DNA of 64,000 nucleotides from Phenylobacterium sp. (GTDB lineage Bacteria > Pseudomonadota > Alphaproteobacteria > Caulobacterales > Caulobacteraceae), in NCBI RefSeq assembly GCF_030679875.1, contig NZ_JAUXSP010000009.1, forward strand, positions 1-64,000, read 5' to 3'. The position numbers and the translations under genes were made by a program. The notes beneath the pieces are model-generated. The model was not told the origin of the DNA, did not search any database, and was given only the letters and a program-made list of their open reading frames with translations. This document shows, piece by piece, positions 1 to 64,000 of the stretch (the stretch's first letter is position 1; each line of letters starts with the position of its first letter).

Positions 1-207
1 GGCCTGGGCGCTCGCATAGGACAACGGAAGCCCCGTGCCCTTAGCCACCGAAAGCGCGTGGGCGAACATCGCCCGCTCCATCCGGTCGGCCGGCTGCTCC
101 GGGTTCGCCCGGCGAGATGCGGCGTAGACGCAGGCCTGCCCGACGAATTCCATCCACCACGAACGGCGTTCGCCCAGGGACAGGGTGGGGATGCGGCGGG
201 GTTTCAT
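1..207 (-). CDS. Hypothetical protein, 3' end off the left edge
   Basis: An open frame of 69 codons begins at the ATG ending at 207 and runs off the left edge. The visible product starts MKPRRIPTLSLGERRSWWM and is basic and Trp-rich. Its ATG overlaps the TGA of the next gene upstream (ATGA), which implies translational coupling in the leftward Cro operon of element A. I do not recognise the family. It is partial only because the window ends. Confidence 0.55.
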   Translation of the reverse strand, partial: MKPRRIPTLSLGERRSWWMEFVGQACVYAASRRANPEQPADRMERAMFAHALSVAKGTGLPLSYASAQA

Positions 208-626
208 GGGCGCGCCTCGTCGGGGTCACGGACGAGCGAAATCAACCGATCAGCCACGCGGTGGACGGGGATCGCGATGAACGCGCGCAGGCCGCACTCG
301 GCCAGCTTATCGACGTCGCAGCTCGTCCAGGCGCGGACATTTTCCGCCACCGACAGCACCATGCAGGGCGAAGGGCTGGCCCAGGGGCGCGCTCGCGCCC
401 AGATGTCCATTTCCACCAGCACAGCGAACTCGTCGAAGCCCGCCGTGGCTGGGGTGGTGAAGCCGCGGCGAACCCCGAGCGCGGTCAGCTCATCGTCGAC
501 AAGCTCGAAGACCACATCATCGAAGCCCATCGGGCTGTCGCGCCCCGGCACAGGCCGCCCCAGCAGCCGGGCGACAGCGGCCACGGGCCACTTGGCCGCG
601 CCGCTGATGATCACGCGCCCGCTCAT
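204..626 (-). CDS. Hypothetical protein of element A early operon
   Basis: 140 codons starting MSGRVIISGAAKWPVAAVAR. The ATG at 626 overlaps the stop of the upstream Cro-like gene, and its own stop overlaps the next start, so three genes form one leftward operon. The N-terminal part with KWPVAAVARLLGR looks like a short helix-turn-helix-like segment, but no family is recognised. A longer upstream start exists in the same frame and was rejected because it would cover the Cro-like gene. Confidence 0.55.
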   Translation of the reverse strand: MSGRVIISGAAKWPVAAVARLLGRPVPGRDSPMGFDDVVFELVDDELTALGVRRGFTTPATAGFDEFAVLVEMDIWARARPWASPSPCMVLSVAENVRAWTSCDVDKLAECGLRAFIAIPVHRVADRLISLVRDPDEARP

Positions 627-883
627 TCGATCGGGTCCGCGATCAGGTCGCTGGCGGTGATCGGCAGGGCCTCGGCTTGCGCCAGTCGCAGGATGCGCGC
701 CTGGAATTCCGCCGGGATCAGACCGCCGGTGCCGCCCTTCGACTTGGCCCGGTCCCACTTGCGAACCGCCTCTGTCGTGCGGTTACACAGCTGCGCCAGC
801 CGCATCGCCCCGACCACTTCCCGCACTCGCCTGGAGGGTGAAACACCCGCCTCGCTGTTGCCGGGAGAGACGATTTGTACCAT
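623..883 (-). CDS. Cro-like DNA-binding regulator
   Basis: 86 codons. Residues about 27-60 (MRLAQLCNRTTEAVRKWDRA) have the pattern of a small helix-turn-helix of the YdaS/Cro type, in which a transposed HTH is followed by a variable linker. The gene is divergent from the S24 repressor at 984, the usual Cro/CI arrangement, and leads a leftward operon by ATGA overlap. It probably represses the divergent promoters in 884-983. Role inferred from position and HTH pattern. Confidence 0.6.
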   Translation of the reverse strand: MVQIVSPGNSEAGVSPSRRVREVVGAMRLAQLCNRTTEAVRKWDRAKSKGGTGGLIPAEFQARILRLAQAEALPITASDLIADPIE

Positions 884-983
884 AGGGACTATCCGTCGCT
901 AACATTTGATCGCCTTTTGCTGGCCTGATTTGGGATATCTCGTCAATAGCGCCGTGGCGTTCGGTCACAGAAAGTCGTTCCCC
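884..983. promoter_or_regulatory. Divergent control region of element A
   Basis: 100 bases between the divergent Cro-like and repressor genes, more AT-rich than its surroundings, with GGGATATCTCG and a leftward TTGACG at about 940-946. It should hold both promoters and the repressor operators, but I could not assign -10 elements confidently. Confidence 0.4.
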
Positions 984-1586
984 ATGGACGATCTTCTGGA
1001 CTGGCCGACCGTAGCCGAGCGACTCAATCACGCCCCACGGGGCGCGCGCGCCCGCCTGGCCGCCGCCCTGCGCATGGACCGCAGCCAGCTGGCCCGCGAG
1101 CTGCGCAAGCCGCGCGGCTTCCCCAAGGCCGATCAGGCCAAGATCATTTCGGAGTTTCTGGCCGGTCGCCCGGTGGAGGCTCTAGCCCAGGCCCCGGCCC
1201 GCCCCGGCGACCCCATGCGGGTGCCGCTCTATGGCTTCGCCGCAGCCAGCGATGGAGAGCGATTCGCCTTTAACGACGGCCAGATCCTTGACTGGATCGA
1301 CCTGCCGCGCGGCATGAGCCTCAAGGGGGAATTCTTCATCGTCCAGGCCATCGGCTCCAGCATGGAGCCCCGCATCTGGCCGGGCGAGCGCAAGCTCGTG
1401 CAGAAGGGCGTGCCCCCCGGCCGAGACCAGGATGCGGTGATTGAGTTTCGCGACGGGACGGCGGTCTTGAAGACCTATGTGCGCGAGCGCGACGGCGTGG
1501 TCTTCGCCCAGCAGTACAATCCAGGGCAGGAACTGCGCTACCAGGCCAGCGACGTGCTTGCCATTCACGCGGTCTTCCCGCTCTAG
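984..1586 (+). CDS. CI/LexA-like repressor with S24 peptidase domain
   Basis: Start chosen at the ATG giving MDDLLDWPTVAERL, because the upstream in-frame extension is poorly protein-like. Residues about 1-60 form a helix-turn-helix (RMDRSQLARELRKPRGF). The C-terminal half is a LexA/UmuD-type S24 domain with the serine in IGSSMEP and the lysine in TAVLKTY, the Ser-Lys dyad used for RecA-stimulated self-cleavage. It is convergent with the HIRAN gene, overlapping by 4 bases, and divergent from Cro. It is the likely master repressor of element A, so the element is inducible in principle. Confidence 0.85.
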   Translation: MDDLLDWPTVAERLNHAPRGARARLAAALRMDRSQLARELRKPRGFPKADQAKIISEFLAGRPVEALAQAPARPGDPMRVPLYGFAAASDGERFAFNDGQILDWIDLPRGMSLKGEFFIVQAIGSSMEPRIWPGERKLVQKGVPPGRDQDAVIEFRDGTAVLKTYVRERDGVVFAQQYNPGQELRYQASDVLAIHAVFPL

Positions 1587-2038
1587 ACGATTTTAAGCGC
1601 TCCGCGACCGGGCACGCCCAGCTTCACCCCGAAGTCCCCACGGTCGTGCTGGTTGGTGCGCCAGCCGCCACGCACCCGCGCCTGACAGCGCATCGGTTGC
1701 CCGGCGAAGCCAGCAGCCTCTAGACGCTCCACATAGCCGGCGGCGACTTCGCTCGGCAGGTAGCCAACCTTCAGGCCCTCGATCCGCACCTGAATGGCGT
1801 TGGCGTCATAGGCGTTGTCCGGTTCGGGCACGAGTTCGGCCTCGCACTCGACGTCATAGCCGTCCCGGCTGTAGCCGCCTGATATCTTCAGGAAGTTGTC
1901 GATGTAGCGGCTCTCGCCGACCACCTCCATCGGGAACGACCCCTCGCGCCACTCGATGCGACGCGGCTTCACCGCCGGAGTCCTCGGCCGCGACGGCGCG
2001 CCGCCAAACGCTTTCGCGAGCCACCCGAACAGCCCCAT
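1583..2038 (-). CDS. HIRAN-domain protein
   Basis: 151 codons. The N-terminal about 30 residues are a variable basic leader. The rest matches the HIRAN fold seen at the N-terminus of HLTF/Rad5 helicases and as small stand-alone phage proteins: a start strand FPMEVVGESRY, the DPEPDNAYDANAIQV-like core (here EPDNAYDANAIQVRIEG), VGYLPSEVAAGYVERL, and a final strand block. HIRAN domains bind 3' ends of single-stranded DNA. It is transcribed toward the repressor gene, so it may be made during lysogeny or from its own promoter. DNA-repair or anti-defence roles are inference. Confidence 0.75.
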   Translation of the reverse strand: MGLFGWLAKAFGGAPSRPRTPAVKPRRIEWREGSFPMEVVGESRYIDNFLKISGGYSRDGYDVECEAELVPEPDNAYDANAIQVRIEGLKVGYLPSEVAAGYVERLEAAGFAGQPMRCQARVRGGWRTNQHDRGDFGVKLGVPGRGALKIV

Positions 2039-2141
2039 TGCAACCCCCCATCGCTTTAAGCGGAAGGTTCACCCCCAGGTCACGCACAGCGCAATCCGAC
2101 TGTTCGTCGTCATTGTCGCGGAGGTGTCCCTAACTTTCTTG

Positions 2142-2170
2142 TTGACCTTGTGGACGGATTGTCCACTACT
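2142..2170 (+). promoter_or_regulatory. Candidate rightward promoter with palindromic operator
   Basis: A TTGACC hexamer (2142-2147) is followed after exactly 17 bases by ACTACT, a poor -10. The spacer holds the inverted repeat GTGGAC-GGATT-GTCCAC (2150-2166). The site sits between the leftward HIRAN gene and the rightward operon of element A, where a repressor-controlled promoter is expected. The -10 is the weak part of the call. Confidence 0.4.
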
Positions 2171-2221
2171 CGCGGTCGCCCCGCGCCGACCCTCCCGGTC
2201 ATAGTGACCGCAGAGCTTCCG

Positions 2222-2299
2222 ATGGAAACGGCGTCTGTGTTGAAAACGACGATCGGCCCCACGGGTGTGATCGGCGCGGGGCGGGATGTGGTTCGATGA
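2222..2299 (+). CDS. Possible 25-residue leader ORF
   Basis: ATG at 2222 (METASVLKTTIGPTGVIG...) ends in a TGA that overlaps the ATG of the next gene (ATGA). The frame is open upstream and could start at GTG 2150, giving 49 residues. The coupling junction argues that it is translated, but no strong ribosome-binding site is visible and no function is known. Confidence 0.3.
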   Translation: METASVLKTTIGPTGVIGAGRDVVR

Positions 2300-2493
2300 G
2301 GCCCGCAACGTCGATTAAGCAACGCCTCGCCGCGATGACGGCTGAGGAGATCGAAGAATTTCAAGGCCTAATGGAGGCCGCCGTCGAATTGGTCGACAAG
2401 GCCTGGGTGGGCGGCGAGCACGATCCCTACTGCCCGCTTTCCGGCCGGGCTGACGACATTTCAACCGCCATCTTGGCTCTGGCTCGGAGCTAA
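2296..2493 (+). CDS. Small acidic hypothetical protein
   Basis: 65 codons, helical and acidic (MTAEEIEEFQGLMEAAVELV), with no recognised family. It is the first sizeable gene of the rightward operon of element A, and the next start follows after 3 bases. It may be a small regulator or accessory protein, but nothing in the sequence decides this. Confidence 0.5.
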   Translation: MRPATSIKQRLAAMTAEEIEEFQGLMEAAVELVDKAWVGGEHDPYCPLSGRADDISTAILALARS

Positions 2494-2496
2494 GCC

Positions 2497-2889
2497 ATGT
2501 CGGTCGTTCTGCCCTTCCCCGCCCCGCCGCTTCGCCTCGCCCGCCCCACGGACGACGCCGTGCTGGTCTTCCACGACGGCAAGGCCCTGCGCTTTGACAG
2601 TCCCGCCGCCATGCGCCGGGCCGTCATGGACGCCGAGCTGCCGGAGATCCGCGCCGCCCTGACCGCCCTGGAGGACCGGGCCGCCGAGCTGCAGGCGCAA
2701 GCCCAGGCCGCCAGCAACGCCGCCCTCTCCCTCTCCCGCGACCTGAAGGCCGAGCGCGAGGCGAACGCCGTTCGTCTCCGCGCCCTCATCGCCGACCAGG
2801 AGCGCCTGCGCGCGCACGCTGTCCGTGATTGGTCCTGCGCCGCCTTCGCCCTGGGCCTGGTCGTCGCCGCCGTCCTGTTCGGGGCCTGA
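2497..2889 (+). CDS. Coiled-coil protein with C-terminal membrane anchor
   Basis: 130 codons. The N-terminal part is a Pro-rich segment, then about residues 45-105 form a long Ala/Glu/Arg-rich helix with heptad character (ALEDRAAELQAQAQAASNAA). One hydrophobic helix at the extreme C-terminus (FALGLVVAAVLFGA) would tail-anchor it in the inner membrane. No family is recognised. It is packed 3 bases downstream of the previous gene and 2 upstream of the next. Confidence 0.6.
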   Translation: MSVVLPFPAPPLRLARPTDDAVLVFHDGKALRFDSPAAMRRAVMDAELPEIRAALTALEDRAAELQAQAQAASNAALSLSRDLKAEREANAVRLRALIADQERLRAHAVRDWSCAAFALGLVVAAVLFGA

Positions 2890-2891
2890 CC

Positions 2892-3278
2892 ATGGAATCC
2901 CAGAACGCCAAGGTCTCCTGCTCTCTGGCTCTGACCCCCATGGCCCCTGGCGTCGAAGGGGTGGCCCTGGACGACCGCGCCCGCTGGCTGGTCCTCTGGT
3001 CCGCGCCCCTGGACCGCGCCATGGCCGAGATCGCCGCCCGCGTCGGCGTCCACCCCGGCCGCCTTACGGTGCATGAGGGCGCAGGCCCCCCGGACGACCA
3101 CGACGACATCGAGATCCGCGGCCCGGCCCGCGGCTTCGACGAACCCCAGGTCCTGGCCCTGGTCGCCTACGGCCTCACCGCCCCCCAGGCCCGCAAAGGC
3201 CTCACCGCCGCCGCCCGGCGCCTGGTGGAGGCCCAGGCCCGCCCGCCGCACCCCGGCCGGCAAGGCAGGGCCGCATGA
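2892..3278 (+). CDS. Hypothetical protein of element A
   Basis: 128 codons beginning MESQNAKVSCSLALTPMAPG. The middle carries an acidic patch (PPDDHDDIEIRG) and the C-terminus is Arg/Ala/Pro-rich. Its stop overlaps the next start (ATGA). No recognised domain. High-GC strand bias makes antisense frames open here, but the tight spacing and coupling support this frame. Confidence 0.55.
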   Translation: MESQNAKVSCSLALTPMAPGVEGVALDDRARWLVLWSAPLDRAMAEIAARVGVHPGRLTVHEGAGPPDDHDDIEIRGPARGFDEPQVLALVAYGLTAPQARKGLTAAARRLVEAQARPPHPGRQGRAA

Positions 3279-3430
3279 GCCCACCCTTTTTCGGAAATCG
3301 GCGCCGACGCCCCAAGGGCCGCCTGATCCATCCCGCCTTCGCCGACCTGGCCGAACTCGCCACCGTGCTGGCCGCCGTCGCCGTCGGCGCCGTCGCGCTC
3401 GCCGCCTTCAAACACTTCACCGGAGCCTGA
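3275..3430 (+). CDS. Small membrane protein (51 aa)
   Basis: A short ORF starting MSPPFFGNRRRRPKGRL, coupled by ATGA to the preceding gene and ending 3 bases before the exonuclease start. It has a basic N-terminus then one Ala/Val-rich membrane helix (LATVLAAVAVGAVALAAF). Function unknown. Confidence 0.5.
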   Translation: MSPPFFGNRRRRPKGRLIHPAFADLAELATVLAAVAVGAVALAAFKHFTGA

Positions 3431-3433
3431 CCC

Positions 3434-4021
3434 ATGGCCGCACCTAACCCCACCCACGTCATGCTTGACCTGGAGACCATGGGCTCCAGCCCCGGCTCCG
3501 CCATCGTCGCCATCGGCGCCGTCGCTTTCGATCCCGTCAGCAGCCTTGAGGGCGAGACCTTCTATCGCGTCATTGACCTTGCCTCATCTGTGCGGGCGGG
3601 CCTGACCATGGACGCCGACACGGTCATCTGGTGGCTGAAACAGAGCCCGCTGGCCCGGCACGCCCTGACCGGCCCAGCCGAACCCCTCGACGCCGCCCTG
3701 GCGAGCTTTTCCGCCTACTGGCGGCGCGTCGGGGGAACCCACCTGTGGGGCCACGGGGGCGGCTTTGACGAACCCCTGCTCGACGCCGCCTACCGCGCGG
3801 GCGGCCAGAAGACCCCCTGGCGCTACAGCCAGGCGCGGTGCACTCGCACGATCTTCGAGATTGCCGGCGTCCAGCCGGATCGCTCTCAGGGCACGCACCA
3901 CAACGCCCTGGATGACGCCCGCGCCCAGGCCGAGGCCGTTTGCCTCGCTTATTCCGTCATCCGCATCGACGCCAAAGCCACCGCGCCGGCCGACGCCGCG
4001 CCGACCGTGACCGGAGCCTGA
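3434..4021 (+). CDS. DEDD-family 3'-5' exonuclease
   Basis: 195 codons. The N-terminal motif VMLDLETMG supplies the first Asp and Glu of a DEDD exonuclease and the C-terminal motif HHNALDDARAQAEAV the last His and Asp. This spacing and the GGFDEPLLDAAY segment fit the phage exonuclease group related to Rv2179c-like exoribonucleases and T4-type exonucleases. It would degrade RNA or single-stranded DNA from 3' ends with two metal ions. It lies directly upstream of the ParB-like gene, suggesting a role in element maintenance or replication. Substrate not decidable from sequence. Confidence 0.8.
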   Translation: MAAPNPTHVMLDLETMGSSPGSAIVAIGAVAFDPVSSLEGETFYRVIDLASSVRAGLTMDADTVIWWLKQSPLARHALTGPAEPLDAALASFSAYWRRVGGTHLWGHGGGFDEPLLDAAYRAGGQKTPWRYSQARCTRTIFEIAGVQPDRSQGTHHNALDDARAQAEAVCLAYSVIRIDAKATAPADAAPTVTGA

Positions 4022-4024
4022 CCC

Positions 4025-6040
4025 ATGGCCCTGACGCCCCTCATCCTGCAGAACGCCGAGGTCCTCCGCGCCCTCCGCCTCAACACGGAGGACTTCAAAG
4101 GCTGGACCTCCCTCAACGATCTCGCCGCCCACCTGGGGCGCGACCCGTCCAACCTGCGCAAGTCGCTCAACGCGCTTCACCAAGCCGGGCTGATATATCA
4201 GCCAGCCAGCTGGAACGGTCTCACCGCCGCTGGCAACGACGCCGTCGCCGCCCTGGACCGCGCCGATAACCGGCCAGACATCGCCGCGGCCGAAGAGCTG
4301 GCCACACGCGCCATGCCGGCGGGCTTTGCTCTGATCCCCCACCAGCTGATCGTCCCCGACGGCCTGAATCCCCGCAAACACTTCGACGAAACCGAGCTGG
4401 CTGAGCTGGCGGAGTCCATCGCCCAGGACGGCCTGCTCGAGAACCTGGTCGTCCGCCCCATCGCCGAGGGCGACACCGCCCACCGCCTGGTCGCCGGCGA
4501 ACGCCGCTGGCGCGCCCTGCGCCTGCTGATCGCCGCCGGCCGCTGGGACCAGCCCATCCCCTGCAAGATCGTCGAGATCGACGACGCCGCCCACCGCCGC
4601 ATCGCGCTCGTCGAGAACCTGCAGCGCAAGGATCTCCGCCCCATCGACGAGGCCCAGGCGCTCAAGGACCTGATGGAGGTCGCAGGCCTTAGCACCGCCG
4701 AGATCGCCAAGGAAATCGGCTTCACCCAGCGCTTCGTCCAGCAGCGCCTGCAGCTGCTGGCCCTGCCGCCCAAGACCCAGGAACAGATCAACGCGGGCGC
4801 CCTGACCCTGGAGCGCGCCCGCGAGGAGATCGCCCGGATCAACCGGGCCACGGAGGCGGCGGAGAAGCGCAAGCTGCCGGCCGACGAACTGCTGGCCATG
4901 GCCGAGATCTTCACCGCCGGGGAACGCCACGGGGTCCGGCTGGAGAGCTGGTATCCCGCGACCTGGGTTCCAGTCGGCCATCGCGCCCTGGAGGAGGGCG
5001 ACGTCCTTCACCGGCTGGAGGCCCGCGGGGCCATCAAAGTCGAGCGCGGCTTCGAAGATCAGCCCCTGGTCTTTGTCCGGCCAGGCTATGAGTACAGCGC
5101 CACCGAGCTGAACGCCCAGCTGCCCGGCTTCATCGGCAGGAAGCGCGACGAGGTCCTGCTGCGCCTGGGCGAACAGGTGCACGGCAAGGCCGAGGCCCTG
5201 CGCATCGCCGCCACCCTCGGCAGGATGGGCGGCGAGCGCGGCGAGTACTTCACCTGGGCGCTAAACGAACCCTTCTGCTCGACCCCGGATCCTGCCCTGG
5301 AGGAAGCCGCCGAGGCCTGGAGCCGGGATCATCAGGCGCAGACGGCCGAGGCTTTCCATCGCGAGTGCCAGCGCAAGGCCGCCGAAGAGGCGGCCCAGGC
5401 CGAACGCGACCGCGTCAAGGCCCAGGTCGAAGCCGACCATGGCGAGCCCGGCCGCGCCTTCCTGGCCGATGTCCGCGCCTTCGAAGACACCGCCCCCGGC
5501 CTGACCCACGCCGACTTCACCCAGGCCTTCGCCGCCCTGATGGCCCGCCACAACGGGGCCGGCCCCTATGCGATCGTCTGGAACGAGGAGGACCGCCTGC
5601 CGCTCATGGCCGATGGGAACGGCGTCGTTCACCGCGCGTCTGCCTTCGCCTTTGAGGCCCGCCGCCGGCTACAGGCCATCGCCCTGAACTACGCCCTGGG
5701 CCTGACGCCCTACAGCGGCCCGGATATCGAGACGCCCTACAACCGGCCGCCCGAAGAGGAGGCGAACCCCGACGCCATCCCCCGCAAGGACTTCGTCTGG
5801 ATGGTCGCGGGCATCCTCGCCGACGACATCGACGACCTGGACGAAACCGAGGCGCAAGCGATGGCCGAGCGCGGCCTCGCCGCCTACCTCGCCGCCGAGG
5901 CCATCGAATACGGCGACCCCGCCCACGACTGGGAAGAGGTCGGCGCCATGGCCATCGCCCAGGGCATCCGCGAGGACGGCCTGGGCCAGGCCGAGACGGC
6001 CGACGAAGACGCCGACGCCCTCGAAACCGAGGAGGCGTGA
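4025..6040 (+). CDS. ParB/RepB/Spo0J-like DNA-binding protein
   Basis: 671 codons, much longer than chromosomal ParB (about 300). Residues 1-85 resemble a winged helix (LNDLAAHLGRDPSNLRKSLNALH). Residues about 100-200 are a ParB N-domain with NPRKHFDE and the GERRWRAL box that binds CTP in ParB enzymes. Residues about 205-280 are an HTH (STAEIAKEIGFTQRFVQQRLQLL). The remaining 390 residues have no recognised domain and end in an acidic tail. Large ParB-like proteins of this layout occur in integrative elements and plasmids; partition or transcription control are both possible. The first 3 bases follow the exonuclease stop. Confidence 0.85.
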   Translation: MALTPLILQNAEVLRALRLNTEDFKGWTSLNDLAAHLGRDPSNLRKSLNALHQAGLIYQPASWNGLTAAGNDAVAALDRADNRPDIAAAEELATRAMPAGFALIPHQLIVPDGLNPRKHFDETELAELAESIAQDGLLENLVVRPIAEGDTAHRLVAGERRWRALRLLIAAGRWDQPIPCKIVEIDDAAHRRIALVENLQRKDLRPIDEAQALKDLMEVAGLSTAEIAKEIGFTQRFVQQRLQLLALPPKTQEQINAGALTLERAREEIARINRATEAAEKRKLPADELLAMAEIFTAGERHGVRLESWYPATWVPVGHRALEEGDVLHRLEARGAIKVERGFEDQPLVFVRPGYEYSATELNAQLPGFIGRKRDEVLLRLGEQVHGKAEALRIAATLGRMGGERGEYFTWALNEPFCSTPDPALEEAAEAWSRDHQAQTAEAFHRECQRKAAEEAAQAERDRVKAQVEADHGEPGRAFLADVRAFEDTAPGLTHADFTQAFAALMARHNGAGPYAIVWNEEDRLPLMADGNGVVHRASAFAFEARRRLQAIALNYALGLTPYSGPDIETPYNRPPEEEANPDAIPRKDFVWMVAGILADDIDDLDETEAQAMAERGLAAYLAAEAIEYGDPAHDWEEVGAMAIAQGIREDGLGQAETADEDADALETEEA

Positions 6041-6043
6041 CCC

Positions 6044-6379
6044 ATGGAGCCCTTCCCCCGCACCGCCGCGGCGGCCAGCGTCAAGCCCCTGACCCCGCCC
6101 GAATCCGACGTCTTCCTCGACATGTGGAAGGCCGAGGTCCGTCGCGCCTACGCCTTCCGCCGCGCCCTGGAGAAGGCCGAGGCCTTCATCGCCGGCTTCG
6201 AAGGCGACCCCGCCCAGGCCGACGTCGACGAACTGCTGGCCGAGATCCGCGAGATTCTCCTGACCGGCGCGCCGCCCAAGCCCGCCAAGTCCAACGCCCT
6301 GGTCGACCTCGCCCTCGGCGCCCTCATCCCGCTCACGGCCTTCGCCGTGGGCGCCCTCCTCTGGATGCACATGCAATGA
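6044..6379 (+). CDS. Hypothetical protein with C-terminal membrane helix
   Basis: 111 codons. A mostly helical soluble part (ALEKAEAFIAGFEGDPAQAD) is followed by one C-terminal hydrophobic helix (LALGALIPLTAFAVGALLWM), again a tail-anchored layout. It starts 3 bases after the ParB-like gene and its stop overlaps the next start. A longer frame through the same DNA (6037 onward, Arg/Pro-rich) looks like a shadow. Confidence 0.6.
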   Translation: MEPFPRTAAAASVKPLTPPESDVFLDMWKAEVRRAYAFRRALEKAEAFIAGFEGDPAQADVDELLAEIREILLTGAPPKPAKSNALVDLALGALIPLTAFAVGALLWMHMQ

Positions 6380-6735
6380 TCCCCGCCCGCCGCCTCACAC
6401 CCGCCACGGCGATCGAGGCCCGCGCCCACGCCTGCCGACCGAGCCTGCCGGCCGACGTCCGCTTCGCCCTGGTCACAGCCCCGCCCCCGGCCAAGCCCTT
6501 CGCCTATGCGACCCTGGCTGAGCTGGCCCGCGCCATCCACCGCCGCCGCCAGGGCCAGGCCATCCAGCTATTCAACCAGTCCGCCCACCTGGCCCTGCGC
6601 GAGGACGCCGTCCCCGGCGTCCGCATCAGCCTGATCGACCCCATCGGCGAGCGCACCACCACGCTGGGCTGGGCCTACCTCGGCGGCTTCCCCCGCCAGA
6701 CCCTCGAACGCGCCCTGCGCCAGGAAGAGAGCTGA
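6376..6735 (+). CDS. Hypothetical protein of element A
   Basis: 119 codons starting at the ATG that overlaps the previous stop. The central segment AELARAIHRRRQGQAIQLFNQ is amphipathic and basic. No family recognised. It has the same coding-strand composition as its neighbours and belongs to the same operon. Confidence 0.55.
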   Translation: MIPARRLTPATAIEARAHACRPSLPADVRFALVTAPPPAKPFAYATLAELARAIHRRRQGQAIQLFNQSAHLALREDAVPGVRISLIDPIGERTTTLGWAYLGGFPRQTLERALRQEES

Positions 6736-6737
6736 TC

Positions 6738-7559
<822 letters not shown>

Positions 7560-7564
7560 CAGCC

Positions 7565-7765
7565 ATGCGGGACGAAAGCTTCACCCTCACCCGGGCGGCC
7601 GGCGACGCCCGGCCGCCCTTCACCCGCCAGTACATCGTCGGACGCCGCACGGCCTTCTGGCGCATCCGCGAGGCGTCCGGCCGGGCCGTGGGCATGGCCC
7701 CGACCCGCGCCGGGGCGCGCGCGGCGGTGCGGGCGCTGTATGGACAGTCGGAGGCCGGATCATGA
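7565..7765 (+). CDS. Small basic hypothetical protein
   Basis: 66 codons starting MRDESFTLTRAAGDARPPFT, Arg-rich, with no recognised family. It begins 5 bases after the repeat protein and its stop overlaps the next start (ATGA), which supports the frame. Confidence 0.5.
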   Translation: MRDESFTLTRAAGDARPPFTRQYIVGRRTAFWRIREASGRAVGMAPTRAGARAAVRALYGQSEAGS

Positions 7766-8052
7766 TGTACCGGGACCAGTTCCTCACCACGATTGGCGAC
7801 GGCCTGATCTGGTTCGACACCGAACCGGTCATCCGTCTTGTCGTAACTGACGGGAACGGGCACAGGGCTTTCCGCCTGACACGAAGCCAAGCTGTGCACC
7901 TGGCCGCCCGGCTGGAGGTCGCCGCGCGCTCGATAGTCGAAGAGGCGGGCGGTGATGCTGTGGAGCGCGCGGAAGAGGTCAGCGAGAACTGGCATCGCCG
8001 CCGCCGCCGCCCTCCCTGGGCTTCCCTATACCCCGCGACCACCACCCCATGA
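7762..8052 (+). CDS. Hypothetical protein of element A
   Basis: 96 codons. Residues 1-70 (DGLIWFDTEPVIRLVVTDG) look like a compact beta-rich domain followed by a helix; the last 20 residues are Arg/Pro-rich. The stop overlaps the start of the AlpA-like gene. No recognised family. Confidence 0.5.
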   Translation: MMYRDQFLTTIGDGLIWFDTEPVIRLVVTDGNGHRAFRLTRSQAVHLAARLEVAARSIVEEAGGDAVERAEEVSENWHRRRRRPPWASLYPATTTP

Positions 8053-8372
8053 CCGCCCCGGCCCCGCAGATCCTGCCCAACTGGCCGGGCCTGATGGGCC
8101 GCAGGCTGGCCTGTGACTATCTGCAGCTCAGCCCCCGCAGCTTCGCCCTGCTGACCCGGATGCACGGGGTGGCGCCGGTGGACTGCGCCGGCCTCAATGT
8201 GCGCCTGTGGCGCAAGGCCGACCTGGACCGCCTCATTGACAACCTGCCCGCCCGGGGCGCTCAACTGGCGCCAGAGGGCTGCGCCGCCAATGACGGGCCA
8301 CCTGCGCCCCAGGTGGACGACCTGGCCGCGCAGGCCCTGGCGAGGGCCGCCCAGAGGGCGAAGCGGCCATAG
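8049..8372 (+). CDS. AlpA/excisionase-like DNA-binding protein
   Basis: 107 codons directly before the integrase. Residues about 18-62 (RLACDYLQLSPRSFALLTRM, then LWRKADLDRLIDNLP) show the short MerR-like winged helix of AlpA/Xis regulators: a first helix with a conserved hydrophobic pattern, then a 'W-RK-DLDRLI' ending. Such proteins usually direct integrase toward excision or activate its gene. The C-terminal about 40 residues are variable. The role is inferred from fold pattern and position. Confidence 0.55.
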   Translation: MTAPAPQILPNWPGLMGRRLACDYLQLSPRSFALLTRMHGVAPVDCAGLNVRLWRKADLDRLIDNLPARGAQLAPEGCAANDGPPAPQVDDLAAQALARAAQRAKRP

Positions 8373-8398
8373 GGCGGAACGGTGCAGCGAGGCCGGCG

Positions 8399-9535
8399 GT
8401 GAAACATGTCCAGCGGGTGCCCGGCAAGGATGGCGTGGTCCGCCTCTATTTCCGCAAGGCTGGCTGCCCGTCGGTTCGCCTGAAATCCCCCGAAGGCTCC
8501 GCCGAGCTGGCCGCCGAGGTGGCCGCCCTGGTGGCCGCCGCCGGTCCCGATCGCGGGCCGGACACCCTGCGCCAGGCCCTGCGCCACTATGAGCTGAAGT
8601 CCGCCGACTTCGCCGACCTGGCCCCCTCCACCAAGTACGAATACCGCCTGATCCTCAAGGAGCTGGAGGAGGACTTCGGCGCCGTCCCCATCGCGGCCTT
8701 CAAGCCCGCCTATCTGCTGGACCTGCGCAACACCTGGGCGCCGCGCGGGCACCGGGCCGCCAATATCCGCCTGCAGGTGCTGAAGAACGCCCTGTGGCCC
8801 GCCATTGTCGGCGGCCAGCTGGGGACCGGCGACCCCTTCGCCCTGATCCCCCAGGTCCGGAGACCCCGGGATCTCGCCGAGCCCCACGCCATCTGGCCCC
8901 AGGCCGTGGTCGAGACGGTCACCAAGGCCGCCATCGCCGAGGGGAGATTCGGCCTGGCCCGCGGGGTGGCCATCGCCCGCTATGCCGGCCCCCGCCTGGG
9001 CGACGTCGTCAAACTCACCAAGGCCGCCCGCAAGGCCGGCCGGTTCGTCTTCCTGTCAGGCAAGCGCCGGGTGCCGGTGGACCTGGCCGAAGACCCGGCC
9101 CTGACCAAGGTCCTGGACGCCACGCCGGGCCGGGGCCTGATCCTGGCCTACAACATGGACGGCCTGGCCTATACCGAGAGCGGCTTCTATCAGGAGCTGC
9201 GCAAGCTCGTCGCCCGCCTGCACAGGGCCGGCAAGATCGACGCAGGCGGCTACAACATGCACGGCCTGCGCCACACCTTCGGCGTCGAGGCCGCCCTGGC
9301 CGGCTGCACCGACGCCGAGGGCGCGGCCCTCATGGGCCACGGCAGCCCCCACAGCTTCGCCACCTATCGCCGCCAGGCCGAGCGAATCCGCCTGTCGGAA
9401 GGCGCCACCGCCAAGATCGCCGCCCTTCGCGAACGCACGAAGAACGCCGACGTGAAAAACGATCTGGAAAACGGCTGTAAAACCGACGTCCCGGACGCGG
9501 AACGTTCCGCCACCCCAGACGCAAAAAAGGCCTGA
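8399..9535 (+). CDS. Tyrosine-recombinase integrase of element A
   Basis: 378 codons from a GTG start. The catalytic residues are visible: Arg in YAGPRLGD (about residue 200), His/Arg in MHGLRHT (about 288), His in LMGHGSP and the nucleophile Tyr in FATYRRQ (about 322). The N-terminal part has a small arm-binding region and a core-binding domain (STKYEYRLILKELEEDFG). It would insert element A at the 3' end of the adjacent tRNA-His. Its last codons lie inside the tRNA terminator hairpin. Confidence 0.92.
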   Translation: MKHVQRVPGKDGVVRLYFRKAGCPSVRLKSPEGSAELAAEVAALVAAAGPDRGPDTLRQALRHYELKSADFADLAPSTKYEYRLILKELEEDFGAVPIAAFKPAYLLDLRNTWAPRGHRAANIRLQVLKNALWPAIVGGQLGTGDPFALIPQVRRPRDLAEPHAIWPQAVVETVTKAAIAEGRFGLARGVAIARYAGPRLGDVVKLTKAARKAGRFVFLSGKRRVPVDLAEDPALTKVLDATPGRGLILAYNMDGLAYTESGFYQELRKLVARLHRAGKIDAGGYNMHGLRHTFGVEAALAGCTDAEGAALMGHGSPHSFATYRRQAERIRLSEGATAKIAALRERTKNADVKNDLENGCKTDVPDAERSATPDAKKA

Positions 9536-9549
9536 CAAGTCAGGCCTTT
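9526..9549 (-). terminator. Intrinsic terminator of tRNA-His, overlapping integrase end
   Basis: Perfect 11-bp inverted repeat AAAGGCCTGAC with loop AA. Read leftward, the stem is followed by a T run (9523-9528), so it terminates the tRNA-His transcript. The integrase stop TGA (9533-9535) is inside the left arm. Confidence 0.85.
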
Positions 9550-9555
9550 GCGCGA

Positions 9556-9632
9556 TGGTACCACCTCTCGGGCTCGAACCGAGGACCTCCAGAGCCACAA
9601 TCTGGCGCTCTAACCAACTGAGCTAAGGCGGC
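9556..9632 (-). tRNA. tRNA-His (GTG)
   Basis: 77 bases including an encoded CCA. Cloverleaf: acceptor GCCGCCT paired with AGGTGGT, D-arm AGCTCAGTTGGTTAGAGC, anticodon stem CCAGA/TCTGG with loop TTGTGGC, T-arm with GTTCGAGCC. Anticodon GTG reads His codons. It is the presumed integration target of element A, whose integrase lies 20 bases from its 3' end. Confidence 0.95.
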
Positions 9633-9768
9633 GTATCGCGAGGGATAGGGTTCTAGTGGCGTGTGACGGCCGGATCAAGGGCCATCGGCGCCGCAGCGTG
9701 TCTCGCAAAATTGAGCGCCTGGCGCAGGGTGGGCCATCCCCGGAAACTTGCGCCTCGCGCAAAGAAAA

Positions 9769-9797
9769 GGCCCCGGAGACCGTGGGTCCCCGGGGCC
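9769..9797 (-). terminator. Terminator of the exbB-exbD-tonB operon
   Basis: A 13-bp stem (GGCCCCGGAGACC against GGTCCCCGGGGCC, one mismatch) with a 3-base loop, followed on the minus strand by TTTTCTTT. It lies 25 bases downstream of tonB. Confidence 0.85.
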
Positions 9798-9821
9798 AAT
9801 TTCCCTGGTCCTGCGTCGTCC

Positions 9822-10526
9822 CTAGCGGGGAAGACGGAAGGAGATCGGGATCCGAACGGTGCCGCCTTCAACAGGGGAGCCGTCGGCGGTGCGCGGACGC
9901 ATCCGGAACAGTCGAGTCATCCGCATGGCCGCAGCGCCGAAGTCTTGGTCGGCGGGGCTTTCTTCCACCACCGAACAGTTCTGCAGCGTGCCCGTGGCCG
10001 TAACCGAGCAGCTCAACACCACCCGACCCTCTGCACCCATCCGCTGAGCGCGGTCAGGATAGTAGCGGGCCACGTCCTCACCGCTGGGCAGACGAGCCCA
10101 GTCGGGATTGGTGATCACCGACGGACGCGGCGGCTCAGGCGGCGGCGGCGCAGGCGGCTTAGGCGTTTCAATCCGCTCCTGCACCGGCGGAACCGGCAGA
10201 GGGGGGATCGAGGTTATGCCGACCGGCGGCGCAACCGGCGGCCGAGGCTGAAGCTTCGGCGGCGGAGGCGGCGGCGTGTTCGACGGCGGCGGCGGAGGCG
10301 GCGGCGGAGGCGGAGGCGGCGCGGGCTTGATCAGCGCCACCTCCGTGATGTCCTCCGAGTACTCCCGGTACGTCGGTTCAAACTTGGTCTTATAGAGGTA
10401 AAGACCAAGTGCGACGTGAACCACGACCGAGACAATGACAGCGATAATTACGCCATTATTACGCTTCGGCTTCGGCGCATCGAACGGACTGTGATGAATG
10501 TGAGTCGTGTCACTGGTTTCAGACAT
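9822..10526 (-). CDS. tonB: TonB energy-transducing protein
   Basis: 234 codons. A cytoplasmic start (SETSDTTHIHHSPFDAPKPK) is followed by one membrane helix (NGVIIAVIVSVVVHVALGLY, about residues 25-45) whose His fits the TonB anchor. A long periplasmic Pro-rich spacer (about residues 70-140) comes next, then a C-terminal TonB domain (ARYYPDRAQRMGAEGRVVLS to PISFRLPR). It couples proton motive force from ExbB/ExbD to outer-membrane receptors. It is last in the exbB-exbD-tonB operon. Confidence 0.92.
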   Translation of the reverse strand: MSETSDTTHIHHSPFDAPKPKRNNGVIIAVIVSVVVHVALGLYLYKTKFEPTYREYSEDITEVALIKPAPPPPPPPPPPPPSNTPPPPPPKLQPRPPVAPPVGITSIPPLPVPPVQERIETPKPPAPPPPEPPRPSVITNPDWARLPSGEDVARYYPDRAQRMGAEGRVVLSCSVTATGTLQNCSVVEESPADQDFGAAAMRMTRLFRMRPRTADGSPVEGGTVRIPISFRLPR

Positions 10527-10538
10527 GCCTCACCCTCC

Positions 10539-10970
10539 TCAATTGTCTTCTTCGCCGATGAGCGCCACGCTGTAGAACCCATTGTCCTGAAGCATGTTCA
10601 TCACGCCCATGAAGTCACCGTACATGGTGTCTCTGTCGGCGCGGATGAAGATCCGCTCACGCTCCGGGTTCCGTTGCCCGATGTTCGACCGGAGGTCTTC
10701 GCCCAGGCCCGCCAGGTCGGTCTGGAAGTCACCGACATAGATGGACCCGTTCGACTGGATCGAAATGTAGACCGGTTTAGGCGGGTTTGCAGATGGCTCG
10801 GAGACGGCTGGCGGAAGCGCTACCTGGACCGTCACACTGGCCAGCGGCGCCGCCACCATGAAGATGATCAGGAGAACCAGCATAACGTCCACGAAGGGCG
10901 TCACATTGATTTCGCTGTTCTGCTCCGTTTCGTACCTGCCACCCCCAGACCCTGAGAGTTTAGCGGCCAT
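10539..10970 (-). CDS. exbD: ExbD/TolR-family proton-channel subunit
   Basis: 143 codons. One N-terminal membrane helix (VTPFVDVMLVLLIIFMVAAP, about residues 24-45) contains the conserved Asp of ExbD/TolR. The periplasmic domain ends with the usual helix-strand pattern (IFIRADRDTMYGDFMGVMNM). With ExbB it forms the proton-driven motor for TonB. It starts 5 bases after exbB and ends 12 before tonB. Confidence 0.92.
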   Translation of the reverse strand: MAAKLSGSGGGRYETEQNSEINVTPFVDVMLVLLIIFMVAAPLASVTVQVALPPAVSEPSANPPKPVYISIQSNGSIYVGDFQTDLAGLGEDLRSNIGQRNPERERIFIRADRDTMYGDFMGVMNMLQDNGFYSVALIGEEDN

Positions 10971-10975
10971 TGGGT

Positions 10976-11866
10976 TTAGGCCCCCTTGTCGAGCTGCCGG
11001 GAGATCGCGTTCAGAAGTTCAGCGACAAAGCCTTCCGAGCGCGCGCCGTAGGCGGAGATACGCGTCTGGAAGTAGTTGTAGAAGATAACCGACGGGATGG
11101 CGGCAAAGAGACCCATGCCGGTGGCCAGCAGGGCTTCGGCGATGCCGGGCGCCACGACGGCCAGGTTGGTCGTGTTGGTGTTCGCAATGCCGATGAACGA
11201 ATACATGATCCCGTACACGGTGCCGAACAGACCGATGAACGGACCGTTGGAGCCGACCGAGGCCAGGAACTGCATGCCGCCGGAGAGGCGCTTGGCCAGA
11301 GAGGCCTGGACGCCGCCCACGGCCGCAATAGCGCGGGCGATGGTGGTCTCACGGTGTTCGCCAGAGATACTCAGGCCCGCTTGACGCGAAACCTCAATTT
11401 CTTGCACGGCGGCCGCGGCCATGTCGGCCAGCGGATTGCCTTCGAACTCATCCGACATGGCGATGCGGCCAATGTCGCTGGTGTTCTTGGCGCCCCGGAA
11501 GGCTTCCAGGAAGCGGTTGGTTTGACGTTCCAGGCCGCCGAACTCGAAGAGTTTGGTCAGCAGCAGGGTCCAGGAGAAGATCGACGCAAGCGCCAGACCG
11601 ATCAGAACGGCCTTACCGACCGGCTGAGCGTCCAGGAACATCGTCATGATGGTCAGTTCGCCATGACCACCAACATCGGTGGACACTTCTTCCGCAGGAG
11701 CCGCAGGCGCGGGCTCGGCGGGGGCGGCGGCGGCCGGATCGGCCGGGGCCTCGGCGGCGGCAGGATCAGTTGGAGCTGCGTCCTGCGCGAACGCCGGGGC
11801 GCCCATCATTAGCGCAGCCGCGCCAATGAGAGCGATGAGGGGGGTGTTCCGTTTTTTGTCGAGCAT
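10976..11866 (-). CDS. exbB: ExbB/TolQ-family proton-channel protein
   Basis: 296 codons. An N-terminal signal peptide (PLIALIGAAALMMGAPAFAQ) and an Ala/Pro/Glu-rich periplasmic leader of about 45 residues precede the MotA/TolQ/ExbB domain, as in other alphaproteobacterial ExbB proteins. Membrane helices are at about residues 85-110, 195-220 (FIGLFGTVYGIMYSFIGIA) and 230-255. It is first in the operon with exbD and tonB and supplies energy for TonB-dependent uptake. Confidence 0.92.
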   Translation of the reverse strand: MLDKKRNTPLIALIGAAALMMGAPAFAQDAAPTDPAAAEAPADPAAAAPAEPAPAAPAEEVSTDVGGHGELTIMTMFLDAQPVGKAVLIGLALASIFSWTLLLTKLFEFGGLERQTNRFLEAFRGAKNTSDIGRIAMSDEFEGNPLADMAAAAVQEIEVSRQAGLSISGEHRETTIARAIAAVGGVQASLAKRLSGGMQFLASVGSNGPFIGLFGTVYGIMYSFIGIANTNTTNLAVVAPGIAEALLATGMGLFAAIPSVIFYNYFQTRISAYGARSEGFVAELLNAISRQLDKGA

Positions 11867-12656
11867 CTGTCGCCAGTTCCTAATGGTCTAGCACGTTTGG
11901 ACCGAGGGTCGTCGCGCGAGAGCGTCTCCTACCCTAGTTGAATAAGTCTGGCTCCGAACTCGCTTTCGCTGCGCCCGAAGCCGAAACCGCTATCGCTGCT
12001 CCCGACCCGTAACCTCCAACTTCCACAATCATGTGAAGCGGGACGTTGCGATTGGGCAAGGCGAGACCGCAGCCCAGGAGCGGACTGCGGACCCTCACCG
12101 CAAAGTTAGACGTGCGGCGAGGGACCTTTGGCAACCCCCAAACGGAGCGTCAAGTGCCGCAGGGCGCGGCTAACCACCGATAAGTTAAACAGAAATTGGG
12201 GTATCGCTGCGATGCACAATATGAATTCTATGCAATAATTGGAGAAACTCGCCGCCACCGGGAAAGATATTGCTGCATCGCAACATGTTGTGTCGAACGC
12301 CGGTTGGCCAAGAAGACAGAAATCTGGCGAGAATCGGGGGCCCGCCGCTCAGCTTTTGCGCAGGCTCAAACCGTTAGAGCGGCAAATGAGCGCGGGGCGG
12401 TTCGAAGTCAAGGCGAGGCCCCGTCTGGCGCGGCGTTCGCTTCCGCCCTGTCACATCAAAGTCGCGCTGACCTCTGCATGCTCGGGCGGCCTTAGCCTGA
12501 GGCTATGGCTGACCCACCCCTTGATGGCCCTTTCAAGCGCCTCACCACGCTGAGACGTCAGTCCGCCGCAGTGCGCAGCCGCCAGCCCTTGGCGAACCAA
12601 CGGACAAACCCTGTGCACAAGGAACCGAAGGGCGCGCTCGGGGAGAGAATGAGAAG
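11867..12656. other. 790-base stretch without a convincing gene
   Basis: The region upstream of exbB up to the prophage left end. It should contain the leftward exbB promoter. An AT-richer patch lies near 12,185-12,290. ORFs here are short, Arg/Ser-rich and without ribosome-binding sites. It is chromosomal DNA downstream of the tRNA-Phe site that existed before prophage insertion. Confidence 0.6.
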
Positions 12657-12701
12657 TGGTGCCTGGGGGCGGATTCGAACCACCGACACGCGGATTTTCA
12701 A
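12657..12701 (-). repeat. Prophage left attachment site (45-bp repeat)
   Basis: Identical to bases 62,273-62,317. It corresponds to the 3' 45 bases (CCA end through anticodon loop) of tRNA-Phe. Sequence diverges immediately beyond on both sides. It is a tRNA remnant, not a functional tRNA. Confidence 0.95.
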
Positions 12702-12816
12702 GCGGCGCGTTTCGCCAGTAGAATCAATGCCCGGCCCGCGCGGGAAAGGAAAACGACCCGTTGAGTCGCAAGGCGTCCCGGCGGATTTGGAAAACGCCTA
12801 GAGAGGACCAATCACC

Positions 12817-13077
12817 ATGAGCGGTAGTTACGAAGATCAAGGGACCGGCTACGACCCTGGCGCTGCTGGTTATGAGCGCCAAGGCCGCGCCACGCTGGGG
12901 AGACAACCAAGGGCGGTGGAAACCCACATTGGCCGCGAATGCCAGGCGCTGGGTCACGAGTTCGCCTATGAGCCCAACGAGGAGCCCGGCGAGCGTCCCC
13001 CCCATTGCATCCACTGCGGCGCTGAAGACCCGGACTATCCGTGGCACGCGCTCGACGCTCTGAAGGTAAAGCCGTGA
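12817..13077 (+). CDS. Hypothetical protein, left-end accessory operon
   Basis: 86 codons with a good ribosome-binding site (GAGAGGACC). The C-terminal half has a CIHCG zinc-ribbon-like half-motif (PPHCIHCGAEDPDYPW). It is first of five small rightward genes between attL and the end of the leftward late operon, opposite in orientation to the late genes. This is a typical place for phage cargo. Function unknown. Confidence 0.6.
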   Translation: MSGSYEDQGTGYDPGAAGYERQGRATLGRQPRAVETHIGRECQALGHEFAYEPNEEPGERPPHCIHCGAEDPDYPWHALDALKVKP

Positions 13078-13355
13078 AGCCCCGGTTTGACTTCCTCCCC
13101 AGCGGCTTCGAGAACACACCGCACCCCTGCATCGTCATGGATGATCCGAGCGGCGGCGATCCGCGCATCCTCGCCCTGATTAGCATCATCTATCGGCCCA
13201 CCGATATGCAGGGGCTGTGCGAGATGGCGAACGCCTACCTCGACAGTATCGACCCGCAACCGAAATGCCCCATTTGCAAAGACAGTGGGCGCGAGCCCAA
13301 CGGGGACGAGTGCGAGTATTGCGCCGCCGCCTGCAACGCTCCGAGGGTGACATGA
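13074..13355 (+). CDS. Zinc-ribbon-like hypothetical protein
   Basis: GTG start overlapping the previous stop (GTGA). 93 codons. C-terminal cysteine pairs CPICKDSGRE and CEYC suggest a small zinc ribbon of the rubredoxin or DnaJ-knuckle type. The N-terminal 60 residues are unrecognised. Second gene of the left-end operon. Confidence 0.55.
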   Translation: MKPRFDFLPSGFENTPHPCIVMDDPSGGDPRILALISIIYRPTDMQGLCEMANAYLDSIDPQPKCPICKDSGREPNGDECEYCAAACNAPRVT

Positions 13356-13576
13356 GGGACGAACACATCGACCTCCTCGCCCAGACCATGTGCGCCGCCT
13401 TTCACGCGGATGACCCAGTGCAGCCAAACGTGATCGCCTCGCCTGTCTGGGAGGGCCTATCCGGCTTTCAGCGGGGGAACTGGCGTCGGGCGGCGAGGGC
13501 TGCAACGCGAACGCTAGAAGGCAACGCGCATTGGATCACCCCCGCCGGTCGCGCTCTGCTAGAGGGAGAAGGGTGA
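13352..13576 (+). CDS. Small hypothetical protein
   Basis: 74 codons, ATG overlapping the previous stop. It contains GFQRGNWRRAARAATRTLEG, an amphipathic basic helix common in small phage proteins. Function unknown. The next gene begins at the following base. Confidence 0.55.
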   Translation: MRDEHIDLLAQTMCAAFHADDPVQPNVIASPVWEGLSGFQRGNWRRAARAATRTLEGNAHWITPAGRALLEGEG

Positions 13577-13771
13577 ATGGAGCGGACGGCGGGAAATCTC
13601 ACGATTGAGGCCTGGACGGACGGTTCTCCGGTCTGGCTATTCGTCAAGCATCGAAGCCACCAGGGCGAGGTCGTGTTGAGCCACCTCCAGGTCGAAGATC
13701 TGCACGACCTGCGATATCTGATCGACCGCACCTTAGCCGGTCTCGACGCTATCTCTGGAAAGGGAGGGTAG
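13577..13771 (+). CDS. Small hypothetical protein
   Basis: 64 codons starting MERTAGNLTIEAWTDGSPVW directly after the previous stop. Beta-rich start then a helix (VEDLHDLRYLIDRTLAGLD). No family recognised. Ribosome-binding GAGGGAGAAGGG is in the end of the preceding gene. Confidence 0.55.
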   Translation: MERTAGNLTIEAWTDGSPVWLFVKHRSHQGEVVLSHLQVEDLHDLRYLIDRTLAGLDAISGKGG

Positions 13772-13772
13772 G

Positions 13773-14093
13773 ATGGGGCGCATCGTCAAGACCGAGCATG
13801 GCCACCGCATCGAGCCGAGCGTTTGGGCCGAACGAGTCTCCGCGCCAGACCCCGGCGCCATGATCCCAGACGGACGCATTGTGACGGTGACGTTCTCGTT
13901 CATCCAAGAGGGGGATGCATCGCGGGAGGCGGTTGATGAGATGGTATGCGACCTACTGAACTGCGGCCTCGATCTCATTGCAGCGCCCATCTTAGCCGAC
14001 ACCGGCGCCTCGACCGACCGAGCGCGCCTGTCTCGCCAAGTCCTTGAGGAGGCCGTTGCGCGCTATCAACGCAAAAAGCCCGCCACCCCCTAA
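13773..14093 (+). CDS. Hypothetical protein ending the left-end operon
   Basis: 106 codons, start MGRIVKTEHGHRIEPSVWAE. A predicted beta segment (IPDGRIVTVTFSFI) is followed by helices. No family recognised. It converges on the late operon; the 116 bases after it hold two GTTAAC-containing segments but no clear terminator. Confidence 0.55.
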   Translation: MGRIVKTEHGHRIEPSVWAERVSAPDPGAMIPDGRIVTVTFSFIQEGDASREAVDEMVCDLLNCGLDLIAAPILADTGASTDRARLSRQVLEEAVARYQRKKPATP

Positions 14094-14209
14094 AGGATGA
14101 CGGGCCTAGTCTGTTCGGCGATTGCCGGCGTTATGGCGGAGCCGTTGGGCTCTACGCGGTTAACACGTCCAGGGCGATATGTTCGGAAATCGGCCTGGGG
14201 TTAACATGT

Positions 14210-14293
14210 CTACCCCGGATCGAAGGGACGACAGCGCCAGAGGCTAGACCGGGGATCACGCTCGCGGGTCAGGCGTTCGGTCGTTTGGGCCAT
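14210..14293 (-). CDS. Possible 27-residue terminal ORF of the late operon
   Basis: ATG at 14,293 is preceded by AGAGGAGG five bases upstream, one of the strongest ribosome-binding sites in the window. It encodes MAQTTERLTRERDPRSSLWR plus 7 residues. It lies 24 bases after the Rz1 stop. The signal supports translation, but the peptide is basic and unrecognised. Confidence 0.35.
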   Translation of the reverse strand: MAQTTERLTRERDPRSSLWRCRPFDPG

Positions 14294-14317
14294 GGGGGCC
14301 TCCTCTGGTGGGTTGAG

Positions 14318-14629
14318 CTACCTGCCGAACCGCCACCACGGCGTCGGCGTGACCTGGGCGTTACGCTGGTCGATCAGGGCAACCGCCCCTGCCCGACGGG
14401 CGTCACAGACGGCAATCACCGCTTCCTGACGTACCGAGAACACCGCAAGGTCCCCGATGGTCTGTACGGGCTCCACGGGCGGTCCTACGCAGGGTTCGCG
14501 AAGGGTCTCAGCGACCGGGATCAGAACCGGCGGCGGGGGCTTGGCGCACCCCGTCAATGCCAGCCCTCCAGCTAGACAGAAGCTCGTCAGGAACAGGCGC
14601 ATCGGCGCCCGGCGCGATAGCGATGGCAT
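14318..14629 (-). CDS. Rz1-like outer-membrane spanin lipoprotein
   Basis: Start at the ATG preceded by AGAGG. The signal peptide MRLFLTSFCLAGGLALTGC ends in the lipobox LTGC, followed by a Pro-rich stretch (AKPPPPVLIPV) typical of Rz1. It overlaps the 3' end of the Rz-like gene out of frame by about 120 bases, the classical nested spanin arrangement. It should join Rz across the periplasm and fuse inner and outer membranes at lysis. Confidence 0.75.
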   Translation of the reverse strand: MPSLSRRAPMRLFLTSFCLAGGLALTGCAKPPPPVLIPVAETLREPCVGPPVEPVQTIGDLAVFSVRQEAVIAVCDARRAGAVALIDQRNAQVTPTPWWRFGR

Positions 14630-14846
14630 GGCTAGCCTCTTCGGCTTGAGTGCGGACAAACGTCTCTGTTCTCAGGACGTGTTCGACGGTCTGGGTCGCG
14701 CCGGCGTTGAGGTCGGATTGATCCTCCGCGACCTCGGCTCTCAGGATGGCCCGCTCTCGGCTGTTGGCCGTCCAGGACAGCCAGAGAACCACGCCAGCCA
14801 GGGCGATCGGGACTGCGCCGTAGGTCCAGTACTTCAGGGGGATCAT
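14508..14846 (-). CDS. Rz-like inner-membrane spanin
   Basis: 112 codons beginning MIPLKYWTYGAVPIALAGVV: one N-terminal membrane helix then a periplasmic helical domain (AEVAEDQSDLNAGATQTVEH). ATG overlaps the endolysin stop (ATGA). With the nested lipoprotein gene it forms a spanin pair. The start is internal to a longer open frame whose extra part lies inside the endolysin gene. Confidence 0.7.
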   Translation of the reverse strand: MIPLKYWTYGAVPIALAGVVLWLSWTANSRERAILRAEVAEDQSDLNAGATQTVEHVLRTETFVRTQAEEASHAIAIAPGADAPVPDELLSSWRAGIDGVRQAPAAGSDPGR

Positions 14847-15268
14847 CGCAGGCCCGCCGTGTACTTGCCGTTGCGCATGGTCAGGATCTGACCGCGCATC
14901 CTGGGGCCGAAGCTGATGTGAACCCACGTCCCCTCTTCGATGAGCTGGTCGAACTTGATTCCGGCCGCGACAATGGCCCGACAGATGGCGATGGGGGTTC
15001 CGAAGCCCGGCGAGATGAAGTCCGCCGCGTCCCCATTCATGTGGTCAGACGTGGCCGATCCGCCGACCGCCTTGTTCAGCGCGGGCGAGCGGTAGCCGGA
15101 CGAAATGAGGATGGGCTTGCCGAGGACCGCGCGGACCTTCTCAAGGCCCTTGGCGGTGTTCTTGAGCCGGATCAGGACCGGAGCCGGGGGCGTATTGTCG
15201 ATGCCTCGTCGGGCGGCGGTCTGGCTGGTGACGAACTCGTCAAGGTGGAAGTTGGCAGACAGCTTCAC
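14843..15268 (-). CDS. Peptidase M15-family endolysin
   Basis: GTG start overlapping the previous stop. 141 codons. Motifs of the M15A/VanY-like zinc D-Ala-D-Ala peptidases: ISSGYRSPALN, the SDHMNGDAADF segment with metal ligands His and Asp, and the final HISF with the last His. The start KLSANFHLDEFVTS matches the short phage and cargo form (Pfam M15_3). It cuts peptidoglycan cross-links during lysis, between holin-like genes and spanins. Confidence 0.85.
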   Translation of the reverse strand: MKLSANFHLDEFVTSQTAARRGIDNTPPAPVLIRLKNTAKGLEKVRAVLGKPILISSGYRSPALNKAVGGSATSDHMNGDAADFISPGFGTPIAICRAIVAAGIKFDQLIEEGTWVHISFGPRMRGQILTMRNGKYTAGLR

Positions 15269-15579
15269 GGGCGATGTCTCCAGAAGTCGAAATGGCCATC
15301 CGGCTTGCCGTCTATGGCGTCCAGGCTCTTGAGGATCGCGGGGCCGTAGGTGCGCCCCAGGAAGGTCAGGAGGCCCACCAGGAACATCAGGTCGCCAATT
15401 CCGGGGGGTTGGCCCATCAGGCGCGGAACGCCCGCCCAGACCACGCCAGAGGCCGACGCCGCGAGGCCGATGCGCTGGACTTGGGAGAACGCCCCGCCCC
15501 ATCCGATCAGCAACGCGCCGACGACCGCGATGTAGGAGCCGGCTGCCAGGGCGCAGAGGGCGAAGATGACGACACTCAT
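15265..15579 (-). CDS. Holin-like small membrane protein
   Basis: 104 codons from the ATG that overlaps the previous stop. Membrane helices at about 3-27 (VVIFALCALAAGSYIAVVGA), 36-56 and 63-82, then a charged C-terminus. It sits between another small membrane protein and the endolysin, the normal place for a holin or antiholin. Holin function is inferred. Confidence 0.6.
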   Translation of the reverse strand: MSVVIFALCALAAGSYIAVVGALLIGWGGAFSQVQRIGLAASASGVVWAGVPRLMGQPPGIGDLMFLVGLLTFLGRTYGPAILKSLDAIDGKPDGHFDFWRHRP

Positions 15580-15941
15580 TCCCCGCCCCCCTCGATTTCC
15601 AAGGGACCGAGCTTGACCTTCAGCTTGGCCATCCATTTCGGAACCCACTCGATCAGGCCAGCGCAAATCGTCATGCCGAACAGGCCAGACGAGAAGCCGA
15701 TCAGCGACAGAACCTCTTGCGGGATTGCGCCACCCGGCCAGACCAGGCTAATCATGGCTGCGAAGCCGGGCGCCACGAACAGCGCCGTGGCCACGCCGAC
15801 GATCAGCGACAGGGCCTTGCCCCTCACGCCAAGCCGCTCACCGAACGCCATGGAGAGCGCCGCGCCTGCCAGCCCCGGCAGGTACGGAAGCGCGCCCTTC
15901 AGGAACGCCATGAGGTTGGGTCCGGGAGCCTGATCGCTCAT
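15576..15941 (-). CDS. Holin-like membrane protein
   Basis: 121 codons with hydrophobic helices near residues 18-38, 45-70 (ALSLIVGVATALFVAPGFAA) and 78-100, and a basic C-terminus (KWMAKLKVKLGPLEIEGGGE). First gene of the five-gene lysis cassette, coupled by ATGA to the next. One of the two membrane proteins is probably the holin and the other an accessory. Confidence 0.6.
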   Translation of the reverse strand: MSDQAPGPNLMAFLKGALPYLPGLAGAALSMAFGERLGVRGKALSLIVGVATALFVAPGFAAMISLVWPGGAIPQEVLSLIGFSSGLFGMTICAGLIEWVPKWMAKLKVKLGPLEIEGGGE

Positions 15942-16094
15942 GCGGGCACACGTCGGGCCATGCGGAGCCCCTTTCTATTGCCAAGGTGTCGGGATGGGTG
16001 TTCGTTGAGGAGCCTGATCAGGCTGGCCAGTCATGCGGCTGGTCAGACGCGGGAGGGGGTCAGAGCCCTTCCGAGCCGCCTTCTGGGGGTAGGG

Positions 16095-16736
16095 TCAGGC
16101 GTCGCGGCAAATGATGACGAGACCGCAGCCGCCAAGCTGCTGGGGATCGCCCCCGGTGGTGGACATGCCGCCAGCAGCGGGCGTGCCGGCAGGATAGCCA
16201 ATGGTCGCGCCATCGCCCCCCCGGAAACCATCATAGCCGGGCGCGCCGGGTGCGCTGGTGCTGGAGCCGAGACCGCCGTCCGTCCCGCCGCCATTGTTGC
16301 CGGTTCCACTGTTCTTGCCGGCGCTTCCGTTGATGTTGATGTCGCCATTCAGCGCGACGCCGACAGCGCCCACCACGCCGGTTCCATCGCCGCCACGGCC
16401 GCCGGTCAGCACTGCCGACTTCCGGGCCGTGGTCACAGTCGTATCGCCCGACGTGGAGTCCCGCTCGGGAATGCCGATCGTCACGACATCGCCGACCTGG
16501 AACCGCACCCGCTGCCAGATCGCCAGGGCGCCGGTGCTGCCCGAGAAGTTGCCCCCGCTGCCCTCACCCTTACCGCCCGGACCCCAGGCGTAGACGGTGT
16601 AGAGGCCGGTTTTAGGGCAGAGCCACGTTTGGTTCCCGGCGGTCGTCGGCGCGTTGAACGAGACCTGATAGCGGCTGGGGCGAGACGGGATGCGCCCCAT
16701 CCCCTGCCCCTTGAGCCCCAAAATCCCCCGGGTCAT
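16095..16736 (-). CDS. Glycine-rich virion protein, fibre or adhesin candidate
   Basis: 213 codons from ATG 16,736, which overlaps the previous stop (TGATG). An N-terminal 'PTTAGNQTWLCPKTGLYTVY' segment precedes a long Gly/Ser/Thr-rich region with many GG and GDG turns (about residues 95-200), ending LGGCGLVIICRDA. Gly-rich domains of this look occur at tips of phage fibres and in C1q-like or tail-fibre adhesins. Receptor binding is inferred. Confidence 0.6.
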   Translation of the reverse strand: MTRGILGLKGQGMGRIPSRPSRYQVSFNAPTTAGNQTWLCPKTGLYTVYAWGPGGKGEGSGGNFSGSTGALAIWQRVRFQVGDVVTIGIPERDSTSGDTTVTTARKSAVLTGGRGGDGTGVVGAVGVALNGDININGSAGKNSGTGNNGGGTDGGLGSSTSAPGAPGYDGFRGGDGATIGYPAGTPAAGGMSTTGGDPQQLGGCGLVIICRDA

Positions 16737-17146
16737 CAGTAGTCGCCGTAGTGGGCGGTCGTGACGACGGAGCCAGTAGAAACGCCCTGGCCGACATAGA
16801 GCGCGTCGGCGGCCTCGAGCAGCAGCGGATTGTCCTCGCTGAAGCCCCAATCGTAGGACGGGATTTCAGTCGTCGCCGCGACGGTGTGCGCTGCGACCAG
16901 GATGGTTTCGAGCAGCCGCTTGGTCGTGCCGCCGTCCTTGGATAGATAGAGCTGCACGTTCGTCGCCGTCACGGTCGCCCGGGGAATGGACGTGATGCGC
17001 GTCACCCGGGCTCCGTTCGCCCCAGCGGTCATCAGCAGCTCGACGGTCGTGGGCGCGTCGTCCAGGTCGGTGTTCGCGGTCGAGGTGACGGCATAGGCGG
17101 TCTGGATCGACTGCGGAGAGATGAAGGCGTTTTCGGTCGCGGGCAT
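16736..17146 (-). CDS. Virion-associated hypothetical protein
   Basis: 136 codons, beta-rich and Thr/Val-rich (TSIPRATVTATNVQLYLSKD). It resembles small structural proteins co-located with fibres in alphaproteobacterial phages, but I cannot name the family. It lies between two fibre-type genes in the late operon. Confidence 0.55.
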   Translation of the reverse strand: MPATENAFISPQSIQTAYAVTSTANTDLDDAPTTVELLMTAGANGARVTRITSIPRATVTATNVQLYLSKDGGTTKRLLETILVAAHTVAATTEIPSYDWGFSEDNPLLLEAADALYVGQGVSTGSVVTTAHYGDY

Positions 17147-17158
17147 GGGCCGGGCTCC

Positions 17159-17809
17159 TTAGAGGGCAATCGCCATCGCCACGGCGAAGGCTTTTTGTTC
17201 GGTTTCGAGGGCGTCCAGAGCGGCCTGCTGCGGCGTGGAGACCGGGGCCGTGGTCAGGTGAGTGTCGGGGACCTTGTTCGACCCGTTCAGGGGCGCGTAG
17301 CCGTTGGCCTGGGCCTTCTCGCTGCGGAGCTGATAGAGGGCGGGGTCAAAGCCGGCGATTTGCTCGGCCGTGGCCGCAGCCGCGACAGCCGCAGCCGAGG
17401 CCGTCGAGGCGGTGCTGGCCGAGGCCGCCGCGCTCGTGGCGCTGGTGGACGCCGCAGAAGCCGAAGCTGCAGCCGAGTCCTTCGCGCTCTCAGCCAGGGC
17501 GACAGAGGCGAGCGCGGCGTCTATGGAAGGGGAAACGCCGTCATAGGCCGCCAGGGGCGCGCCAGAGCCGTCCGTCACCGCGACGGTGAAGGTATCGGCC
17601 GTGTCAGCCCAGATCGCCGGGAAACCGCCCGCGTCGTCGGCAATGACCGGATTGGCCAGTTCGGCGGCTAGGGTGGACGTGGTGTAGACCGCCTTCAGCG
17701 TGCCGGGCGCGCCATTGGCGTAGAAGTACAGCCGGGCGCCGGCGATCCTATCGCCGCTCGCATTTTCGGCCGGCATCCAGCCAGGCACGATGAGCCGTCC
17801 TGCGGGCAT
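17159..17809 (-). CDS. Fibre-like virion protein
   Basis: 216 codons. The N-terminal domain (LIVPGWMPAENASGDRIAGA ... FTVAVTDGSGAPLAAYDGVS) is a beta-sandwich type found at virion-attachment ends of tail fibres. Residues about 95-145 are an Ala/Ser-rich coiled-coil of repeated ASAAST units, and a short unique C-terminus follows. Probably a trimeric fibre or spacer. A motif shared with other late genes lies 25 bases upstream of its start. Confidence 0.65.
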   Translation of the reverse strand: MPAGRLIVPGWMPAENASGDRIAGARLYFYANGAPGTLKAVYTTSTLAAELANPVIADDAGGFPAIWADTADTFTVAVTDGSGAPLAAYDGVSPSIDAALASVALAESAKDSAAASASAASTSATSAAASASTASTASAAAVAAAATAEQIAGFDPALYQLRSEKAQANGYAPLNGSNKVPDTHLTTAPVSTPQQAALDALETEQKAFAVAMAIAL

Positions 17810-17833
17810 CGCAGTCTCCTTCTATGGGCTGCG

Positions 17834-17848
17834 GCGTCATCTCGACGC
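17834..17848 (-). promoter_or_regulatory. Late-region repeated motif, copy 1
   Basis: GCGTCATCTCGACGC on the plus strand, a 5-bp inverted repeat around ATCTC. It lies 25 bases upstream of the fibre-like gene starting at 17,809. Similar sites precede other late genes (28,007; 28,958; 34,577). Confidence 0.5.
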
Positions 17849-17896
17849 TGCGATTGTGGGGTTTCGCCGGATGGGCTTTGCAGGCACTATCGGCGC

Positions 17897-18223
17897 GTGA
17901 CCGACGACAATGACGAAATCCGATGGGAGCTGGGCGAGCAGATTTACGCGCGATCCAGCTTCGTCATCGGGTTCTTCATCTGGGTCTGGGCTTTCGTCCT
18001 GATCTGGAAGCACGCCAAGCGCGGCGCCCGCCGGATGCGACAGAGGATCAGTAGGCTCGGCCGACCCCAAGTTCAGGCCGCGACGGGATCGAGACCTCGA
18101 CCGCCGGCTCAGGCGCCGCGACGATCAGGCCCGGCGCATTCTCTACCGGAGCCCTGGACAATCGGGCCGAAACCTCTCGACGTAGAGCAGCTAAGGCGGG
18201 ATCTTGAGGCCCGGCGTCGTTGA
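17897..18223 (+). CDS. Possible small membrane protein on the opposite strand
   Basis: GTG start, 108 codons, one convincing membrane helix (SSFVIGFFIWVWAFVLIWK) preceded by an acidic start and followed by Arg-rich residues. The last 176 bases overlap the 3' end of the ejection-protein gene in antisense, where the frame is low-complexity, so the true end or existence is uncertain. If real it would be a lone rightward gene inside the late operon. Confidence 0.35.
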   Translation: MTDDNDEIRWELGEQIYARSSFVIGFFIWVWAFVLIWKHAKRGARRMRQRISRLGRPQVQAATGSRPRPPAQAPRRSGPAHSLPEPWTIGPKPLDVEQLRRDLEARRR

Positions 18224-20156
18224 GCGCCGTGGCCAGGGTTTGCAGGAAGTCCCGACCCGCTCCTTGACCGCCGCGTGTTTCCGCCGCCGCGATCAGCCGG
18301 TCCAGCATCCCCTCATCCGTCGTCACCCGGGCCAGGGCTTCGGCCTGAGCCGGGCTCACGCCGCGCCGGCGCCACCAATCCGCGGCGGTGCGGGCCAGGC
18401 CGATCACGTCGCCGCGAAGGCCCTGCTGTACCGCGTTCGCACCGGCCGCCACATTGCGCCCGACCTCGCCGATGTCGTTGTCCAGGACAGCCGTTCGAGC
18501 GCCGGCCCCCGGCGTGACCATAGTCGCGTTGCGGGTCTGGCGCAGGCGAGCGGCGATGTTGCCGAGATAGGCGTCGGCCGTGTCCTCGCCCACGGCGGCG
18601 GCGAGGTTTTCGCGGACATAGGGCGCCGTCGCGAGGTCATCCAGGGAACCGAACGACGAAGCTCGCTTGCCGCCCAAAGCGTCCAGGATTTCCTGGCGGA
18701 TCGCCATGGCGTTGGCTCGACGCGCTTCCGGGCCGAGGGTCTGAACCCACGCGGCATAGTCGGCCGGGTCGGTCGAGGCGAGATCAAGCCGCAGCTTGTC
18801 GTTTCCGACGTCAATGGCCTGCGTCGTGGCCCGGTAGGCGGCGCGGGCCTCGTCCAGTTCCGGCACGTTGTCGAGCTGGCGGTCGATGCTGCTGGCGCGA
18901 TCAAACAGGCCGCTCGCGATATCCCGGGTGTCGGGCGACTGGTTCATCTTGGCGCCCCGACCGCCCATGGCGCGGCGGATGCGGTCGAGAGTGCCAGCCG
19001 AGACCGTCGGGAACTCTTCGATGTTCTCGGCCAGAAGCGAGTCCAGCTCCTGAACCTGCGTGTAATCGCGACGGGCGATGGCGGCCGAGCGTGCGCGACG
19101 GATCGCGGCGCGGCCCGGGTCGCCTCGAAGCGCGGATGCAGTTTCGGCGTCGATCTCGACCGCAGTCTGATATGGGCCGCGGTATTTCACGTCGGCGTCC
19201 ATATCTCGCAGCGCATCCAGATCATCAACGTAGGCGGCCGCGGTGCGCGGATCATCGACCAGGCGGCGGGTGTTGCTCATCACCGCGGGCTTGGTCGCGG
19301 CGGAACGCCTCACGGCATTGTCGGTCAGGATTTCGCCGGCCGTGTCGGTCTTGACGCCGGTGGCGCGGGCCACGCGACGGCCCCGCTCGCCGATCACGTC
19401 GAGGCCGGTCGGGGCGACGCCGACATCGCGCATGGCCTGGGCTTCGGCTCGCATCTGAGCCGGATCAGCCTTGGCGCGGTCCACCAGAACCTGGGCGGCC
19501 ATGTCTTCGTCGGTGCGGACCATGCGGGGGCGGGTCATGGCGTAGCCAGCGCCGCCCACGAGACCGCCGACGAACGCCGCGGGGCCGATGGTCTGGTTGG
19601 CCGCCGAAACCCGCTCCTGGAGGCTCCCTCGGTCAGCCAGGCTATATGCAGCACCTTCAGTCGCCGCCGTGGTCGCGCCACGGGCGATGGCGGACGGAAG
19701 CGTGGTCACCGCTCCGGCGCCGGCTGCGGGGATCATGGCGGGCGCGGTCATGCCGACGCCGCGCCCAACCGCCGCCACCTTGGGCCGGCGCTGGGCGAAG
19801 TCGTCTTCCACGGCGCGCTGATCGCCCATGTTGCGGCGGAAGGCGCCGGCGATGTCGCCAGGCGTGATCGTGCCATCCGGGTTGCGGGTCGGCCGCAGCT
19901 TGCCCGTCACCACGTCGCCCGCGGTGCGCAGGCCAGCGACGATCTCGTCGCCGATGCCAGAGCCGCGGTTGACGTTGGCCATCAGGCCCGCGACCTCGCC
20001 GAACACGCCCTCAGTCCGGCGCCGTTGCGGCTTCGCGGCCGGGGCGCGGGTCTGCTGCGCCTCGTAGCGGGCCGCCACCTTGGCCGCGGTCTGGGCGTCC
20101 GGCGCATCGACCTCGATGGTCTTGCCGGACTGAAGCGTGATTTCGAACGTCTTCAT
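18048..20156 (-). CDS. Large ejection-type (internal virion) protein
   Basis: 702 codons from MKTFEITLQSGKTIEVDAPD, chosen because the ATG overlaps the previous stop; a longer frame covers the upstream gene. The N-terminal 40 residues look like a small binding domain. Residues about 95-190 are Ala/Gly-rich with hydrophobic stretches that could cross a membrane (AAFVGGLVGGAGYAM). The rest is helical and charged. Size, position after the neck genes and composition suggest a DNA-ejection protein like P22 gp16 or gp20. Sequence family not recognised. Confidence 0.6.
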   Translation of the reverse strand: MKTFEITLQSGKTIEVDAPDAQTAAKVAARYEAQQTRAPAAKPQRRRTEGVFGEVAGLMANVNRGSGIGDEIVAGLRTAGDVVTGKLRPTRNPDGTITPGDIAGAFRRNMGDQRAVEDDFAQRRPKVAAVGRGVGMTAPAMIPAAGAGAVTTLPSAIARGATTAATEGAAYSLADRGSLQERVSAANQTIGPAAFVGGLVGGAGYAMTRPRMVRTDEDMAAQVLVDRAKADPAQMRAEAQAMRDVGVAPTGLDVIGERGRRVARATGVKTDTAGEILTDNAVRRSAATKPAVMSNTRRLVDDPRTAAAYVDDLDALRDMDADVKYRGPYQTAVEIDAETASALRGDPGRAAIRRARSAAIARRDYTQVQELDSLLAENIEEFPTVSAGTLDRIRRAMGGRGAKMNQSPDTRDIASGLFDRASSIDRQLDNVPELDEARAAYRATTQAIDVGNDKLRLDLASTDPADYAAWVQTLGPEARRANAMAIRQEILDALGGKRASSFGSLDDLATAPYVRENLAAAVGEDTADAYLGNIAARLRQTRNATMVTPGAGARTAVLDNDIGEVGRNVAAGANAVQQGLRGDVIGLARTAADWWRRRGVSPAQAEALARVTTDEGMLDRLIAAAETRGGQGAGRDFLQTLATALNDAGPQDPALAALRREVSARLSRAPVENAPGLIVAAPEPAVEVSIPSRPELGVGRAY

Positions 20157-20887
20157 GGCTTTTCCCGCACCGTGTAGGTCTGGTTGCCGACCTTGACGGC
20201 GGTTCCGCCGCGCGAGGGAGGAGCCGCACCGCCTTGACGTCCGCCGGCAGACGGAGCTGGGGTCTCGATGCCGAAATACTGGCGCCACGGCGTGGCCTTG
20301 CGCACCGTACCGGCGGTCGGGTCATAGACCGGCTCGGCGGCGGCGTAGGCGTCCCACTGCTCCTGGGCGCCGTTCAGCGTCCCATTGACCTTGGCGTAAT
20401 AGTCCAGGTAGGCGGCATAGTCCCGCTCGCGGCTCGCGCCGGCCTTGCCCAGCGCCGAAATCCGGGTGTTCGCCGGTCCCGGCTTGTCCACGCCCACGAC
20501 GCTGGCGCGGTACATCTTGATATCGGCATCCGACATGACGCCGGAACCCGGCTCCCGTTGCGCAGGGGTCAGGCGCTCGACGATGGAGTTCATCTCGGCG
20601 ACGTTAGGGTCAAACATGGCCCGGACATTGCGCACGATGGGAAGCCCGCCAAACTCTCCGGTCGGCGTCTCACGGTTGACCGTCATGAAGCGATCAAGCT
20701 GGTTGATCGTGCCCGTCGCGGTCTGGGCGCGCTGGCGGGCCTCCTTGAGCTGCGTCCGCTCCTGCGGCTCCAGCTTAGGCGCGCCGCCCTGGAACAGGTT
20801 GCCGGCGGGGATCCACTGCCCGCCCCGCTTCACGCGGGTCGAGCCGTCCTGCAGCTTGATGACCGTGCCTTCGGGAGCCTGAGCCAT
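20153..20887 (-). CDS. Probable ejection/internal virion protein
   Basis: 244 codons starting MAQAPEGTVIKLQDGSTRVK. Helical, with a Gln/Ala-rich segment (ARQRAQTATGTINQLDRFMT) and a Gly/Pro-rich C-terminus. Coupled by overlap with genes on both sides. Similar helical proteins occur beside the P22-type ejection genes. Assigned by neighbourhood, not by a recognised domain. Confidence 0.55.
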   Translation of the reverse strand: MAQAPEGTVIKLQDGSTRVKRGGQWIPAGNLFQGGAPKLEPQERTQLKEARQRAQTATGTINQLDRFMTVNRETPTGEFGGLPIVRNVRAMFDPNVAEMNSIVERLTPAQREPGSGVMSDADIKMYRASVVGVDKPGPANTRISALGKAGASRERDYAAYLDYYAKVNGTLNGAQEQWDAYAAAEPVYDPTAGTVRKATPWRQYFGIETPAPSAGGRQGGAAPPSRGGTAVKVGNQTYTVREKP

Positions 20888-21678
20888 TATTGCACCACCA
20901 CAGCGCCAGCGGGGAGATCGGAGTAGGTCGAAGCGCCAGGCGCGCCATAGCCGCCGCGGCCGGCGACCCGGGCGGCATGTTCGGCTCGGCGCTGGGCGAG
21001 GTTGGCCTGAGACACGCCCAGGGAGCCGCGGGAAATCTGGAGCTGCTGGTCGGCTCGCGCATTGTCGGCCGCCCGGTCGCGCTCCTGGGCCTGGAACTTG
21101 GTCTGCTCGAAGCGGTCCTTGAGATAGCCGTCCAGCATGTCGGCGCGCTGAAGCATGGTCGCCATCAGGACGCGGCGCTGCTCCGGGGGCGACTCGATGA
21201 AAAAGTCGATCTCGTTCGGCGGAATGTCCAGGGCTTCAAGCTGCGCCCGGTTTCCGGCGATCAGGTCATCCCACATGTCCTCGGGCTCGGCCGCGATGCC
21301 CCGCAGGACGCCGCCAAAGGCCTGAGCCTTCTGCAGCTTCTGGGCGTCGGCGATACCGTCGAGCTCCTTGTAGAAGTCCAGGTCCCCGCCGGCCAGCGCC
21401 TCTTGCGCCGCGGCGCCCGGGTCCGTCGCGGCCATCGACCCGAGGCGCGCCCGGCGCTCGGCTTCCTGTCGGGCCGCGCCGACCTGCTGGGCTTTCATGC
21501 CAAGGTCCAGATCACCGGACTGCAGGGCAGAGCGCGCCGCGCCGGCATAATCGCCCGCCGCCATGAGCCCCCCGACCTGGCGTCGGCCATCAATCGCGTC
21601 GCGCTGCTGGCGGCGATCCTGACCGGCTTCATAGGCGCCGATGGCCTCGGTCATGCTGGGGATATAGATCCGGTCCAT
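20887..21678 (-). CDS. Probable ejection/internal virion protein
   Basis: 263 codons from MDRIYIPSMTEAIGAYEAG. Ala/Gln-rich helical repeats (GLMAAGDYAGAARSALQSGD, GDLDLGMKAQQ) resemble short alpha-alpha repeats of some internal virion proteins. A long coiled stretch follows at about 165-235. The end overlaps the next gene. Start 24 bases upstream in the same frame is possible but lacks support. Confidence 0.55.
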   Translation of the reverse strand: MDRIYIPSMTEAIGAYEAGQDRRQQRDAIDGRRQVGGLMAAGDYAGAARSALQSGDLDLGMKAQQVGAARQEAERRARLGSMAATDPGAAAQEALAGGDLDFYKELDGIADAQKLQKAQAFGGVLRGIAAEPEDMWDDLIAGNRAQLEALDIPPNEIDFFIESPPEQRRVLMATMLQRADMLDGYLKDRFEQTKFQAQERDRAADNARADQQLQISRGSLGVSQANLAQRRAEHAARVAGRGGYGAPGASTYSDLPAGAVVVQ

Positions 21679-21688
21679 TGCGTGATCC

Positions 21689-22927
21689 TCAGTAGGGGCC
21701 AAAGCCGGTGTAGGACGGATTGAAGGTCGAGCGGCCCATGGTCATGGATGGGACCTGCGCCGCGGTCGGCGTGCTGCTGGATGGGCGGTTGCCCATGTAA
21801 TAGGCCCCGGCGTTGACCAGGCCGCCGATCCCGCGGTTCCAGGCGTTGGCCGCTCCCATGGCGCCCTGCCCCTGCGCATTGGCCGCGGTCATCATCAGGT
21901 TTCCCTGGTTGGCCGCGAAGCTCTGGGCCGCGCTCTGGTTGGCCTGCGTCGCGCCGGTCCCGAAACCGGCCATGCTCAGCAGGGTCTGGTTGCGGGTGTC
22001 GTAGCGATCGGTCAGGTAGCCGCGGTCGTCGGCATAGAGCCCATCGGATCGGGCGCGGTCCTGGCCATAGATGGAGTCGGCGCGGCTCCGGTCGGTGTTG
22101 TATTGCGCCAGGCCCATCCCGTAGATGCCCATCTGGCGGCCGGCGAAGCGGTCGAACTCGTTGGACGCGAAATCCTGGTTGAACCGGGTTGCGGCCTTCA
22201 GGCGGTTGCCGCTGAAGCGGTTGCCGCCGGTCGAGGCGATGGCGTTCAGCGCGGAATTGCCCTCACGGAGCCGCAGCTCATAGCCGGGATCCTGCTCAAA
22301 CGTGGCGATGGACAGGTCGAGGCTGGGCGCCGGGCCGAAGTCCTGACGCGGGCCGAAGTCTGGCCGCGCGCCGATGGAGTAGCCGCCAGGGGCCGTGGGA
22401 TCGGCATAGCCGGGCGCGGCGCCACCTTCCGTCATCGCGCCGCCCGTCATGGTCGGGAAGGCCCGCTGCTCACCGCCCGCGACAGCGTTGGGAAGCTGGA
22501 CCTGACGAACCCATTCCTCCTCGCTCGCCCATTGGCCGCCGGGACCGATCACGCCGGCGCCGCGAAGCTCGGCCGCCCGCTGCTGCACGTCCTGGTTGGC
22601 CTGGATATAGGCCGGCACGTCATAGCCGCCGGGCTGGGTCATGGAGACCGAGGCCGGGTTGGAGCCCATCGGGGTTCCGCCCGACCGCAGGCCCATCCCG
22701 CCAGCAATAGCCTCCGCAGCGGAAAGCCCGATCTGGCGGAAGGGCTCGTTATCTTGGCGGTTCTGGTTGTAGATCCGCTCCTGAAGCGCGGCGGCATCGC
22801 GGGCGGCCTGGGCGTTCTGGTCGCCCGCCTGGCGCGAGGCGTTGGCCGCATTGCGCGACCCGATGATCGACGCCCCGGCGCTGACGGCGGCCGTGGCCAG
22901 AAGCGCGGTGCTGGTTGCAATCGCCAT
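21689..22927 (-). CDS. Internal virion protein, gp7-like position
   Basis: 412 codons from MAIATSTALLATAAVSAGAS. The N-terminus is a hydrophobic helix (STALLATAAVSAGASIIGSR) then an Ala/Asn/Gln-rich coil (ANASRQAGDQNAQAARDAAA). This is the typical start of podovirus internal or ejection proteins. The C-terminal half is Asn/Gly/Tyr/Arg-rich (QYNTDRSRADSIYGQDRARS). It is first of four presumed ejection genes; ATG overlaps the acetyltransferase stop. Confidence 0.6.
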   Translation of the reverse strand: MAIATSTALLATAAVSAGASIIGSRNAANASRQAGDQNAQAARDAAALQERIYNQNRQDNEPFRQIGLSAAEAIAGGMGLRSGGTPMGSNPASVSMTQPGGYDVPAYIQANQDVQQRAAELRGAGVIGPGGQWASEEEWVRQVQLPNAVAGGEQRAFPTMTGGAMTEGGAAPGYADPTAPGGYSIGARPDFGPRQDFGPAPSLDLSIATFEQDPGYELRLREGNSALNAIASTGGNRFSGNRLKAATRFNQDFASNEFDRFAGRQMGIYGMGLAQYNTDRSRADSIYGQDRARSDGLYADDRGYLTDRYDTRNQTLLSMAGFGTGATQANQSAAQSFAANQGNLMMTAANAQGQGAMGAANAWNRGIGGLVNAGAYYMGNRPSSSTPTAAQVPSMTMGRSTFNPSYTGFGPY

Positions 22928-23343
22928 CAGCGATACTCCTTCACGAAGCCACATTCGACTGGCTGATAGCCGGCCATGCGGTAGAGGCGGGAAACGGCGG
23001 GGAGACGGTCGTCGGCCATGGCTGAGAACTGGACGGCGTTGGCGCCGCGGTCCTTTGCCCACGCCTCAAAGGCCTCGCGGAGCGCCCGGCCTTCGCCCTC
23101 GCCCCACCAGAACAGCTCTGCGGCGATGACGAAGGACGGGTTGAAATAGGCCGGCGACAGGATCCCGCCGCAAAACCCGTCGTCGCTCAGCAAGATCACG
23201 CCGGCGCCGTCGATCAGCGCCCCGGCGAAGCCTTCAAAAGCGGTCTCATCAAGGGGGACGTGCTTCCAGACCCCGTAGGCGTGGAAGGCGCGGGCGCAGG
23301 CCATGACCCGGGCCATGTCGTCGCGGGTGGCTTTGGTGATCAT
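22927..23343 (-). CDS. GNAT-family acetyltransferase of the virion cluster
   Basis: 138 codons. GNAT pattern: N-terminal MITKATRDDMARVMACARAF, central strand GVILLSDDGFCGGILSP, then ELFWWGEGEGRALREAFEAW in the acetyl-CoA loop position, and a C-terminal SRLYRMAGYQPVECGFVKEY, where 'LYRMAGY' is the usual ending. Small GNAT proteins occur among the internal virion genes of T7-like and N4-like phages. Substrate unknown. Confidence 0.7.
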   Translation of the reverse strand: MITKATRDDMARVMACARAFHAYGVWKHVPLDETAFEGFAGALIDGAGVILLSDDGFCGGILSPAYFNPSFVIAAELFWWGEGEGRALREAFEAWAKDRGANAVQFSAMADDRLPAVSRLYRMAGYQPVECGFVKEYR

Positions 23344-23729
23344 GAGCCCGAGATCCCCGTGATGCGGCCTTTGGCGTCGACGGTCAGCGATGTGATGACG
23401 GTGAACGTGCCGGGCGTGACAGCCGTATTGGCCAGGGACAGCGTCGGATTGCCGGCCACACCATCGCCGTCGGCGACGCTGATCTGCCCTGCAGCCCCGG
23501 TCAGGGTCCGCTTGGTAAAGGCGTCGGCGCCGGTCTGCGTGACGAAGCCCGCCCCGCTGTTGAGCCCAGCCAGGGCGGTCAGGGTGGGGTCGGCGTCCTG
23601 CTTTTCGCCAACGATGCCGCCGGAGCGCGAGACCAGGTTCTCGAAGAAGTTGCGCCACGGCTGGGTGACAAAGCCGCGAGGATCGAGCATCGGTACGCCA
23701 ACGGGCGGGATTTGCAGTGGGAGGGCCAT
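23340..23729 (-). CDS. Small fibre/neck-associated virion protein
   Basis: 129 codons. 'RGFVTQPWRNFFENLVSRSG' near the start is a common segment in phage proteins linking head-neck to fibres, followed by a beta-rich repeat domain (LTALAGLNSGAGFVTQTGAD; TLSLANTAVTPGTFTVITSL). The C-terminal 'VDAKGRITGISG' recalls fibre-tail repeats. Coupled by overlap to both neighbours. Confidence 0.6.
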   Translation of the reverse strand: MALPLQIPPVGVPMLDPRGFVTQPWRNFFENLVSRSGGIVGEKQDADPTLTALAGLNSGAGFVTQTGADAFTKRTLTGAAGQISVADGDGVAGNPTLSLANTAVTPGTFTVITSLTVDAKGRITGISGS

Positions 23730-25099
23730 CAGTCGCGCTCCACGTCGATGTCGACATAGACGCCTAGGATCGCGCGGCGAACCGGGTCAGCGATGGTCAG
23801 GCGGAAAGCCATGGCGTCGGCGGAGCCCTGCGGCCCGAAGCTGATGCGCTTGGTGCGCTCGCCGAACTTGCCCATGCGGCGTTCGATCCGGTGGGCGAAC
23901 ACCTCCCCGTCCTTGGTGGTCTCCAGGGTGATCTTCGGATCGAGGGTCAGGGAGCCGACCGCGGTCTGGGCGATGACCTCCACCTCATCGACCGAGAAAT
24001 CCAGGCCCTGGGCGTAGGCGTAGGGCGTGGTCATCTCGAAGATCAGGGGCTCGCCGGCCTCGGTGTGGGTGTTGGCGTCGAGCCGGAAGATGGTTCCGGT
24101 GCGGGAGTCGGCGAACAGGTCATGGCCGAAGCACCGGGCATAGAAGGTCGCGCGCCAGGTCTCAGATCCAAACGACTTGCGCTCGGGCCAAAGCTCGGTC
24201 GACTGATCGAAGACGATGGTCCCGGCCGGATTGCGGAATGTGACGAACAGGTGGCCTTCCCAGACATGGGCCGTGGCGATGGTCTGCTCGGGGTTGGGCC
24301 AGGTCTTGATCTGGCGCTCGATGTCGTGGTTGGAGATTCGAACCGCCGTGATCCCGTCCAGGCGCCGCACGGTGCGGTCTGAGGCCAGGAAATACATGGT
24401 GTCGTTCGTGACCACGCCGGCTTCGCGCCCGGCGAAACCCACATCGACCATCACGTCCTGATAGCGTTGGAACGGGAAATCGACCCCGCCGGTGTTCTGC
24501 TGCGCCTCGATAGTCTGCTTGCCGGCCAGGAACAGGGTCCGGCGCAGGATGATCGGCGTGATCAGGATGTCGGGCTTCCACTCCGCAGAGGCGAAGTCGA
24601 GCGCGTCGAAGTTGAGCGGGTCGTCCAGCTCGCAGGCGAAGAAGACGTCAGTGTCGCGCTCGGTGAAGACGAAATAGCCGTCCACCCAGGCCACGCCCGA
24701 GGCTTCCGGTGCATCGGGGTCGGTCACTACCTGCGTCGAGGCGCCATCAAAGACATAGATCAAGCCGGCCGAGACGATCACGACATGGACGCCATCGCCG
24801 GCCATCGCCACCCGGTCAGCGCCAGGGATCGCGCCCTTGACGCTGGCGACCCCGTTCGCGGCGATCTCGTAGAGATTGGTCCCGGCCACGACGAACAGCC
24901 GGTCGGTCATCTCCAGCATCCCGCGCGGGGGACCGGGGAGGCCAGTTGACCAGGCCACGAGGCCCGGCGTGCCGTAGACCGGAGTCGGCTCCTTGCCCTC
25001 TGGCACGCTCTCCAGGTAGCCGTTGACCAGGCGCTCGACACCCTCCATCGGGACCTTGGCGCGGCCGGCCTTCTTGCCAAGCGGTAGGGGGAGCCGCAT
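23729..25099 (-). CDS. Packaged-DNA stabilisation protein, P22 gp10-like
   Basis: 456 codons. It begins MRLPLPLGKKAGRAKVPMEG and continues with YGTPGL, a GMLEMTDRLFVVAGTNLYEI strand block and GYFVFTERDTDVFFACELDD, the pattern of the P22 gp10 family of beta-propeller neck proteins (phage stabilisation protein). It forms a ring under the portal with gp4, keeping packaged DNA inside and attaching tail parts. Size is close to P22 gp10 (472). Next to the gp4-like gene with the expected order. Confidence 0.8.
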   Translation of the reverse strand: MRLPLPLGKKAGRAKVPMEGVERLVNGYLESVPEGKEPTPVYGTPGLVAWSTGLPGPPRGMLEMTDRLFVVAGTNLYEIAANGVASVKGAIPGADRVAMAGDGVHVVIVSAGLIYVFDGASTQVVTDPDAPEASGVAWVDGYFVFTERDTDVFFACELDDPLNFDALDFASAEWKPDILITPIILRRTLFLAGKQTIEAQQNTGGVDFPFQRYQDVMVDVGFAGREAGVVTNDTMYFLASDRTVRRLDGITAVRISNHDIERQIKTWPNPEQTIATAHVWEGHLFVTFRNPAGTIVFDQSTELWPERKSFGSETWRATFYARCFGHDLFADSRTGTIFRLDANTHTEAGEPLIFEMTTPYAYAQGLDFSVDEVEVIAQTAVGSLTLDPKITLETTKDGEVFAHRIERRMGKFGERTKRISFGPQGSADAMAFRLTIADPVRRAILGVYVDIDVERD

Positions 25100-25434
25100 C
25101 AGAAATAGGTCGCCCGAACCGTCGGCCGCTCGGCGCTGGACTTCAGGGCGGCGAGGCGAACCTCGGCCTCCATCATCCGGGGCTCATGGCCCTTGCCGTT
25201 CTTGCCGAACGCCGGCGCCGCCTGGGAGGCAACCCAGAGCATGAAGGGCGTGGCCGCGGCGTCGGGGATGTCGTTCGCATCCCACCAGATCAGGCCGCGC
25301 TCCTGGAGCTCGGCGCGGCTCGTGTCGATCCAGATGTCGGCCAGGTTGGCGAGTTCGGCCGGCGGGCTTTCGTCCGCGGCGTTGATCACCTTGAGGTGCG
25401 CCAGAAGCATCCGGCGAAGCTGCTGTTTGGTCAT
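25099..25434 (-). CDS. Head-completion protein, P22 gp4-like
   Basis: 111 codons starting MTKQQLRRMLLAHLKVINAA, all-helical, with IWWDANDIPDAAATPFMLWV in the middle. This matches the small tail accessory factor family (P22 gp4) that binds the portal and recruits gp10. It overlaps the gp10-like gene by one base. Confidence 0.65.
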   Translation of the reverse strand: MTKQQLRRMLLAHLKVINAADESPPAELANLADIWIDTSRAELQERGLIWWDANDIPDAAATPFMLWVASQAAPAFGKNGKGHEPRMMEAEVRLAALKSSAERPTVRATYF

Positions 25435-25631
25435 TGCAGGGTCGCCTTGTCGTAATCGTGGATCAGGTCGCAGAAGGCGTAGCCGTCGATCTGGGCGAGA
25501 AAGGCCGCGGCCAGGTCCATATCGTCGGTCGCATCGCCGCAGACGTCGAACAGGTTGACGATGGGAGCGAGGCGGCCGTCGTCCAGCAGGGCCACGCGGC
25601 CCGGAAGGTGTAGGGCGACGACCGCCACCAC
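25431..25631 (-). CDS. Small hypothetical virion-cluster protein
   Basis: 66 codons from a GTG start, overlapping the gp4-like gene by 4 bases. Contains FDVCGDATDDMDLAAAFLAQ, an acidic helix. No family recognised. Confidence 0.45.
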   Translation of the reverse strand: MVAVVALHLPGRVALLDDGRLAPIVNLFDVCGDATDDMDLAAAFLAQIDGYAFCDLIHDYDKATLQ

Positions 25632-25635
25632 GGCC

Positions 25636-26148
25636 CTAGTCCTCGCCCTTGATGAACTTCTGTTCGTCCACCAGGGCCTTCAGCTTGGCGACACCGAGGC
25701 GACGGTCGAACTCGACGCCCATGGCCTCCAGTTGCGCGATCAGCGCGGCCTTTTCGTCGGAGGCGTTGGAGCCGCCGGGGATCTGGTCGCCGTCACGGTC
25801 CAGGGCTTCGACCTGGGCGTCGGTGAGGTGCGGGTAGGCGTCCGACGCCGGCTCGACCACATCGGGGGCGGGGTCGCCTTCGACGGCTGCGGGCGCGGCA
25901 GGTTCGACCAGATCGGGAAAAGCCGCGGCGACGACAGCGGCGCGAGTGTGGTCAGGGTCAGCCATGGCGAGGCCGGCGGAAAGCTCGCCTTCCTTCGTCA
26001 CGAAATGGCTGTTGCCGGCCAGCTTGCCTTCAAGGGCGCTCGGGACCGGATCGACCCATTCGTTCTTCGGAAAAGCGACGCCGTGAAGCATCAGGACTTT
26101 CGGGCCATCACCGTCATTGCGGGGATCGCCAATGAACATGGCTTTCAT
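25636..26148 (-). CDS. Hypothetical virion-cluster protein
   Basis: 170 codons. A beta-rich N-terminus (MKAMFIGDPRNDGDGPKVLM) precedes a Pro/Ala/Glu-rich linker and a C-terminal helix pair (EKAALIAQLEAMGVEFDRRL, then KALVDEQKFIKGE). It lies between the capsid genes and the neck genes, so a head-neck role is plausible. Followed upstream by 189 bases with no gene. Confidence 0.55.
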   Translation of the reverse strand: MKAMFIGDPRNDGDGPKVLMLHGVAFPKNEWVDPVPSALEGKLAGNSHFVTKEGELSAGLAMADPDHTRAAVVAAAFPDLVEPAAPAAVEGDPAPDVVEPASDAYPHLTDAQVEALDRDGDQIPGGSNASDEKAALIAQLEAMGVEFDRRLGVAKLKALVDEQKFIKGED

Positions 26149-26337
26149 GCGGGTGTTCCTTGGGTTGGAAATGGCCCGCGCTGGCCCGGATTACGGCAAC
26201 TTCGAAGCTGCGCACCGCTTGACGCCGAATGGCGCATCCGAACTGGTTTTGGTAACCGCAGCCCTGGCGCGGCCGGCTGCTGCGGGGAATGCGCAGAAGG
26301 GTGGGCCGACCCTATCTAAGAGCCGGCCCGATTACGC
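26149..26337. other. Intergenic stretch upstream of the neck genes
   Basis: 189 bases between two late genes, unusually long for this compact operon. It is GC-rich with runs such as GCGCGGCCGGCTGCTGCGG that can form hairpins, but I see no clear terminator or promoter. Confidence 0.4.
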
Positions 26338-26823
26338 TTACGGGACGATGTAGTCCACGCGGACGAAGATGGTGCCGGCCGCGAACGTGGCGGCGGCGAC
26401 GTTGGCCTCGGCCTGGATCACCGTCTCATTGGTGAAGGGGCCGATGGCGCCGGCGCTCATGTTGAAGGGCCGGAAGTTGGCGCCCGCCGGGATCAGGTCG
26501 AGGACCACATCGCCGCTCAGAACGCCGGAGTTGACCAGGCCCGCGGCCGACGCGCTGTCCACCGTCGCAGAACCGCCGTTGGCGGCCCAACCGATGTCGA
26601 TGTCCAGAGCCGCGATCCCGGTGTCCATGTCGGACGCCCAGAACTGACCGCCGACGATGATGGCGCCGGCCGGCAGCTTGCAGAGCTTGAAGATATCGCC
26701 GTCTTCGACGTTGGCGGCGACGGCATAGGACCCGTAGGCGACGGCGAGAGCGCCAGCGCCCATGGGCTTGTAGACCGGGAAGTCCGCAGCAGCGCGGGTT
26801 CCCACGAGGGTTTCGGCGGCCAT
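26338..26823 (-). CDS. Probable capsid-associated (decoration) protein
   Basis: 161 codons, Ala/Gly/Val-rich beta protein (YGSYAVAANVEDGDIFKLCK, LPAGAIIVGGQFWASDMDTG, GTIFVRVDYIVP). It is immediately downstream of the major capsid gene, where head decoration or minor capsid proteins are encoded. This beta-rich type often sits beside N4-gp56-like capsid proteins. Function inferred from place and composition. Confidence 0.6.
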   Translation of the reverse strand: MAAETLVGTRAAADFPVYKPMGAGALAVAYGSYAVAANVEDGDIFKLCKLPAGAIIVGGQFWASDMDTGIAALDIDIGWAANGGSATVDSASAAGLVNSGVLSGDVVLDLIPAGANFRPFNMSAGAIGPFTNETVIQAEANVAAATFAAGTIFVRVDYIVP

Positions 26824-26900
26824 GCGACCACTCCTTTCAGGAAGATGGGGACGGACGACCCGCTATGAGCCGCCCGTCAGGTTGTCAGGGGATGGACCGC

Positions 26901-27986
26901 TTAAGCGTCGGCGACGCCGCTCACGAACAGGGTGGCCACGCCGTAGTCGCGGAGGTCGTCACGGTCGCCCGTGCCGGTGCCGAAAGTCAGCTTGTCGAAG
27001 CCGTCGATGGCGTCGATGGCCACACCGGACTTGTCCTGGTAGTCGAACTTCTGCTCGATGGTCTTCCACCGCTTGGCGATGCCGTAGCCGATGGCCTGGG
27101 CGCCGACGAGATAGACGGGGGTCACATCAATGCCGCCGGCGCCGACGCCGGTGTAGATCGGCAGGTCCTCGCACTCCTTGATGATGATGCCATCCCAATA
27201 GAGATCGCCGCCCTCGAAGAGGCGCATGGCCTCGCCCTGGGCAGTGGTGTCATCGAGGATGGCCTCCATCTCGGAGCGGAGGTCGCGCATCGCGAACGGG
27301 TGAGCGTAGGCGATGTACAGGTACTTGCCGTTGCCCTTGTCCTGGAGGGGGCGGATCTTCGGCGAGGCGGTGCGCGCCATGCGCTTCAGAAGGGAAAGCG
27401 TGCCCTTCTTCAGAACATCGGTCGTGCCGTCGACGTTGGCCAGCGACGCGGAGTGGTCGTTGGCCGAGTTGTTGGCCTTCGCGGCGCCGAACAGAACCCG
27501 GTCGGCGTTGTCGGCCAGCCAGGCGTCCTTCTGGGCTTCGGAGGCCGAGGCATAGGCCACGCCGTTGATCGACCCGAACGCGCGGATGATGCGGTCGCGG
27601 GTGTTCTCCTTGCCCCAGGTCATCAGGGCGGGCTTGGCGGCATCGCGCAGGCCGATGGCCGACTTCTGCTCCTCCATCTCCGGGACCAGAACGCCGTGCC
27701 GGCGCTTGTTCACGGTCAGGGGGTGCGAACGCGAGGTCAGGTCTTCTTCCGACCCTTCCAGGGTGGCCGAGCCCTCCACACCGTCGCCGGTGAGCCGGTT
27801 CAGCAGGGCGAAGTGGATCGTGTCGCCCTTCTTCTTGGTCAGGTCTTCCTTGACCTGGATGGCCGCATTTTCGCCCATCTCCATCAGCTTGGAGAACACG
27901 TTCTCCTGGATGTGCTCGACGAAAAACTTGTCGTCCCACTGCTCGACAGTGAGACCGGTAGCCGCGCGGGTGTCCGCCATGGCCAT
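26901..27986 (-). CDS. Major capsid protein, N4-gp56 family
   Basis: 361 codons. The opening TGLTVEQWDDKFFVEHIQEN is characteristic of the N4-gp56/DUF4043 family of HK97-fold capsid proteins, followed by VKEDLTKKKGDTIHFALLNR and later GRDRDDLRDYGV-like C-terminal residues. It builds the shell on the scaffold encoded upstream. MADTR two codons in is an alternative start. A repeated late motif precedes the gene by about 20 bases. Confidence 0.88.
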   Translation of the reverse strand: MAMADTRAATGLTVEQWDDKFFVEHIQENVFSKLMEMGENAAIQVKEDLTKKKGDTIHFALLNRLTGDGVEGSATLEGSEEDLTSRSHPLTVNKRRHGVLVPEMEEQKSAIGLRDAAKPALMTWGKENTRDRIIRAFGSINGVAYASASEAQKDAWLADNADRVLFGAAKANNSANDHSASLANVDGTTDVLKKGTLSLLKRMARTASPKIRPLQDKGNGKYLYIAYAHPFAMRDLRSEMEAILDDTTAQGEAMRLFEGGDLYWDGIIIKECEDLPIYTGVGAGGIDVTPVYLVGAQAIGYGIAKRWKTIEQKFDYQDKSGVAIDAIDGFDKLTFGTGTGDRDDLRDYGVATLFVSGVADA

Positions 27987-28006
27987 GCTCCTTCATTGGG
28001 AATGCG

Positions 28007-28021
28007 GCGTCGTCTCGACGG
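28007..28021 (-). promoter_or_regulatory. Late-region repeated motif, copy 2
   Basis: GCGTCGTCTCGACGG on the plus strand, with CGTC/GACG arms, about 20 bases upstream of the capsid gene start in the 62-base gap after the scaffold gene. Confidence 0.5.
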
Positions 28022-28048
28022 CGCAGGGGGTTGGGTTCGTGACCCGGC

Positions 28049-28942
28049 CTAGCGGTTCAGGATGTCGCCAAGCGGGGTCGGCCCCGTGAACGCCGGAGTC
28101 CCCGAGCGGGGGGCGGCGCTCCGAACACCGGCGGTGGCCGGCGGGGGCGTGGGATTGGGTTGAGCGCGCATCTGCGGATTGGCCGGCGCGGGGTCGCGCT
28201 GCTGTTCGGCCATGATCTCCGCGCGGATCTGATCTTCCAGCCGCTTGCGGTAGGCGGCGGGATCGTCACCGACCTCTTCGACGACGCGCTCACGCTGGAA
28301 TTGCGCGAAGGCGGCGCCCCACGGGTCGGGCTGGCGGATGGCCCACTGCTCGATGTCGGGCTTGGTGCTCAACCAGGCGCGGCAATCTTCGAAGGCGTCA
28401 GCGCCGTGCTGTTGCTTGGCGAAACGCTCCGACAGGGTGAGCGTGGTCTGGAGTTGGAAAGTCTGGAGTTCGCCTCGCAGGCTTTCCTGGATCGCCCGAT
28501 GATAGCCCTCGGGGTCGGCAAGGGGGTCAACCGGCAGGCCGCCATATTGCTGCGGTTGCGGTTGCGGTTGCGCCTGACGGCGGCGCTCCTCTTCCAGCCT
28601 GGCCTCATAGTCGCGGACGGCCTTGTTCGCATTCGTGACATGCTCGCGCGCCCACTTGGGGAGACGCGGGTTCAGCCACTCCTGGAACTTCGGATCGTTG
28701 GCGAGCTGGTCGAAGTCGACACCGGCGGTCCCGGCCGGGGCGGGGTTCGGGGTCTCCGCATTGGCCTGCGGGGCGGCTTGGGGGTCGGCGGCCGGCGCGG
28801 GCTCATGGGCCAGCGGCTCCTCCGACTGGCCTGACCCCGACGCGGCCTCTTGAGGAGCGTTGCCGCCGCCCAGAATGTCCGCCATCGGGGTCAGGTTCGT
28901 CTCGGCCTCAGTCCCGGCCGGAAGGGTGTTTTGGTCCGTCAT
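28049..28942 (-). CDS. Scaffolding protein
   Basis: 297 codons. Acidic Pro/Ala/Gln-rich N-terminus, a helical centre (KFQEWLNPRLPKWAREHVTN and RDYEARLEEERRRQ), Gln/Pro repeats, then a long helical region and a basic Pro-rich end. Position between portal and capsid genes, charge pattern and low complexity are typical of phage scaffolds. MADILGGG and LGDILNR near the two ends resemble each other. Confidence 0.75.
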   Translation of the reverse strand: MTDQNTLPAGTEAETNLTPMADILGGGNAPQEAASGSGQSEEPLAHEPAPAADPQAAPQANAETPNPAPAGTAGVDFDQLANDPKFQEWLNPRLPKWAREHVTNANKAVRDYEARLEEERRRQAQPQPQPQQYGGLPVDPLADPEGYHRAIQESLRGELQTFQLQTTLTLSERFAKQQHGADAFEDCRAWLSTKPDIEQWAIRQPDPWGAAFAQFQRERVVEEVGDDPAAYRKRLEDQIRAEIMAEQQRDPAPANPQMRAQPNPTPPPATAGVRSAAPRSGTPAFTGPTPLGDILNR

Positions 28943-28957
28943 GTTGGGATGCGCTGG

Positions 28958-28972
28958 ACTGTCTCTCGACGT
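28958..28972 (-). promoter_or_regulatory. Late-region repeated motif, copy 3 (degenerate)
   Basis: Contains GTCTCTCGACG, one base shorter than the other copies, 16 bases upstream of the scaffold start in a 114-base gap. Confidence 0.4.
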
Positions 28973-29056
28973 TCAGCTCTCTCGGCCGTACCGGGCCGGG
29001 CGGATCAGCCCACTAGGGGCGGATGGGGGTCGCGCCAGGGCGCGGAAACTGTTGGT

Positions 29057-29509
29057 CTAGGCCGCCGTGTTCGGGTGCATCAGCTTGTGGCGCAACGCCA
29101 TCGCGTCCCACCACGCGTTATGCTGGACGGCGCCGGGAAGCGTCGTCGGATAGGCGTTGCAGCGGACCATCTGAAAGGCGAGCGTGCGGATGTCTGCCAT
29201 TTGGCCGCCCTCGAACTCGATCATCTCGCAGAGATATCGGATGTCCGCCGGCCAGTCTGAGACGATCAGCGGTTGGACGTCGCCCTCCATGAAGTCGGCG
29301 ATCTCGTCGCCAAGCTCGCGGGCGTCGCCACGAAACGGCTTCTGTGGACAGTCAAGCAGGAACGGGACCACGTTTTCGCGGACCCAGGGCTCGGCGGCTT
29401 CGTGGTCGGTCAGAAGATAGACCCCTTCCCCGTCCTCTCGGACCAGGGCGAGGCTCATCAGCGGGCCGTGGAAGCCGTCAAACTCGCAGTCGAGGAAGTA
29501 GCGCATCAC
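29057..29509 (-). CDS. DEDD 3'-5' exonuclease (Rv2179c-like)
   Basis: 150 codons. N-terminal RYFLDCEFDGFHG gives the first Asp-Glu pair; HNAWWDAMALRH near the C-terminus gives the last His-Asp. The SDWPADIRYLCEMIEFEGGQ segment holds the middle Asp. This small DEDD fold matches the Rv2179c-like 3'-5' exoribonucleases found in phages. It is inserted between portal and scaffold genes, overlapping the portal gene by 4 bases. Confidence 0.8.
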   Translation of the reverse strand: MMRYFLDCEFDGFHGPLMSLALVREDGEGVYLLTDHEAAEPWVRENVVPFLLDCPQKPFRGDARELGDEIADFMEGDVQPLIVSDWPADIRYLCEMIEFEGGQMADIRTLAFQMVRCNAYPTTLPGAVQHNAWWDAMALRHKLMHPNTAA

Positions 29510-31569
29510 GCCACCATCCGCGGCTCACCGCCCATAAGTCCCGCCATCGGGGCCTCCTGCGGCTGGGGCTGCATCGGAACGCCGCCGCCAGGCCCCATAG
29601 GAGCCCCACCAGCGCCTTCCATGCCCTGCGGCATAGGAACGCCGCCCGGAGCTTGAGGCTGGCCCTGCGGAGGAGCCTGGGGCGCGTCCGTCATCCCTTC
29701 GCGCATGTCCGGCATTTCCACTGCCACGCCGATCCGGGCCAACTTCTCGGCGCCGGTCGCCAGCTTGGAGTAAGCCCCAGCCCGGGTGTCTGCGACCTTG
29801 GCTTCGGCCATCTCTCGGGCGAGACGGGTTGCGTCGTCGGCGGCCGGGTCCTGCGGCTGCTGGCCAAGCTGATCCAGCATCTCTAGGATCTGCGCCTTGC
29901 GCTTGGACGGCAGGCCCGGATGCATCTCCAGCGCGACCTTCAGCATCGGAGGCGGCAGACCCGCACTCATCAGCTCGACGAAGGCGCCGTAATGCTCGCC
30001 GCTCTGGTTGATGGTATCCGGCGCATCGGAAACGATGATGTCCATGTCCAGGCGCGCCATGTCGTTGGTGCGCAGGGGCTGGCCGGTTTCCGGGTCCACG
30101 GCCGGGATCAGGTTGCCGGGGCGGATGCCCTGTTCGGCGGCCCGGCGCCATTCGTCCTGCGTGCCGACGACGCCGGTCTGCGGGTCCATCCACTGCTGAG
30201 CGTTCAGCCCGACCCACTTCGGCGCGTTCTCATCGTCGGTGACGCGGACCCATTTCTCTGCGGTCCAGAACTGCTTCATCATGGAGGCGATGATGTTGAA
30301 CACGCGCCAGTCCATCCGGCGCAGGGTGTCCATCAGATCCGACTGCTCGACCAGACCGCCGGCCTGTTGCGCCTCGATGGCGCGGCCCGACTGATCCGAG
30401 ACGCCCTTGCCCAGAAGCGCCTGGTTAGGACCGGCCTCCTGGATATAGGCCATGGCCTGAGCGCCCATCTGGGCCTGACCCATGGATAGGTCGAGCCCGC
30501 GGTCGATCTTGAGCGTCGCACCGACGTTGGTTTCGATCCAGCCATCCGGCCGGGCAAGCTCGCGCCTGGCCGAATTGACGTCATCCACCGCGCCCTTCTC
30601 AGCGATGACCTGGGAGACGTTCAGAAGGTGGAGCTGCTTGGACCGGCGCTTGTTGATCTCGTCCTGGGGGTCGATCAGGTGGCGCATTTCGCCGTATCGG
30701 TTGTTATCCCGATCGACGTTGGCGCTTTCCAGAACCCAGGGGCAGTAGCCCTCGCCGTCCTGGTCCTGATACGGGTTCTCGGCCGCGTACAGCTTGCCGC
30801 CGCGGGTGAACTCGCAATAGGCCCAGCCCCGCGTGGTGCGGTGCCAGATATAGACCATGCGGACCCGCTTGCGCTTCCCATCGGCCCAGACCGTGTAGCG
30901 CGGCTTGTCGTCATAGGTCCGGCCGGGGCCGGGCGCGCTCTCGATGGTGGTTTCCAGGATGGCGCGGGCCGCGTCCTCTTCCATGCCGTTCGATACGGCG
31001 CGAGCCAGCGCGTCCTCGTAATCCATCCAGACGACCTGGCCGAGATAGCGGGCGTCGCTGAAGTCCGGCTCCGACGAATGCGGGTCGTAGAACAGGCGAT
31101 CCCACTGGATGCGCTTGATCTGGAACTCGATGTCGCCATTGCGCTTTTGCAGCGCGGCGATCTCCAGGCCGGCGAAGCCTTCGACTATGATGTTCTTCCA
31201 GGCCTGCGAGCGAGCCGAGGGGTAGTCCGCCTTGTCGATGACGTAGCGCATCCCATCGGTGAAGGCTTCCGCGGCCCCGACGTCGTTCGGATTGTTCCGC
31301 GGCCAGGCCTTCGGGTCGCGGCGCTGGCGCTTCTCCATCCCGCCCAGGAACGAGGCCCTGGCCCGCAGGACGTTCAGGACGATAGGCGGCTGACCACGGG
31401 CGCGGAGGGCGTTGACCTCTTCGTCGGTGAGCTGCTTGTTGTCCACATAGTCCCGATCCCGCTCAGCCTTGGTCCGGGCGGTGTAGCTCGCCTCTTCCGC
31501 GGCCTCGTACATCTGGATCAGGGCCGGCAGGTTGTCGGGCTCGGCCTCGGGGGTCGGGTAGGTGGTCAT
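29506..31569 (-). CDS. Portal protein, P22/Sf6-type
   Basis: 687 codons from MTTYPTPEAEPDNLPALIQM, whose ATG overlaps the terminase stop. Typical P22-class portal segments: RDRDYVDNKQLTDEEVNALR, NVLRARASFLGGMEKRQRRD, DPHSSEPDFSDARYLGQVVW, a central stem region and a long C-terminal helical barrel, then a Gly/Pro/Met-rich tail after residue 600. The dodecameric portal is the DNA entry channel and neck base. Length is close to P22 gp1 (725). Confidence 0.9.
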   Translation of the reverse strand: MTTYPTPEAEPDNLPALIQMYEAAEEASYTARTKAERDRDYVDNKQLTDEEVNALRARGQPPIVLNVLRARASFLGGMEKRQRRDPKAWPRNNPNDVGAAEAFTDGMRYVIDKADYPSARSQAWKNIIVEGFAGLEIAALQKRNGDIEFQIKRIQWDRLFYDPHSSEPDFSDARYLGQVVWMDYEDALARAVSNGMEEDAARAILETTIESAPGPGRTYDDKPRYTVWADGKRKRVRMVYIWHRTTRGWAYCEFTRGGKLYAAENPYQDQDGEGYCPWVLESANVDRDNNRYGEMRHLIDPQDEINKRRSKQLHLLNVSQVIAEKGAVDDVNSARRELARPDGWIETNVGATLKIDRGLDLSMGQAQMGAQAMAYIQEAGPNQALLGKGVSDQSGRAIEAQQAGGLVEQSDLMDTLRRMDWRVFNIIASMMKQFWTAEKWVRVTDDENAPKWVGLNAQQWMDPQTGVVGTQDEWRRAAEQGIRPGNLIPAVDPETGQPLRTNDMARLDMDIIVSDAPDTINQSGEHYGAFVELMSAGLPPPMLKVALEMHPGLPSKRKAQILEMLDQLGQQPQDPAADDATRLAREMAEAKVADTRAGAYSKLATGAEKLARIGVAVEMPDMREGMTDAPQAPPQGQPQAPGGVPMPQGMEGAGGAPMGPGGGVPMQPQPQEAPMAGLMGGEPRMVA

Positions 31570-33029
31570 GCCGTTTTCCAATCTGCCCTCCCTCCTGTTC
31601 TGTCGTTCGGCGCCCAGCGGTCGCGGGGCGGGGTCGGTTGTGGTTTCGGCATCGGGATGATCGCGCTGTTCACGGCGTACTCGCCGGCCGCGTCTGACCC
31701 GTGGCTGTTGTCGTCGTGCAAGGGCTCGGTGAAGGCCGCCAAGGAGCGGTTCCAGCGTTTCCGGTAGTTCCTCAGGCGATCCAGGCCGACAGCGCATCTG
31801 CGCTCGTCAAACGACATGACCGGCAGGAGTCGCCGCAGGGCGTTGATGCGCTCGGCCGGCCCCTGCTGAACCCCGACCCGCACCGGCTTCACGCCAAAGC
31901 TATGGAGGGTCTGCAGCCTGGTCTTCGCGCCGGCGCCCCACTCCCTGACCTTCACGTCGTGGGGCAGGAAGTGGTTGCGGTAGGTGTAGGGCTGAAGCCG
32001 GCCGAGCCGCGCCATAGCCTCGGCGCGCTCAACGGGATCGGGGATCAGCTCGGGCATGGCGGCCCGGACAATGGCCTCGACGCCCTCGCCGTTCGTCTCG
32101 AAATAGTCGATGGCCCGGACGCGCTTGCCGTTGTCCTGGAAAAACCAGATCGCGGTGTAGTCGTCGACGCCGATGTCCCAGGCCGTATCGACCGGCAGGC
32201 TGGCGATGTGCGGGACGTGGGTTATGCGCCCCTCATCCAGGGCCTTCTTCAGCTCGGTTCCGTAGTAGGAGCCCGGAACCGCGGCGTCGAAGTCGACCAG
32301 ATACTCCTGGCGGAACTTGGCATCGCCCTCTTCCTCCGACCCGGTCTCGTCGATGAACTCCTGGCGCTCCTTGTCCAGTTGCTCGATGGTGAAGACGCTG
32401 GTTTGCAGGGCCGTTGACCGCTGCGTGAACCAGGTCGGATCGCGCTCCCGGGCCTCAAACGCCCTGACGGCGTGGTTCCGACCACGCGGGGTCCAGATGA
32501 AGATCGCCCAGCCGCCGTTTTCGGCCAGGATAGGCCGGATGTAGGTCCAGGCGTCGGGCTTGGCGATGGCCCATTCGGAGAAGACCACGCCGATGGGCGG
32601 CGAGCCCACGAGGCTGTCAAAGTTGTCGGACCCCACGACCTGCCATGTCGATCCGTTCTTGAACCGGATGAACATGTCGGTGTTGCGGATCTCGGCGCCG
32701 TCCATCAGCTCGCCGAACGCTTCATAGATGCGCCGCTTGCCGGTGTGCGGGTTGACCGCATCCCAGATGGCTTTGCGGGCCTGGGCGGCTTCCGGCAGCA
32801 TGTGCCAGTAGACCCCGACCCTGCGCTGAGACGCCTCCTTGGCCCAAGCTAGGGCTACGTCATCCTTGCCCCAGCGCCGGTGCGCCGCGACATCGGCCCG
32901 GATGCCGCCGGCCATGAGGTAGTCCCAGAGGGGCCGCTGATAGTCGCGAGGCTTCCAAAGCGCCGCGCGCCTGGCCCGTTCCGCCCTCACCTCTTCCAGG
33001 GTTGGGATGCGGCTTGCACTAATCGCCAT
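31566..33029 (-). CDS. terL: Terminase large subunit
   Basis: 487 codons. ATPase: a Walker A variant AHRRWGKDD (residues 49-57), aromatic-rich VGVYWHMLPEAAQ, Walker B VVFSEW (148-153), coupling motif FIWTPRGRNH. Nuclease: first Asp in TAWDIGVDDYTAIWFF (about 270), last acidic residues in DDNSHGSDAAGEYAV. It packages and cuts concatemeric DNA, with the small subunit gene 1.9 kb upstream. Family closest in pattern to the Sf6/N4-like group. The virion-protein genes between the two terminase genes are unusual. Confidence 0.92.
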   Translation of the reverse strand: MAISASRIPTLEEVRAERARRAALWKPRDYQRPLWDYLMAGGIRADVAAHRRWGKDDVALAWAKEASQRRVGVYWHMLPEAAQARKAIWDAVNPHTGKRRIYEAFGELMDGAEIRNTDMFIRFKNGSTWQVVGSDNFDSLVGSPPIGVVFSEWAIAKPDAWTYIRPILAENGGWAIFIWTPRGRNHAVRAFEARERDPTWFTQRSTALQTSVFTIEQLDKERQEFIDETGSEEEGDAKFRQEYLVDFDAAVPGSYYGTELKKALDEGRITHVPHIASLPVDTAWDIGVDDYTAIWFFQDNGKRVRAIDYFETNGEGVEAIVRAAMPELIPDPVERAEAMARLGRLQPYTYRNHFLPHDVKVREWGAGAKTRLQTLHSFGVKPVRVGVQQGPAERINALRRLLPVMSFDERRCAVGLDRLRNYRKRWNRSLAAFTEPLHDDNSHGSDAAGEYAVNSAIIPMPKPQPTPPRDRWAPNDRTGGRADWKTA

Positions 33030-33035
33030 CGGGGA

Positions 33036-33371
33036 TCAGTTGAAGTCGTCGAGCGGCACGCCGTAATCGTCATCGACCACGCGGCCGGACTGGATGCGGA
33101 TGGTCCGTCGCGCCCCTCCGAAGGTGGCGGCGATGTCCACATAGCCCCGCTCGCCGCTGATCGTGGTCGAGAGCTGCGAGCCCGAGACGGTCGGGGTCGT
33201 GGCGGAAAGGCCGCTGCCTTCGGTCGAGACCGATGTCGGCGCGCTCGGATATTCGATCAGAGCCGGCGTCGTCTCGCCCTCAAGGGGGTTGATCGTCGCG
33301 GCGTTGCGCTTGGCGTCATAGTCGGCGCCGTAGACCGACAGACCGCCGCGGGCCAGGACTTGGATACGCAT
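33036..33371 (-). CDS. Beta-rich virion-cluster protein
   Basis: 111 codons starting MRIQVLARGGLSVYGADYDA, Thr/Ser/Gly-rich with alternating strands and a middle Ig-like look (TPTVSGSQLSTTISGERGYV). It lies directly upstream of terL. Function unknown. Confidence 0.55.
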   Translation of the reverse strand: MRIQVLARGGLSVYGADYDAKRNAATINPLEGETTPALIEYPSAPTSVSTEGSGLSATTPTVSGSQLSTTISGERGYVDIAATFGGARRTIRIQSGRVVDDDYGVPLDDFN

Positions 33372-33382
33372 GGGGCCTCCTG

Positions 33383-33512
33383 CCCCGCTCTCAGGGCCGA
33401 GCTTGGTTCGGAACGCCCTGGCGCTCCTGCCGTATAATCGGATGTGCCCCGGTCTCAGGGGGCTTGGCGCTTGTTCGGAACGCTATGCGGTCCTGTCGTT
33501 CAGACGATGCGG
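33383..33512. repeat. Two degenerate tandem copies of a ~64-bp unit
   Basis: Copies start at 33,383 and 33,447. Shared blocks in order: CCCCG-TCTCAGGG, GTTCGGAACGC (33,406 and 33,473), TCCTG-CGT. It fills most of the 158-base gap upstream of the gene ending at 33,036 and may carry a promoter for it and terL. Confidence 0.55.
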
Positions 33513-33529
33513 GTGGGGGTGGGCTGAGG

Positions 33530-34219
33530 TTAGGGCGCGTCGAACGCTTCCACGCGCCGCACCTTCATTGGCCAGCGCACGTCCGTCGTGGCGGAAAAAT
33601 GCTGCGCGACGATGTATCTGCCGACGATGCTTGGGATTGCTGCGTCTTGCACCGTTACATCGTAACGCCCGTCGATCACGACGCGAACTCTGTCGCCAAT
33701 CACAAATATCTGCGTGGTATGTACGGTGTTGGCCAAGGCGAGCGACGGGGAAATTGTCGTCTTGCCGGTGTTCATTGTTACGAACGCCCCGCCAGAGACC
33801 CGTTTCTGGATGTTGCACACACCATTCGTGATGGTGATGTGCAACATGGTGTCGATCCAGTTGGGAGACGGCGATATGATCAACGCCAAGGTCGTAAAGG
33901 CCGTGCCGACAGTATCATCTACCCAGGACCAGTCGCACTCTAGGCGTCTAACCGTTTCACCCAAGTCCATGCCAGCATAGACGACTTGCCCTCCTGGGGC
34001 CTGGAAGGTGTTGTCAACGAGCCGGCCATCTGTCGCGGCCGGCAGGGGAAACGACGCAACATATGCGCCGCGCAAATCCCAGGCTTGCCCTGTCGGCGCA
34101 TCGCCCAGCTCTCCCGGCGAGGTGTCGGCGCGCTGGAAATCATCAAACATCAGGCGGCGCATACCCCCCGACCCCACAACCCCCCTGACCGGGCTAGATA
34201 CAACGCCACGGATGAGCAT
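33530..34219 (-). CDS. Fibre/spike-like protein with lectin-type fold
   Basis: 229 codons. After 25 residues it reads MFDDFQRADTSPGELGDAPT, ...WDLRGAYVA, ...RRLECDWSWVDDT, ...NTGKTTISPSLALANTVHTT, ...VIDGRYDVTV. This strand order is that of concanavalin/LamG-like domains (family 16-like 'DDF.R.D...LG...G..W') found in phage adhesins. The gene is less GC-rich than its neighbours, suggesting recent exchange. Receptor binding is inferred. Confidence 0.65.
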   Translation of the reverse strand: MLIRGVVSSPVRGVVGSGGMRRLMFDDFQRADTSPGELGDAPTGQAWDLRGAYVASFPLPAATDGRLVDNTFQAPGGQVVYAGMDLGETVRRLECDWSWVDDTVGTAFTTLALIISPSPNWIDTMLHITITNGVCNIQKRVSGGAFVTMNTGKTTISPSLALANTVHTTQIFVIGDRVRVVIDGRYDVTVQDAAIPSIVGRYIVAQHFSATTDVRWPMKVRRVEAFDAP

Positions 34220-34549
34220 CTATTGGCTCAAGCGGTAGGGGATGGGGCCAGAGGTATAGGCCGTGCAGTTCAGGCGGTAGAGAACGCTGGCCTCAGACTC
34301 CTCGACCACAACCGACATCGGCGCGGTAAAAGCGGCGGGGGTTCCGGCTGAGTCACGGGAGCAGGGTAGCCATGTCACCCCGTCGTCGAAGGAACGCTCA
34401 AGCTGGCCGGTCGCGACGAACGTGCCCGACAGAGAGGCGTTGAAGGGCCGCCCAGCAGCCGGCCGGAACGACGCGCTCTGACCCGTCGCCGTGAACGAGC
34501 CGACAACCGGCTGGACGCGCGACGCATCCCAATTAGGACCTGAGGCCAT
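34220..34549 (-). CDS. Small beta-rich virion protein
   Basis: 109 codons starting MASGPNWDASRVQPVVGSFT. Contains GTFVATGQLERSFDDGVTWL and EESEASVLYRLNCTAYTSGP, the signature of small 'GTF.ATVQLERSFDGG.TW' structural proteins that occur near phage fibre and neck genes. Ends one base before the next gene. A repeated late motif lies 28 bases upstream. Confidence 0.6.
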   Translation of the reverse strand: MASGPNWDASRVQPVVGSFTATGQSASFRPAAGRPFNASLSGTFVATGQLERSFDDGVTWLPCSRDSAGTPAAFTAPMSVVVEESEASVLYRLNCTAYTSGPIPYRLSQ

Positions 34550-34576
34550 GGGTCTTCTCCATCACAGGGAAACGCC

Positions 34577-34591
34577 GCGTCATCTCGACGG
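34577..34591 (-). promoter_or_regulatory. Late-region repeated motif, copy 4
   Basis: GCGTCATCTCGACGG, CGTC/GACG arms, 28 bases upstream of the start at 34,549 and overlapping the presumed stop of the frameshifted gene. Confidence 0.5.
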
Positions 34592-34938
34592 GGCTGTAGG
34601 GTCGGCCCTAGGCCAGAGGATGTAGTACATCCCTCGCGGGGGAGGGGCCAGATCGGGCGGGAAGCGCCATCGCTGTAGTCCACCTGACCCTGGCGGCCGG
34701 TGAGCGTGGGATCGAGGGTCACATCCACCCCCATGAGCTTGGCGGTCGCCAGCCCGGAGGCGTCCGGCGCCTTGGGCGGAAAGCAGTTCTCCGCAGCCCA
34801 GGCCTCAAGCTCGCGCCACCGCTCCTCGGAAAGCCGGACGCGCACCGGATGGTGGAACATGCGGGCGCTACCAAGCCGCTCGGCCACATCCCGCATCTTG
34901 TCGAGCGTGGCGGCGGAGAACGTCTCAGCGTCGATCAC
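34580..34938 (-). pseudogene. Phage protein with an apparent frameshift near its C-terminus
   Basis: Starting MIDAETFSAATLDKMRDVAE, the frame is protein-like to about residue 93 (GQVDYSDGASRP), then becomes Arg/Ser-rich and runs 175 bases into the next gene (to 34,375). Shifting by one base near 34,650 gives DLAPPPRGMYYILWPRAD and a stop at 34,580, 30 bases before the next start. This suggests an indel, sequencing error or programmed shift at the C-rich stretch. Located between terS and fibre genes. The conserved part (FHHPVRVRLSEERWRELEAW) is found in small proteins beside terminases. Confidence 0.5.
34618..34632. promoter_or_regulatory. 15-bp palindrome, copy 1
   Basis: GGATGTAGTACATCC, perfect 7+1+7 inverted repeat. 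The same palindrome with another central base occurs at 37,116-37,130 beside a CopG-like gene. Candidate operator. Confidence 0.55.
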
Positions 34939-35411
34939 GCCTCACCTCCCGTCGCCACTTTGGACAGGAGCGCCTCAAGCTTCTCCAGATCGCCGTCATC
35001 GGCCTTCGACAGGTCGTAGGTCTGGATGGGGCCGCCGTCCTTGCCGGTGTGTTCGTTCAGAACCTTGTCGCCGTAGATCGACGGGAGCCACTTTCCCGCC
35101 AGGCGAAGGCGAGTGTCGATGCGAATGCGCTTGTCCGTCGCAGCGACAGCGTCTTTCGACGGCTCATCGGCAATGTCCAGGCACTGCTCTGCAAGGGCGT
35201 GGATTCCCCGCTTTCGCGCGTCGTGGAATTGTGAGGAAAACTCGGGGTCGTTTTCGATCCAGTCGTAGACCGAACGTCGGGCGGGCATCTTCGGATCAGA
35301 GCAGATGCGCAGCAGGGGCTCGCCGGCCTCCGTGCGCTTCAGCAGCTCCACAACGATGTCGTCTTCGAACCGGGCGGTTGGGCTGGAGGTTAGCTTAGTC
35401 TCTTCGGTCAT
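34935..35411 (-). CDS. terS: Terminase small subunit, Sf6-type
   Basis: 158 codons. N-terminal DNA-binding helices (EPLLRICSDPKMPARRSVYD), then the Sf6-family core WIENDPEFSSQFHDARKRGI, AEQCLDIADEP and TDKRIRIDTRLRLAGKWLPS with KVLNEHTG, and a charged C-terminal helix for terL contact. It selects phage DNA for packaging. The gene opens the packaging module, downstream of the Ntn-hydrolase-like gene. Confidence 0.88.
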   Translation of the reverse strand: MTEETKLTSSPTARFEDDIVVELLKRTEAGEPLLRICSDPKMPARRSVYDWIENDPEFSSQFHDARKRGIHALAEQCLDIADEPSKDAVAATDKRIRIDTRLRLAGKWLPSIYGDKVLNEHTGKDGGPIQTYDLSKADDGDLEKLEALLSKVATGGEA

Positions 35412-35420
35412 GGTGTGGCC

Positions 35421-36347
35421 TCAGAGGCCTAGGCGGGCCAGGAGGCCGCGGCGGGCCTCGCTGGCGCGGGCATCGGCCGACTGCTTGGCGTGAAAGTCGG
35501 CGAGGGCGTTGTAGGCGCGAGCGCGAGCCTGAAGCACCTGGCTGTCGGGGTCGTTGGCGACTACGCGGCAATTGGACAGATCGACCGACAGGCCGCCAGC
35601 ATCATACAGCGCCTTGCGGGCCATCTGGATCGGGTCGCCAGCCTCTTCGACGCCGCGGGTCTTGGGATCATCAGCCGAGCCGAGAGGCGGGAGGGTGTGC
35701 GGCTCGACCTTCGGCTGCTCAGGAGCCTTGCCGCTCTCGATAAAAGCGGCAATTTCCGCGGCCGTCTCCACAAGAGGCTTCCGGGTCTGAAAGCCGCCAG
35801 CGGCGAGCGTGTAGGTCGTAGCGAACTCCAGCGCCTTCAGTCGGACTTCTTCGGGGGTCATAGGTGTTCCGGGGTTGGGGCCGGATTGTCCGGCTGCGGC
35901 GGTCGGCATTGCTGGCGCGATCGGTTCGTTGAGGCGCAGGACTGTGATTGTCCCGCCCGTGTCGCTGTCGAGGGCAGCGGCGATCTCGACGGCTCGTTCA
36001 GGAGTTGCGCCGGCCATCATTGCAGCGCGGGCGCATCGCTCACCAGAGCCCCAGGCGTAGCTATCGGCGCTGGCCTCGATCCAGCCTTTGCCCCACCACT
36101 GCCGAACGACGCCAGCCGGCGTGACCTGGATCAACACGCCATCGTCGATCTCAGGCGGCGAAGGGTCGCGCGGGCCGTGAGTCCAGTGGGCCAGGCGTTC
36201 GGCGTCTTGTGCGGCGCCCGAGTGGGCCCAGAGCGAACCGTCCTCGGTCTGCCAAGCCTTCGTGACTTCGCCGGCCGGCGCGTTGTTGCAGCTCGTTAGC
36301 TGGCTATCGGCTGCAAGCTCGCCGTCGCGATAGGCGATGGTGGTCAT
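35421..36347 (-). CDS. Ntn-hydrolase (HslV-like) protein with extra C-terminal region
   Basis: 308 codons from MTTIAYRDGELAADSQLTSC, chosen so that Thr2 becomes the N-terminal nucleophile after Met removal. Residues 1-140 match small phage/prophage Ntn hydrolases related to the proteasome beta/HslV fold: TTIAYRDG, AADSQ, SGAAQDAERLAHW, AWGSGERCARAAMMAGATPE, DTGGTITVLRL. Residues about 150-308 are an extra segment (MTPEEVRLKALEFATTYTLA ... RRGLLARLGL) lacking a recognised domain. Could be a fusion or two merged genes; TMTPEEVRL has an internal ATG. Protease activity inferred only. Confidence 0.65.
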   Translation of the reverse strand: MTTIAYRDGELAADSQLTSCNNAPAGEVTKAWQTEDGSLWAHSGAAQDAERLAHWTHGPRDPSPPEIDDGVLIQVTPAGVVRQWWGKGWIEASADSYAWGSGERCARAAMMAGATPERAVEIAAALDSDTGGTITVLRLNEPIAPAMPTAAAGQSGPNPGTPMTPEEVRLKALEFATTYTLAAGGFQTRKPLVETAAEIAAFIESGKAPEQPKVEPHTLPPLGSADDPKTRGVEEAGDPIQMARKALYDAGGLSVDLSNCRVVANDPDSQVLQARARAYNALADFHAKQSADARASEARRGLLARLGL

Positions 36348-36349
36348 GA

Positions 36350-36706
36350 TCAAGCGGCGTTGGTTGCGGATTGCCGCGCGAGGCTGTCGCGGAGCGAGAA
36401 GCCCATGAGCGGATAGAGCTGGCGGATCGCGTCTTCGCGGGCGAAGGTGCGACCCTTCTCCTGGTCGTAGTTCTCGGGGCTGGCCGGGGCCGACTTGCCG
36501 ACCACGATGAAGCCGTTGCGCATGGTCAGGAAGCAGACCGTCATCAGATGCATTCCGGCAGACGCCGGCTGGCCGCATCGCACAGCCGCGTCGCCCGCGT
36601 TGATGTAGTTCTCGCCGGCGATCTCGGCTTTGATGTCGTCGAGCGACACGCGCGGGTGGGTAGCGCCCTTGGCGGACAGGGCTTCGGTGGCGGACAGAGA
36701 GTCCAT
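36350..36706 (-). CDS. Gp49-family phage protein
   Basis: 118 codons from MDSLSATEALSAKGATHPRV; a start at 36,748 is also open. Core YINAGDAAVRCGQPASAGMH, MTVCFLTMRNGFIVVGKSAP, ASPENYDQEKGRTFAREDAI and LYPLMGFSLRDSLA match the widespread Gp49 family of phage proteins of unknown function, usually between early and terminase genes, as here. Confidence 0.75.
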   Translation of the reverse strand: MDSLSATEALSAKGATHPRVSLDDIKAEIAGENYINAGDAAVRCGQPASAGMHLMTVCFLTMRNGFIVVGKSAPASPENYDQEKGRTFAREDAIRQLYPLMGFSLRDSLARQSATNAA

Positions 36707-36870
36707 GTTGAACCTATGGGGCTCGTGTTTCCGGGGGACGGTTGCCATTCCCGGATCAGGCGACGTTGCGTCCTGATGAAGTCTCGCGCCGCAGCCCCAA
36801 CGCGCATGGATAGGGCTGAGATGGTCTCGCCTCTGGGATGTTGAGGCGTTGGGCTGGGCGCGAAGGGGGG

Positions 36871-37077
36871 TTAGGCGGCGGCGATCATGTGGCGAACCAT
36901 GGCCTCGGCCTGCGTGTAGTTCAGCAGGTTCGTGCCGGTCGGCTCGTGCCGCATGGGATGGTCGGTGTTCTCATTGAACTCGGCCTTGAAGCTGATCCCG
37001 CCGTCCGGGCTGAAGTCCGCCGGGAGCTTCCAGGCGAGGAAGCGTTCGACCATCGCCTTGATTTGGTCTTCGGTCAT
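36871..37077 (-). CDS. Conserved small phage protein
   Basis: 68 codons. MTEDQIKAMVERFLAWKLPA, FSPDGGISF, HPMRHEPTGTNLLNYTQAEA, MVRHMI: this pattern is a common short phage protein near Gp49 genes, function unknown. Divergent from the CopG-like gene; the two share the palindrome in their 55-base gap. Confidence 0.75.
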   Translation of the reverse strand: MTEDQIKAMVERFLAWKLPADFSPDGGISFKAEFNENTDHPMRHEPTGTNLLNYTQAEAMVRHMIAAA

Positions 37078-37115
37078 GTCGGGGCCTCGTTTTGATGATG
37101 CGGGCCGACGCCCTA

Positions 37116-37130
37116 GGATGTATTACATCC
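37116..37130. promoter_or_regulatory. 15-bp palindrome, copy 2, at the CopG-like gene
   Basis: GGATGTATTACATCC, perfect 7+1+7 inverted repeat ending 2 bases before the CopG-like ATG. Its position in the divergent gap suggests an operator, possibly for autoregulation by the adjacent ribbon-helix-helix protein. Confidence 0.6.
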
Positions 37131-37132
37131 CC

Positions 37133-37345
37133 ATGGCCCAACCGAAGTCCCCGCCCCTATCGTTCCGACCTCCGGCTGATGTGCTGGAGGCTGTAGAAGG
37201 CTGGGCGGGTAAGCGGGGCATGACCCGGAACGCGGCGCTTATCGCGCTGCTGCGTCTGGGCCTGGATGTGCCGGAGCGGGTGAAGGTTGATCTGCCGGTG
37301 GGGCTTGAGCGGCCGGCTTATGGGGCGAGGCTGAAGCGGAGGTAG
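37133..37345 (+). CDS. CopG/Arc-like ribbon-helix-helix regulator candidate
   Basis: 70 codons from MAQPKSPPLSFRPPADVLEA. A short strand (PPLSFRPPADVLEAVEGW) followed by two helices (RGMTRNAALIALLRLGLDVP) fits the ribbon-helix-helix fold, which binds palindromic operators as dimers. It is the only rightward gene inside the leftward 14-50 kb block. An upstream in-frame ATG (MYYIP) lies within the palindrome. The RHH call is by pattern only. Confidence 0.6.
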   Translation: MAQPKSPPLSFRPPADVLEAVEGWAGKRGMTRNAALIALLRLGLDVPERVKVDLPVGLERPAYGARLKRR

Positions 37346-37470
37346 GGCGCCCCGGCCCGAAGGCCAGGGTCTTGAGGCTCAGCCCCGAGGGGCGAGCGAA
37401 CCGCGCTTGGCGCAAAGCGCCGACATGCACGGGATGCCACCTTCGCCTTCCGCTGTCAACATGTGGTGCA
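37346..37470. other. Gap between CopG-like gene and regulator gene
   Basis: 125 bases between convergent genes. Several GC-rich hairpins are possible (CTTGGCGCAAAGCGCCGA, arms TTGGCG/CGCCGA), but there is no T run, so no intrinsic terminator is claimed. Confidence 0.4.
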
Positions 37471-38169
37471 TCACGTCACCGTGCCCGCTACGTCTAGGGC
37501 TCGCTTGAGGGCGCGGAGGTTGCGCTCGTAGGCGCGGCCCTCACCAAAGCTGGCCAGACAGTGCCCCTCCCCCGCAACCCATCGGAGCATTTGCATACAG
37601 GCGGGCTCCGAACTGCATTGGACCGCAACGGCTCGCTCCATTTTGCCGAGGATTTGCAGGTTGATCGCGCGTTGGGCGCGGGCGGCGACGAAGCGGTTGT
37701 TGTCGTGGCCGGCGCTGGTCTGGCCTACGGCGCCGAGCTGGCTTCCGACGTCGGCGGACCTGGCCTGCCATCCGGCTCGGTATCGCGTCCCGGCCTCATA
37801 CTGGCGCTGCGTCAGGCCGTCGCGGGCGCGGGAGGCGGCGTATAGGCCATCTCGCGTGATAATCCGCATCCGGCCGCCATCCTTAGCCACCTCTTCGCCG
37901 CGGGCCTTAGCCAGGCCTTCGGTCTCAGCCGCCGCTTGCTCCCGCCACGCCTTTTCGCCCCATCGCGCCCGGTTAGCCTCCAGGTTCTCCAGGTTGCGCC
38001 GGGCCTGCTCGCGGGCCTTGTCGCTGGCCAGGGGGTTCGTTAGCCGGGCCTGCTCGCGGTCGTATTGCGCCACCAGTTCGGGGGGCGCCCCGCGTTCGTT
38101 CGCGGGCAGTTCGATCACGTCGCCGGCGGGGGCCGGGGCGGGCTGCGTCTTGTGCTTGCGACGGGTCAT
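37471..38169 (-). CDS. Possible late-gene regulator (C-terminal DUF6456-like pattern)
   Basis: 232 codons from MTRRKHKTQPAPAPAGDVIE; start set by the junction with the Lar-like gene. A charged coil occupies residues 30-100. The C-terminal half reads LTQRQYEAGTRYRAGWQARS, ...AQRAINLQILGKMERA, MLRWVAGEGHCLASFGEGRA and AYERNLRALKRALDVAG. This resembles conserved alphaproteobacterial and phage regulators of unknown mechanism. Its place as last early gene before the virion block is where late activators or antiterminators are encoded. The role is inference. Confidence 0.5.
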   Translation of the reverse strand: MTRRKHKTQPAPAPAGDVIELPANERGAPPELVAQYDREQARLTNPLASDKAREQARRNLENLEANRARWGEKAWREQAAAETEGLAKARGEEVAKDGGRMRIITRDGLYAASRARDGLTQRQYEAGTRYRAGWQARSADVGSQLGAVGQTSAGHDNNRFVAARAQRAINLQILGKMERAVAVQCSSEPACMQMLRWVAGEGHCLASFGEGRAYERNLRALKRALDVAGTVT

Positions 38170-38173
38170 CGGC

Positions 38174-38368
38174 TCAGGCCTCCTGTTCCGGCGCGGGGCC
38201 TCGGGCGTTCCACGCCTCGGCCGTCTGGACTTCGTCGTCGATGGGGTGGCGAAGGCAGTCGTCGTTTGAGCAGATGATGCGGCGACTGACGCGCCCGTCT
38301 GCAATGGCGGTGAAGGTCAGGGTCGCGGCCTCGGAGCCGCAAAGCCAGCACGGGATCAGATCGGTCAT
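38174..38368 (-). CDS. Lar-like restriction-alleviation protein
   Basis: 64 codons from MTDLIPCWLCGSEAATLTFT. Paired cysteines CWLCG and CSNDDC with RHPIDDEVQTAEAWNAR give the zinc-ribbon Lar pattern (C-x2-C ... C-x4-C, A..AWN). Lar modulates host type I restriction. It may protect phage DNA at entry or exit. Bracketed by the repeated junction GGTCATCGGCTCA at both ends. Confidence 0.65.
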   Translation of the reverse strand: MTDLIPCWLCGSEAATLTFTAIADGRVSRRIICSNDDCLRHPIDDEVQTAEAWNARGPAPEQEA

Positions 38369-38372
38369 CGGC

Positions 38373-38597
38373 TCAAGCCTCCCCGGTGTGTTTCTTGGCG
38401 AGCCCGTATAGCCCGGCGAATGCATCAAGGCGCGCCTGCAGCGCCTCATGGGCGCGCTCAGTCATGACCGTGAGGCCGTGGGTGCTGCCCCGGAAAACGG
38501 CGGCTTCAAACATGATGATCGCGGCCTCCATCTCCTTTTGGACGGCGGCGAGATTGGCGGACGCGGCGGCTAGCGCGGGGTTCGGCGTTTCGGTCAT
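38373..38597 (-). CDS. Small helical hypothetical protein
   Basis: 74 codons, Ala-rich helical (NPALAAASANLAAVQKEMEA and AHEALQARLDAFAGLYGLAK). Stop lies four bases before the Lar-like ATG. Function unknown. About 170 bases upstream (38,598-38,765) contain an open frame without a start and no confident gene. Confidence 0.5.
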   Translation of the reverse strand: MTETPNPALAAASANLAAVQKEMEAAIIMFEAAVFRGSTHGLTVMTERAHEALQARLDAFAGLYGLAKKHTGEA

Positions 38598-38765
38598 CGG
38601 CTCACCTCTGCCTGGATTGTCGGGTGTTTCGGATCAGTGGTCACGCCCTGGCGAAGCGGCTCCCAGGGGTCTCGCCTTGGCCCTCCGGTCGCCCGTTCGA
38701 TGGGCGGGAGTCGGGCCGGCGTGGTGCGGTTTCGGTTGCGCCGCGGGCTGGTCGCCTTGGACCGC

Positions 38766-38969
38766 TCAACCCGAGGCGCGGAGGTCCCGGACGTGGTTCA
38801 ACGGGCCGCGCTTATCGGATCCAGACGCCGGATAGGTCATCATCCGCTCCAGGCCCCTGAAGGTCAGAACAACGGCCATGTGCTTGGCCCGATGCTCCCG
38901 CCTCCAGGTCACGCCGGGCCACATGATCAGCTCGCGCTCTGTAGCGAGGTCGTATTCGCAGCGGCTCAA
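38766..38969 (-). CDS. Small hypothetical protein (TTG start)
   Basis: 67 codons read from TTG 38,969, which overlaps the previous stop. Sequence MSRCEYDLATERELIMWPGV then HMAVVLTFRGLERMMTYPAS GSDKRGPLNHVRDLRA: a compact alpha-beta protein with a common phage look. A longer frame upstream is Arg-rich and overlaps neighbours, so it was not used. Confidence 0.5.
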   Translation of the reverse strand: MSRCEYDLATERELIMWPGVTWRREHRAKHMAVVLTFRGLERMMTYPASGSDKRGPLNHVRDLRASG

Positions 38970-39160
38970 TGCAACCGCTCCTGCGCCGTGGCGGTTTCGG
39001 ACTCGCCTTCGTCCATCAACTCTCCGTCGATCCGGGCGCCGGATGCGATCAGGTCGCGGAGGAACCCCTCGGCCTGGTCGTGGTCCTCGGCTTCGAGACG
39101 GAAGACACGGCTCGCGCCGGAGCTGTCGCGGAAGGAGCCGGTGTAGGTGCGGACGGTCAC
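38966..39160 (-). CDS. Small hypothetical protein (GTG start)
   Basis: 64 codons from GTG 39,160, overlapping the nuclease stop (GTGA). MTVRTYTGSFRDSSGASRVF then RLEAEDHDQAEGFLRDLIAS: beta hairpin plus helix. Function unknown. Confidence 0.5.
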   Translation of the reverse strand: MTVRTYTGSFRDSSGASRVFRLEAEDHDQAEGFLRDLIASGARIDGELMDEGESETATAQERLH

Positions 39161-39489
39161 CGGGCGTACTCCCCGCCTGAGTAGCGCGGCCAATCGGCGG
39201 CATGGCCATGGCGGACCATCTCAGCGGCGATGTCCCGGCCGTCTGACGTGCGCCGGCAGCGCGCCACAACGCGGTCATAGGACTTGCCCTTGCGCTCGCA
39301 TCGCAGGTCGGTTCGGCGGATGATGTCGGACATCGCACGGGTCGCGGCGGGACCTTCGGCGTGGTGGCGTTCCGGCGCCTGAATGCCCCAAATCCTGACT
39401 CGCGTTCCGTCCTGGCAGCGGAGGCTATCTCCGTCGATCACGCCAGGGCTTGCGCAGAGGAACACGGCGGCGGCGAGGGTGGCGATCAT
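39157..39489 (-). CDS. Secreted micrococcal-nuclease-like protein
   Basis: 110 codons. A short N-terminal signal-type helix (MIATLAAAVFLCASPG), then the SNase core VIDGDSLRCQDGTRVRIWGI QAPE, with Arg and the final Glu of the active site but Gln in place of the usual calcium-ligand Asp. Further on CERKGKSYDRVVARC RTSDGRDIAAEMVR. Such SNase-like proteins degrade nucleic acids in the periplasm. The substituted ligand may reduce activity. Confidence 0.65.
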   Translation of the reverse strand: MIATLAAAVFLCASPGVIDGDSLRCQDGTRVRIWGIQAPERHHAEGPAATRAMSDIIRRTDLRCERKGKSYDRVVARCRRTSDGRDIAAEMVRHGHAADWPRYSGGEYAR

Positions 39490-40607
39490 GCCGCGCGCTC
39501 CTCAAGAACCTGGGCGCCATGCGCCCGCAGGGCTCGCGGGCCTCCCTTGCGGATCAGGTCGGCCACGGTCCCGCTGCTCGTGACGATCGCGCCTCGGTCC
39601 TGGTCCCATCGGCACATGCGCAGGACGCCATTGGCGTGGTCCTCGCCCATCTCGCGGCGAAGGTCGGCCAGCAGGTCAGGCGGGCCGTTCCAGGCCAGGG
39701 GTGTGACGGGCGGCGCGGCTGGGCTGACCAGCTTCCACAGGCCCTTGCGCAGCCAACGGTCAAACCTCGGGACCCTGCCGCCGCCGTCGGCGTACTGGCC
39801 CGCCGCAAAGGCCTTGGCCGCCGCGAGGATCGCCGCCGGGGTTGCGCCCGCCGCAATCTCGTCGTCCCAGGCCTCGCCCATCGCCTCAATGCTGACGGTC
39901 AGGCGTCCGGCTTCCGGGTAGGCCTGGACCGCAAGGCCGAAGGCATCGTCTCGCAAATCCCCCCGAGGGGGGTTGGGGGGTTCTTCTTCTATAATCCCTG
40001 TCCCTGTCCCTGTCCCTGTCCCTTGCGATCCCGTTGGGACGGTTTTGGTATCCCGTTGGGACTGGTTTTCGGTCCCGTTGGGATTGCCGTCGTCATCTTG
40101 TCTGGACTGCCGACGCTTGATTTTCAGCAGGGCTTTCGACTGCGGCGAGATGCGCGCCAGGAGTGCGGCGGCATGTTCGATGGCATGTTCGATGTCGGCC
40201 GGATCAAAGCTGATCTTCCACCGCTTGGCGTTCCCGGCGCCCGACGACAGGCGCTGCGAAAGCTTTTCCAGCCAGGCCTCGAGGGCAAACTCGCAGACCG
40301 TCTCGTGATAGTGCCGGCCGTCGTCGCACAGGACAAAGCCCCGCATCGCCGCAGATTTCACCTTGCGCCAGGTGCGCAGGTCCCGACCGAGGCCGGCGGC
40401 CTTGGCCAAGGCGGCTTCGTCATCCGACAGGCTTCCGGCGGGGACGGAATGCCAGGCCGAAAACCAGAGGTTCAGGCCGGCGCGCCAGGCGCTATCGTCG
40501 GGCGTGGCGTCAAAGTCGGATTGGCGCAGGCGGGTGATGTCCAGCATCATCCGGGGGAAGTCCCGCAGATCGCATTCTGGCGGGGTCAGTGGCGGATGCG
40601 CCATCAT
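39486..40607 (-). CDS. DUF1376-type replication initiator
   Basis: 373 codons. N-terminal about 100 residues (FPRMMLDITRLRQSDFDATP, AWRAGLNLWFSAWHSVPAGS, DLRTWRKVKSAAMRGFVLCD) match the DUF1376 winged-helix domain of phage replisome-organiser proteins. A low-complexity linker (residues about 170-215) is encoded by iterons and hexamer repeats. The C-terminal domain (ASAEAMGEAWDDEIAAGATP) probably binds the helicase. Like lambda O it directly precedes a DnaB-pathway gene. Origin recognition is inferred. Confidence 0.7.
   Translation of the reverse strand: MMAHPPLTPPECDLRDFPRMMLDITRLRQSDFDATPDDSAWRAGLNLWFSAWHSVPAGSLSDDEAALAKAAGLGRDLRTWRKVKSAAMRGFVLCDDGRHYHETVCEFALEAWLEKLSQRLSSGAGNAKRWKISFDPADIEHAIEHAAALLARISPQSKALLKIKRRQSRQDDDGNPNGTENQSQRDTKTVPTGSQGTGTGTGTGIIEEEPPNPPRGDLRDDAFGLAVQAYPEAGRLTVSIEAMGEAWDDEIAAGATPAAILAAAKAFAAGQYADGGGRVPRFDRWLRKGLWKLVSPAAPPVTPLAWNGPPDLLADLRREMGEDHANGVLRMCRWDQDRGAIVTSSGTVADLIRKGGPRALRAHGAQVLEERAA
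39981..40083. repeat. Candidate prophage replication origin (three iterons)
   Basis: CCCGTTGGGA at 40,030, 40,052 and 40,074, exactly 22 bases apart, each followed by a GGTTTT-type T-rich stretch. Adjacent are four TCCCTG hexamers (39,995-40,018) and an AT-richer patch (TTCTTCTTCTATAAT, 39,980-39,994). All lie inside the linker of the replication gene, as the lambda origin does inside O. Confidence 0.7.
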
Positions 40608-42097
40608 GCGTCTCCATAGGGCGAGCGCGCCGGAAAGCGGTCATCGCTCGCGAGGTTTGAGAACTTGGTCAGGTCGCCATTGAAGGCGAGGCTCACGGTC
40701 CCGATGGGGCCATGGCGTTGCTTGCCGATGATCACGTCGGCCCGACCACGGCAGGCGTCCATCTTCGTGATCCAAGCCTCATAACCGGCCGTGTTCGGCT
40801 CAGGCCTGGACCGCTCCAGGTAATATTCTTCCCGGTAGAGGAAGAGGACCATATCGGCGTCCTGCTCGATGGAGCCGGACTCGCGGAGGTCGGAGAGTTG
40901 TGGGCGCTTGTCCTCGCGCTGCTCAACCTGGCGGGAGAGCTGCGAAAGGGCGATCACGGGGACGTCCAAGTCTTTGGCCAGGGCCTTAAGCCCCATGGTG
41001 ATCTCTGAGACCTCTTGGACCCGGTTGCCGTCCTTGCGGCCCGTGGTGACGAGTTGCAGGTAGTCCACCACGATCAAGTCGAGGCCGGTCATGCGTTTCT
41101 GGCGCCGGGCGCGGGCCGCCAGCTTGGCCAGGGCAAGGCCGCCCGTGGCGTCGATATGCAGCGGGGCTTCCTGGATTTCGATAGCGGCGTCTCTGACCCG
41201 GCCAAACTCGTGGGCCTCGATCTCGCCCTTTCGGATGCGATCGCCCGACACGCCGGAGGATTCCGCCAGGATACGCATGGCCAGCTGTTCGGCGCTCATC
41301 TCCAGGGAGAAGAACAGCACCTGACCGCCGGCCGTGGTGCGACGGGTTCCGTCTGGCCGGGTCTCGTAGGCGTAATTCCGAGCCGCGTGGAAGGCGATGT
41401 TTGCCGCCAGCGCGGTCTTGCCGGCCGATGGGCGAGCCGCCAGGATCACCAGATCAGACGGATGCAGGCCGCCCAGCTTGCGGTCCAAGTCGATCAGTCC
41501 GGTGGACAGGCCAGACAGTCCCCCGTCACGCTCAAAGGCGGCTGCGGCCATCTTGACCGCGCCCGTGACGGCATCGGCGAAGGATACCACACCGGCGCTT
41601 TGACCGCGGCCATTCTCAGCCAGCTTGTAGAGCGCGCCCTCCGCACCTTCGATCAGGTCGGCGGCGGATGCGTCGATTTCCGGGTCTGTGGCCTGGGCCT
41701 CGAGGTCGCCGGCAATGCGGATCAGCTCGCGGCGCTTGGCCGTTTCGATGACGGCGCGGGCGTAGTCCCTGGCGTGAGCCGAGGGCGGGGCTTGTTCCAC
41801 CAGCAGGGCGAGGTAGCGCAGCCCGCCAAGCTCCTCAAAGGCCGGGTCGCGCGCTACCTGATCGGCCACAAGGATGGGCTCGGCAAGCTGGCCACGCCGG
41901 ATCGCGCTTTCGATGATCGCAAACAGCCGGGCGTGGAAGGGTTCGAAGAAGTGGTCGGCCTTCAGGTCATCGCAGCGGTCGAAAGCGGCGTTGTCGTACA
42001 GCAGGGCGCCCAGGACGTACTGTTCGGCCTCCAGGTTGCACGGGATATGCTTGATCGGCGGGGCGTCATTGGCCGGCGTCAGGGTCAGCGCGTTCAT
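40604..42097 (-). CDS. Replicative DNA helicase, DnaB type
   Basis: 497 codons. N-terminal DnaB domain (IPCNLEAEQYVLGALLYDNA) that binds primase and loader; the RecA-like domain has Walker A ARPSAGKT (residues 220-228), FFSLEMSAEQLAMR, Walker B DLIVVDYLQLV, Arg-containing QLSDLRESGSIEQDADMVLF. Complete for the family (about 470). It unwinds DNA ahead of the replisome; recruited presumably by the adjacent initiator. Overlaps it by 4 bases. Confidence 0.92.
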   Translation of the reverse strand: MNALTLTPANDAPPIKHIPCNLEAEQYVLGALLYDNAAFDRCDDLKADHFFEPFHARLFAIIESAIRRGQLAEPILVADQVARDPAFEELGGLRYLALLVEQAPPSAHARDYARAVIETAKRRELIRIAGDLEAQATDPEIDASAADLIEGAEGALYKLAENGRGQSAGVVSFADAVTGAVKMAAAAFERDGGLSGLSTGLIDLDRKLGGLHPSDLVILAARPSAGKTALAANIAFHAARNYAYETRPDGTRRTTAGGQVLFFSLEMSAEQLAMRILAESSGVSGDRIRKGEIEAHEFGRVRDAAIEIQEAPLHIDATGGLALAKLAARARRQKRMTGLDLIVVDYLQLVTTGRKDGNRVQEVSEITMGLKALAKDLDVPVIALSQLSRQVEQREDKRPQLSDLRESGSIEQDADMVLFLYREEYYLERSRPEPNTAGYEAWITKMDACRGRADVIIGKQRHGPIGTVSLAFNGDLTKFSNLASDDRFPARSPYGDA

Positions 42098-42231
42098 GCC
42101 GCCTCCCCCTGGTCCTGATCCCGATCCAGGGCCTTATCCAGCACCTGGGCCGCGACCTTCGCCACTACGGGGCCGATGGGGTTTAGGCCTTCGGAGGGGG
42201 GCTCTGAGGGCGTCTGGGGGGCTTCGCTCAC
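42094..42231 (-). CDS. Small hypothetical protein (45 aa)
   Basis: GTG start overlapping the upstream stop; MSEAPQTPSEPPSEGLNPIG then VAKVAAQVLDKALDRDQDQ. Pro/Glu-rich start and one helix. Coupled to dnaB by overlap. Function unknown. Confidence 0.45.
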   Translation of the reverse strand: MSEAPQTPSEPPSEGLNPIGPVVAKVAAQVLDKALDRDQDQGEAA

Positions 42232-42425
42232 CGGCTCCACCCCTTCGCGATCCCGCGCCGATGGGCTCTCTCGACCACATGGGACTTGAGCAATTCGATC
42301 TCTCCAAGGGTTCGGTCCAGGCCGATGGAGTCGAGGAGCGCGTCGGCGCATCCCCTCATCTTGGCGGCGTCGAGGTGAATGGCGGCGGCCCTGATCTCTT
42401 CGGTTTCACGGGCGGGGGCGGTCAT
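42228..42425 (-). CDS. Small hypothetical protein
   Basis: 65 codons, helical (RAAAIHLDAAKMRGCADALL; LGEIELLKSHVVERAHRRGI). Overlaps neighbours on both sides by 4 bases. No family recognised. Confidence 0.5.
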   Translation of the reverse strand: MTAPARETEEIRAAAIHLDAAKMRGCADALLDSIGLDRTLGEIELLKSHVVERAHRRGIAKGWSR

Positions 42426-43000
42426 GCGGCCTGACCTTCAAGCGCCGCGCTCAACCGCTCCGCATCCACGTCGAACAGCTCGGCAAACTCTTCGACGCTT
42501 AGGCCCTTGGCGATTTGCTGGCGCGCCCTGGCGAGGAGTTCCGGCGTGATGGGCTTCAGGCGGATGATCTGGACGCCGTTGCCGACGTTCTGGAGCGTTG
42601 CGCCCCGGGGGATGGCGCGACCCTTGGGCCTGGCTTCCTGGCGCCGGCGGACCTCAGCGATGGTCTTCGGGGGCGCGGCAGGCGCTAGCGGGGCTTCCTG
42701 GCGCTCGGCGAGGGCCTTGGTCCGCAGGGCGTAGCGAACGGCCTCCTCGGCTGCGTCCTGGGCTTTCTGGAACCGGACGCCGCCATGTTGCCGGGCGCTG
42801 CTGATCGAGGTCGTGCGATAGCCGAGCGTCCGGCAGATATCGGAGATGGCCGTCTGAGACCCGCGCGCCAAGCCGGTGATGGCGGGCGCAAGGCATCGCC
42901 GCGCAAGGCCCGCCTTCACGGTCAGGGCCTCGATGGGATCGTCCCCATAGTTGACGGCCGAGGCGATGATGGCCCGGGCGTAGAGATCAGCCGAGGGCAT
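42422..43000 (-). CDS. DnaA-domain-IV-like / HTH protein
   Basis: 192 codons from MPSADLYARAIIASAVNYGD. Residues 1-70 resemble the C-terminal DNA-binding domain of DnaA (GLARRCLAPAITGLARGSQT, then ICRTLGYRTTSISSARQHGG, where 'S ... I.R.LG.R..S...A' follows the DnaA signature). The C-terminal 40 residues (RARQQIAKGLSVEEFAELFD) are an HTH shared with the next gene. It may act in replication control or as a transcription factor; undecided. Confidence 0.5.
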   Translation of the reverse strand: MPSADLYARAIIASAVNYGDDPIEALTVKAGLARRCLAPAITGLARGSQTAISDICRTLGYRTTSISSARQHGGVRFQKAQDAAEEAVRYALRTKALAERQEAPLAPAAPPKTIAEVRRRQEARPKGRAIPRGATLQNVGNGVQIIRLKPITPELLARARQQIAKGLSVEEFAELFDVDAERLSAALEGQAA

Positions 43001-43533
43001 CAGGCGACCCCCTCCAGGGCTTGCGCCAGACGGTCGGCGTCGAGACGGAAGGTCATGGCGAACTCGTCGAGGCTCATGCCGCGTGACAACTGCTGGCGAG
43101 CCCAACGGACATGCCGATCGGTCGGGGCTTTGCGCTCCAGCCTGACCACGCCCTGGGGAAGGGCTCGGGCCTGACCGCCCTCGATCACGCGGAGATGGCG
43201 GAAGGTGTTGGGCGCGGGCCGGTCGTTCTCGCCGGGCAAGGCCGGGGCGGTGCGGCGTCTGATGGTCTGGACCGCAGAGAAGCCGCCAGCCAGGGTCAGG
43301 GCCCGGCAATGCTGATCGACCTTCTCAGGGTTTGGCGCGAACGGGTCGGCCATGTTGAGGTTGATCAGGCCCTCGCGCTCGGCTTTCCACCAGATCGCAT
43401 CCAAGCCCCGGTTGAGGATGGGCGCGATGCGTCGGCAGTTGGCGAGCGGGCCAATGGCGCGGTTCCATTCGGCATGGAACGTGGCGTTATCTTCCGGGGT
43501 CCAACGGGCGCCGCGTGGGCGGGTGCTGTTCAT
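43000..43533 (-). CDS. DNA-binding protein, Myb/GcrA-like start, shared C-terminal HTH
   Basis: 177 codons. Residues 8-57 (RWTPEDNATFHAEWNRAIG, RIAPILNRGLDAIWWKAERE) look like a Myb/SANT or GcrA-type tri-helical domain. C-terminal RWARQQLSRGMSLDEFAMTF with LDADRLAQALEG repeats the end of the downstream gene, so the pair probably arose by domain duplication. Stop-start overlap (TGATG) with that gene. Regulator role inferred. Confidence 0.5.
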   Translation of the reverse strand: MNSTRPRGARWTPEDNATFHAEWNRAIGPLANCRRIAPILNRGLDAIWWKAEREGLINLNMADPFAPNPEKVDQHCRALTLAGGFSAVQTIRRRTAPALPGENDRPAPNTFRHLRVIEGGQARALPQGVVRLERKAPTDRHVRWARQQLSRGMSLDEFAMTFRLDADRLAQALEGVA

Positions 43534-43970
43534 GCTGCGATCCCTTGTTTGGATTGGCGGGCGGTGTCTGGGCGGATGGTGACGTCGACGCCAGCCGTCG
43601 AGGCGTAGGTCTTCCCGGCGTTGATCCAGCAGACCTGGGCGTCATCGGCGAAGGCCACGGCGTTGCAGCCGTCGAGAACCGCCTTGATGATGTTGTCGAG
43701 GTCCGGGCGCTTGGCGGGATGGATCTCACCAGCCAGCATGGCGGCGCGGGCGCCCTTCGAGGTCGAGGCCGCAGGCTCCAGCCGGACGATGATGGAGACC
43801 TCCACCGGCCCGGCGAACCGCTCACGCCCCGCCATGGCGACATGGGCGGCGTGCTTGATCAGGCTCTCATAGGCGACGGTCTTCGCGTCGGTGAAGGTGC
43901 GGCCGCCGCCGAAGCGGGGCCGACCCTTGCCGCGAGGCGCGCCGGGGATGGTGAAGGTCAAGGCGGTCAT
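43530..43970 (-). CDS. rusA: RusA-family Holliday-junction resolvase
   Basis: 146 codons from MTALTFTIPGAPRGKGRPRF; start set by ATGA overlap. Signature KRPDLDNIIKAVLDGCNAVA with FADDAQV supplies the catalytic Asp residues, and the N-terminal FTIPG.P.GKGRPR strand is typical. It cuts recombination and replication intermediates before packaging. Confidence 0.88.
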   Translation of the reverse strand: MTALTFTIPGAPRGKGRPRFGGGRTFTDAKTVAYESLIKHAAHVAMAGRERFAGPVEVSIIVRLEPAASTSKGARAAMLAGEIHPAKRPDLDNIIKAVLDGCNAVAFADDAQVCWINAGKTYASTAGVDVTIRPDTARQSKQGIAA

Positions 43971-44194
43971 TGCGGCGGCCACTCCCGCCCAAGCTCTTTG
44001 GCGAGGCTCGCGTGGAAAGCCCGATAGGCGGCGCCCTGCGCGAGGCCCAAGGCCCCGTCGTTGCCCCTCTTGCGGGCTTCATGGGCGAGGCCAGCGGCGA
44101 CGCTCTGGGCGATGGCCAGGGCCTGGGCCACCTCAGGCGAGGGGGCGGGCTTGACCGGGCGGCGGCGGGTGAAGTCGAAGAGGCCGAGGGTCAT
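43967..44194 (-). CDS. Small hypothetical protein
   Basis: 75 codons from MTLGLFDFTRRRPVKPAPSP, chosen by overlap with the previous stop. Ala-rich helices (EVAQALAIAQSVAAGLAHEA). Coupled to rusA. Function unknown. Confidence 0.5.
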   Translation of the reverse strand: MTLGLFDFTRRRPVKPAPSPEVAQALAIAQSVAAGLAHEARKRGNDGALGLAQGAAYRAFHASLAKELGREWPPQ

Positions 44195-44331
44195 TGATGC
44201 CCCCGCGCCGCGCAGAACCAGTACAGGGCGATCAGCGGCCAAACGACCGACGACCAATCACCCTCGATCAGGGAGATGATCGCGACGCCGACCGATGAGA
44301 CCACAAATGTGCCGTTCAGGATGGCGACCAT
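44191..44331 (-). CDS. Small membrane protein (46 aa)
   Basis: Start MVAILNGTFVVSSVGVAIIS, coupled by TGATG to the GapR-like gene. Two hydrophobic stretches (about residues 5-20 and 26-42, SSVVWPLIALYWFCAARGH). Too short for the usual gene finders but well placed. Function unknown. Confidence 0.5.
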   Translation of the reverse strand: MVAILNGTFVVSSVGVAIISLIEGDWSSVVWPLIALYWFCAARGHQ

Positions 44332-44597
44332 CACAGGTCGAGCCCCGCCGCGTGGGCGTACAGGTCGAGCAGGGCTTCCTCTTCCTGCCGAGCGGCCCGC
44401 GACTTGCCGCGCAGGGAGACGACCTTTCGGATGATGCGGGGATCGAATCCCTGGCTCTTCGCTTCCGCCAGCACGTCGCGGATGTGGGCGCCGACTTCCT
44501 GGCGCTCCGTGGTCAGGTTCTCGACGCGCTCGATGAAGCTGCGAAGCTGGCCCTGGGCGGTTTCGTTCAGGACGTCGGCGTGGGCTTGATCGGTCAT
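44331..44597 (-). CDS. gapR: GapR-family (DUF2312) nucleoid protein
   Basis: 88 codons from MTDQAHADVLNETAQGQLRS. It matches GapR over the whole length: LRSFIERVENLTTERQEVGA, HIRDVLAEAKSQGFDPRIIR, KVVSLRGKSRAARQEEEALL, DLYAHAAGL. Caulobacter GapR (89 residues) binds overtwisted AT-rich DNA ahead of replication and transcription and stimulates topoisomerases. A phage copy would support phage replication or compete with the host protein. Encoded between small membrane proteins in the early operon. Confidence 0.85.
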   Translation of the reverse strand: MTDQAHADVLNETAQGQLRSFIERVENLTTERQEVGAHIRDVLAEAKSQGFDPRIIRKVVSLRGKSRAARQEEEALLDLYAHAAGLDL

Positions 44598-44599
44598 GA

Positions 44600-44779
44600 T
44601 CACCACGCCCCAAACCAGACGCCGACGCCGTGAATGACGCCCACGGGAGCGGCGATGGCGCCGGCGATCAGGAACAGCCAGGAGCCGGTCTTGATGCAGA
44701 CGATGACGTGGGTGAGCCAGGCGGCGATGAGGCTGAAAATCAGGCCGACGGCGGCCAGGGGTGCGAAGAGATTGGACAT
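44600..44779 (-). CDS. Small two-helix membrane protein (59 aa)
   Basis: MSNLFAPLAAVGLIFSLIAA then LTHVIVCIKTGSWLFLIAGA IAAPVGVIHGVGVWFGAW: two membrane helices. The stop is two bases before the GapR start. Ribosome site GGGGGAAA precedes it, within the repeat that also precedes the radical SAM gene. Function unknown. Confidence 0.55.
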   Translation of the reverse strand: MSNLFAPLAAVGLIFSLIAAWLTHVIVCIKTGSWLFLIAGAIAAPVGVIHGVGVWFGAW

Positions 44780-44837
44780 GGGTTTCCCCCATCAGGTCAG
44801 GCGCTCCACCCGGCGCCTGGTCGGGTAAGCGGTTAAG
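44780..44837 (-). repeat. Cassette repeat, copy B (after the radical SAM gene)
   Basis: Read leftward: TAACCGCTTACCCG, then a hairpin (AGGCGC...GCGCCT arms), then TGACC and GGGGGAAACCC before the next ATG. Copy A at 45,784-45,841 has the same order. The first TAA is the stop of the gene just upstream in both cases. Confidence 0.75.
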
Positions 44838-45783
44838 CCGCGACGGGCGCGTGAACCTTGGGCAGGTCAGAGCCGATGGACGGCTTGGCGAGATCGGGGT
44901 GACGCGCCATCCAGTCCTGAACGAACCAGAGTTGGCCGCAGCCGCCGCCGATGGTGTCCTGGCCGGCGGGGTCGAAGACCCGCACGTCGTATCCGCGGGC
45001 GACCAGCTTTGCGGCGAAGTCCGTGGCGAGGCCGCGCTGATGGTCGTTGGTCGCGGGCATTCCCTCGTTGCGCTCGCAGACCACAGAGACGGTCGCGCAC
45101 CACACGTCCGGCCGGTAGAGCGCCAGGATGCGGTCGGCGTCGGCGTCGGTGCTGTTGCCGTCGTGGGCGCAGTAATTGAAGAACGGGCGGCGCCCGGTGA
45201 GGTTGGCCCAGGCCTCGCCGGTCCTGGCGATGGCGGCCAGGGTGAGCTTGTGCTTGAAGGGGACCAGAGCGTCCCGAGCTTCATCGGTGCTTTCGTGAAC
45301 CGAAAATTGCAGACCAACGGTCGGGACCTCTACGCTCAGGTCGGCGACCTCGCCGTAGTCCACAGACGGGGCGGACGTGGAGATCAGGAGGGCGGCGCTG
45401 GGATAGAGCCGATGCAGGTCGCGGATGGCCGGGGCGAGGGCCTTCATGTTCAGGAGCGGCTCGCCCATGGACATGAACATGATCTGGAGGCGGCCCATCT
45501 CCTCAGCAGTCACGCCCTCGGCTTCGAAAGCCGCGTCCAGACAATGGACAGCCTGAGAAACGATCTCGGCTTGGGTCAGGGAGCGGACGAAGGCGTCGCC
45601 GGCGCCGCAGAACCGGCAACCGACCGGACAACCGCTTTGCGTCGAGATACAGATGACCGTTCGCTCAGCGTAGGTCGGATAGCGATAGAGAACCGCCTCA
45701 GCGACGGCGGTGTTGCTGGAAAAGACGAACTTGGCGACGTTCTCTTGTTCGTCGTCGATCCGCTTGATGTCGTTCCAGGTCAT
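44833..45783 (-). CDS. RlmN/Cfr-like radical SAM methyltransferase
   Basis: 316 codons. All five catalytic cysteines of the RlmN family can be placed: C45 in VICISTQ, the iron-sulphur motif C52-x3-C56-x2-C59 (SGCPVGCRFCGAG), and C282 in GGGCGQL (the methyl-carrying Cys). Also FMSMGEPLLN and FNYCAHDGNSTDADADRILA. Shorter than bacterial RlmN (about 385) because the N-terminal accessory domain is nearly absent. RlmN methylates A2503 of 23S rRNA and some tRNAs. Here the target is unknown. Flanked by direct repeats. Confidence 0.8.
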   Translation of the reverse strand: MTWNDIKRIDDEQENVAKFVFSSNTAVAEAVLYRYPTYAERTVICISTQSGCPVGCRFCGAGDAFVRSLTQAEIVSQAVHCLDAAFEAEGVTAEEMGRLQIMFMSMGEPLLNMKALAPAIRDLHRLYPSAALLISTSAPSVDYGEVADLSVEVPTVGLQFSVHESTDEARDALVPFKHKLTLAAIARTGEAWANLTGRRPFFNYCAHDGNSTDADADRILALYRPDVWCATVSVVCERNEGMPATNDHQRGLATDFAAKLVARGYDVRVFDPAGQDTIGGGCGQLWFVQDWMARHPDLAKPSIGSDLPKVHAPVAA

Positions 45784-45841
45784 GGGGTTTCCCCTGGGGT
45801 CAGCCGCTCAAACCCGCGCGGCTGATGCGGGTAAGCGGTTA
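45784..45841 (-). repeat. Cassette repeat, copy A (before the radical SAM gene)
   Basis: Same layout as the repeat at 44,780: TAACCGCTTACCCG, hairpin with AGCCGC/GCGGCT arms, TGACCCC, and GGGGAAACCCC leading to the ATG. Confidence 0.75.
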
Positions 45842-46324
45842 CTGATCTGAGGAGCGAGACCGGCTCACGCGGGCAAACTCGCCTTGCAGCTTCAGTGCGG
45901 CGGCGTCATAGGCGCGCGAGGCAGCTTCCGGGCTGTCGTATTGTCCGAGGTAGTGGTGGACGCCGGCGCAGGTGATCTGCGCAATCCAGGCGCGGCGGCG
46001 GCTATTGAAGCTCACGCCCTTGAAGCCTGACGTGTTGCGCCTTGTCAGACCGACATTGTGCCGGTTCTCCGTGAAGCCGCACAGACGCAAGTTCTCAAGC
46101 CGGTTGTCGAGCTTGTCGCCGTTGATGTGGTCCACCTGGGCGCCGTTCGGAGCGTCCATCAGAAAGCGGTGCAGGTACTCGCGGCGATGGTTGCCGCGCG
46201 GCCCGACCCCTCGGCAGGCATACCGGCCGTCAAAGCACCACTTGAAAGTGCCGGCCTTAGCCAAGCCGGTTGGATCCACCAGCGCCACGCGGCCTTGGGT
46301 CAGGGGGATTTCATGAACGCTCAT
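45839..46324 (-). CDS. HNH endonuclease with AP2 domain
   Basis: 161 codons from MSVHEIPLTQGRVALVDPTG. HNH part: REYLHRFLMDAPNGAQVDHI NGDKLDNRLENLRLC, with His-Asn-His type residues. AP2 part: SGFKGVSFNSRRRAWIAQIT, YLGQYDSPEAASRAYDAAAL. This combination is the common free-standing homing endonuclease of phages. It may explain the mobility of the neighbouring radical SAM gene, whose upstream repeat starts at its stop codon. Confidence 0.88.
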   Translation of the reverse strand: MSVHEIPLTQGRVALVDPTGLAKAGTFKWCFDGRYACRGVGPRGNHRREYLHRFLMDAPNGAQVDHINGDKLDNRLENLRLCGFTENRHNVGLTRRNTSGFKGVSFNSRRRAWIAQITCAGVHHYLGQYDSPEAASRAYDAAALKLQGEFARVSRSRSSDQ

Positions 46325-46494
46325 GCAAGCCACCGCCAAGCCGCCTGGATGCGCCCGCGAGACCATTCAGTGACCGCCCGCGCCGCGTCGGCGACTAGGC
46401 TGAACACCAGCGTCAGAAGCGCGCCGATCAGGTACAGGAGCGAAAGACCGCAGATCGCGAGCCACAGTCCGCAGCGTTTGAGCGCGCTCAACAT
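46321..46494 (-). CDS. Small membrane protein
   Basis: 57 codons from MLSALKRCGLWLAICGLSLL with AAAGG upstream; ATG at 46,509 is an alternative. One or two membrane helices (SLLYLIGALLTLVFSLVADA) and an Arg/Trp C-terminus. The stop overlaps the HNH start. It overlaps the end of the upstream gene by about 128 bases in another frame, which is unusual. Confidence 0.5.
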   Translation of the reverse strand: MLSALKRCGLWLAICGLSLLYLIGALLTLVFSLVADAARAVTEWSRGRIQAAWRWLA

Positions 46495-46807
46495 GGCGCC
46501 GCCTTTCATTGTTGATGAATTGGTCGGCGGTTTCGTCCAGCAGGGCGCCGAACACCGCGAAGAGGACCGGCCAGCCGCCGTTCGGGTGCTGGATGATCTT
46601 GTCGAAGGTCTGCCAAGACGCCCGGCCCGAGCAGACCGAGCGGGCCTCGTCTTCATTCAAGCCCCACTCGACGCCTACCGACTTGCGGCGGGCCGAGGGC
46701 CAGCGAAGGGCGGCGTATTGGGCGAGCGCATCGCGTGTGCGCTCAAGACCGAAGCCGGGAAGATTTTTCCCAAAGCAGTCGCGGATTTCCATGGGCCTCA
46801 CCGTCAT
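46367..46807 (-). CDS. HTH-like regulator candidate, uncertain 3' end
   Basis: Start MTVRPMEIRDCFGKNLPGFG (ATG 46,807; 46,816 also possible). Residues 1-110 are protein-like, with an HTH-like EWGLNEDEARSVCSGRASWQ TFDKII and WPVLFAVFGALLDETADQFI. The last 45 residues are Arg/Ala-rich and overlap the next gene, suggesting the true end is nearer 46,500 or a frameshift. Divergent from the small rightward gene at 46,849. Confidence 0.45.
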   Translation of the reverse strand: MTVRPMEIRDCFGKNLPGFGLERTRDALAQYAALRWPSARRKSVGVEWGLNEDEARSVCSGRASWQTFDKIIQHPNGGWPVLFAVFGALLDETADQFINNERRRHVERAQTLRTVARDLRSFAPVPDRRASDAGVQPSRRRGAGGH

Positions 46808-46848
46808 GTTGAACACGACGGAAGGGCGGCCAGCGAGGAGCGGCGCAG

Positions 46849-47025
46849 ATGGGAGAGCGGATCGACACTGAGGGACTTGAAGTCGCGCTGACGGTCTGGG
46901 AGGCCGCTCAAGCGCAAATGGATGACAGGCTGCATAAGAACCGCGAGGCGACCTCTGCCCGGCTGTTCTGGAAGGCTCTGAACGTCAGGACCGCGCGGCT
47001 GCAACCGCGTCGGCCTGGACAATGA
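46849..47025 (+). CDS. Small rightward helical protein (58 aa)
   Basis: MGERIDTEGLEVALTVWEAA then QMDDRLHKNREATSARLFWK: a regular charged helix with GAGGAGCGG upstream. It is opposite in orientation to the early block around it. A leftward frame over the same DNA (MTSRVHNEPS..., 46,804-47,117) has worse composition. Function unknown. Confidence 0.4.
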   Translation: MGERIDTEGLEVALTVWEAAQAQMDDRLHKNREATSARLFWKALNVRTARLQPRRPGQ

Positions 47026-47102
47026 GACAGGGGAATAGGCGCCGGACGCGGGGAGAGACCGCGCCCGGCTTTCGTGCGTCCACGCAGAGGGCTCGTTGTG
47101 GA

Positions 47103-47119
47103 CACGCGAAGTCATGCCG
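47103..47119. repeat. 17-bp direct repeat, copy 1
   Basis: CACGCGAAGTCATGCCG, identical to 47,981-47,997. The two copies lie at the exact ends of the DNA methyltransferase gene. Confidence 0.85.
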
Positions 47120-47993
47120 CGGCCTCGGTTTGGGGCCGATAGACGCGGGCAATGTGAGAGGAGAGCGCCAGGGGAATCTTGGCGATCTTGGCGCTGGCGG
47201 CTTTGCGGGCGGGCGACTTGCTGGACAGCTTGCACAGGTTCTGGTCGAACCATTCCGCGCCCGCGCCCGCGCCCGCGCCCTTGCGGCCTTCGGCGACTTC
47301 GCGCTCAACGCCGCAATCGCGAGACGTGAACCGCGCGCCTTTGCCTTTGTCAGTTCGGCGCCCGCCATCAAGAGCCGGCACTTTTACAGCCACATGCGCC
47401 TCAACGCTGGCCGTCTGGAACGACCGACCCGATCCGTCGAACCGGAAGCCAGGCACCTTGCGCGCATCGACAACAGTCGGCATGAGCGCGGGGACGTCGC
47501 CCCAGAGGTAGTAGGAGCCGAAGTTCGCAGCGGCGCGGCCGACCCAAGGCTGGGCGCCGCGGACGTTCTCGACGACCATGGGGATGTATCGACCCGCCGC
47601 CTGGCTGGCCTCACGCTGGATGCGGAAGCAGGCGTTGAACAGGGCGTTGAGTTCGTCGAGGGTGCGCGAGCCCTTGTAGCCATCGGGGAACACGTCTTCG
47701 CCGCGCAGAGCCCGCGCGATCTGCTTGGCCCGGGACCAGGGCATGGCCATGTAGGAATATTCAGTGCAGGGCGGGCTGGCGACGATCAGGTCCGCGTCGG
47801 CGCAGGCGGCCCCGTCAAGGTCGAGGATGCTCTTAAGCACCAGCTCGCCGGGATACCGCTCGTCCCCGTACTCATGGGCTTCGATGTCGTAGCCGCGAGC
47901 GCGGTAGCCCTCCTGCAGAAGGCCCTCGGTCCACCCACCAAGGCCACAGCACAGATCAACCGCAAGGGGTTTTGATGTCTCACGCGAAGTCAT
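47112..47993 (-). CDS. DNA cytosine-methyltransferase-like protein
   Basis: 293 codons from MTSRETSKPLAVDLCCGLGG. C5-methyltransferase motifs: I (VDLCCGLGGWTEGLL), IV with the catalytic Cys (VASPPCTEYS), VI (VVENVRG) and a final KIPLALSSHIARVY like motif X. The target-recognition region (residues about 190-260) is short and contains a GAGAGAGA tract from GCGCCC hexamers. It could protect phage DNA from restriction or alter gene expression. Sits between HNH-type genes and small ORFs; bracketed by a 17-bp direct repeat. Confidence 0.8.
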   Translation of the reverse strand: MTSRETSKPLAVDLCCGLGGWTEGLLQEGYRARGYDIEAHEYGDERYPGELVLKSILDLDGAACADADLIVASPPCTEYSYMAMPWSRAKQIARALRGEDVFPDGYKGSRTLDELNALFNACFRIQREASQAAGRYIPMVVENVRGAQPWVGRAAANFGSYYLWGDVPALMPTVVDARKVPGFRFDGSGRSFQTASVEAHVAVKVPALDGGRRTDKGKGARFTSRDCGVEREVAEGRKGAGAGAGAEWFDQNLCKLSSKSPARKAASAKIAKIPLALSSHIARVYRPQTEAAA

Positions 47994-47997
47994 GCCG
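47981..47997. repeat. 17-bp direct repeat, copy 2
   Basis: Same sequence as 47,103-47,119, covering the methyltransferase start codon. Confidence 0.85.
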
Positions 47998-48352
47998 TCA
48001 CCGTCTCTGGGGTGGCGAACAGGTCGATTTGCGGGGCTTTCCGACGGCGAGTCGCGGCGGCGTTGCGCGCGTGGTGCTTGGCGTCGTAGGTCAGGTGGCA
48101 CCGCTGGCACATGGCCCGCAGGTTGGAGCGGTTGCCCGGCTCTCCGCAGTTCTCAGGAACATGGTCGAGGTGCGCGACGGTCAGGACGACGCGCGATCCC
48201 GTCACCGGATGCGGCTTGCCGTTCTCAGCCCGGCAGTCCTCATAGAAGCCCGGCGAGCCTTCGCAGACCCAGCCAGCGGCCTCGCGAACCTCCAGGCTGA
48301 TCGCCTTCCAATCCTTCGGATAGCGAGCGCGGTTCTCAGCGGAGATAGGCAC
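47990..48352 (-). CDS. HNH-type endonuclease-like protein
   Basis: 120 codons. Pattern WVCEGSPGFYEDCRAENGKP ... VAHLDHVPENC, NRSNLRAMCQRCHLTYDAKH: paired CxxC-type zinc ligands with 'AHLDH', 'N..NL...C..CH' of HNH nucleases. Found as free genes in many phages. ATGA overlap with the methyltransferase gene, so the two are co-expressed. Confidence 0.75.
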   Translation of the reverse strand: MPISAENRARYPKDWKAISLEVREAAGWVCEGSPGFYEDCRAENGKPHPVTGSRVVLTVAHLDHVPENCGEPGNRSNLRAMCQRCHLTYDAKHHARNAAATRRRKAPQIDLFATPETVTA

Positions 48353-48706
48353 CTACACCCCCCCCACTTCACGAGGGGCGGGAACACGACGGGGCTCCTC
48401 GTAGCTGGTAGAGGTCTCAAGCCATTCGGAGATGTCGGGGAGCTTGCGGAAATGCTCGATCAGCCATCCGCCAAGATCGCCGTTCCAGGCGGTCCAATGC
48501 GTCTCCGGCTCGACGAGGATCAGACCGCACGCCGGGATGCTAATGCCAGTGTTGAAATGGTCTCGGTCGCGGACCTCAAGGACGGTGTAGATGCGCCCGG
48601 CGACGATCCGCGCGGGCTCAACATCACCAACCTTGGCGAAGCTATCCGGCGAGCGAGCGTCAACGTCGCGGATTGCCTGCACGCGATCACCCGGCCCGAT
48701 ATCCAT
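48353..48706 (-). CDS. Hypothetical protein
   Basis: 117 codons, start MDIGPGDRVQAIRDVDARSP. The N-terminal half is an SH3-like beta barrel by pattern (GDRVQAI ... IVAGRIYTVLEVRDRD ... GLILVEPE), as in many small phage proteins. The rest is unrecognised. Confidence 0.5.
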   Translation of the reverse strand: MDIGPGDRVQAIRDVDARSPDSFAKVGDVEPARIVAGRIYTVLEVRDRDHFNTGISIPACGLILVEPETHWTAWNGDLGGWLIEHFRKLPDISEWLETSTSYEEPRRVPAPREVGGV

Positions 48707-48708
48707 GG

Positions 48709-48749
48709 TCAGGCGGCCTCTTGTTTGGAGGGGGGAGAGGGCTTGGCGG
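48709..48749. repeat. 41-bp direct repeat, copy 1
   Basis: Matches 49,858-49,898 with one mismatch (position 27). Encodes the C-terminal residues and stop of the gene it lies in. Confidence 0.85.
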
Positions 48750-49167
48750 CGAGAACTTCGGCTTCAAGGGCGTCGGCGTGAGCGAGGCGGGCCTTGGCGG
48801 ACTTCCGCAGCGTCTCGACGTTCCACTGGCGCTCGTCGGCAGTGAGAGCCGCGCGCAGCTTGTACATCGGCTCGGCGCCCGACTTCCGAGGGATTGGATA
48901 GCGGGTTTGCAGGTGGCCGGAGAACAGAACGCCTTGGTGCGCCTCGCTCTCGTCGCTCTCGGAATTGTAGCGACCGGACAGCACGCCGCGCGCGATCTGC
49001 TTCAGCCCCTCAAGGCTGGCGTGCGCGATTTCGGGCGCCAGGGACGCGCCCCCGCTGTAGCGGGCCTGTAGGATGAGGGCGAGCGACGTGGGCGAAACGA
49101 TGTCAGGGCCATCACCGTCGCCTAGCAGGGCGTGGCAGTCGGTGCGGATACGCTCATACAGGCTCAT
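48709..49167 (-). CDS. Hypothetical protein, repeat-encoded C-terminus
   Basis: 152 codons from MSLYERIRTDCHALLGDGDG. Middle helical part (ETLRKSAKARLAHADALEAE). The last residues KPSPPSKQEAA are encoded by the 41-bp repeat and are nearly identical to the end of the Cro-like protein at 49,858. Overlaps the upstream gene by 14 bases. Confidence 0.5.
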   Translation of the reverse strand: MSLYERIRTDCHALLGDGDGPDIVSPTSLALILQARYSGGASLAPEIAHASLEGLKQIARGVLSGRYNSESDESEAHQGVLFSGHLQTRYPIPRKSGAEPMYKLRAALTADERQWNVETLRKSAKARLAHADALEAEVLAAKPSPPSKQEAA

Positions 49168-49858
49168 GTTCGGCCTCCAGGCTGTTGAGGAAATCAGCGA
49201 CCAGCGGCGCAAGGCGCAGCACGTCTGCGCGCATGGCGTCGGTCATCTGACGCAGCAGGCGGGACGGGTCGGCGCTGAAGTAGCCATCGCGCTCGAAGTC
49301 GCGCAGCCGCCCCCAGAGCCACAGCGCATCGTCAGGGACGCGCGGCGCAGGCGTCGGCTCTCTCACCGTGGCGCGGGCGATGACGCCTTTTGTGGACGGC
49401 TTCTCGGGGGCCTTCAGCGCCCGCTCAAAGTCGGCCTCGGGGATGTTTGCCAAGGCCTGGAACTTGTGCGCGGTCTGCCGGGAAATGCCGTGTTCGTAGA
49501 GCGCCGACGCATAGGGCGACGGGCCTTTCGGCATGGCTTGTTCGGAAATCGAACGCGTATCCTCGGGGGACGCGTTCACCGCCCGCGCAAGTCCGCTGGC
49601 CCGGCCCGCGTCGGCATGATCGGCCCGCGCCAAATCCTTCAGAAGCTCGCCCACCCGGCGCTCGGCCCGCAGGCGGACGTTCGCCGCTTCACGCTCGGCG
49701 TCCAGGTTGCGGGCCTGCCGGTAATAGGCTTCCAGCGCCAGGGCCTTGTCGCGAATGTCTTTCGCCTCATCGACGGCGACGCACTCCGCGATGGCGCTGC
49801 ACATGCGCTCGTAAAGGGCGAGGCCGGGCGCGGTCTGAATGACGGCGGGCGCGCCCAT
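49154..49858 (-). CDS. Helical protein of phage early region
   Basis: 234 codons. Residues 20-110 (DEAKDIRDKALALEAYYRQA, LDAEREAANVRLRAERRVGE, LLKDL) match a group of proteins common in phage and island early regions that resemble plasmid partition-associated helicals; GISRQTAHKFQALANIPEAD follows as an HTH. Function unknown. The stop lies in the next gene, the start overlaps Cro's stop. Confidence 0.55.
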   Translation of the reverse strand: MGAPAVIQTAPGLALYERMCSAIAECVAVDEAKDIRDKALALEAYYRQARNLDAEREAANVRLRAERRVGELLKDLARADHADAGRASGLARAVNASPEDTRSISEQAMPKGPSPYASALYEHGISRQTAHKFQALANIPEADFERALKAPEKPSTKGVIARATVREPTPAPRVPDDALWLWGRLRDFERDGYFSADPSRLLRQMTDAMRADVLRLAPLVADFLNSLEAEHEPV

Positions 49859-49898
49859 CAGGCGGCCTCTTGTTTGGAGGGGGAAGAGGGCTTGGCGG
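49858..49898. repeat. 41-bp direct repeat, copy 2
   Basis: Encodes the C-terminal end (SPSKQEAA) and stop of the Cro-like gene. See 48,709-48,749. Confidence 0.85.
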
Positions 49899-50106
49899 GC
49901 TTCAGCGGCACGCCAGGGGGCAACAGCTCGTCAACGGTGACGACAACACCACGCTTCCCGGCCTCCTGGATCAGGGCGGCCCAATGCTTGGCGGGAACGC
50001 GGTTTCCGATGCCCCAACGCTGCACCGCAGAGCGGTCCAAACCGAGCCATTCGGCGACGACCCGGTTGCCGCCGCAGCGCGAGATGATTTGTCGAACCGT
50101 TGTCAT
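49858..50106 (-). CDS. Cro-like repressor of the prophage
   Basis: 82 codons from MTTVRQIISRCGGNRVVAEW. The first 45 residues form a Cro/YdaS-type HTH (GGNRVVAEWLGLDRSAVQRW, GIGNRVPAKHW). Divergent from the CI-like gene. Its transcript would start only a few bases upstream of the ATG, so it may be translated as a nearly leaderless message. First gene of the leftward lytic operon. Confidence 0.75.
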   Translation of the reverse strand: MTTVRQIISRCGGNRVVAEWLGLDRSAVQRWGIGNRVPAKHWAALIQEAGKRGVVVTVDELLPPGVPLKPAKPSSPSKQEAA

Positions 50107-50114
50107 GGCCCCAA

Positions 50115-50143
50115 ATCTATGCGCTTTTCTCATATGCCGTCAA
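50115..50143 (-). promoter_or_regulatory. Leftward lytic promoter with operator in spacer
   Basis: Minus strand TTGACG (50,143-50,138), 17-bp spacer, ATAGAT (50,120-50,115). The spacer and -10 overlap an operator of 21 bases (50,116-50,136) shared with the rightward promoter (18 of 21 identical to 51,319-51,339). A perfect palindrome CGCATATGCG follows at 50,147. Confidence 0.7.
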
Positions 50144-50216
50144 GCACGCATATGCGATGCCCTATGAGAATTCCGCTCTAGCCGGGTTGCGGCAATTTGC
50201 GCTTTACCGCTTTTCT

Positions 50217-50858
50217 ATGGAAGCACCTTGGCTGAAATCAGAGCTGGAGAAGCCCGGTCGCTCTCAGGCCGCGCTCGCAAGATTCCTTGGAATTGAGCAA
50301 TCTAAGGTCAACCGCATGTGCAATGGCGGTCGGCAGATAAAGGCCAAGGAAGCCGAGGGCATTCGAGCCTATCTCGCCGCAACGGCGCAGTCTGGTGAAC
50401 ATGGCACTAATAATGCCACTAGACAGACGCCCACCGCCCGCCTGAAGGTGGTAGGCATAGTTGAAGCGGGGAGTTGGCGTGAAGTGGCTTACGCTGAAGA
50501 GATTGACCCTCCAACACTTGATGCGCCAACCCCTCTTGTTGAGAGCGGGGCTTTCGCGCTTCGCGTTGTCGGCCCCAGCATGGACCGATTGTATCGGGAG
50601 GGAACGTATATCGTCGTGCTGCCGTGGCAGGGCGGGGATCTGCCAGTTGGACGGCGGGTCGTGGTTGAGCGCGAAAAGCCCGACGGGACAGTCGAGACAA
50701 CCGTAAAGGACTTGGTTCGCGGAGAGGATGGCGAGCTGGAGCTTTGGCCCCGCTCAAGCCATCCGGCACACCAAGCCCCCATCCCCTATAAGGACGTTGA
50801 CGGGGTGACGGTTCGCCTGGTTGGCCGCGTCACCCACGCCATCATCCCCGAGGACTAG
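50217..50858 (+). CDS. CI-like repressor with S24 peptidase domain
   Basis: 213 codons from MEAPWLKSELEKPGRSQAAL; an upstream ATG (MPYENS) at 50,160 lies within the control region and is less likely. HTH at about 10-40 (RSQAALARFLGIEQSKVNRM). S24 domain: Ala-Gly cleavage-like IVEAGSWRE, the Ser in VVGPSMDRLY, Lys in ETTVKDLV. It would keep the prophage silent and be inactivated by RecA. Confidence 0.85.
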   Translation: MEAPWLKSELEKPGRSQAALARFLGIEQSKVNRMCNGGRQIKAKEAEGIRAYLAATAQSGEHGTNNATRQTPTARLKVVGIVEAGSWREVAYAEEIDPPTLDAPTPLVESGAFALRVVGPSMDRLYREGTYIVVLPWQGGDLPVGRRVVVEREKPDGTVETTVKDLVRGEDGELELWPRSSHPAHQAPIPYKDVDGVTVRLVGRVTHAIIPED

Positions 50859-51244
50859 TTACAGACTCGCGCGTAGCCCTTGCCGATGCAGGTTGTGCCG
50901 TCGCTGCTGATGTAGGAGCCGGTCTGGCTGTTATACTGCCAGAGGTTCCCGCTCGCATCGGTCCCGCGCATATTGCCGTTCGGATCTACGCGCGTGGTCC
51001 ACGTCGAGCCGGTGTTTAGGTTAGACCCGCGGACGGTCGTGCTGCCGCCATAGCTCGGCGTCGTGCGGTACACATTCCCGGACTGATAATCGTAGGTTGT
51101 CTGCGGCGCGCGGTAGGGAGCTGGCGCTTCATAGCCGCCGTATGTCGGGATTTCTGGCGGGCTCGGGACCATAGGCACCCATTGAGCCGACGCCACGGCT
51201 GGCGCTAGCGCGGCCAACAAAACTCCAATCAGAAGTGATCGCAT
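50855..51244 (-). CDS. Secreted protein beside the repressor
   Basis: 129 codons from MRSLLIGVLLAALAPAVASA with a GAGGGAAC site. Signal peptide cut after ASA, then a Tyr/Pro/Gly/Ser/Thr-rich mature chain (YGGYEAPAPYRAP, YGGSTTVRGSNLNTGS) and a C-terminal Cys pair (CIGKGYARVC). Converges on the repressor gene with a 4-base overlap. Position suggests expression in the lysogen and possible lysogenic conversion. Family not recognised. Confidence 0.65.
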   Translation of the reverse strand: MRSLLIGVLLAALAPAVASAQWVPMVPSPPEIPTYGGYEAPAPYRAPQTTYDYQSGNVYRTTPSYGGSTTVRGSNLNTGSTWTTRVDPNGNMRGTDASGNLWQYNSQTGSYISSDGTTCIGKGYARVCN

Positions 51245-51312
51245 GTCGTTCCCTCCGGTGAGGAGGCGACAATGCAGCACGCCGCTCATATGCGTCTTGT
51301 GCGTTTTTCGCA

Positions 51313-51341
51313 TTGACGTCTATGCGATCTTCTCATACGTT
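51313..51341 (+). promoter_or_regulatory. Rightward lytic promoter with operator in spacer
   Basis: TTGACG (51,313-51,318), 17-bp spacer, TACGTT. The operator 51,319-51,339 matches that of the leftward promoter. CTCATATGCG at 51,285 is another half-site. Drives the recombination operon starting at 51,384. Confidence 0.65.
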
Positions 51342-51383
51342 ATCCCCATCAGCCGCACACAGCGGCAAGGATGGAGAGCCGAG

Positions 51384-51860
51384 ATGGCCGCGTTACCCAA
51401 AGACATCACTCACGCCGAAGCCATGGCCGCCTTCAAGGCGCTGGTGGGACAAATGGGCGCTGGCGCTGACCTTTCGGTCGGCCTGGACATGGGCCGCTAC
51501 GGCAAGCCTAGCGGCGTTCTTCGCGCGACCTTCTGGCCGAACGGCCTCACCGCTTCCACCGGCCGTACGCAGTTCGGCGTTGCTGCCGACTCCTACCGCG
51601 AACTCCTCGCCGCCTCCGAAGCGGCTTGGGCCGAACGTTCAGACCTGCACGCCACCAACACCATCCGCGAGATGGCTCTGGCCATCATCAGCATCACCGC
51701 CGACCTCGGCGAATGCACTGACGCCGCCCTGCGCGCCAAGTTCGATGGCGCCGACGTGACCCGCTACGGCGACCGCGCCTGCGAAGCCGCCACTGAGATG
51801 GCGAGCAACGGCCCCTTCAGCATCGTGAAGCTGTCGGGCGCGAACGACATCGCCGCCTAA
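51384..51860 (+). CDS. Hypothetical protein, first gene of right operon
   Basis: 158 codons from MAALPKDITHAEAMAAFKAL, with GGAGAG upstream. Alpha-beta protein, Ala-rich; residues 50-90 (GVLRATFWPNGLTASTGRTQ) beta. No family recognised. A second copy of the operator lies 45 bases upstream. Confidence 0.6.
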   Translation: MAALPKDITHAEAMAAFKALVGQMGAGADLSVGLDMGRYGKPSGVLRATFWPNGLTASTGRTQFGVAADSYRELLAASEAAWAERSDLHATNTIREMALAIISITADLGECTDAALRAKFDGADVTRYGDRACEAATEMASNGPFSIVKLSGANDIAA

Positions 51861-51887
51861 CAACCCCCAACGGATGGAGAGCGCCTG

Positions 51888-52130
51888 ATGGCCGCTACCC
51901 TTATCAGCACCACGGATCGCTTCGACGCCGGCCTCCTCGGCTACGAGCGCGCCTGCAACCCCCGTGAAGACGGCGAGGGCCTGATCATCACCCTGGACGA
52001 CGGCTTCCCCCTCTCAATCACGCTCCTCGGTCCTGAGGGCGAAATCACTCTGTCCGGCAAGGCTGAGGTTCGGGAGGTCGCAAACACCCTCCTGTCGGCT
52101 CTGCGGGCTGCTGAAAAGGTGGCGGCGTAG
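51888..52130 (+). CDS. Small hypothetical protein
   Basis: 80 codons; beta-rich (GLIITLDDGFPLSITLLGPE) then a C-terminal helix. Ribosome site GGAGAG upstream. Function unknown. Confidence 0.55.
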   Translation: MAATLISTTDRFDAGLLGYERACNPREDGEGLIITLDDGFPLSITLLGPEGEITLSGKAEVREVANTLLSALRAAEKVAA

Positions 52131-52132
52131 TC

Positions 52133-52504
52133 ATGGATAAGCTGATCTTCGAACCTCACAACGGCTACGGCTCCACCATCGACGGCGAGCCCCTTCCGTT
52201 CGGCTACCTCAGCAAGGCCACGCCCGTCCCGCAGCCCGTGTTCGAGTTGTCGCCGGTCACTGGCGGGTCCGTCGAGGAACTGACCGCCTACGCCCTCGCC
52301 GCAGCATCCGCACCCGCCCTACTGGAGGCGCTGAAGGCCATTGTCGAGGAGTTCGGCGGGACCATCGAGCAGTACCACAAGATCGGCCCTGACTACACGC
52401 TCTCGGCCGGGACGGAGGTCTTTGAGGTCTCCACCATCCTTGACCGCGAGCCGCTGATCGAAGCCGCCCGCGCCGCCATCTTTCAAGCAGAGGGGGGCGA
52501 GTAG
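52133..52504 (+). CDS. Hypothetical protein
   Basis: 123 codons starting MDKLIFEPHNGYGSTIDGEP two bases after the previous gene. Helix ALLEALKAIVEEFGGTIEQY then a short beta end and helix. Common look in phage early regions, function unknown. Confidence 0.55.
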   Translation: MDKLIFEPHNGYGSTIDGEPLPFGYLSKATPVPQPVFELSPVTGGSVEELTAYALAAASAPALLEALKAIVEEFGGTIEQYHKIGPDYTLSAGTEVFEVSTILDREPLIEAARAAIFQAEGGE

Positions 52505-52687
52505 ATGGAAACCTACCGCGACTGGATCATCCATCCTACCGACCCCGTCCCGCCCATCCTCGGCTGGCAGAGGTTCGCCTGGACCTACACCCACAAGGAC
52601 TACGACGGCCCGGAAGACAACCGCTGCGGATGCGCGGAGAGCCCGGAAGCCTGCCGTGACGCCATTGACGACATGGAGGACTGCTAA
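52505..52687 (+). CDS. Small hypothetical protein (60 aa)
   Basis: METYRDWIIHPTDPVPPILG, then WTYTHKDYDGPEDNRCGCAE and DAIDDMEDC. It begins directly after the previous stop and overlaps the next start. Beta-helix pattern like small phage proteins of unknown function. Confidence 0.55.
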   Translation: METYRDWIIHPTDPVPPILGWQRFAWTYTHKDYDGPEDNRCGCAESPEACRDAIDDMEDC

Positions 52688-52920
52688 TGCGCGGCTCCCT
52701 CGCTGACTACGACACCCTCGCCGGCCGTCTTGCCGATTACGAATGGTCAGACCCTGAGAGCGAGGCTCACGAAGCCATCCTGTTGAGCCTGATCGAAGTG
52801 GCCCTGCGTTGCGGCTTCCGTCCCGGTCCTGGGCAAGCGGTTTCGTCCTGGGCTCACAACCGCCTGCGGACCCTTCGCGGCAATTCAGACCCCTCATTCT
52901 CATGGGAGCGTGCAGCGTGA
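52687..52920 (+). CDS. Small hypothetical protein
   Basis: 77 codons, acidic helical start (DTLAGRLADYEWSDPESEAH). Overlaps neighbours by one and four bases. No family recognised. Confidence 0.5.
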   Translation: MRGSLADYDTLAGRLADYEWSDPESEAHEAILLSLIEVALRCGFRPGPGQAVSSWAHNRLRTLRGNSDPSFSWERAA

Positions 52921-53168
52921 CCGAAGACGAAGCGAAGACCAAGGCCTGCTTCAAAGCGGCCACGTTCGGCGGCTCTCAGCAACTTGCCGATGGTCCCGGC
53001 CCCAACTGCATCGGCGCGGCCTGCATGGCTTGGCGCGTCCGCCATCAGTGGCTCGACAACGCACAGCAGGAACCCGATTGGGTTTCCTACCTGCCCTACG
53101 GCTTTGAGCCGGGGCCGGGACAGGAGCGAGACGACGGCTACTGCGGCCTAGCGGGTCCAGTCCAATGA
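52917..53168 (+). CDS. Small hypothetical protein (GTG start)
   Basis: 83 codons from GTG overlapping the previous stop. TEDEAKTKACFKAATFGGSQ, CIGAACMAWRVRHQ, DDGYCGLAGPVQ: Cys-rich, the pattern C..AAC..W....D.GYCGLAG is frequent in small phage proteins, possibly metal-binding. Confidence 0.55.
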   Translation: MTEDEAKTKACFKAATFGGSQQLADGPGPNCIGAACMAWRVRHQWLDNAQQEPDWVSYLPYGFEPGPGQERDDGYCGLAGPVQ

Positions 53169-53263
53169 CCCTCCTCCCCTGGACCCTACGCGAGGCCGAA
53201 CGTCTGGCCTTTGTCGCAACCCTTCTGGTGTTCGCTCTGGTGTTGGCGGGGGTGTGGTCGTGA
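53165..53263 (+). CDS. Single-helix membrane peptide (32 aa)
   Basis: MTLLPWTLREAERLAFVATL then a hydrophobic end to WS. Overlaps the previous stop (ATGA) and the next start (GTGA), so it is a coupled gene despite its size. Function unknown. Confidence 0.45.
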   Translation: MTLLPWTLREAERLAFVATLLVFALVLAGVWS

Positions 53264-53580
53264 GCGCCCGCGTTGAGAAAGCTTTGCTGGAATTAGCCGC
53301 CGCCGTCCGCGAGGAGGTCGCCGCTATACCCGAGGGCGTTGGTTCTCTTGGCGAGGAACTTTACCGCGCCCGCGAGACCGCCCGGCTGAGCCTTCAAGAG
53401 GTCGCCGACCGGAGCGGCTTCACCAAATCCCACGTCTGGGAACTTGAGCAAGGCCGGTCCCGCAACCCCACCGTTCGCGCCATCGCCAACCTGTCGGCGG
53501 CTTTGGGCGTCCCGTTTCACCGGCTGGCAGAGGCGGCCTTGAACAGCCTGCCGTCCCCCACCCCAAACAAGGAGGCCTGA
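53260..53580 (+). CDS. XRE-family HTH regulator
   Basis: GTG start, 106 codons. HTH_3 domain at residues about 34-90: LYRARETARLSLQEVADRSG, FTKSHVWELEQGRSRNPTVR, AIANLSAALGVPFHRLAEAA. Probably a second transcription regulator of the right operon. Coupled to the small membrane gene by overlap. Confidence 0.85.
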   Translation: MSARVEKALLELAAAVREEVAAIPEGVGSLGEELYRARETARLSLQEVADRSGFTKSHVWELEQGRSRNPTVRAIANLSAALGVPFHRLAEAALNSLPSPTPNKEA

Positions 53581-53582
53581 CC

Positions 53583-53858
53583 ATGGCCCAATCCCCGAAG
53601 ACCAGCCTGCAGATCGTCCGCCCGGCGCCCGAGACCGTCACCGACCGGATCAAGGCCCTGCAATCGCAGATGACCGGCCTCGCCGCTCAACAGTCGGCCG
53701 AACTCCGCGCCGCCATGCTGGAGGCCCAACGCATCGCCGCCGACGTGGCGAACTGCCCAGCCCACCCGCCTGGGGTCCGCGACCTCGCCCGGCGCTTGAG
53801 CGACGACCTCGCGAACACGGCACAGACCATCGACGCCATCATGGCGAGGGCCGGCTGA
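53583..53858 (+). CDS. Small helical protein
   Basis: 91 codons, Ala/Gln-rich coiled-coil (RIKALQSQMTGLAAQQSAEL). Follows the HTH gene by two bases. Function unknown. Confidence 0.55.
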   Translation: MAQSPKTSLQIVRPAPETVTDRIKALQSQMTGLAAQQSAELRAAMLEAQRIAADVANCPAHPPGVRDLARRLSDDLANTAQTIDAIMARAG

Positions 53859-53965
53859 TGCGCCTCGCCATCGGCTTTGCCGCCTACGCCCTGTTCTTCC
53901 TGATCGTCGGCCTGGCTGTCGGCTTCATGTTCGACGTCGGGGCCTGGATTGGGGGGATGCTGTGA
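53858..53965 (+). CDS. Membrane peptide (35 aa)
   Basis: MRLAIGFAAYALFFLIVGLA then VGFMFDVGAWIGGML, mostly one long hydrophobic helix. TGATG junctions at both ends. Function unknown. Confidence 0.45.
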   Translation: MRLAIGFAAYALFFLIVGLAVGFMFDVGAWIGGML

Positions 53966-54183
53966 TGCGCCTCTCGCAAGACAACGAGGCTCGCTACCAA
54001 GCCGCCCTCTCCAGGGTCGTCCAGCGGGCCAATCTCGCCCACCAGGCCCCAGACCTTGCCGAGGCCATGCAGCGCCTAACAAGCGCCCGTGACGCCATCT
54101 TACAGGCCCAAATGCTCATCCGGCAGATCGAAGACGAGATGCGGTTCGCCGGGTCGAAAGCACACGAGGAGATTGCAGCGTGA
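53965..54183 (+). CDS. Small helical protein
   Basis: 72 codons from MRLSQDNEARYQAALSRVVQ, a long amphipathic helix. GTG three bases earlier is also possible. The stop overlaps the Rad52-type gene start. May be an accessory to recombination. Confidence 0.5.
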   Translation: MRLSQDNEARYQAALSRVVQRANLAHQAPDLAEAMQRLTSARDAILQAQMLIRQIEDEMRFAGSKAHEEIAA

Positions 54184-54941
54184 GCGATATCTTTGAACGC
54201 CTCGCCGCGCCGTTTCCCGCTGACGCCGTTTCCTGGCGCGTGGGGACCAGCAACAAGAAGAAGCTCCAGCGCGAGACCGGAAATCAGCAGGCCAAGGCCA
54301 CCAAGGGCCAGGCTCTCGCCTATATCGACGCCCGCGACGTGATGGACCGCTTCGATGAGGTGTGCGGCCCCGGCGGATGGCAGAACCGATACAGCCACGC
54401 CGACCGCAAGACCATCTGCGAAATCGGCGTCCGGGCGCCAGATGGTGAGTGGATTTGGAAAGCCGACGGGGCCGGCGACAGCGACATCGAAGCCGAGAAA
54501 GGCAGTCTGTCTGACGCTTTCAAAAGGGCCGCCGTCCGTTGGGGTGTTGGCCGCTACCTATACCACCTGCCCAGCCCGTGGGTGGACCTGGACGAGCGCG
54601 AGCAGATCAAAGAGGCCGACCGGCGCAAGCTAGAGGGCATTCTTCGCGGTAAGGGCGCGCCTGCCACCGCCCCCGAGGAGCCGCCGCCCCCCTCCATGGC
54701 CGACAAAGCCATCAACGTCCTGCGCGGATGCTCCTCAGACAAGGGGCTCTTCAAGGAGACGTGGGGGCGCCACCAGAAGGCCTGGAAAGCCGCGATGAGC
54801 GGGCCTGACTACGCCAGCGTCGTCAAGGCCATGCACGAGATCGCAGCCGCCTTCCCGAAAGACGAACCTGCGCCGCCGCCAGCCCCGCCGCCAGCCGACG
54901 GCTTCGGCCTGAGCGGCGACAACGTGCCCACCTTCAACTGA
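54180..54941 (+). CDS. Rad52/Rad22-family annealing recombinase
   Basis: GTG start, 253 codons. Residues 1-140 match Rad52-type single-strand annealing proteins of phages: WRVGTSNKKKLQRETGNQQA, ALAYIDARDVMDRFDEVCGP, GGWQNRYSH, KADGAGDSDIEAEKGSLSDA, FKRAAVRWGVGRYLYHLP. The C-terminal part is a Pro-rich linker and helical end. It anneals single strands during phage recombination with the SSB-like and NinB-like genes downstream. Confidence 0.88.
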   Translation: MSDIFERLAAPFPADAVSWRVGTSNKKKLQRETGNQQAKATKGQALAYIDARDVMDRFDEVCGPGGWQNRYSHADRKTICEIGVRAPDGEWIWKADGAGDSDIEAEKGSLSDAFKRAAVRWGVGRYLYHLPSPWVDLDEREQIKEADRRKLEGILRGKGAPATAPEEPPPPSMADKAINVLRGCSSDKGLFKETWGRHQKAWKAAMSGPDYASVVKAMHEIAAAFPKDEPAPPPAPPPADGFGLSGDNVPTFN

Positions 54942-54951
54942 GGAGATCGCA

Positions 54952-55905
54952 GTGACCGCGACCCATTATCAATCGTCGAAAGGCCCGCTGGAGATCGCTT
55001 CCATGCCCGGCCCCTACCTTGCGAACGCGCTCGCCAAGCTGGAGCGGGAGAACGACCCCGCCCGCGCCGCTGAACTGGCCGCCATGCGCGACCGTATGGC
55101 CGTGCTGGACGCCGAGCGCGAGGAAGAGAACCCCCGCGTTTACCTTGGAGCGAACAACCCCCCGGGAGAGACCCCGGCCGAAGCCCTGGCGCCCACGCCG
55201 GAAGGCTTCGAAGCGATTAAGGTCAACATTGAAGACCTGCTGGTCGAGGCTCGCAACTGGGCCGATGGCGTGGCGGTTGAGAACCAGGCCCAAGCCGATG
55301 AGATCGCCCGGCTGATCGAAGACCTGCGCGCCGCCGAAGGTGCGGCCGACGAAGCCCGCAAGGCCGAGGTCAAGCCGCTGGACGACGCCCGCGACGCCAT
55401 CCAGACCCGCTACAACGTCTACATCGCCCCGCTCAAGAACAAGAAGCCGGGCAAGGTTCCGCTGGCCGTCTCCGCGCTCAAGACGACGCTGGGCGCATGG
55501 CTCACCAAGCTGGACGATGAGCGCCGCGAGCGTGAAGCCGCCGCACAAGCCGAGGCCGCCAAGCTGGCGCAGGAAGCCGCCGCCGCGATGCGCGCCAGCG
55601 TGCCGGAAGACTTCGGAGCCCGCGAGGAAGCCGAGGAGAAGGTCGCTGAGGCCCAAGCCGCCGCGACCGTCGCCAAGCAGCTCTCTACAGCCCGCGTTCA
55701 CGCCCACGGTGGCAACCGCGCCATCGGCCTGCGGACCTATTGGGTTCCGGCCCTGACCAACCCGCGCGATGCGCTGGCGCACTACGTCGCGACCCGGCCC
55801 GACGACATCAAGGCCTTCCTCCTCAAGCTGGCGACCGAAGACGTGGCCGCCGGGAAAAGGGCCGTGCCGGGCTTCACCATCACCGAAGACAGAAAGGTCG
55901 CCTAA
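54952..55905 (+). CDS. Helical coiled-coil protein of the recombination module
   Basis: GTG start, 317 codons. TGYLGANNPPGE-like segment VYLGANNPPGETPAEALAPT, then VNIEDLLVEARNWADG, coiled coil over residues 105-230 (EDLRAAEGAADEARKAEVKP), and a C-terminal ending VPGFTITEDRKVA. Proteins of this layout accompany phage Rad52/RecT-type genes; specific role unknown. Confidence 0.65.
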   Translation: MTATHYQSSKGPLEIASMPGPYLANALAKLERENDPARAAELAAMRDRMAVLDAEREEENPRVYLGANNPPGETPAEALAPTPEGFEAIKVNIEDLLVEARNWADGVAVENQAQADEIARLIEDLRAAEGAADEARKAEVKPLDDARDAIQTRYNVYIAPLKNKKPGKVPLAVSALKTTLGAWLTKLDDERREREAAAQAEAAKLAQEAAAAMRASVPEDFGAREEAEEKVAEAQAAATVAKQLSTARVHAHGGNRAIGLRTYWVPALTNPRDALAHYVATRPDDIKAFLLKLATEDVAAGKRAVPGFTITEDRKVA

Positions 55906-56204
55906 TGGCGCGAATGACCCCCTACAAGCAGGCCGCCTGCGTCACCGGAACCTATACCGACCGGGATGGGAACGAGAAGAAACGGTACGTCAACGTCGGA
56001 ACTCTGTTCCAGTACGAGGACGGCGGCTTCGCGCTTAAGCTCGATAGCATCCCGGTCGGGCAGGGCTGGAACGGCTTTGTCAGCTTTTTCGACCTGAAGC
56101 CCCGCGACGGTGGGCAGGCCGGCGGCGGTCAGCGAACAAGCCAGCAAGCCAGCAAGCCCCGCGAGGACTTCAGCGCCGACCTCGATGACGAGATTCCGTT
56201 CTAG
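55905..56204 (+). CDS. SSB-like single-stranded DNA-binding protein
   Basis: 99 codons. Short OB-like body (RYVNVGTLFQYEDGGFALKL DSIPVG, FVSFFDLKPRDG) and the acidic C-terminus SADLDDEIPF, which ends like SSB tails that recruit partner proteins. Overlaps the previous stop by one base. Probably protects ssDNA for Rad52. Confidence 0.65.
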   Translation: MARMTPYKQAACVTGTYTDRDGNEKKRYVNVGTLFQYEDGGFALKLDSIPVGQGWNGFVSFFDLKPRDGGQAGGGQRTSQQASKPREDFSADLDDEIPF

Positions 56205-56627
56205 ATGGAGCGCCACGTCCTCAAGCTGACCCCAGGAGCGCGGCGCGATGCGGCGGCCTGGCTGGACCGGGCCTTCCGGCTCTATCAACCCGGCGCGCCG
56301 TGGGTGATGGAGCTTCGCCCCGCCAAGCGCACCGACGAGCAGAACCGCGCCCTCTGGGGTCTGATCGGCCAGGTCCATAAGCAGCGCCCCATGCACAACG
56401 GGATCAAGATGACCCCGGAGCTGTGGAAGGCGGTCTTTATGGACGCCTGGGGCGCTGAGGTCTCGTTCCTGCCCAAGCTTGAGGGCGACGGCATGTTCCC
56501 TGCCGGCCATCGGTCATCGCAACTCACCAAGCACGAGTTCGTCAGCCTGATCGAATTCATCCTGGCTTGGACCGCGCGCGAAGGCCTGACCATCCGCCAC
56601 TTCGACGAAGAAACGGAAGCCGCCTGA
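56205..56627 (+). CDS. NinB-family recombination protein
   Basis: 140 codons. Helical N-terminus, then RPAKRTDEQNRALWGLIGQV, TPELWKAVFMDAWGAEVSFL PKLEGDGMFPAGHRSSQLTK, EFVSLIEFILAWTAREGLTI. This is the NinB (lambda Orf-like) pattern; lambda NinB/Orf binds ssDNA and assists recombination. It starts directly after the SSB-like stop. Confidence 0.85.
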   Translation: MERHVLKLTPGARRDAAAWLDRAFRLYQPGAPWVMELRPAKRTDEQNRALWGLIGQVHKQRPMHNGIKMTPELWKAVFMDAWGAEVSFLPKLEGDGMFPAGHRSSQLTKHEFVSLIEFILAWTAREGLTIRHFDEETEAA

Positions 56628-56749
56628 TGGACCCCCGCGACCCTCACGCCGTCACCCTGGACGAAATGCGGTCCTTTCGCGCGGGCCTGTCTCCTCGCGT
56701 TTCCCGGCGCCGTCGTCTCCAAACCGCAGCCCAGACGGAGGCTTCCTGA
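56627..56749 (+). CDS. Small basic peptide (40 aa)
   Basis: MDPRDPHAVTLDEMRSFRAG then Arg-rich residues. Overlaps both neighbours by one base (TGATG). Function unknown. Confidence 0.4.
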   Translation: MDPRDPHAVTLDEMRSFRAGLSPRVSRRRRLQTAAQTEAS

Positions 56750-57048
56750 TGCCGAGCGCCTACCACCCCGGACATCGCAGCCACTTCGCCCTGGCGCATC
56801 TTGAGGCCGGTCCCGCCGACCTTTCAGAGCTGACGCGCTATCTCGACGCCGCGTCACCCACCACCCGAAACAAGGCCTATTGGATCATGGAAGCCCTGAT
56901 CGACGACGGGTTCGTGTTGCTTACGCAGGGCGACTATCGGCTGACCGCGGACGGCTCCAGGGCGCTGGAGCAGCTTAGGTCTGGCGAGGTGGTCGATACC
57001 CGGCCCGTGACCAGCTTCCGCGTGTTTGAGCGGGAGGCGCGGGCATGA
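56749..57048 (+). CDS. Winged-helix-like small protein
   Basis: 99 codons. LSELTRYLDAASPTTRNKAY, WIMEALIDDGFVLLTQGDYR and LTADGSRALEQLRSGE fit a MarR/wHTH-type arrangement (helix, recognition-like helix, beta wing). May regulate right-operon genes. Confidence 0.55.
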   Translation: MPSAYHPGHRSHFALAHLEAGPADLSELTRYLDAASPTTRNKAYWIMEALIDDGFVLLTQGDYRLTADGSRALEQLRSGEVVDTRPVTSFRVFEREARA

Positions 57049-57239
57049 CCACGCATTACGACCGCCGCGAGGGCGAGTTCAAGTTCGAGTGCGACGGCTG
57101 CGATACGACGCCGTTCGACTACTCCAGCGAGGATTTCAACGAGGCCTGGGGCGCTGCGAAGCGCGAGGGCTGGCGCGCTGAGAAGGTGGGCGATGAGTGG
57201 CTTCACCTTTGCCCGGATTGCGGGAGGAAGGGCCGGTGA
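57045..57239 (+). CDS. Zinc-ribbon protein
   Basis: 64 codons with two cysteine pairs, CDGCDT near residue 17 and CPDCGRKG at the end, around a helix (SSEDFNEAWGAAKREGWRAE). A common phage small zinc protein. Overlaps both neighbours. Confidence 0.6.
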   Translation: MTTHYDRREGEFKFECDGCDTTPFDYSSEDFNEAWGAAKREGWRAEKVGDEWLHLCPDCGRKGR

Positions 57240-57433
57240 GCGATCCCCACGAATACGACCCCGAGATCGACGATCGTTACGACGAAGGCGGCGAGTTTGG
57301 CTTCACCGAAGAGGACTGCGGGCGCTGGCACAATGGCCGCTTGGGCGTTCAGTGCCGCCTCGCCGGAACCGAGGACTGCGATTGGGAGTGTCCCATTGGG
57401 CTTCCGTCGCGAGGCGGGAAGGCCTCGGCATGA
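57236..57433 (+). CDS. Small acidic Cys-containing protein (GTG start)
   Basis: 65 codons: EYDPEIDDRYDEGGEFGFTE then CGRWHNGRLGVQCRLAGTED and CDWECPIG. Cysteines suggest metal binding. Function unknown. Confidence 0.5.
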   Translation: MSDPHEYDPEIDDRYDEGGEFGFTEEDCGRWHNGRLGVQCRLAGTEDCDWECPIGLPSRGGKASA

Positions 57434-57585
57434 CCTCCTGCATCCCCTGTAACGGCTCAGGCTCCATCAGCCACCCCAACCCCACCTGGACCCCAGAGAC
57501 CCCCCGCCAGGCCACGGAGACAACCGGCCCCCATGGTCGGCCCCTGACGCCTTGCAAGGACTGTGACGGGAGCGGAGAGCGATGA
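57430..57585 (+). CDS. DnaJ-type zinc-knuckle peptide (51 aa)
   Basis: Two CxxCxGxG units, CIPCNGSGSI near the N-terminus and CKDCDGSGER at the C-terminus, would form one DnaJ-like zinc site. ATGA junctions at both ends. May bind zinc and partner proteins; no J domain. Confidence 0.6.
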   Translation: MTSCIPCNGSGSISHPNPTWTPETPRQATETTGPHGRPLTPCKDCDGSGER

Positions 57586-57968
57586 CCGTTAATCCGTTGA
57601 TGACCCGAGAGCGCGTGGTGATCCCGCCCCGCAAGCCGCCGACGAAGGCTGAGAAGATCAAGGCTTGGAACGACGCCAACGGGATCTGCGAATTGTGCGG
57701 CAAGCCCGTCCCGCCGGCCGGCGAAGGCGTCGAGTACGACCATCGCGAGATGCGCGGGATCACGGGCGACGACAGCGCCGACAATCTCCGGCCCGTGCAT
57801 CCGGCCTGCCATGGCGAGAAGACCGCCAAGCATGACGCGCCGCGGATGGCGAAGGCCAAGCGCCAGGAGAAGCTGACGCAGGCCAAGGACAAGTCGAAGC
57901 GCAGCCGTCTCAGGCCGCCCCCGGGCACCCGCTACGACTGGTCCCGAGGCCGATATGTCCGCGACTAG
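57582..57968 (+). CDS. HNH endonuclease
   Basis: 128 codons. WNDANGICELCGKPVPPAGE, VEYDHREMRGITGDDSADNL, RPVHPACHGEKTAKH: HNH with CxxC zinc ligands, the DH and final H-K residues. In phages such proteins often act with terminase or as homing endonucleases. Basic C-terminus binds DNA. Confidence 0.85.
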   Translation: MTVNPLMTRERVVIPPRKPPTKAEKIKAWNDANGICELCGKPVPPAGEGVEYDHREMRGITGDDSADNLRPVHPACHGEKTAKHDAPRMAKAKRQEKLTQAKDKSKRSRLRPPPGTRYDWSRGRYVRD

Positions 57969-58013
57969 CCCCCTGAAATCCCGCGGCTTTGAGCCGAGTA
58001 GGAGATAGAGACG

Positions 58014-58439
58014 ATGCCAATTCAACGAGACGACCCGCGCTTCGATGTCGTTCTTGACGCTGACGCGCCAGACTTCGCAGAACGCCTTGTCGCTGCCATC
58101 GGCGTTGAGCCAGGCGAAACCATTGAGATCGTTACACCGCAGTTTGAGCGGACCGATGGGTTGTCGCCCGTCGCGCCAGACTTCGACTTTTCGAGCCTCC
58201 CTAGCCTTCCGGAAGCGAGCATTCGCGCCCTCGGGTGCATGGCTTGGGATGAGCCCGACACTGAGGGGCAAGTCCTCTGGCTGTATCCGGCTGAATGGTA
58301 CGCACACATCCCCGAGGGCCACATGATCGTGGACATCAACGGAGAGCTGGAGCGGTTCCAGCGCGGCGTGACCGACGACGATATGCGCTTCGGCGTTCTC
58401 GCCTTTGGGTTCCTCAGGAAGGCTGACCCCTCCAGCTAG
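58014..58439 (+). CDS. Hypothetical protein
   Basis: 141 codons with an upstream GGAGAT site. Beta-rich; C-terminal segment IPEGHMIVDINGELERFQRG resembles proteins with a 'YP..WY..IP.G..ivDI.G' pattern seen in phage early regions. Slightly lower GC than its neighbours. Function unknown. Confidence 0.55.
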   Translation: MPIQRDDPRFDVVLDADAPDFAERLVAAIGVEPGETIEIVTPQFERTDGLSPVAPDFDFSSLPSLPEASIRALGCMAWDEPDTEGQVLWLYPAEWYAHIPEGHMIVDINGELERFQRGVTDDDMRFGVLAFGFLRKADPSS

Positions 58440-58512
58440 CCCGACCCCTCCGATGTCGCTCTTGGGCGACACACACACACTTTCCCACCCGGCAGCAAAA
58501 GGAAATGCCGAA

Positions 58513-58761
58513 ATGACCAACGTCTATGAAGGGGCGCCTGACGCCCGCCAGTCCGCCGACGTGAGCGAGCCTGTGTCCCGTTTCCGGCCCCGCTATCGCG
58601 CCCTGACCGATGACGAGAAGGCGCTTCACGACGCCATCAAGTCCAAGGCCTCTGAGCTTGAAGGGCTTTTCGAGCAGGTCAAGCCCGGCCGCTACCGCTC
58701 CCTCGGCCTCACGGCTCTTGAGGAGTCGGTCATGTGGGCGGTGAAGGAACTCACCTCCTAG
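58513..58761 (+). CDS. Acb2/Tad1-like anti-defence protein
   Basis: 82 codons from MTNVYEGAPDARQSADVSEP. C-terminal two thirds FRPRYRALTDDEKALHDAIK, ASELEGLFEQVKPGRYRSLG, LTALEESVMWAVKELTS form two long helices ending in the 'R..aLT.LEeavMWavK.lT' signature of the Acb2/Tad1 family. Acb2 sponges cyclic nucleotides of CBASS and Tad1 the signal of Thoeris. Complete length for Acb2 (about 80-95). Which signal it binds cannot be told from sequence. Confidence 0.75.
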   Translation: MTNVYEGAPDARQSADVSEPVSRFRPRYRALTDDEKALHDAIKSKASELEGLFEQVKPGRYRSLGLTALEESVMWAVKELTS

Positions 58762-58867
58762 TCCAGATCGCACCGCCTCTCGGGTGGCGTGGGGCAGGGG
58801 TCCCCACGTCCATCTGGGCTGGTCCCGGGACGAACCAACACCCCTATAACCCCACAAGGCTAAGGAC
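58762..58867. other. Gap after the Acb2-like gene
   Basis: 106 bases without ORF or strong hairpin; a weak promoter could lie here for the genes downstream. An (AC)n run occurs just before the Acb2-like gene (58,468-58,480). Confidence 0.35.
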
Positions 58868-59623
58868 ATGACTGAGATCACAGAAGCGGTGGAGCGGTTG
58901 AGGGAAACCGCATACCGCGACGAAGCGAAAGCTGTAACAGCGCGATCCGATGACCTTCGCGCCCTCCTCTCAGAACTCACCCGCCTACAGGAAGAGGTGA
59001 AGGGGCTTCGGCTTGCGATCTGCGGTGGCGAGGACGCGCCGGGCTACGCCGACAGCCTTCCCCTAGCCGATATCTTGGGGGTCGCCGCTAACAACATCGG
59101 CTCATGGCGTGAGGCCAGCGACCGGGCCGCCCTCCTCCAAGCCGCCAGGGAAGAGGCCTCACAAGGGGCGGGGGAGCCGGTGGCGATGAGTTCTTATGAG
59201 GACGGTTGGTTTGCTGACCCGCTCGCCGCCCTCACCTCCCCGCCAACCGACCCCCGGACCAAGGCGCTGGAGGGGGAACGCGACGCATGGAAGACGGCGG
59301 CTGAACACCACTTCGCCCACATGCGGGCGGCCCTCGACCTGTCTTACCATCTCCGCTATCCGCCCTGCCCCATGTTGCTGGATCAGGTTGCCGATCTCAT
59401 CGACTGCGGTGACGGGTGCGAGAACGCTTGGCGCGAACACGACACCAACGCCACCGGCTGCACGCGCTCTGAAAGCGCCGAGGGGTGTCCCTTCGAGATG
59501 GCCTGCGAACTTCGCGACTTCGCCAAGGCCCTCCGCATCCAGGCTTGGACGCTCGCCTTTGCGCCCCGAGCCGCCCTCACCCCATCCGTCCAAGCCGAGA
59601 AGGGGGATGATCATGGGGGGTGA
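58868..59623 (+). CDS. Phage mosaic protein with coiled-coil start
   Basis: 251 codons. EITEAVERLRETAYRDEAKA, LRALLSELTRLQEEVKGLRL at the start; middle SYEDGWFADPLAALTSPP; C-terminal Cys-rich CGDGCENAWREHDTNATGC. Modular look shared by early phage proteins such as Ead/Ea22-like. Function unknown. Confidence 0.55.
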   Translation: MTEITEAVERLRETAYRDEAKAVTARSDDLRALLSELTRLQEEVKGLRLAICGGEDAPGYADSLPLADILGVAANNIGSWREASDRAALLQAAREEASQGAGEPVAMSSYEDGWFADPLAALTSPPTDPRTKALEGERDAWKTAAEHHFAHMRAALDLSYHLRYPPCPMLLDQVADLIDCGDGCENAWREHDTNATGCTRSESAEGCPFEMACELRDFAKALRIQAWTLAFAPRAALTPSVQAEKGDDHGG

Positions 59624-59822
59624 TCGCCTTTGCCCGGTGACACCGGATGGCCGCCACAAGCGCAAGCCCTGGGCCGGCGACGGGCGGTCGGGCTTCGCGT
59701 GCGCAGCCTGCCACAAGACGTGGACCTATCGCGAGAGCGTAGCCTATCCGACCTACGCCGACCTGACCACACCAGAAGGTATCTTCGACGCGTTCTCGGA
59801 GGCGATGAGCGATGGCGCATAG
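59613..59822 (+). CDS. Zinc-finger-like small protein
   Basis: 69 codons from MGGDRLCPVTPDGRHKRKPW; FACAACHKTWTYRESV supplies a CxxC pair. Overlaps the previous gene by 11 bases and the next by 11. Function unknown. Confidence 0.45.
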   Translation: MGGDRLCPVTPDGRHKRKPWAGDGRSGFACAACHKTWTYRESVAYPTYADLTTPEGIFDAFSEAMSDGA

Positions 59823-60048
59823 CATGGCCGATCTGAACAGCGACAAGGCCCTAATCTGCCGCAAGGAGATCAACGGCGAACAGGGCAGCGCGACCGTCTG
59901 GCACGTTCTCTTGTCTGATGGACACCTGATCGACTGCGGGTCGTCGTTCTTCGCAGAGCGCAGGGCGCATGTGTTGGCCGACATGATCAACGAAGCCGGG
60001 CCAGAGCGACTATCCCGCCAAGCCCTCAAGGCCCCCCAACATGACTGA
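59812..60048 (+). CDS. Hypothetical protein
   Basis: 78 codons (MAHSMADLNSDKALICRKEI); MADLNSDK at 59,824 is an alternative start. Beta-rich then a helix (AERRAHVLADMINEAGPERL). No family recognised. Confidence 0.45.
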   Translation: MAHSMADLNSDKALICRKEINGEQGSATVWHVLLSDGHLIDCGSSFFAERRAHVLADMINEAGPERLSRQALKAPQHD

Positions 60049-60361
60049 TCTTAGAGAGAAGGTGGCGCGGGTGATCGATCCCGAGGCCTATGACGAAGTG
60101 ACCGCCGAGGACAACGACGACGGGGCGGCCATCTTTGCGGACGCCTGGGAAGACGCCCTCACCAAGGCCGACGCCACCCTCAACCTCATAGGAGGGGATG
60201 GGTGGAAGCTGGTCCCGGTAGAGCCGACTGAGGAGATGCTTGTCGCGCTGGATAACTTAAGCGTAGAGGCGGCGGGTGACTGCCCCACCGAGCACGATGT
60301 GTATCGGGTCATCTGGGGCGCCATGATCGCAGCCTCTCCCCCTCCCCCGGTGACACCATGA
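60041..60361 (+). CDS. Small phage protein with 'KLVPVEPTEEM' motif
   Basis: 106 codons. LREKVARVIDPEAYDEVTAE then GDGWKLVPVEPTEEMLVALD: the latter is the widespread C-terminal segment of many unrelated phage early proteins. Function unknown. Confidence 0.6.
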   Translation: MTDLREKVARVIDPEAYDEVTAEDNDDGAAIFADAWEDALTKADATLNLIGGDGWKLVPVEPTEEMLVALDNLSVEAAGDCPTEHDVYRVIWGAMIAASPPPPVTP

Positions 60362-60570
60362 CAAGGGTGGCGAGCTTTAGGCAATCCGACGTCGAGCGGC
60401 TTGTTAGAGCGGCTGCGGCCGGCGGCCTGATCATCGAAGCTGTGGAAGTCGCTGTGGACGGCGCTATTCGTGTCTTGACGCGGCGGCCCGCTGAGAGCGG
60501 CGTGCCGGTTAACGATGACGCGGATTGGGTGACGCTTGCCGGCGCGACGCAGGATCACCGACGTGCCTAA
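60358..60570 (+). CDS. Possible excisionase or integrase partner
   Basis: 70 codons: MTRVASFRQSDVERLVRAAA, GGLIIEAVEVAVDGAIRVLT. This helix plus beta-hairpin protein typically sits directly upstream of integrases in alphaproteobacterial phages. Excisionase function is inferred from place only. Overlaps the previous gene by 4 bases. Confidence 0.5.
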   Translation: MTRVASFRQSDVERLVRAAAAGGLIIEAVEVAVDGAIRVLTRRPAESGVPVNDDADWVTLAGATQDHRRA

Positions 60571-61666
60571 GGGCCTCAAACCTGTGCGGCGGAAGCTCGC
60601 GACAGGCGAGGTTCGCGTCTATTGGTATCACCGGGCCTCGGGCCTGCGTCTGGAACACGACCCCAGGACCGCAGCGGGCCTGCTAGAAATCGCCGCCCTA
60701 GATGATCGCGCCAAGGCCCTGGAGAGCGCCCAGAAGGCCGCCACAGGCTCTCTGGCCCATCTATGGACCGCATACACCGGAAGCCCGGAATGGGCCGCCC
60801 TGAAGCCTCGCACGCGCTCGGACTACAAGGCCGTCCGCGACTGGATTGGCGCGGCGGCTGAGAGCGCCCAGGTCCGGCGCATTGACACCGCCAAGGTCGT
60901 CGCTCTGCGGGACAAGGCTTTCAAGGCGAAGGGGCGGCGATTCTCGACCTATGTCGTCCAGGTCCTGCGGATGCTGTTCGGCTGGGGGAAGCTCCGCGGC
61001 TGGATCGCTGAGAACCCGGCGACGGGCGTTCCGGCCCTGCGGCGCCCGACTGGCGCGCGGGTCGTCAACCGGGCCTGGACGCCAGCCGAGGTCGCCGCCT
61101 TTGCCGAGGCCGCACCGCCTCAACTGCTGGTCCCGTTCGCCCTTGGGCTGTTCGCGGGCCTTCGCCAGGGCGATGCGCTGATCATCACCTGGAAAGCCTA
61201 CGACGGCGCGTTCCTGCGCTGGATCGCCGGCAAGAACGGCGAGGACTGCATCGCGCCCGTCACCGGGCCGCTGAGAACCGTCCTGGAGGAGGCCCGCGAG
61301 AGGCGCGGCCGCACCCTGCAGATCGCCGTCACGTCCACCGGGACCGCATGGACCGCCTCAGGCTTCCGGGCCTCGTTCTTCAAGCTCGTGCGCAGTCTGA
61401 CGGCGGCCGGCAAGCTGGCGCCTGGATGCACATTCCATGGCCTGCGCCACACCATCGCATCATCCGCCCGGAACGACGGCGAGAGCGACAGCCGGGTTGC
61501 GGCCGCCATCGGAGATCGCAGCCCCGCCATGGCGCAGATTTATGGTCGGAACGCTGACCGGCATGGCGCCCAGGCCGCGATCCTTGAGGCGGCGCAGAAA
61601 CGCTTTGCGAACATCGATTGGAAGCAGCAGCCGCGTCCAATTTCTGGTAAAAGAAAGAATGCCTGA
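60563..61666 (+). CDS. Tyrosine-recombinase integrase of the prophage
   Basis: 367 codons from GTG (PKGLKPVRRKLATGEVRVYW); TTG 60,536 is also possible. Core-binding domain about 70-160. Catalytic Arg in FAGLRQGDAL (about 200), His/Arg in FHGLRHTIAS (about 290), nucleophile Tyr in AQIYGR (about 325). It lies 600 bases from attR and recombines the 45-bp tRNA-Phe sites. Confidence 0.92.
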   Translation: MPKGLKPVRRKLATGEVRVYWYHRASGLRLEHDPRTAAGLLEIAALDDRAKALESAQKAATGSLAHLWTAYTGSPEWAALKPRTRSDYKAVRDWIGAAAESAQVRRIDTAKVVALRDKAFKAKGRRFSTYVVQVLRMLFGWGKLRGWIAENPATGVPALRRPTGARVVNRAWTPAEVAAFAEAAPPQLLVPFALGLFAGLRQGDALIITWKAYDGAFLRWIAGKNGEDCIAPVTGPLRTVLEEARERRGRTLQIAVTSTGTAWTASGFRASFFKLVRSLTAAGKLAPGCTFHGLRHTIASSARNDGESDSRVAAAIGDRSPAMAQIYGRNADRHGAQAAILEAAQKRFANIDWKQQPRPISGKRKNA

Positions 61667-62246
61667 CTACATCAAAACCGTGACCTCGCGCGGCCGCAAG
61701 TATCGCTACTTCTGGCCGTCCAGAGAGCTGGCCGCACTCGGCGCAAAGCAGTCACCTCTGCCACTTGATGACGACTTGGCGGCCGCCGAGGTAGCCCGCT
61801 TGCTTGCCGTCCTGCAGACGCCGGCCCGGCCAGACTTTCACAAACACATAGTTCAACTACTCAAAAACGCTCGCGCTCGGTGCAAGGCCAATGGCGCCGA
61901 GATTTCGCTGACAGAGGAAGATGTCGTCGCGATGCTGGAGCGCCAGGGCTGGCGATGCGCCGTGAGCGGCATCCCGTTCGATCTGGACGCAACCGGCCCG
62001 AACCGAAAAGCCTTCCGCCGCCCATACCGCCCGAGCATCGATCGGATCGCCTCGCGAGGCCCCTACAGCGTCAGCAACGTGCGGATCGTGTGCGTCGCCG
62101 TGAACGTCGCTCTCAACGAATGGGGCGACCACGTTTTGTCGAGAATCGCCCACGGCGTGGTGGCCCAAGAAACGGCTCGTGAACATCGAACGGAAAACGG
62201 ATTGGCAATTGCTCCACTCCGCGCCTACCGGAAGCGGGCCGCGTAG
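61659..62246 (+). CDS. HNH-like protein between integrase and attR
   Basis: 195 codons from MPDYIKTVTSRGRKYRYFWP. N-terminal YIKTVTSRGRKYRYFWPSRE resembles integrase arm-binding starts. Middle LLKNARARCKANGAEISLTE, GWRCAVSGIPFDL, then PSIDRIASRGPYSVSNVRIV, CVAVNVALNEWG: S-DR-I...Y...N.....VN pattern of HNH-type endonucleases. Overlaps the integrase by 8 bases. Likely made with the integrase; role in integration or superinfection unknown. Confidence 0.65.
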   Translation: MPDYIKTVTSRGRKYRYFWPSRELAALGAKQSPLPLDDDLAAAEVARLLAVLQTPARPDFHKHIVQLLKNARARCKANGAEISLTEEDVVAMLERQGWRCAVSGIPFDLDATGPNRKAFRRPYRPSIDRIASRGPYSVSNVRIVCVAVNVALNEWGDHVLSRIAHGVVAQETAREHRTENGLAIAPLRAYRKRAA

Positions 62247-62272
62247 TGCCAAAATGTTCAACAAAAACAGAA

Positions 62273-62317
62273 TGGTGCCTGGGGGCGGATTCGAACCACC
62301 GACACGCGGATTTTCAA
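62273..62317 (-). repeat. Prophage right attachment site
   Basis: 45-bp copy identical to 12,657-12,701, here as the 3' part of the functional tRNA-Phe. Integration therefore restores the tRNA. Confidence 0.95.
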
Positions 62318-62348
62318 TCCGCTGCTCTACCAACTGAGCTACCCAGGC
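62273..62348 (-). tRNA. tRNA-Phe (GAA)
   Basis: 76 bases with encoded CCA. Acceptor GCCTGGG with CCCAGGC, D-arm AGCTCAGTTGGTAGAGC, anticodon loop TTGAAAA with anticodon GAA, T-arm with GTTCGAATCC. Integration target of the prophage. Confidence 0.97.
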
Positions 62349-62424
62349 ACTGGGCCCGCCGCGCGGGAGCCGCGTCTATAAAAGAGCCGTCGGGGGAAGT
62401 CCAGCGCGGCGAGCATGGATATAT

Positions 62425-62607
62425 TCAGGCCTCGTCCTCGCCATCGGAGACCTCTTCCTGCTCCACGGCCGGAACGGCGTAGGCGCCGGTGAACCAACGC
62501 TGCAGATCGACGTTGGCGCAGCGCTTTGAGCAGAAGGGGCGATAGTCCGGCTGAACGGGCTTTCGGCAAATGGGGCATTTCGCCGGGATGACAACGGGAC
62601 TGCTCAT
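62425..62607 (-). CDS. yacG: YacG DNA gyrase inhibitor
   Basis: 60 codons. Zinc ligands in KCPICRKPV and FCSKRCANVDL, followed by RWFTGAYAVP: the standard YacG pattern. It binds GyrB and reduces gyrase activity in other bacteria. The start overlaps the stop of the RNase gene by 4 bases. Confidence 0.92.
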   Translation of the reverse strand: MSSPVVIPAKCPICRKPVQPDYRPFCSKRCANVDLQRWFTGAYAVPAVEQEEVSDGEDEA

Positions 62608-63644
62608 CGCCCATGGACCTCGATCTGGTCCCAGGCCAGGGCCTGATCGCCTTTCACCTCGAAACGCGCGCCGATTCGAGCGGCGAGCTGGGCCAGGCCC
62701 GGCTTCGCCGCCTCGGCCACAGCCGGCGCACAGCGCGCCGTCAGACGCCCCCCAGGAACGGCGGCGGCTTCGGATTCCAGCCGGCGGATGAGTCGATGGG
62801 CCAGGGTGAGGGCCGAAACGCGGCCAGACCCCTCAGTGAGAATCTCAGTCACGGGTCGTCCGCGCCGGGGGACGGTCAGTTCGATCGTTCCGAATCGGCT
62901 GATGGGACCGATCGAGACCCCAGGGTTGTCCGGATTGAAGGCCGCCCGGGCCGCCGCCATCAGGGCCGCGCCATCGTGCCCGCGACCGGCCATGTCGAAC
63001 ACCACAAGTCCGCCGAGTCCCTTGAGCCGCAGCACCCGGGCCGCGACGGACAGGGCGGCCAGGTTGGCCTGCCGCGTCACCCGCTTGGCCTCGTTGCCCT
63101 TGCGCTCGCCCACATCCACGTCAATGGCGGTCAGGGCGCGGGTCGGCTCGATGGCGATGGTCCCGCCGCCAGGCAGCGGATGGATGGTCTCCAGAACTTC
63201 GGCCTCGGCCTCGTCAGCCAACTGGCGGGCGATGCGTCCGGTGATCGCCTCCCCCTCCCCGGCGAGATGCTGCAGGTGGTCATACAGGGATGGCCCCGGT
63301 TCCAGCAGAACGGGCGGCCCCTGGGCGGGTCCGATCAGCCGGGCGGTGGCGAGCTTTCCCAAGCGCGGCTCGGTGCGAATCTCCACCTCCAGCGCCTCGC
63401 CCTGCTTGGGGCGGGCGTCCGGCTTGAACGAGACGCTGGCCTCAGCCCCCTCGCCCAGGTCCAGGAAGGCCATGGCCAGGGCCGGCTCCACATGCCGGAC
63501 CCGGGCCCGCAACCGGGCGCCCAGCGCCAGGCGGGGAGAATCACCATCCCTCTGAATCAGCAGGCGCTCAGGCCGGCCGTCCAGCAGGACGCCGCCCCGG
63601 GTTTCACCAAGGCCTTCGTCGATAAAGAATGTGCGGCGGCTCAT
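62604..63644 (-). CDS. RNase E/G-family protein
   Basis: 346 codons from [21 protein letters not shown]1-like segment residues 40-90 ([20 protein letters not shown]), then [10 protein letters not shown] and [10 protein letters not shown] typical of the RNase G DNase-I-like domain with metal-binding Asp residues, [14 protein letters not shown]. Shorter than RNase G (about 490) and without the zinc-link and tail, as in the alphaproteobacterial short paralogue found between maf and yacG. Confidence 0.82.
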
Positions 63645-64000
63645 GCTGCGGGATAGCCCAGACCCCGCAACAGACAAAGGGTTTCATAGAGCGGCAGGCC
63701 CACCACGGCGGGATAGGAGCCTTGCAGGTTCATGACGAAGCCGCCGGCCCGCCCCTGGATCCCGTAGCCGCCTGCCTTGCCCAGCCCTTCGCCGCTGGCC
63801 AGATAGGCTTCCAGCTCATCGACCCCCAGACGCTTGAACGTCACCCGCGTCTCCACCAGCCGCTCGGCCAGGCGTCCGTCCGGGGCGATGAGGGCGACGG
63901 CCGTATAGACCCGGTGGCTGCGCCCCGAGAGCAGGTCGAGACAGGCCCTCACCTCTTCGTCATCGGCCGCCTTGGGCAGGATCCGACGTCCGGCGGCGAC
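63641..64000 (-). CDS. maf: Maf-family nucleotide pyrophosphatase, 5' end off the right edge
   Basis: The frame is open to the edge. Visible: [72 protein letters not shown]. These are the C-terminal Maf motifs including the catalytic GGY.IQG region. The N-terminal SxSPRR motif lies beyond the window. Maf hydrolyses non-canonical or specific nucleoside triphosphates. It overlaps the RNase gene by 4 bases. Confidence 0.92.

Follow-up and report, generated by a model that had tools for sequence, protein, structure and literature searches.

Two copies of one short element occupy the gaps on either side of a phage-borne radical SAM gene in Phenylobacterium, and these copies may well be a duplicate, private to a single prophage, of an intergenic translation leader lying within an accessory block of five genes in a leftward operon. 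The likeness of the two gaps is more than chance, and the repeat is real, yet it looks local and modest. Duplication is supported by the strong similarity confined to the gaps, by the unusual gaps themselves, by the restriction to two copies, by the junction in a sister prophage and by the hairpins that both copies can form.

The window (the whole stretch of 64,000 nucleotides that was analysed) includes a prophage that appears to extend from 12657 to 62322, the bounds being a repeat of 50 nt (96%) that corresponds to the 3' portion of tRNA-Phe. It contains a phage integrase gene (60536-61666) and a P22-like portal gene. The block is read on the minus strand and opens with the gene for an HNH-AP2 protein resembling homing endonucleases (45839..46324, with a predicted start codon), next door to the repeat as the preliminary description of this DNA had placed it. 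There follow copy A of the repeat, an RlmN/Cfr-like radical SAM gene (316 aa; 44833..45783), copy B, the gene for a 59-aa hydrophobic phage protein of phrog_7319, here called TM59 (44600..44779), that for a GapR-like DNA-binding protein (PF10073; 44331..44597) and, last in the block, a predicted small hydrophobic ORF of 46 aa to which I will refer by the label TM48 (44191..44331), all on the same strand. The block and the prophage are alike in GC content (65.4% and 66.4%). A simple scan of 43000-48500 gave no sigma-70-type promoter (other promoter types would escape it), and a terminator in the repeat was rejected, since the two T-tailed candidates from a simple scan both fall inside TM59.

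Several other features of the window may be recorded here. The GapR-like gene was the target of many of the DNA matches listed from other genomes of the genus. According to ARAGORN the prophage contains a predicted tRNA-Pro (UGG; 53522-53598) that is absent from the Rfam results at the gathering threshold, and a long run of ATGCCG/ATGCCT repeats lies outside the prophage (7258-7467). There is also another duplicated gene-boundary module, a direct repeat of 41 nt (98%) with which two nearby prophage genes end (48709-48749 and 49858-49898), and which gives both proteins nearly identical last residues.

Copy A (45784..45841, minus strand) runs from the stop codon of the HNH-AP2 gene (TAA, 45839-45841) to the ATG of the radical SAM gene (45783), and copy B (44780..44835, minus strand) from the stop codon of the radical SAM gene (TAA, 44833-44835) to the ATG of TM59 (44779). 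The first bases of both are the TAA of the preceding gene, and the last base is immediately 5' of the next ATG, so that the layout of stop, leader and start is as it had been described. Common to the two copies are TAACCGCTTACCCG, identical at 14/14 bases and opening with the upstream stop codon, a stem, TGACC and GGGGAAACCC. Each copy also has a G run that is likely to bind the ribosome and is able to pair with a C run 5' of the ATG (GGGGAAACCCC of copy A, 45784..45794; GGGGGAAACCC of copy B, 44780..44790; both minus strand).

The global alignment of the two copies has a score of 31.5, as compared to a mean of 0.36 (sd 3.6, maximum 18) for 5000 dinucleotide shuffles of copy B. None of these shuffles aligned as well as the real pair, and the earlier claim of a repeat of about 55 bp on both sides of the radical SAM gene is borne out. 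With a covariance model made from copy A alone, copy B is recovered at E = 1.6e-7, and no other match in the window does better than E = 1.2. Outside the stop and start codons the ungapped identities are only 17/60 and 23/60, and the similarity is therefore confined to the gap; the longest run identical between the copies is short, about 14 nt. The gaps measure 55 and 53 nt, whereas the other seven neighbouring gene pairs that were measured overlap or lie at most 2 nt apart (one of the seven, formed by small genes upstream of HNH-AP2, has an uncertain gene end). The 11-mer CCGCTTACCCG has a further exact match at 37206-37216, where the remainder of the repeat is missing.

Pairing arms are present in both copies. 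Stem P1 of copy A (45801..45824, minus strand) consists of CAGCCGC and GCGGCTG around a 10-nt loop, with one outer U-A pair in addition, and that of copy B (44798..44819, minus strand) of CAGGCGC and GCGCCTG around an 8-nt loop, the outer pair being missing, for a total of 8 pairs in A and 7 in B. The arms differ between copies at 3/16 positions. The preliminary description took compensating changes in the arms as a sign that the RNA stem matters, a view that the statistics do not support. The double change in the stem amounts to a single pair, C-G to G-C, and in the hairpin formed by the G run and the C run a further pair is changed on both sides (G-C to U-A). The observed value for paired changes was reached by 122/500 shuffles and is thus not significant, and in 17% of trials with three random substitutions in the arms, 7 pairs or more are kept. 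Furthermore, MAFFT placed the arms wrongly, and copy B was instead aligned to a model whose two rows were both copy A, an alignment biased toward that structure. With two sequences, too few for a proper test of covariation, and with shuffles and random substitutions doing as well, the covariation argument has no footing in this pair of copies. The same symmetric change would also be expected from an inverted repeat acting as DNA.

Copies A and B are the only two found in the host genome. The pattern scans required exact letters, so that well-diverged copies would escape them; over 101 genomes of the genus Phenylobacterium they matched the prophage's own genome and 0/100 others. The scan of 84,980 species genomes gave three matches, none with the full 5' block, and these (MAGs from Clostridia, Hyphomonadaceae and Spirochaetia) were rejected by eye, as TAACC does not continue before GCTTACCCG. 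The scans of IMG/VR gave one, none and seven matches, none of them with the composite. Match L003 lies, by eye, inside an apparent helix-turn-helix gene and was put down to chance, and the seven matches of the last pattern were rejected by eye because none has GGGGAAACC. One of those seven, L200, shows a strong hairpin and then a T run.

The covariance model gave a similar picture. Applied to 82 loci (those of 47 radical SAM relatives and 33 TM59 relatives, one stretch of a Caulobacter phage and the sister prophage), it found nothing below E = 1.1, and in the best 80 of 92 loci of HNH relatives nothing below E = 2.7. In 299 family genomes the prophage's own two copies stand out. Six other matches, from the 298 other genomes, have E of 0.03-0.09, a cut-off at which about 30 would nominally be expected (the filters are strict and the E-values rough), and they lack the GGGGAAACCC end and look like chance. 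The leader was found at 0/43 radical SAM loci with upstream sequence in the contig (47 loci in total, 43 with downstream sequence) and at 0/33 loci of TM59 relatives, these being from IMG/VR. Relatives of the gene without the repeat, and matches elsewhere that look like chance, are largely what the preliminary description had named as telling against its proposal. The open-access literature, queried otherwise than by the repeat's own sequence, yielded no description of the repeat.

The closest comparison comes from a sister prophage, the IMG/VR contig IMGVR_UViG_3300048578_000034 (50,920 bases, possibly a fragment; loci L188 and L189). Searched with window positions 38001-52000, it gives 14 matching pieces with DNA identities of 72-100%, and of the eight pieces of at least 400 bases, seven lie at 84-94% and one at 72%. 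A segment of 2.1 kb (44183..46319) is missing from the sister, which is continuous at the same site from window position 46320 to 44182 (junction at L188 9135/9137), with flanking identities of 94% upstream and 69% downstream. The missing segment comprises all five genes and both repeats. A DNA search for it elsewhere in the sister record, with both flanks recovered as positive control, gave only pieces of 15 to 20 bases; the protein search of that record ran without such a control. At the junction in the sister, the end of the upstream gene and the start of the next overlap as ATGA, and the window has the same ATGA overlap at both ends of the block, the start codon of HNH-AP2 lying at the upstream breakpoint. 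The sister thus differs by a five-gene block cut at ATGA junctions, not by a single gene between repeats, and its lack of the block could be a loss. When two neighbouring prophage genes were used as queries, the sister contig alone was recovered; for one of the two the search was extended to 298 other genomes of the family and gave no match. The block itself is known from a single genome. The two prophages differ as well in DnaB: that of the sister (L188 13495-15999) has 834 aa and, by eye, an insert resembling an intein directly behind the Walker A lysine, and that of the window (40604-42097) has 497 aa and no insert.

The enzyme encoded between the copies is a phage relative of RlmN and Cfr, radical SAM methyltransferases of rRNA; the targets of RlmN are A2503 in 23S rRNA or A37 in tRNA. 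It shares their fold and their invariant cysteines but scores only 95 bits against the RlmN model TIGR00048, below the curated cut-off of 290, and the match to the profile begins at about position 70, so that the protein seems to be without the N-terminal part. A structure predicted with confidence (mean pLDDT 90.6) matches 6fz6 with E of 1e-20 and E. coli RlmN with 2.5e-17 by Foldseek. C45, C52, C56, C59 and C282 are invariant in 29/29 aligned sequences (28 of the 47 relatives together with the protein of the window), in keeping with the pattern of the RlmN/Cfr superfamily, CxxxCxxC plus two further cysteines that by this pattern have catalytic roles. I take the cysteines outside CxxxCxxC to be the equivalents of E. 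coli C118 and C355. Relatives of the protein occupy 47 IMG/VR loci, and 12 of the 40 phage records with any match are 47-61% identical over at least 91% of the query. At an E of 1e-30 the protein was not found in samples of 248 other genomes of the family and 384 other genomes of the class; the host has a normal RlmN of its own (388 bits). A search for a conserved partner gene gave as the largest common neighbour cluster one present at 16/48 loci, under a crude gene call that includes antisense frames.

Repeated modules at phage gene starts have been described before. In Cluster K mycobacteriophages (Pope et al. 2011, PMC3203893; PMC11373665), the SAS repeats lie directly 5' of the start codons of some of the non-structural genes, in gaps larger than usual, sometimes including the upstream stop, with GGG...CCC around the ribosome site. 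By the same accounts they have a fixed 13-mer, GGGATAGGAGCCC, in 11-19 copies per genome, and about half have an upstream inverted repeat (17-bp, with a spacer of 4-13 bp); ESAS has a putative SigA-like promoter. Pope et al. considered it improbable that the ESAS repeats act as RNA hairpins (PMC3203893). SAS and ESAS are the nearest published relatives known to me, their role being likewise unclear. Both prophage copies, like SAS, end at the base before the ATG. They differ in lacking the 13-bp GGGATAGGAGCCC, for they end in GGGGAAACCC and have only the outer GGG...CCC in common with it; in number, two as against 11-19; and in the lack of a SigA-like promoter by the simple scan of 43000-48500 (0 sites). 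The inverted repeat of the prophage copies has arms of 7-8 bp and a spacer of 8-10 nt. The promoter-stem-loop cassettes (PeSL) of T4-type phages, reportedly the subject of work by Arbiol in 2010 and Comeau in 2014, are said to be intergenic stem-loop modules thought to aid gene shuffling. The prophage repeat is likewise a short intergenic module with a stem-loop, but it has two copies only and, by simple scan, neither a promoter-like site nor a T-tailed terminator. Integron attC sites have paired core sites, GTTRRRY and RYYYAAC, at the ends of the repeat. Such sites are not seen here (by eye, GTTAAGC in copy B and GTTACTG in copy A on the complement), and attC was rejected. A riboswitch or other known RNA was rejected too, since no Rfam family rises above the gathering threshold at the repeat.

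It is conceivable, though on balance unlikely, that the two copies represent a cis-regulatory RNA common to both genes, in which the 5' block TAACCGCTTACCCG and the 5' arm of the hairpin compete for the loop and the 3' arm, with a ribosome at the TAA picking the fold. The folding results speak for this idea. The duplex of the invariant 5' block with the remainder of the leader was equalled by 0/1000 shuffles in A and 17/1000 in B, and the strength of the stem hairpin by 20/1000 and 22/1000, respectively. The pairing of the block with the loop and 3' arm excludes the stem, and the two folds are close in energy (in copy A, -21.0 for the stem fold and -25.9 for the best fold; in copy B, -21.7 for both). 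In addition, the conserved 14 bases begin at the stop codon. However, the copies are homologous and hence not independent, so that the fold statistics are nearer one observation than two, and the folding energy of the whole leader is unremarkable (z of -2.05 for A and an ordinary -0.86 for B). The stem's one double change disrupts a pair of the alternative fold, the hairpin of the G run fits either fold and has only a putative effect on initiation, and the searches gave neither an Rfam family nor a third copy. A more specific proposal, which I regard as very doubtful, is a two-state leader RNA that senses recent translation of the upstream gene, the same device preceding each of two consecutive genes in the accessory block. 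The footprint of a terminating ribosome would be large enough to cover bases that start at the stop codon. A ribosome terminating over the 14 invariant bases would release the loop and the 3' arm of the hairpin, and without that ribosome the 14 bases would pair with them and refold the leader. The inverted repeat might also act as DNA, as an operator bound by a phage protein, which has been proposed for ESAS of Cluster K. The palindrome TCAGCCGC-N10-GCGGCTGA does lie within the intergenic gap and is changed symmetrically in the other copy, but the spacers differ (10 and 8 nt), which is unusual for the site of a dimer, and the promoter scan described above, blind though it is to other promoter types, found no sigma-70-type promoter; I consider this decidedly improbable.

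Two further explanations concern the movement of genes. The preliminary description held that recombination between the copies would excise exactly one gene. The layout permits this, since each copy has a stop first and an ATG directly after, but no relative was found with one copy and without the gene, and the only close relative found lacks the larger block of five genes, with ends at ATGA junctions rather than at the repeats. The short identical run and the absence of the leader from the relatives of the gene add to the difficulty. That the radical SAM gene is a single-gene cassette, inserted or removed in this way, is thus highly improbable, and recombination between the copies is unnecessary for explaining anything observed. 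As for the whole block, the HNH-AP2 nuclease may have moved it by homing. The nuclease gene sits at the edge of the block with its start codon at the breakpoint, the site is uninterrupted in the sister, the protein has a match to a homing endonuclease, though a weak one (E 8e-4), and nuclease genes are reported at exchange boundaries of phages by Barth et al. (2023, PMC10448857), where an endonuclease gene bounds a segment (HEG island) that one phage carries and a relative lacks. HEG islands have endonuclease genes on both flanks. In the prophage, however, the nuclease stands on a single side, with TM48 rather than an endonuclease at the other end, the cargo of 2.1 kb is accessory and not essential, the block is known from no other carrier, and cleavage of the empty site is only putative. 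I therefore consider homing quite unlikely, attractive as HNH-AP2 is as the driver of the block and compatible as this would be with duplication of the leader.

In the reading I prefer, a duplicated leader, the element would have been brought along or copied when one of the two genes behind it, radical SAM or TM59, was joined to its neighbour, probably during the assembly of the accessory block. It would have been kept because these two genes, unlike neighbours that mostly overlap or nearly touch, need their own stop, spacing and ribosome site. The leader would end one gene and start the next, its G run, in part hidden by the C run, serving as the ribosome site. Both hairpins, the stem and that of the G run and C run, are able to form in both copies according to folding and the covariance model, and together they would tune the translation of the radical SAM gene and TM59. 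Plain duplication would be expected to overrun the codons at least once, yet the similarity ends at the stop and at the start, and a similarity bounded by codons also fits two leaders kept alike by function. The repeat is best regarded as one more case of a repeated module at phage gene starts, confined, within the reach of the searches, to a single prophage.

A leader that did change its fold with translation of the upstream gene would give phage operons a compact means of translation coupling. If it is a duplicated leader, it would offer a clear example of an accessory block fitted into a tight operon by whole stop-leader-start modules, which here adjoin an endonuclease gene, the corresponding site in a sister phage being uninterrupted. 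The finding also draws attention to a rare family of RlmN/Cfr-like enzymes, borne mostly by phages and present here in a host that already has an RlmN of its own.
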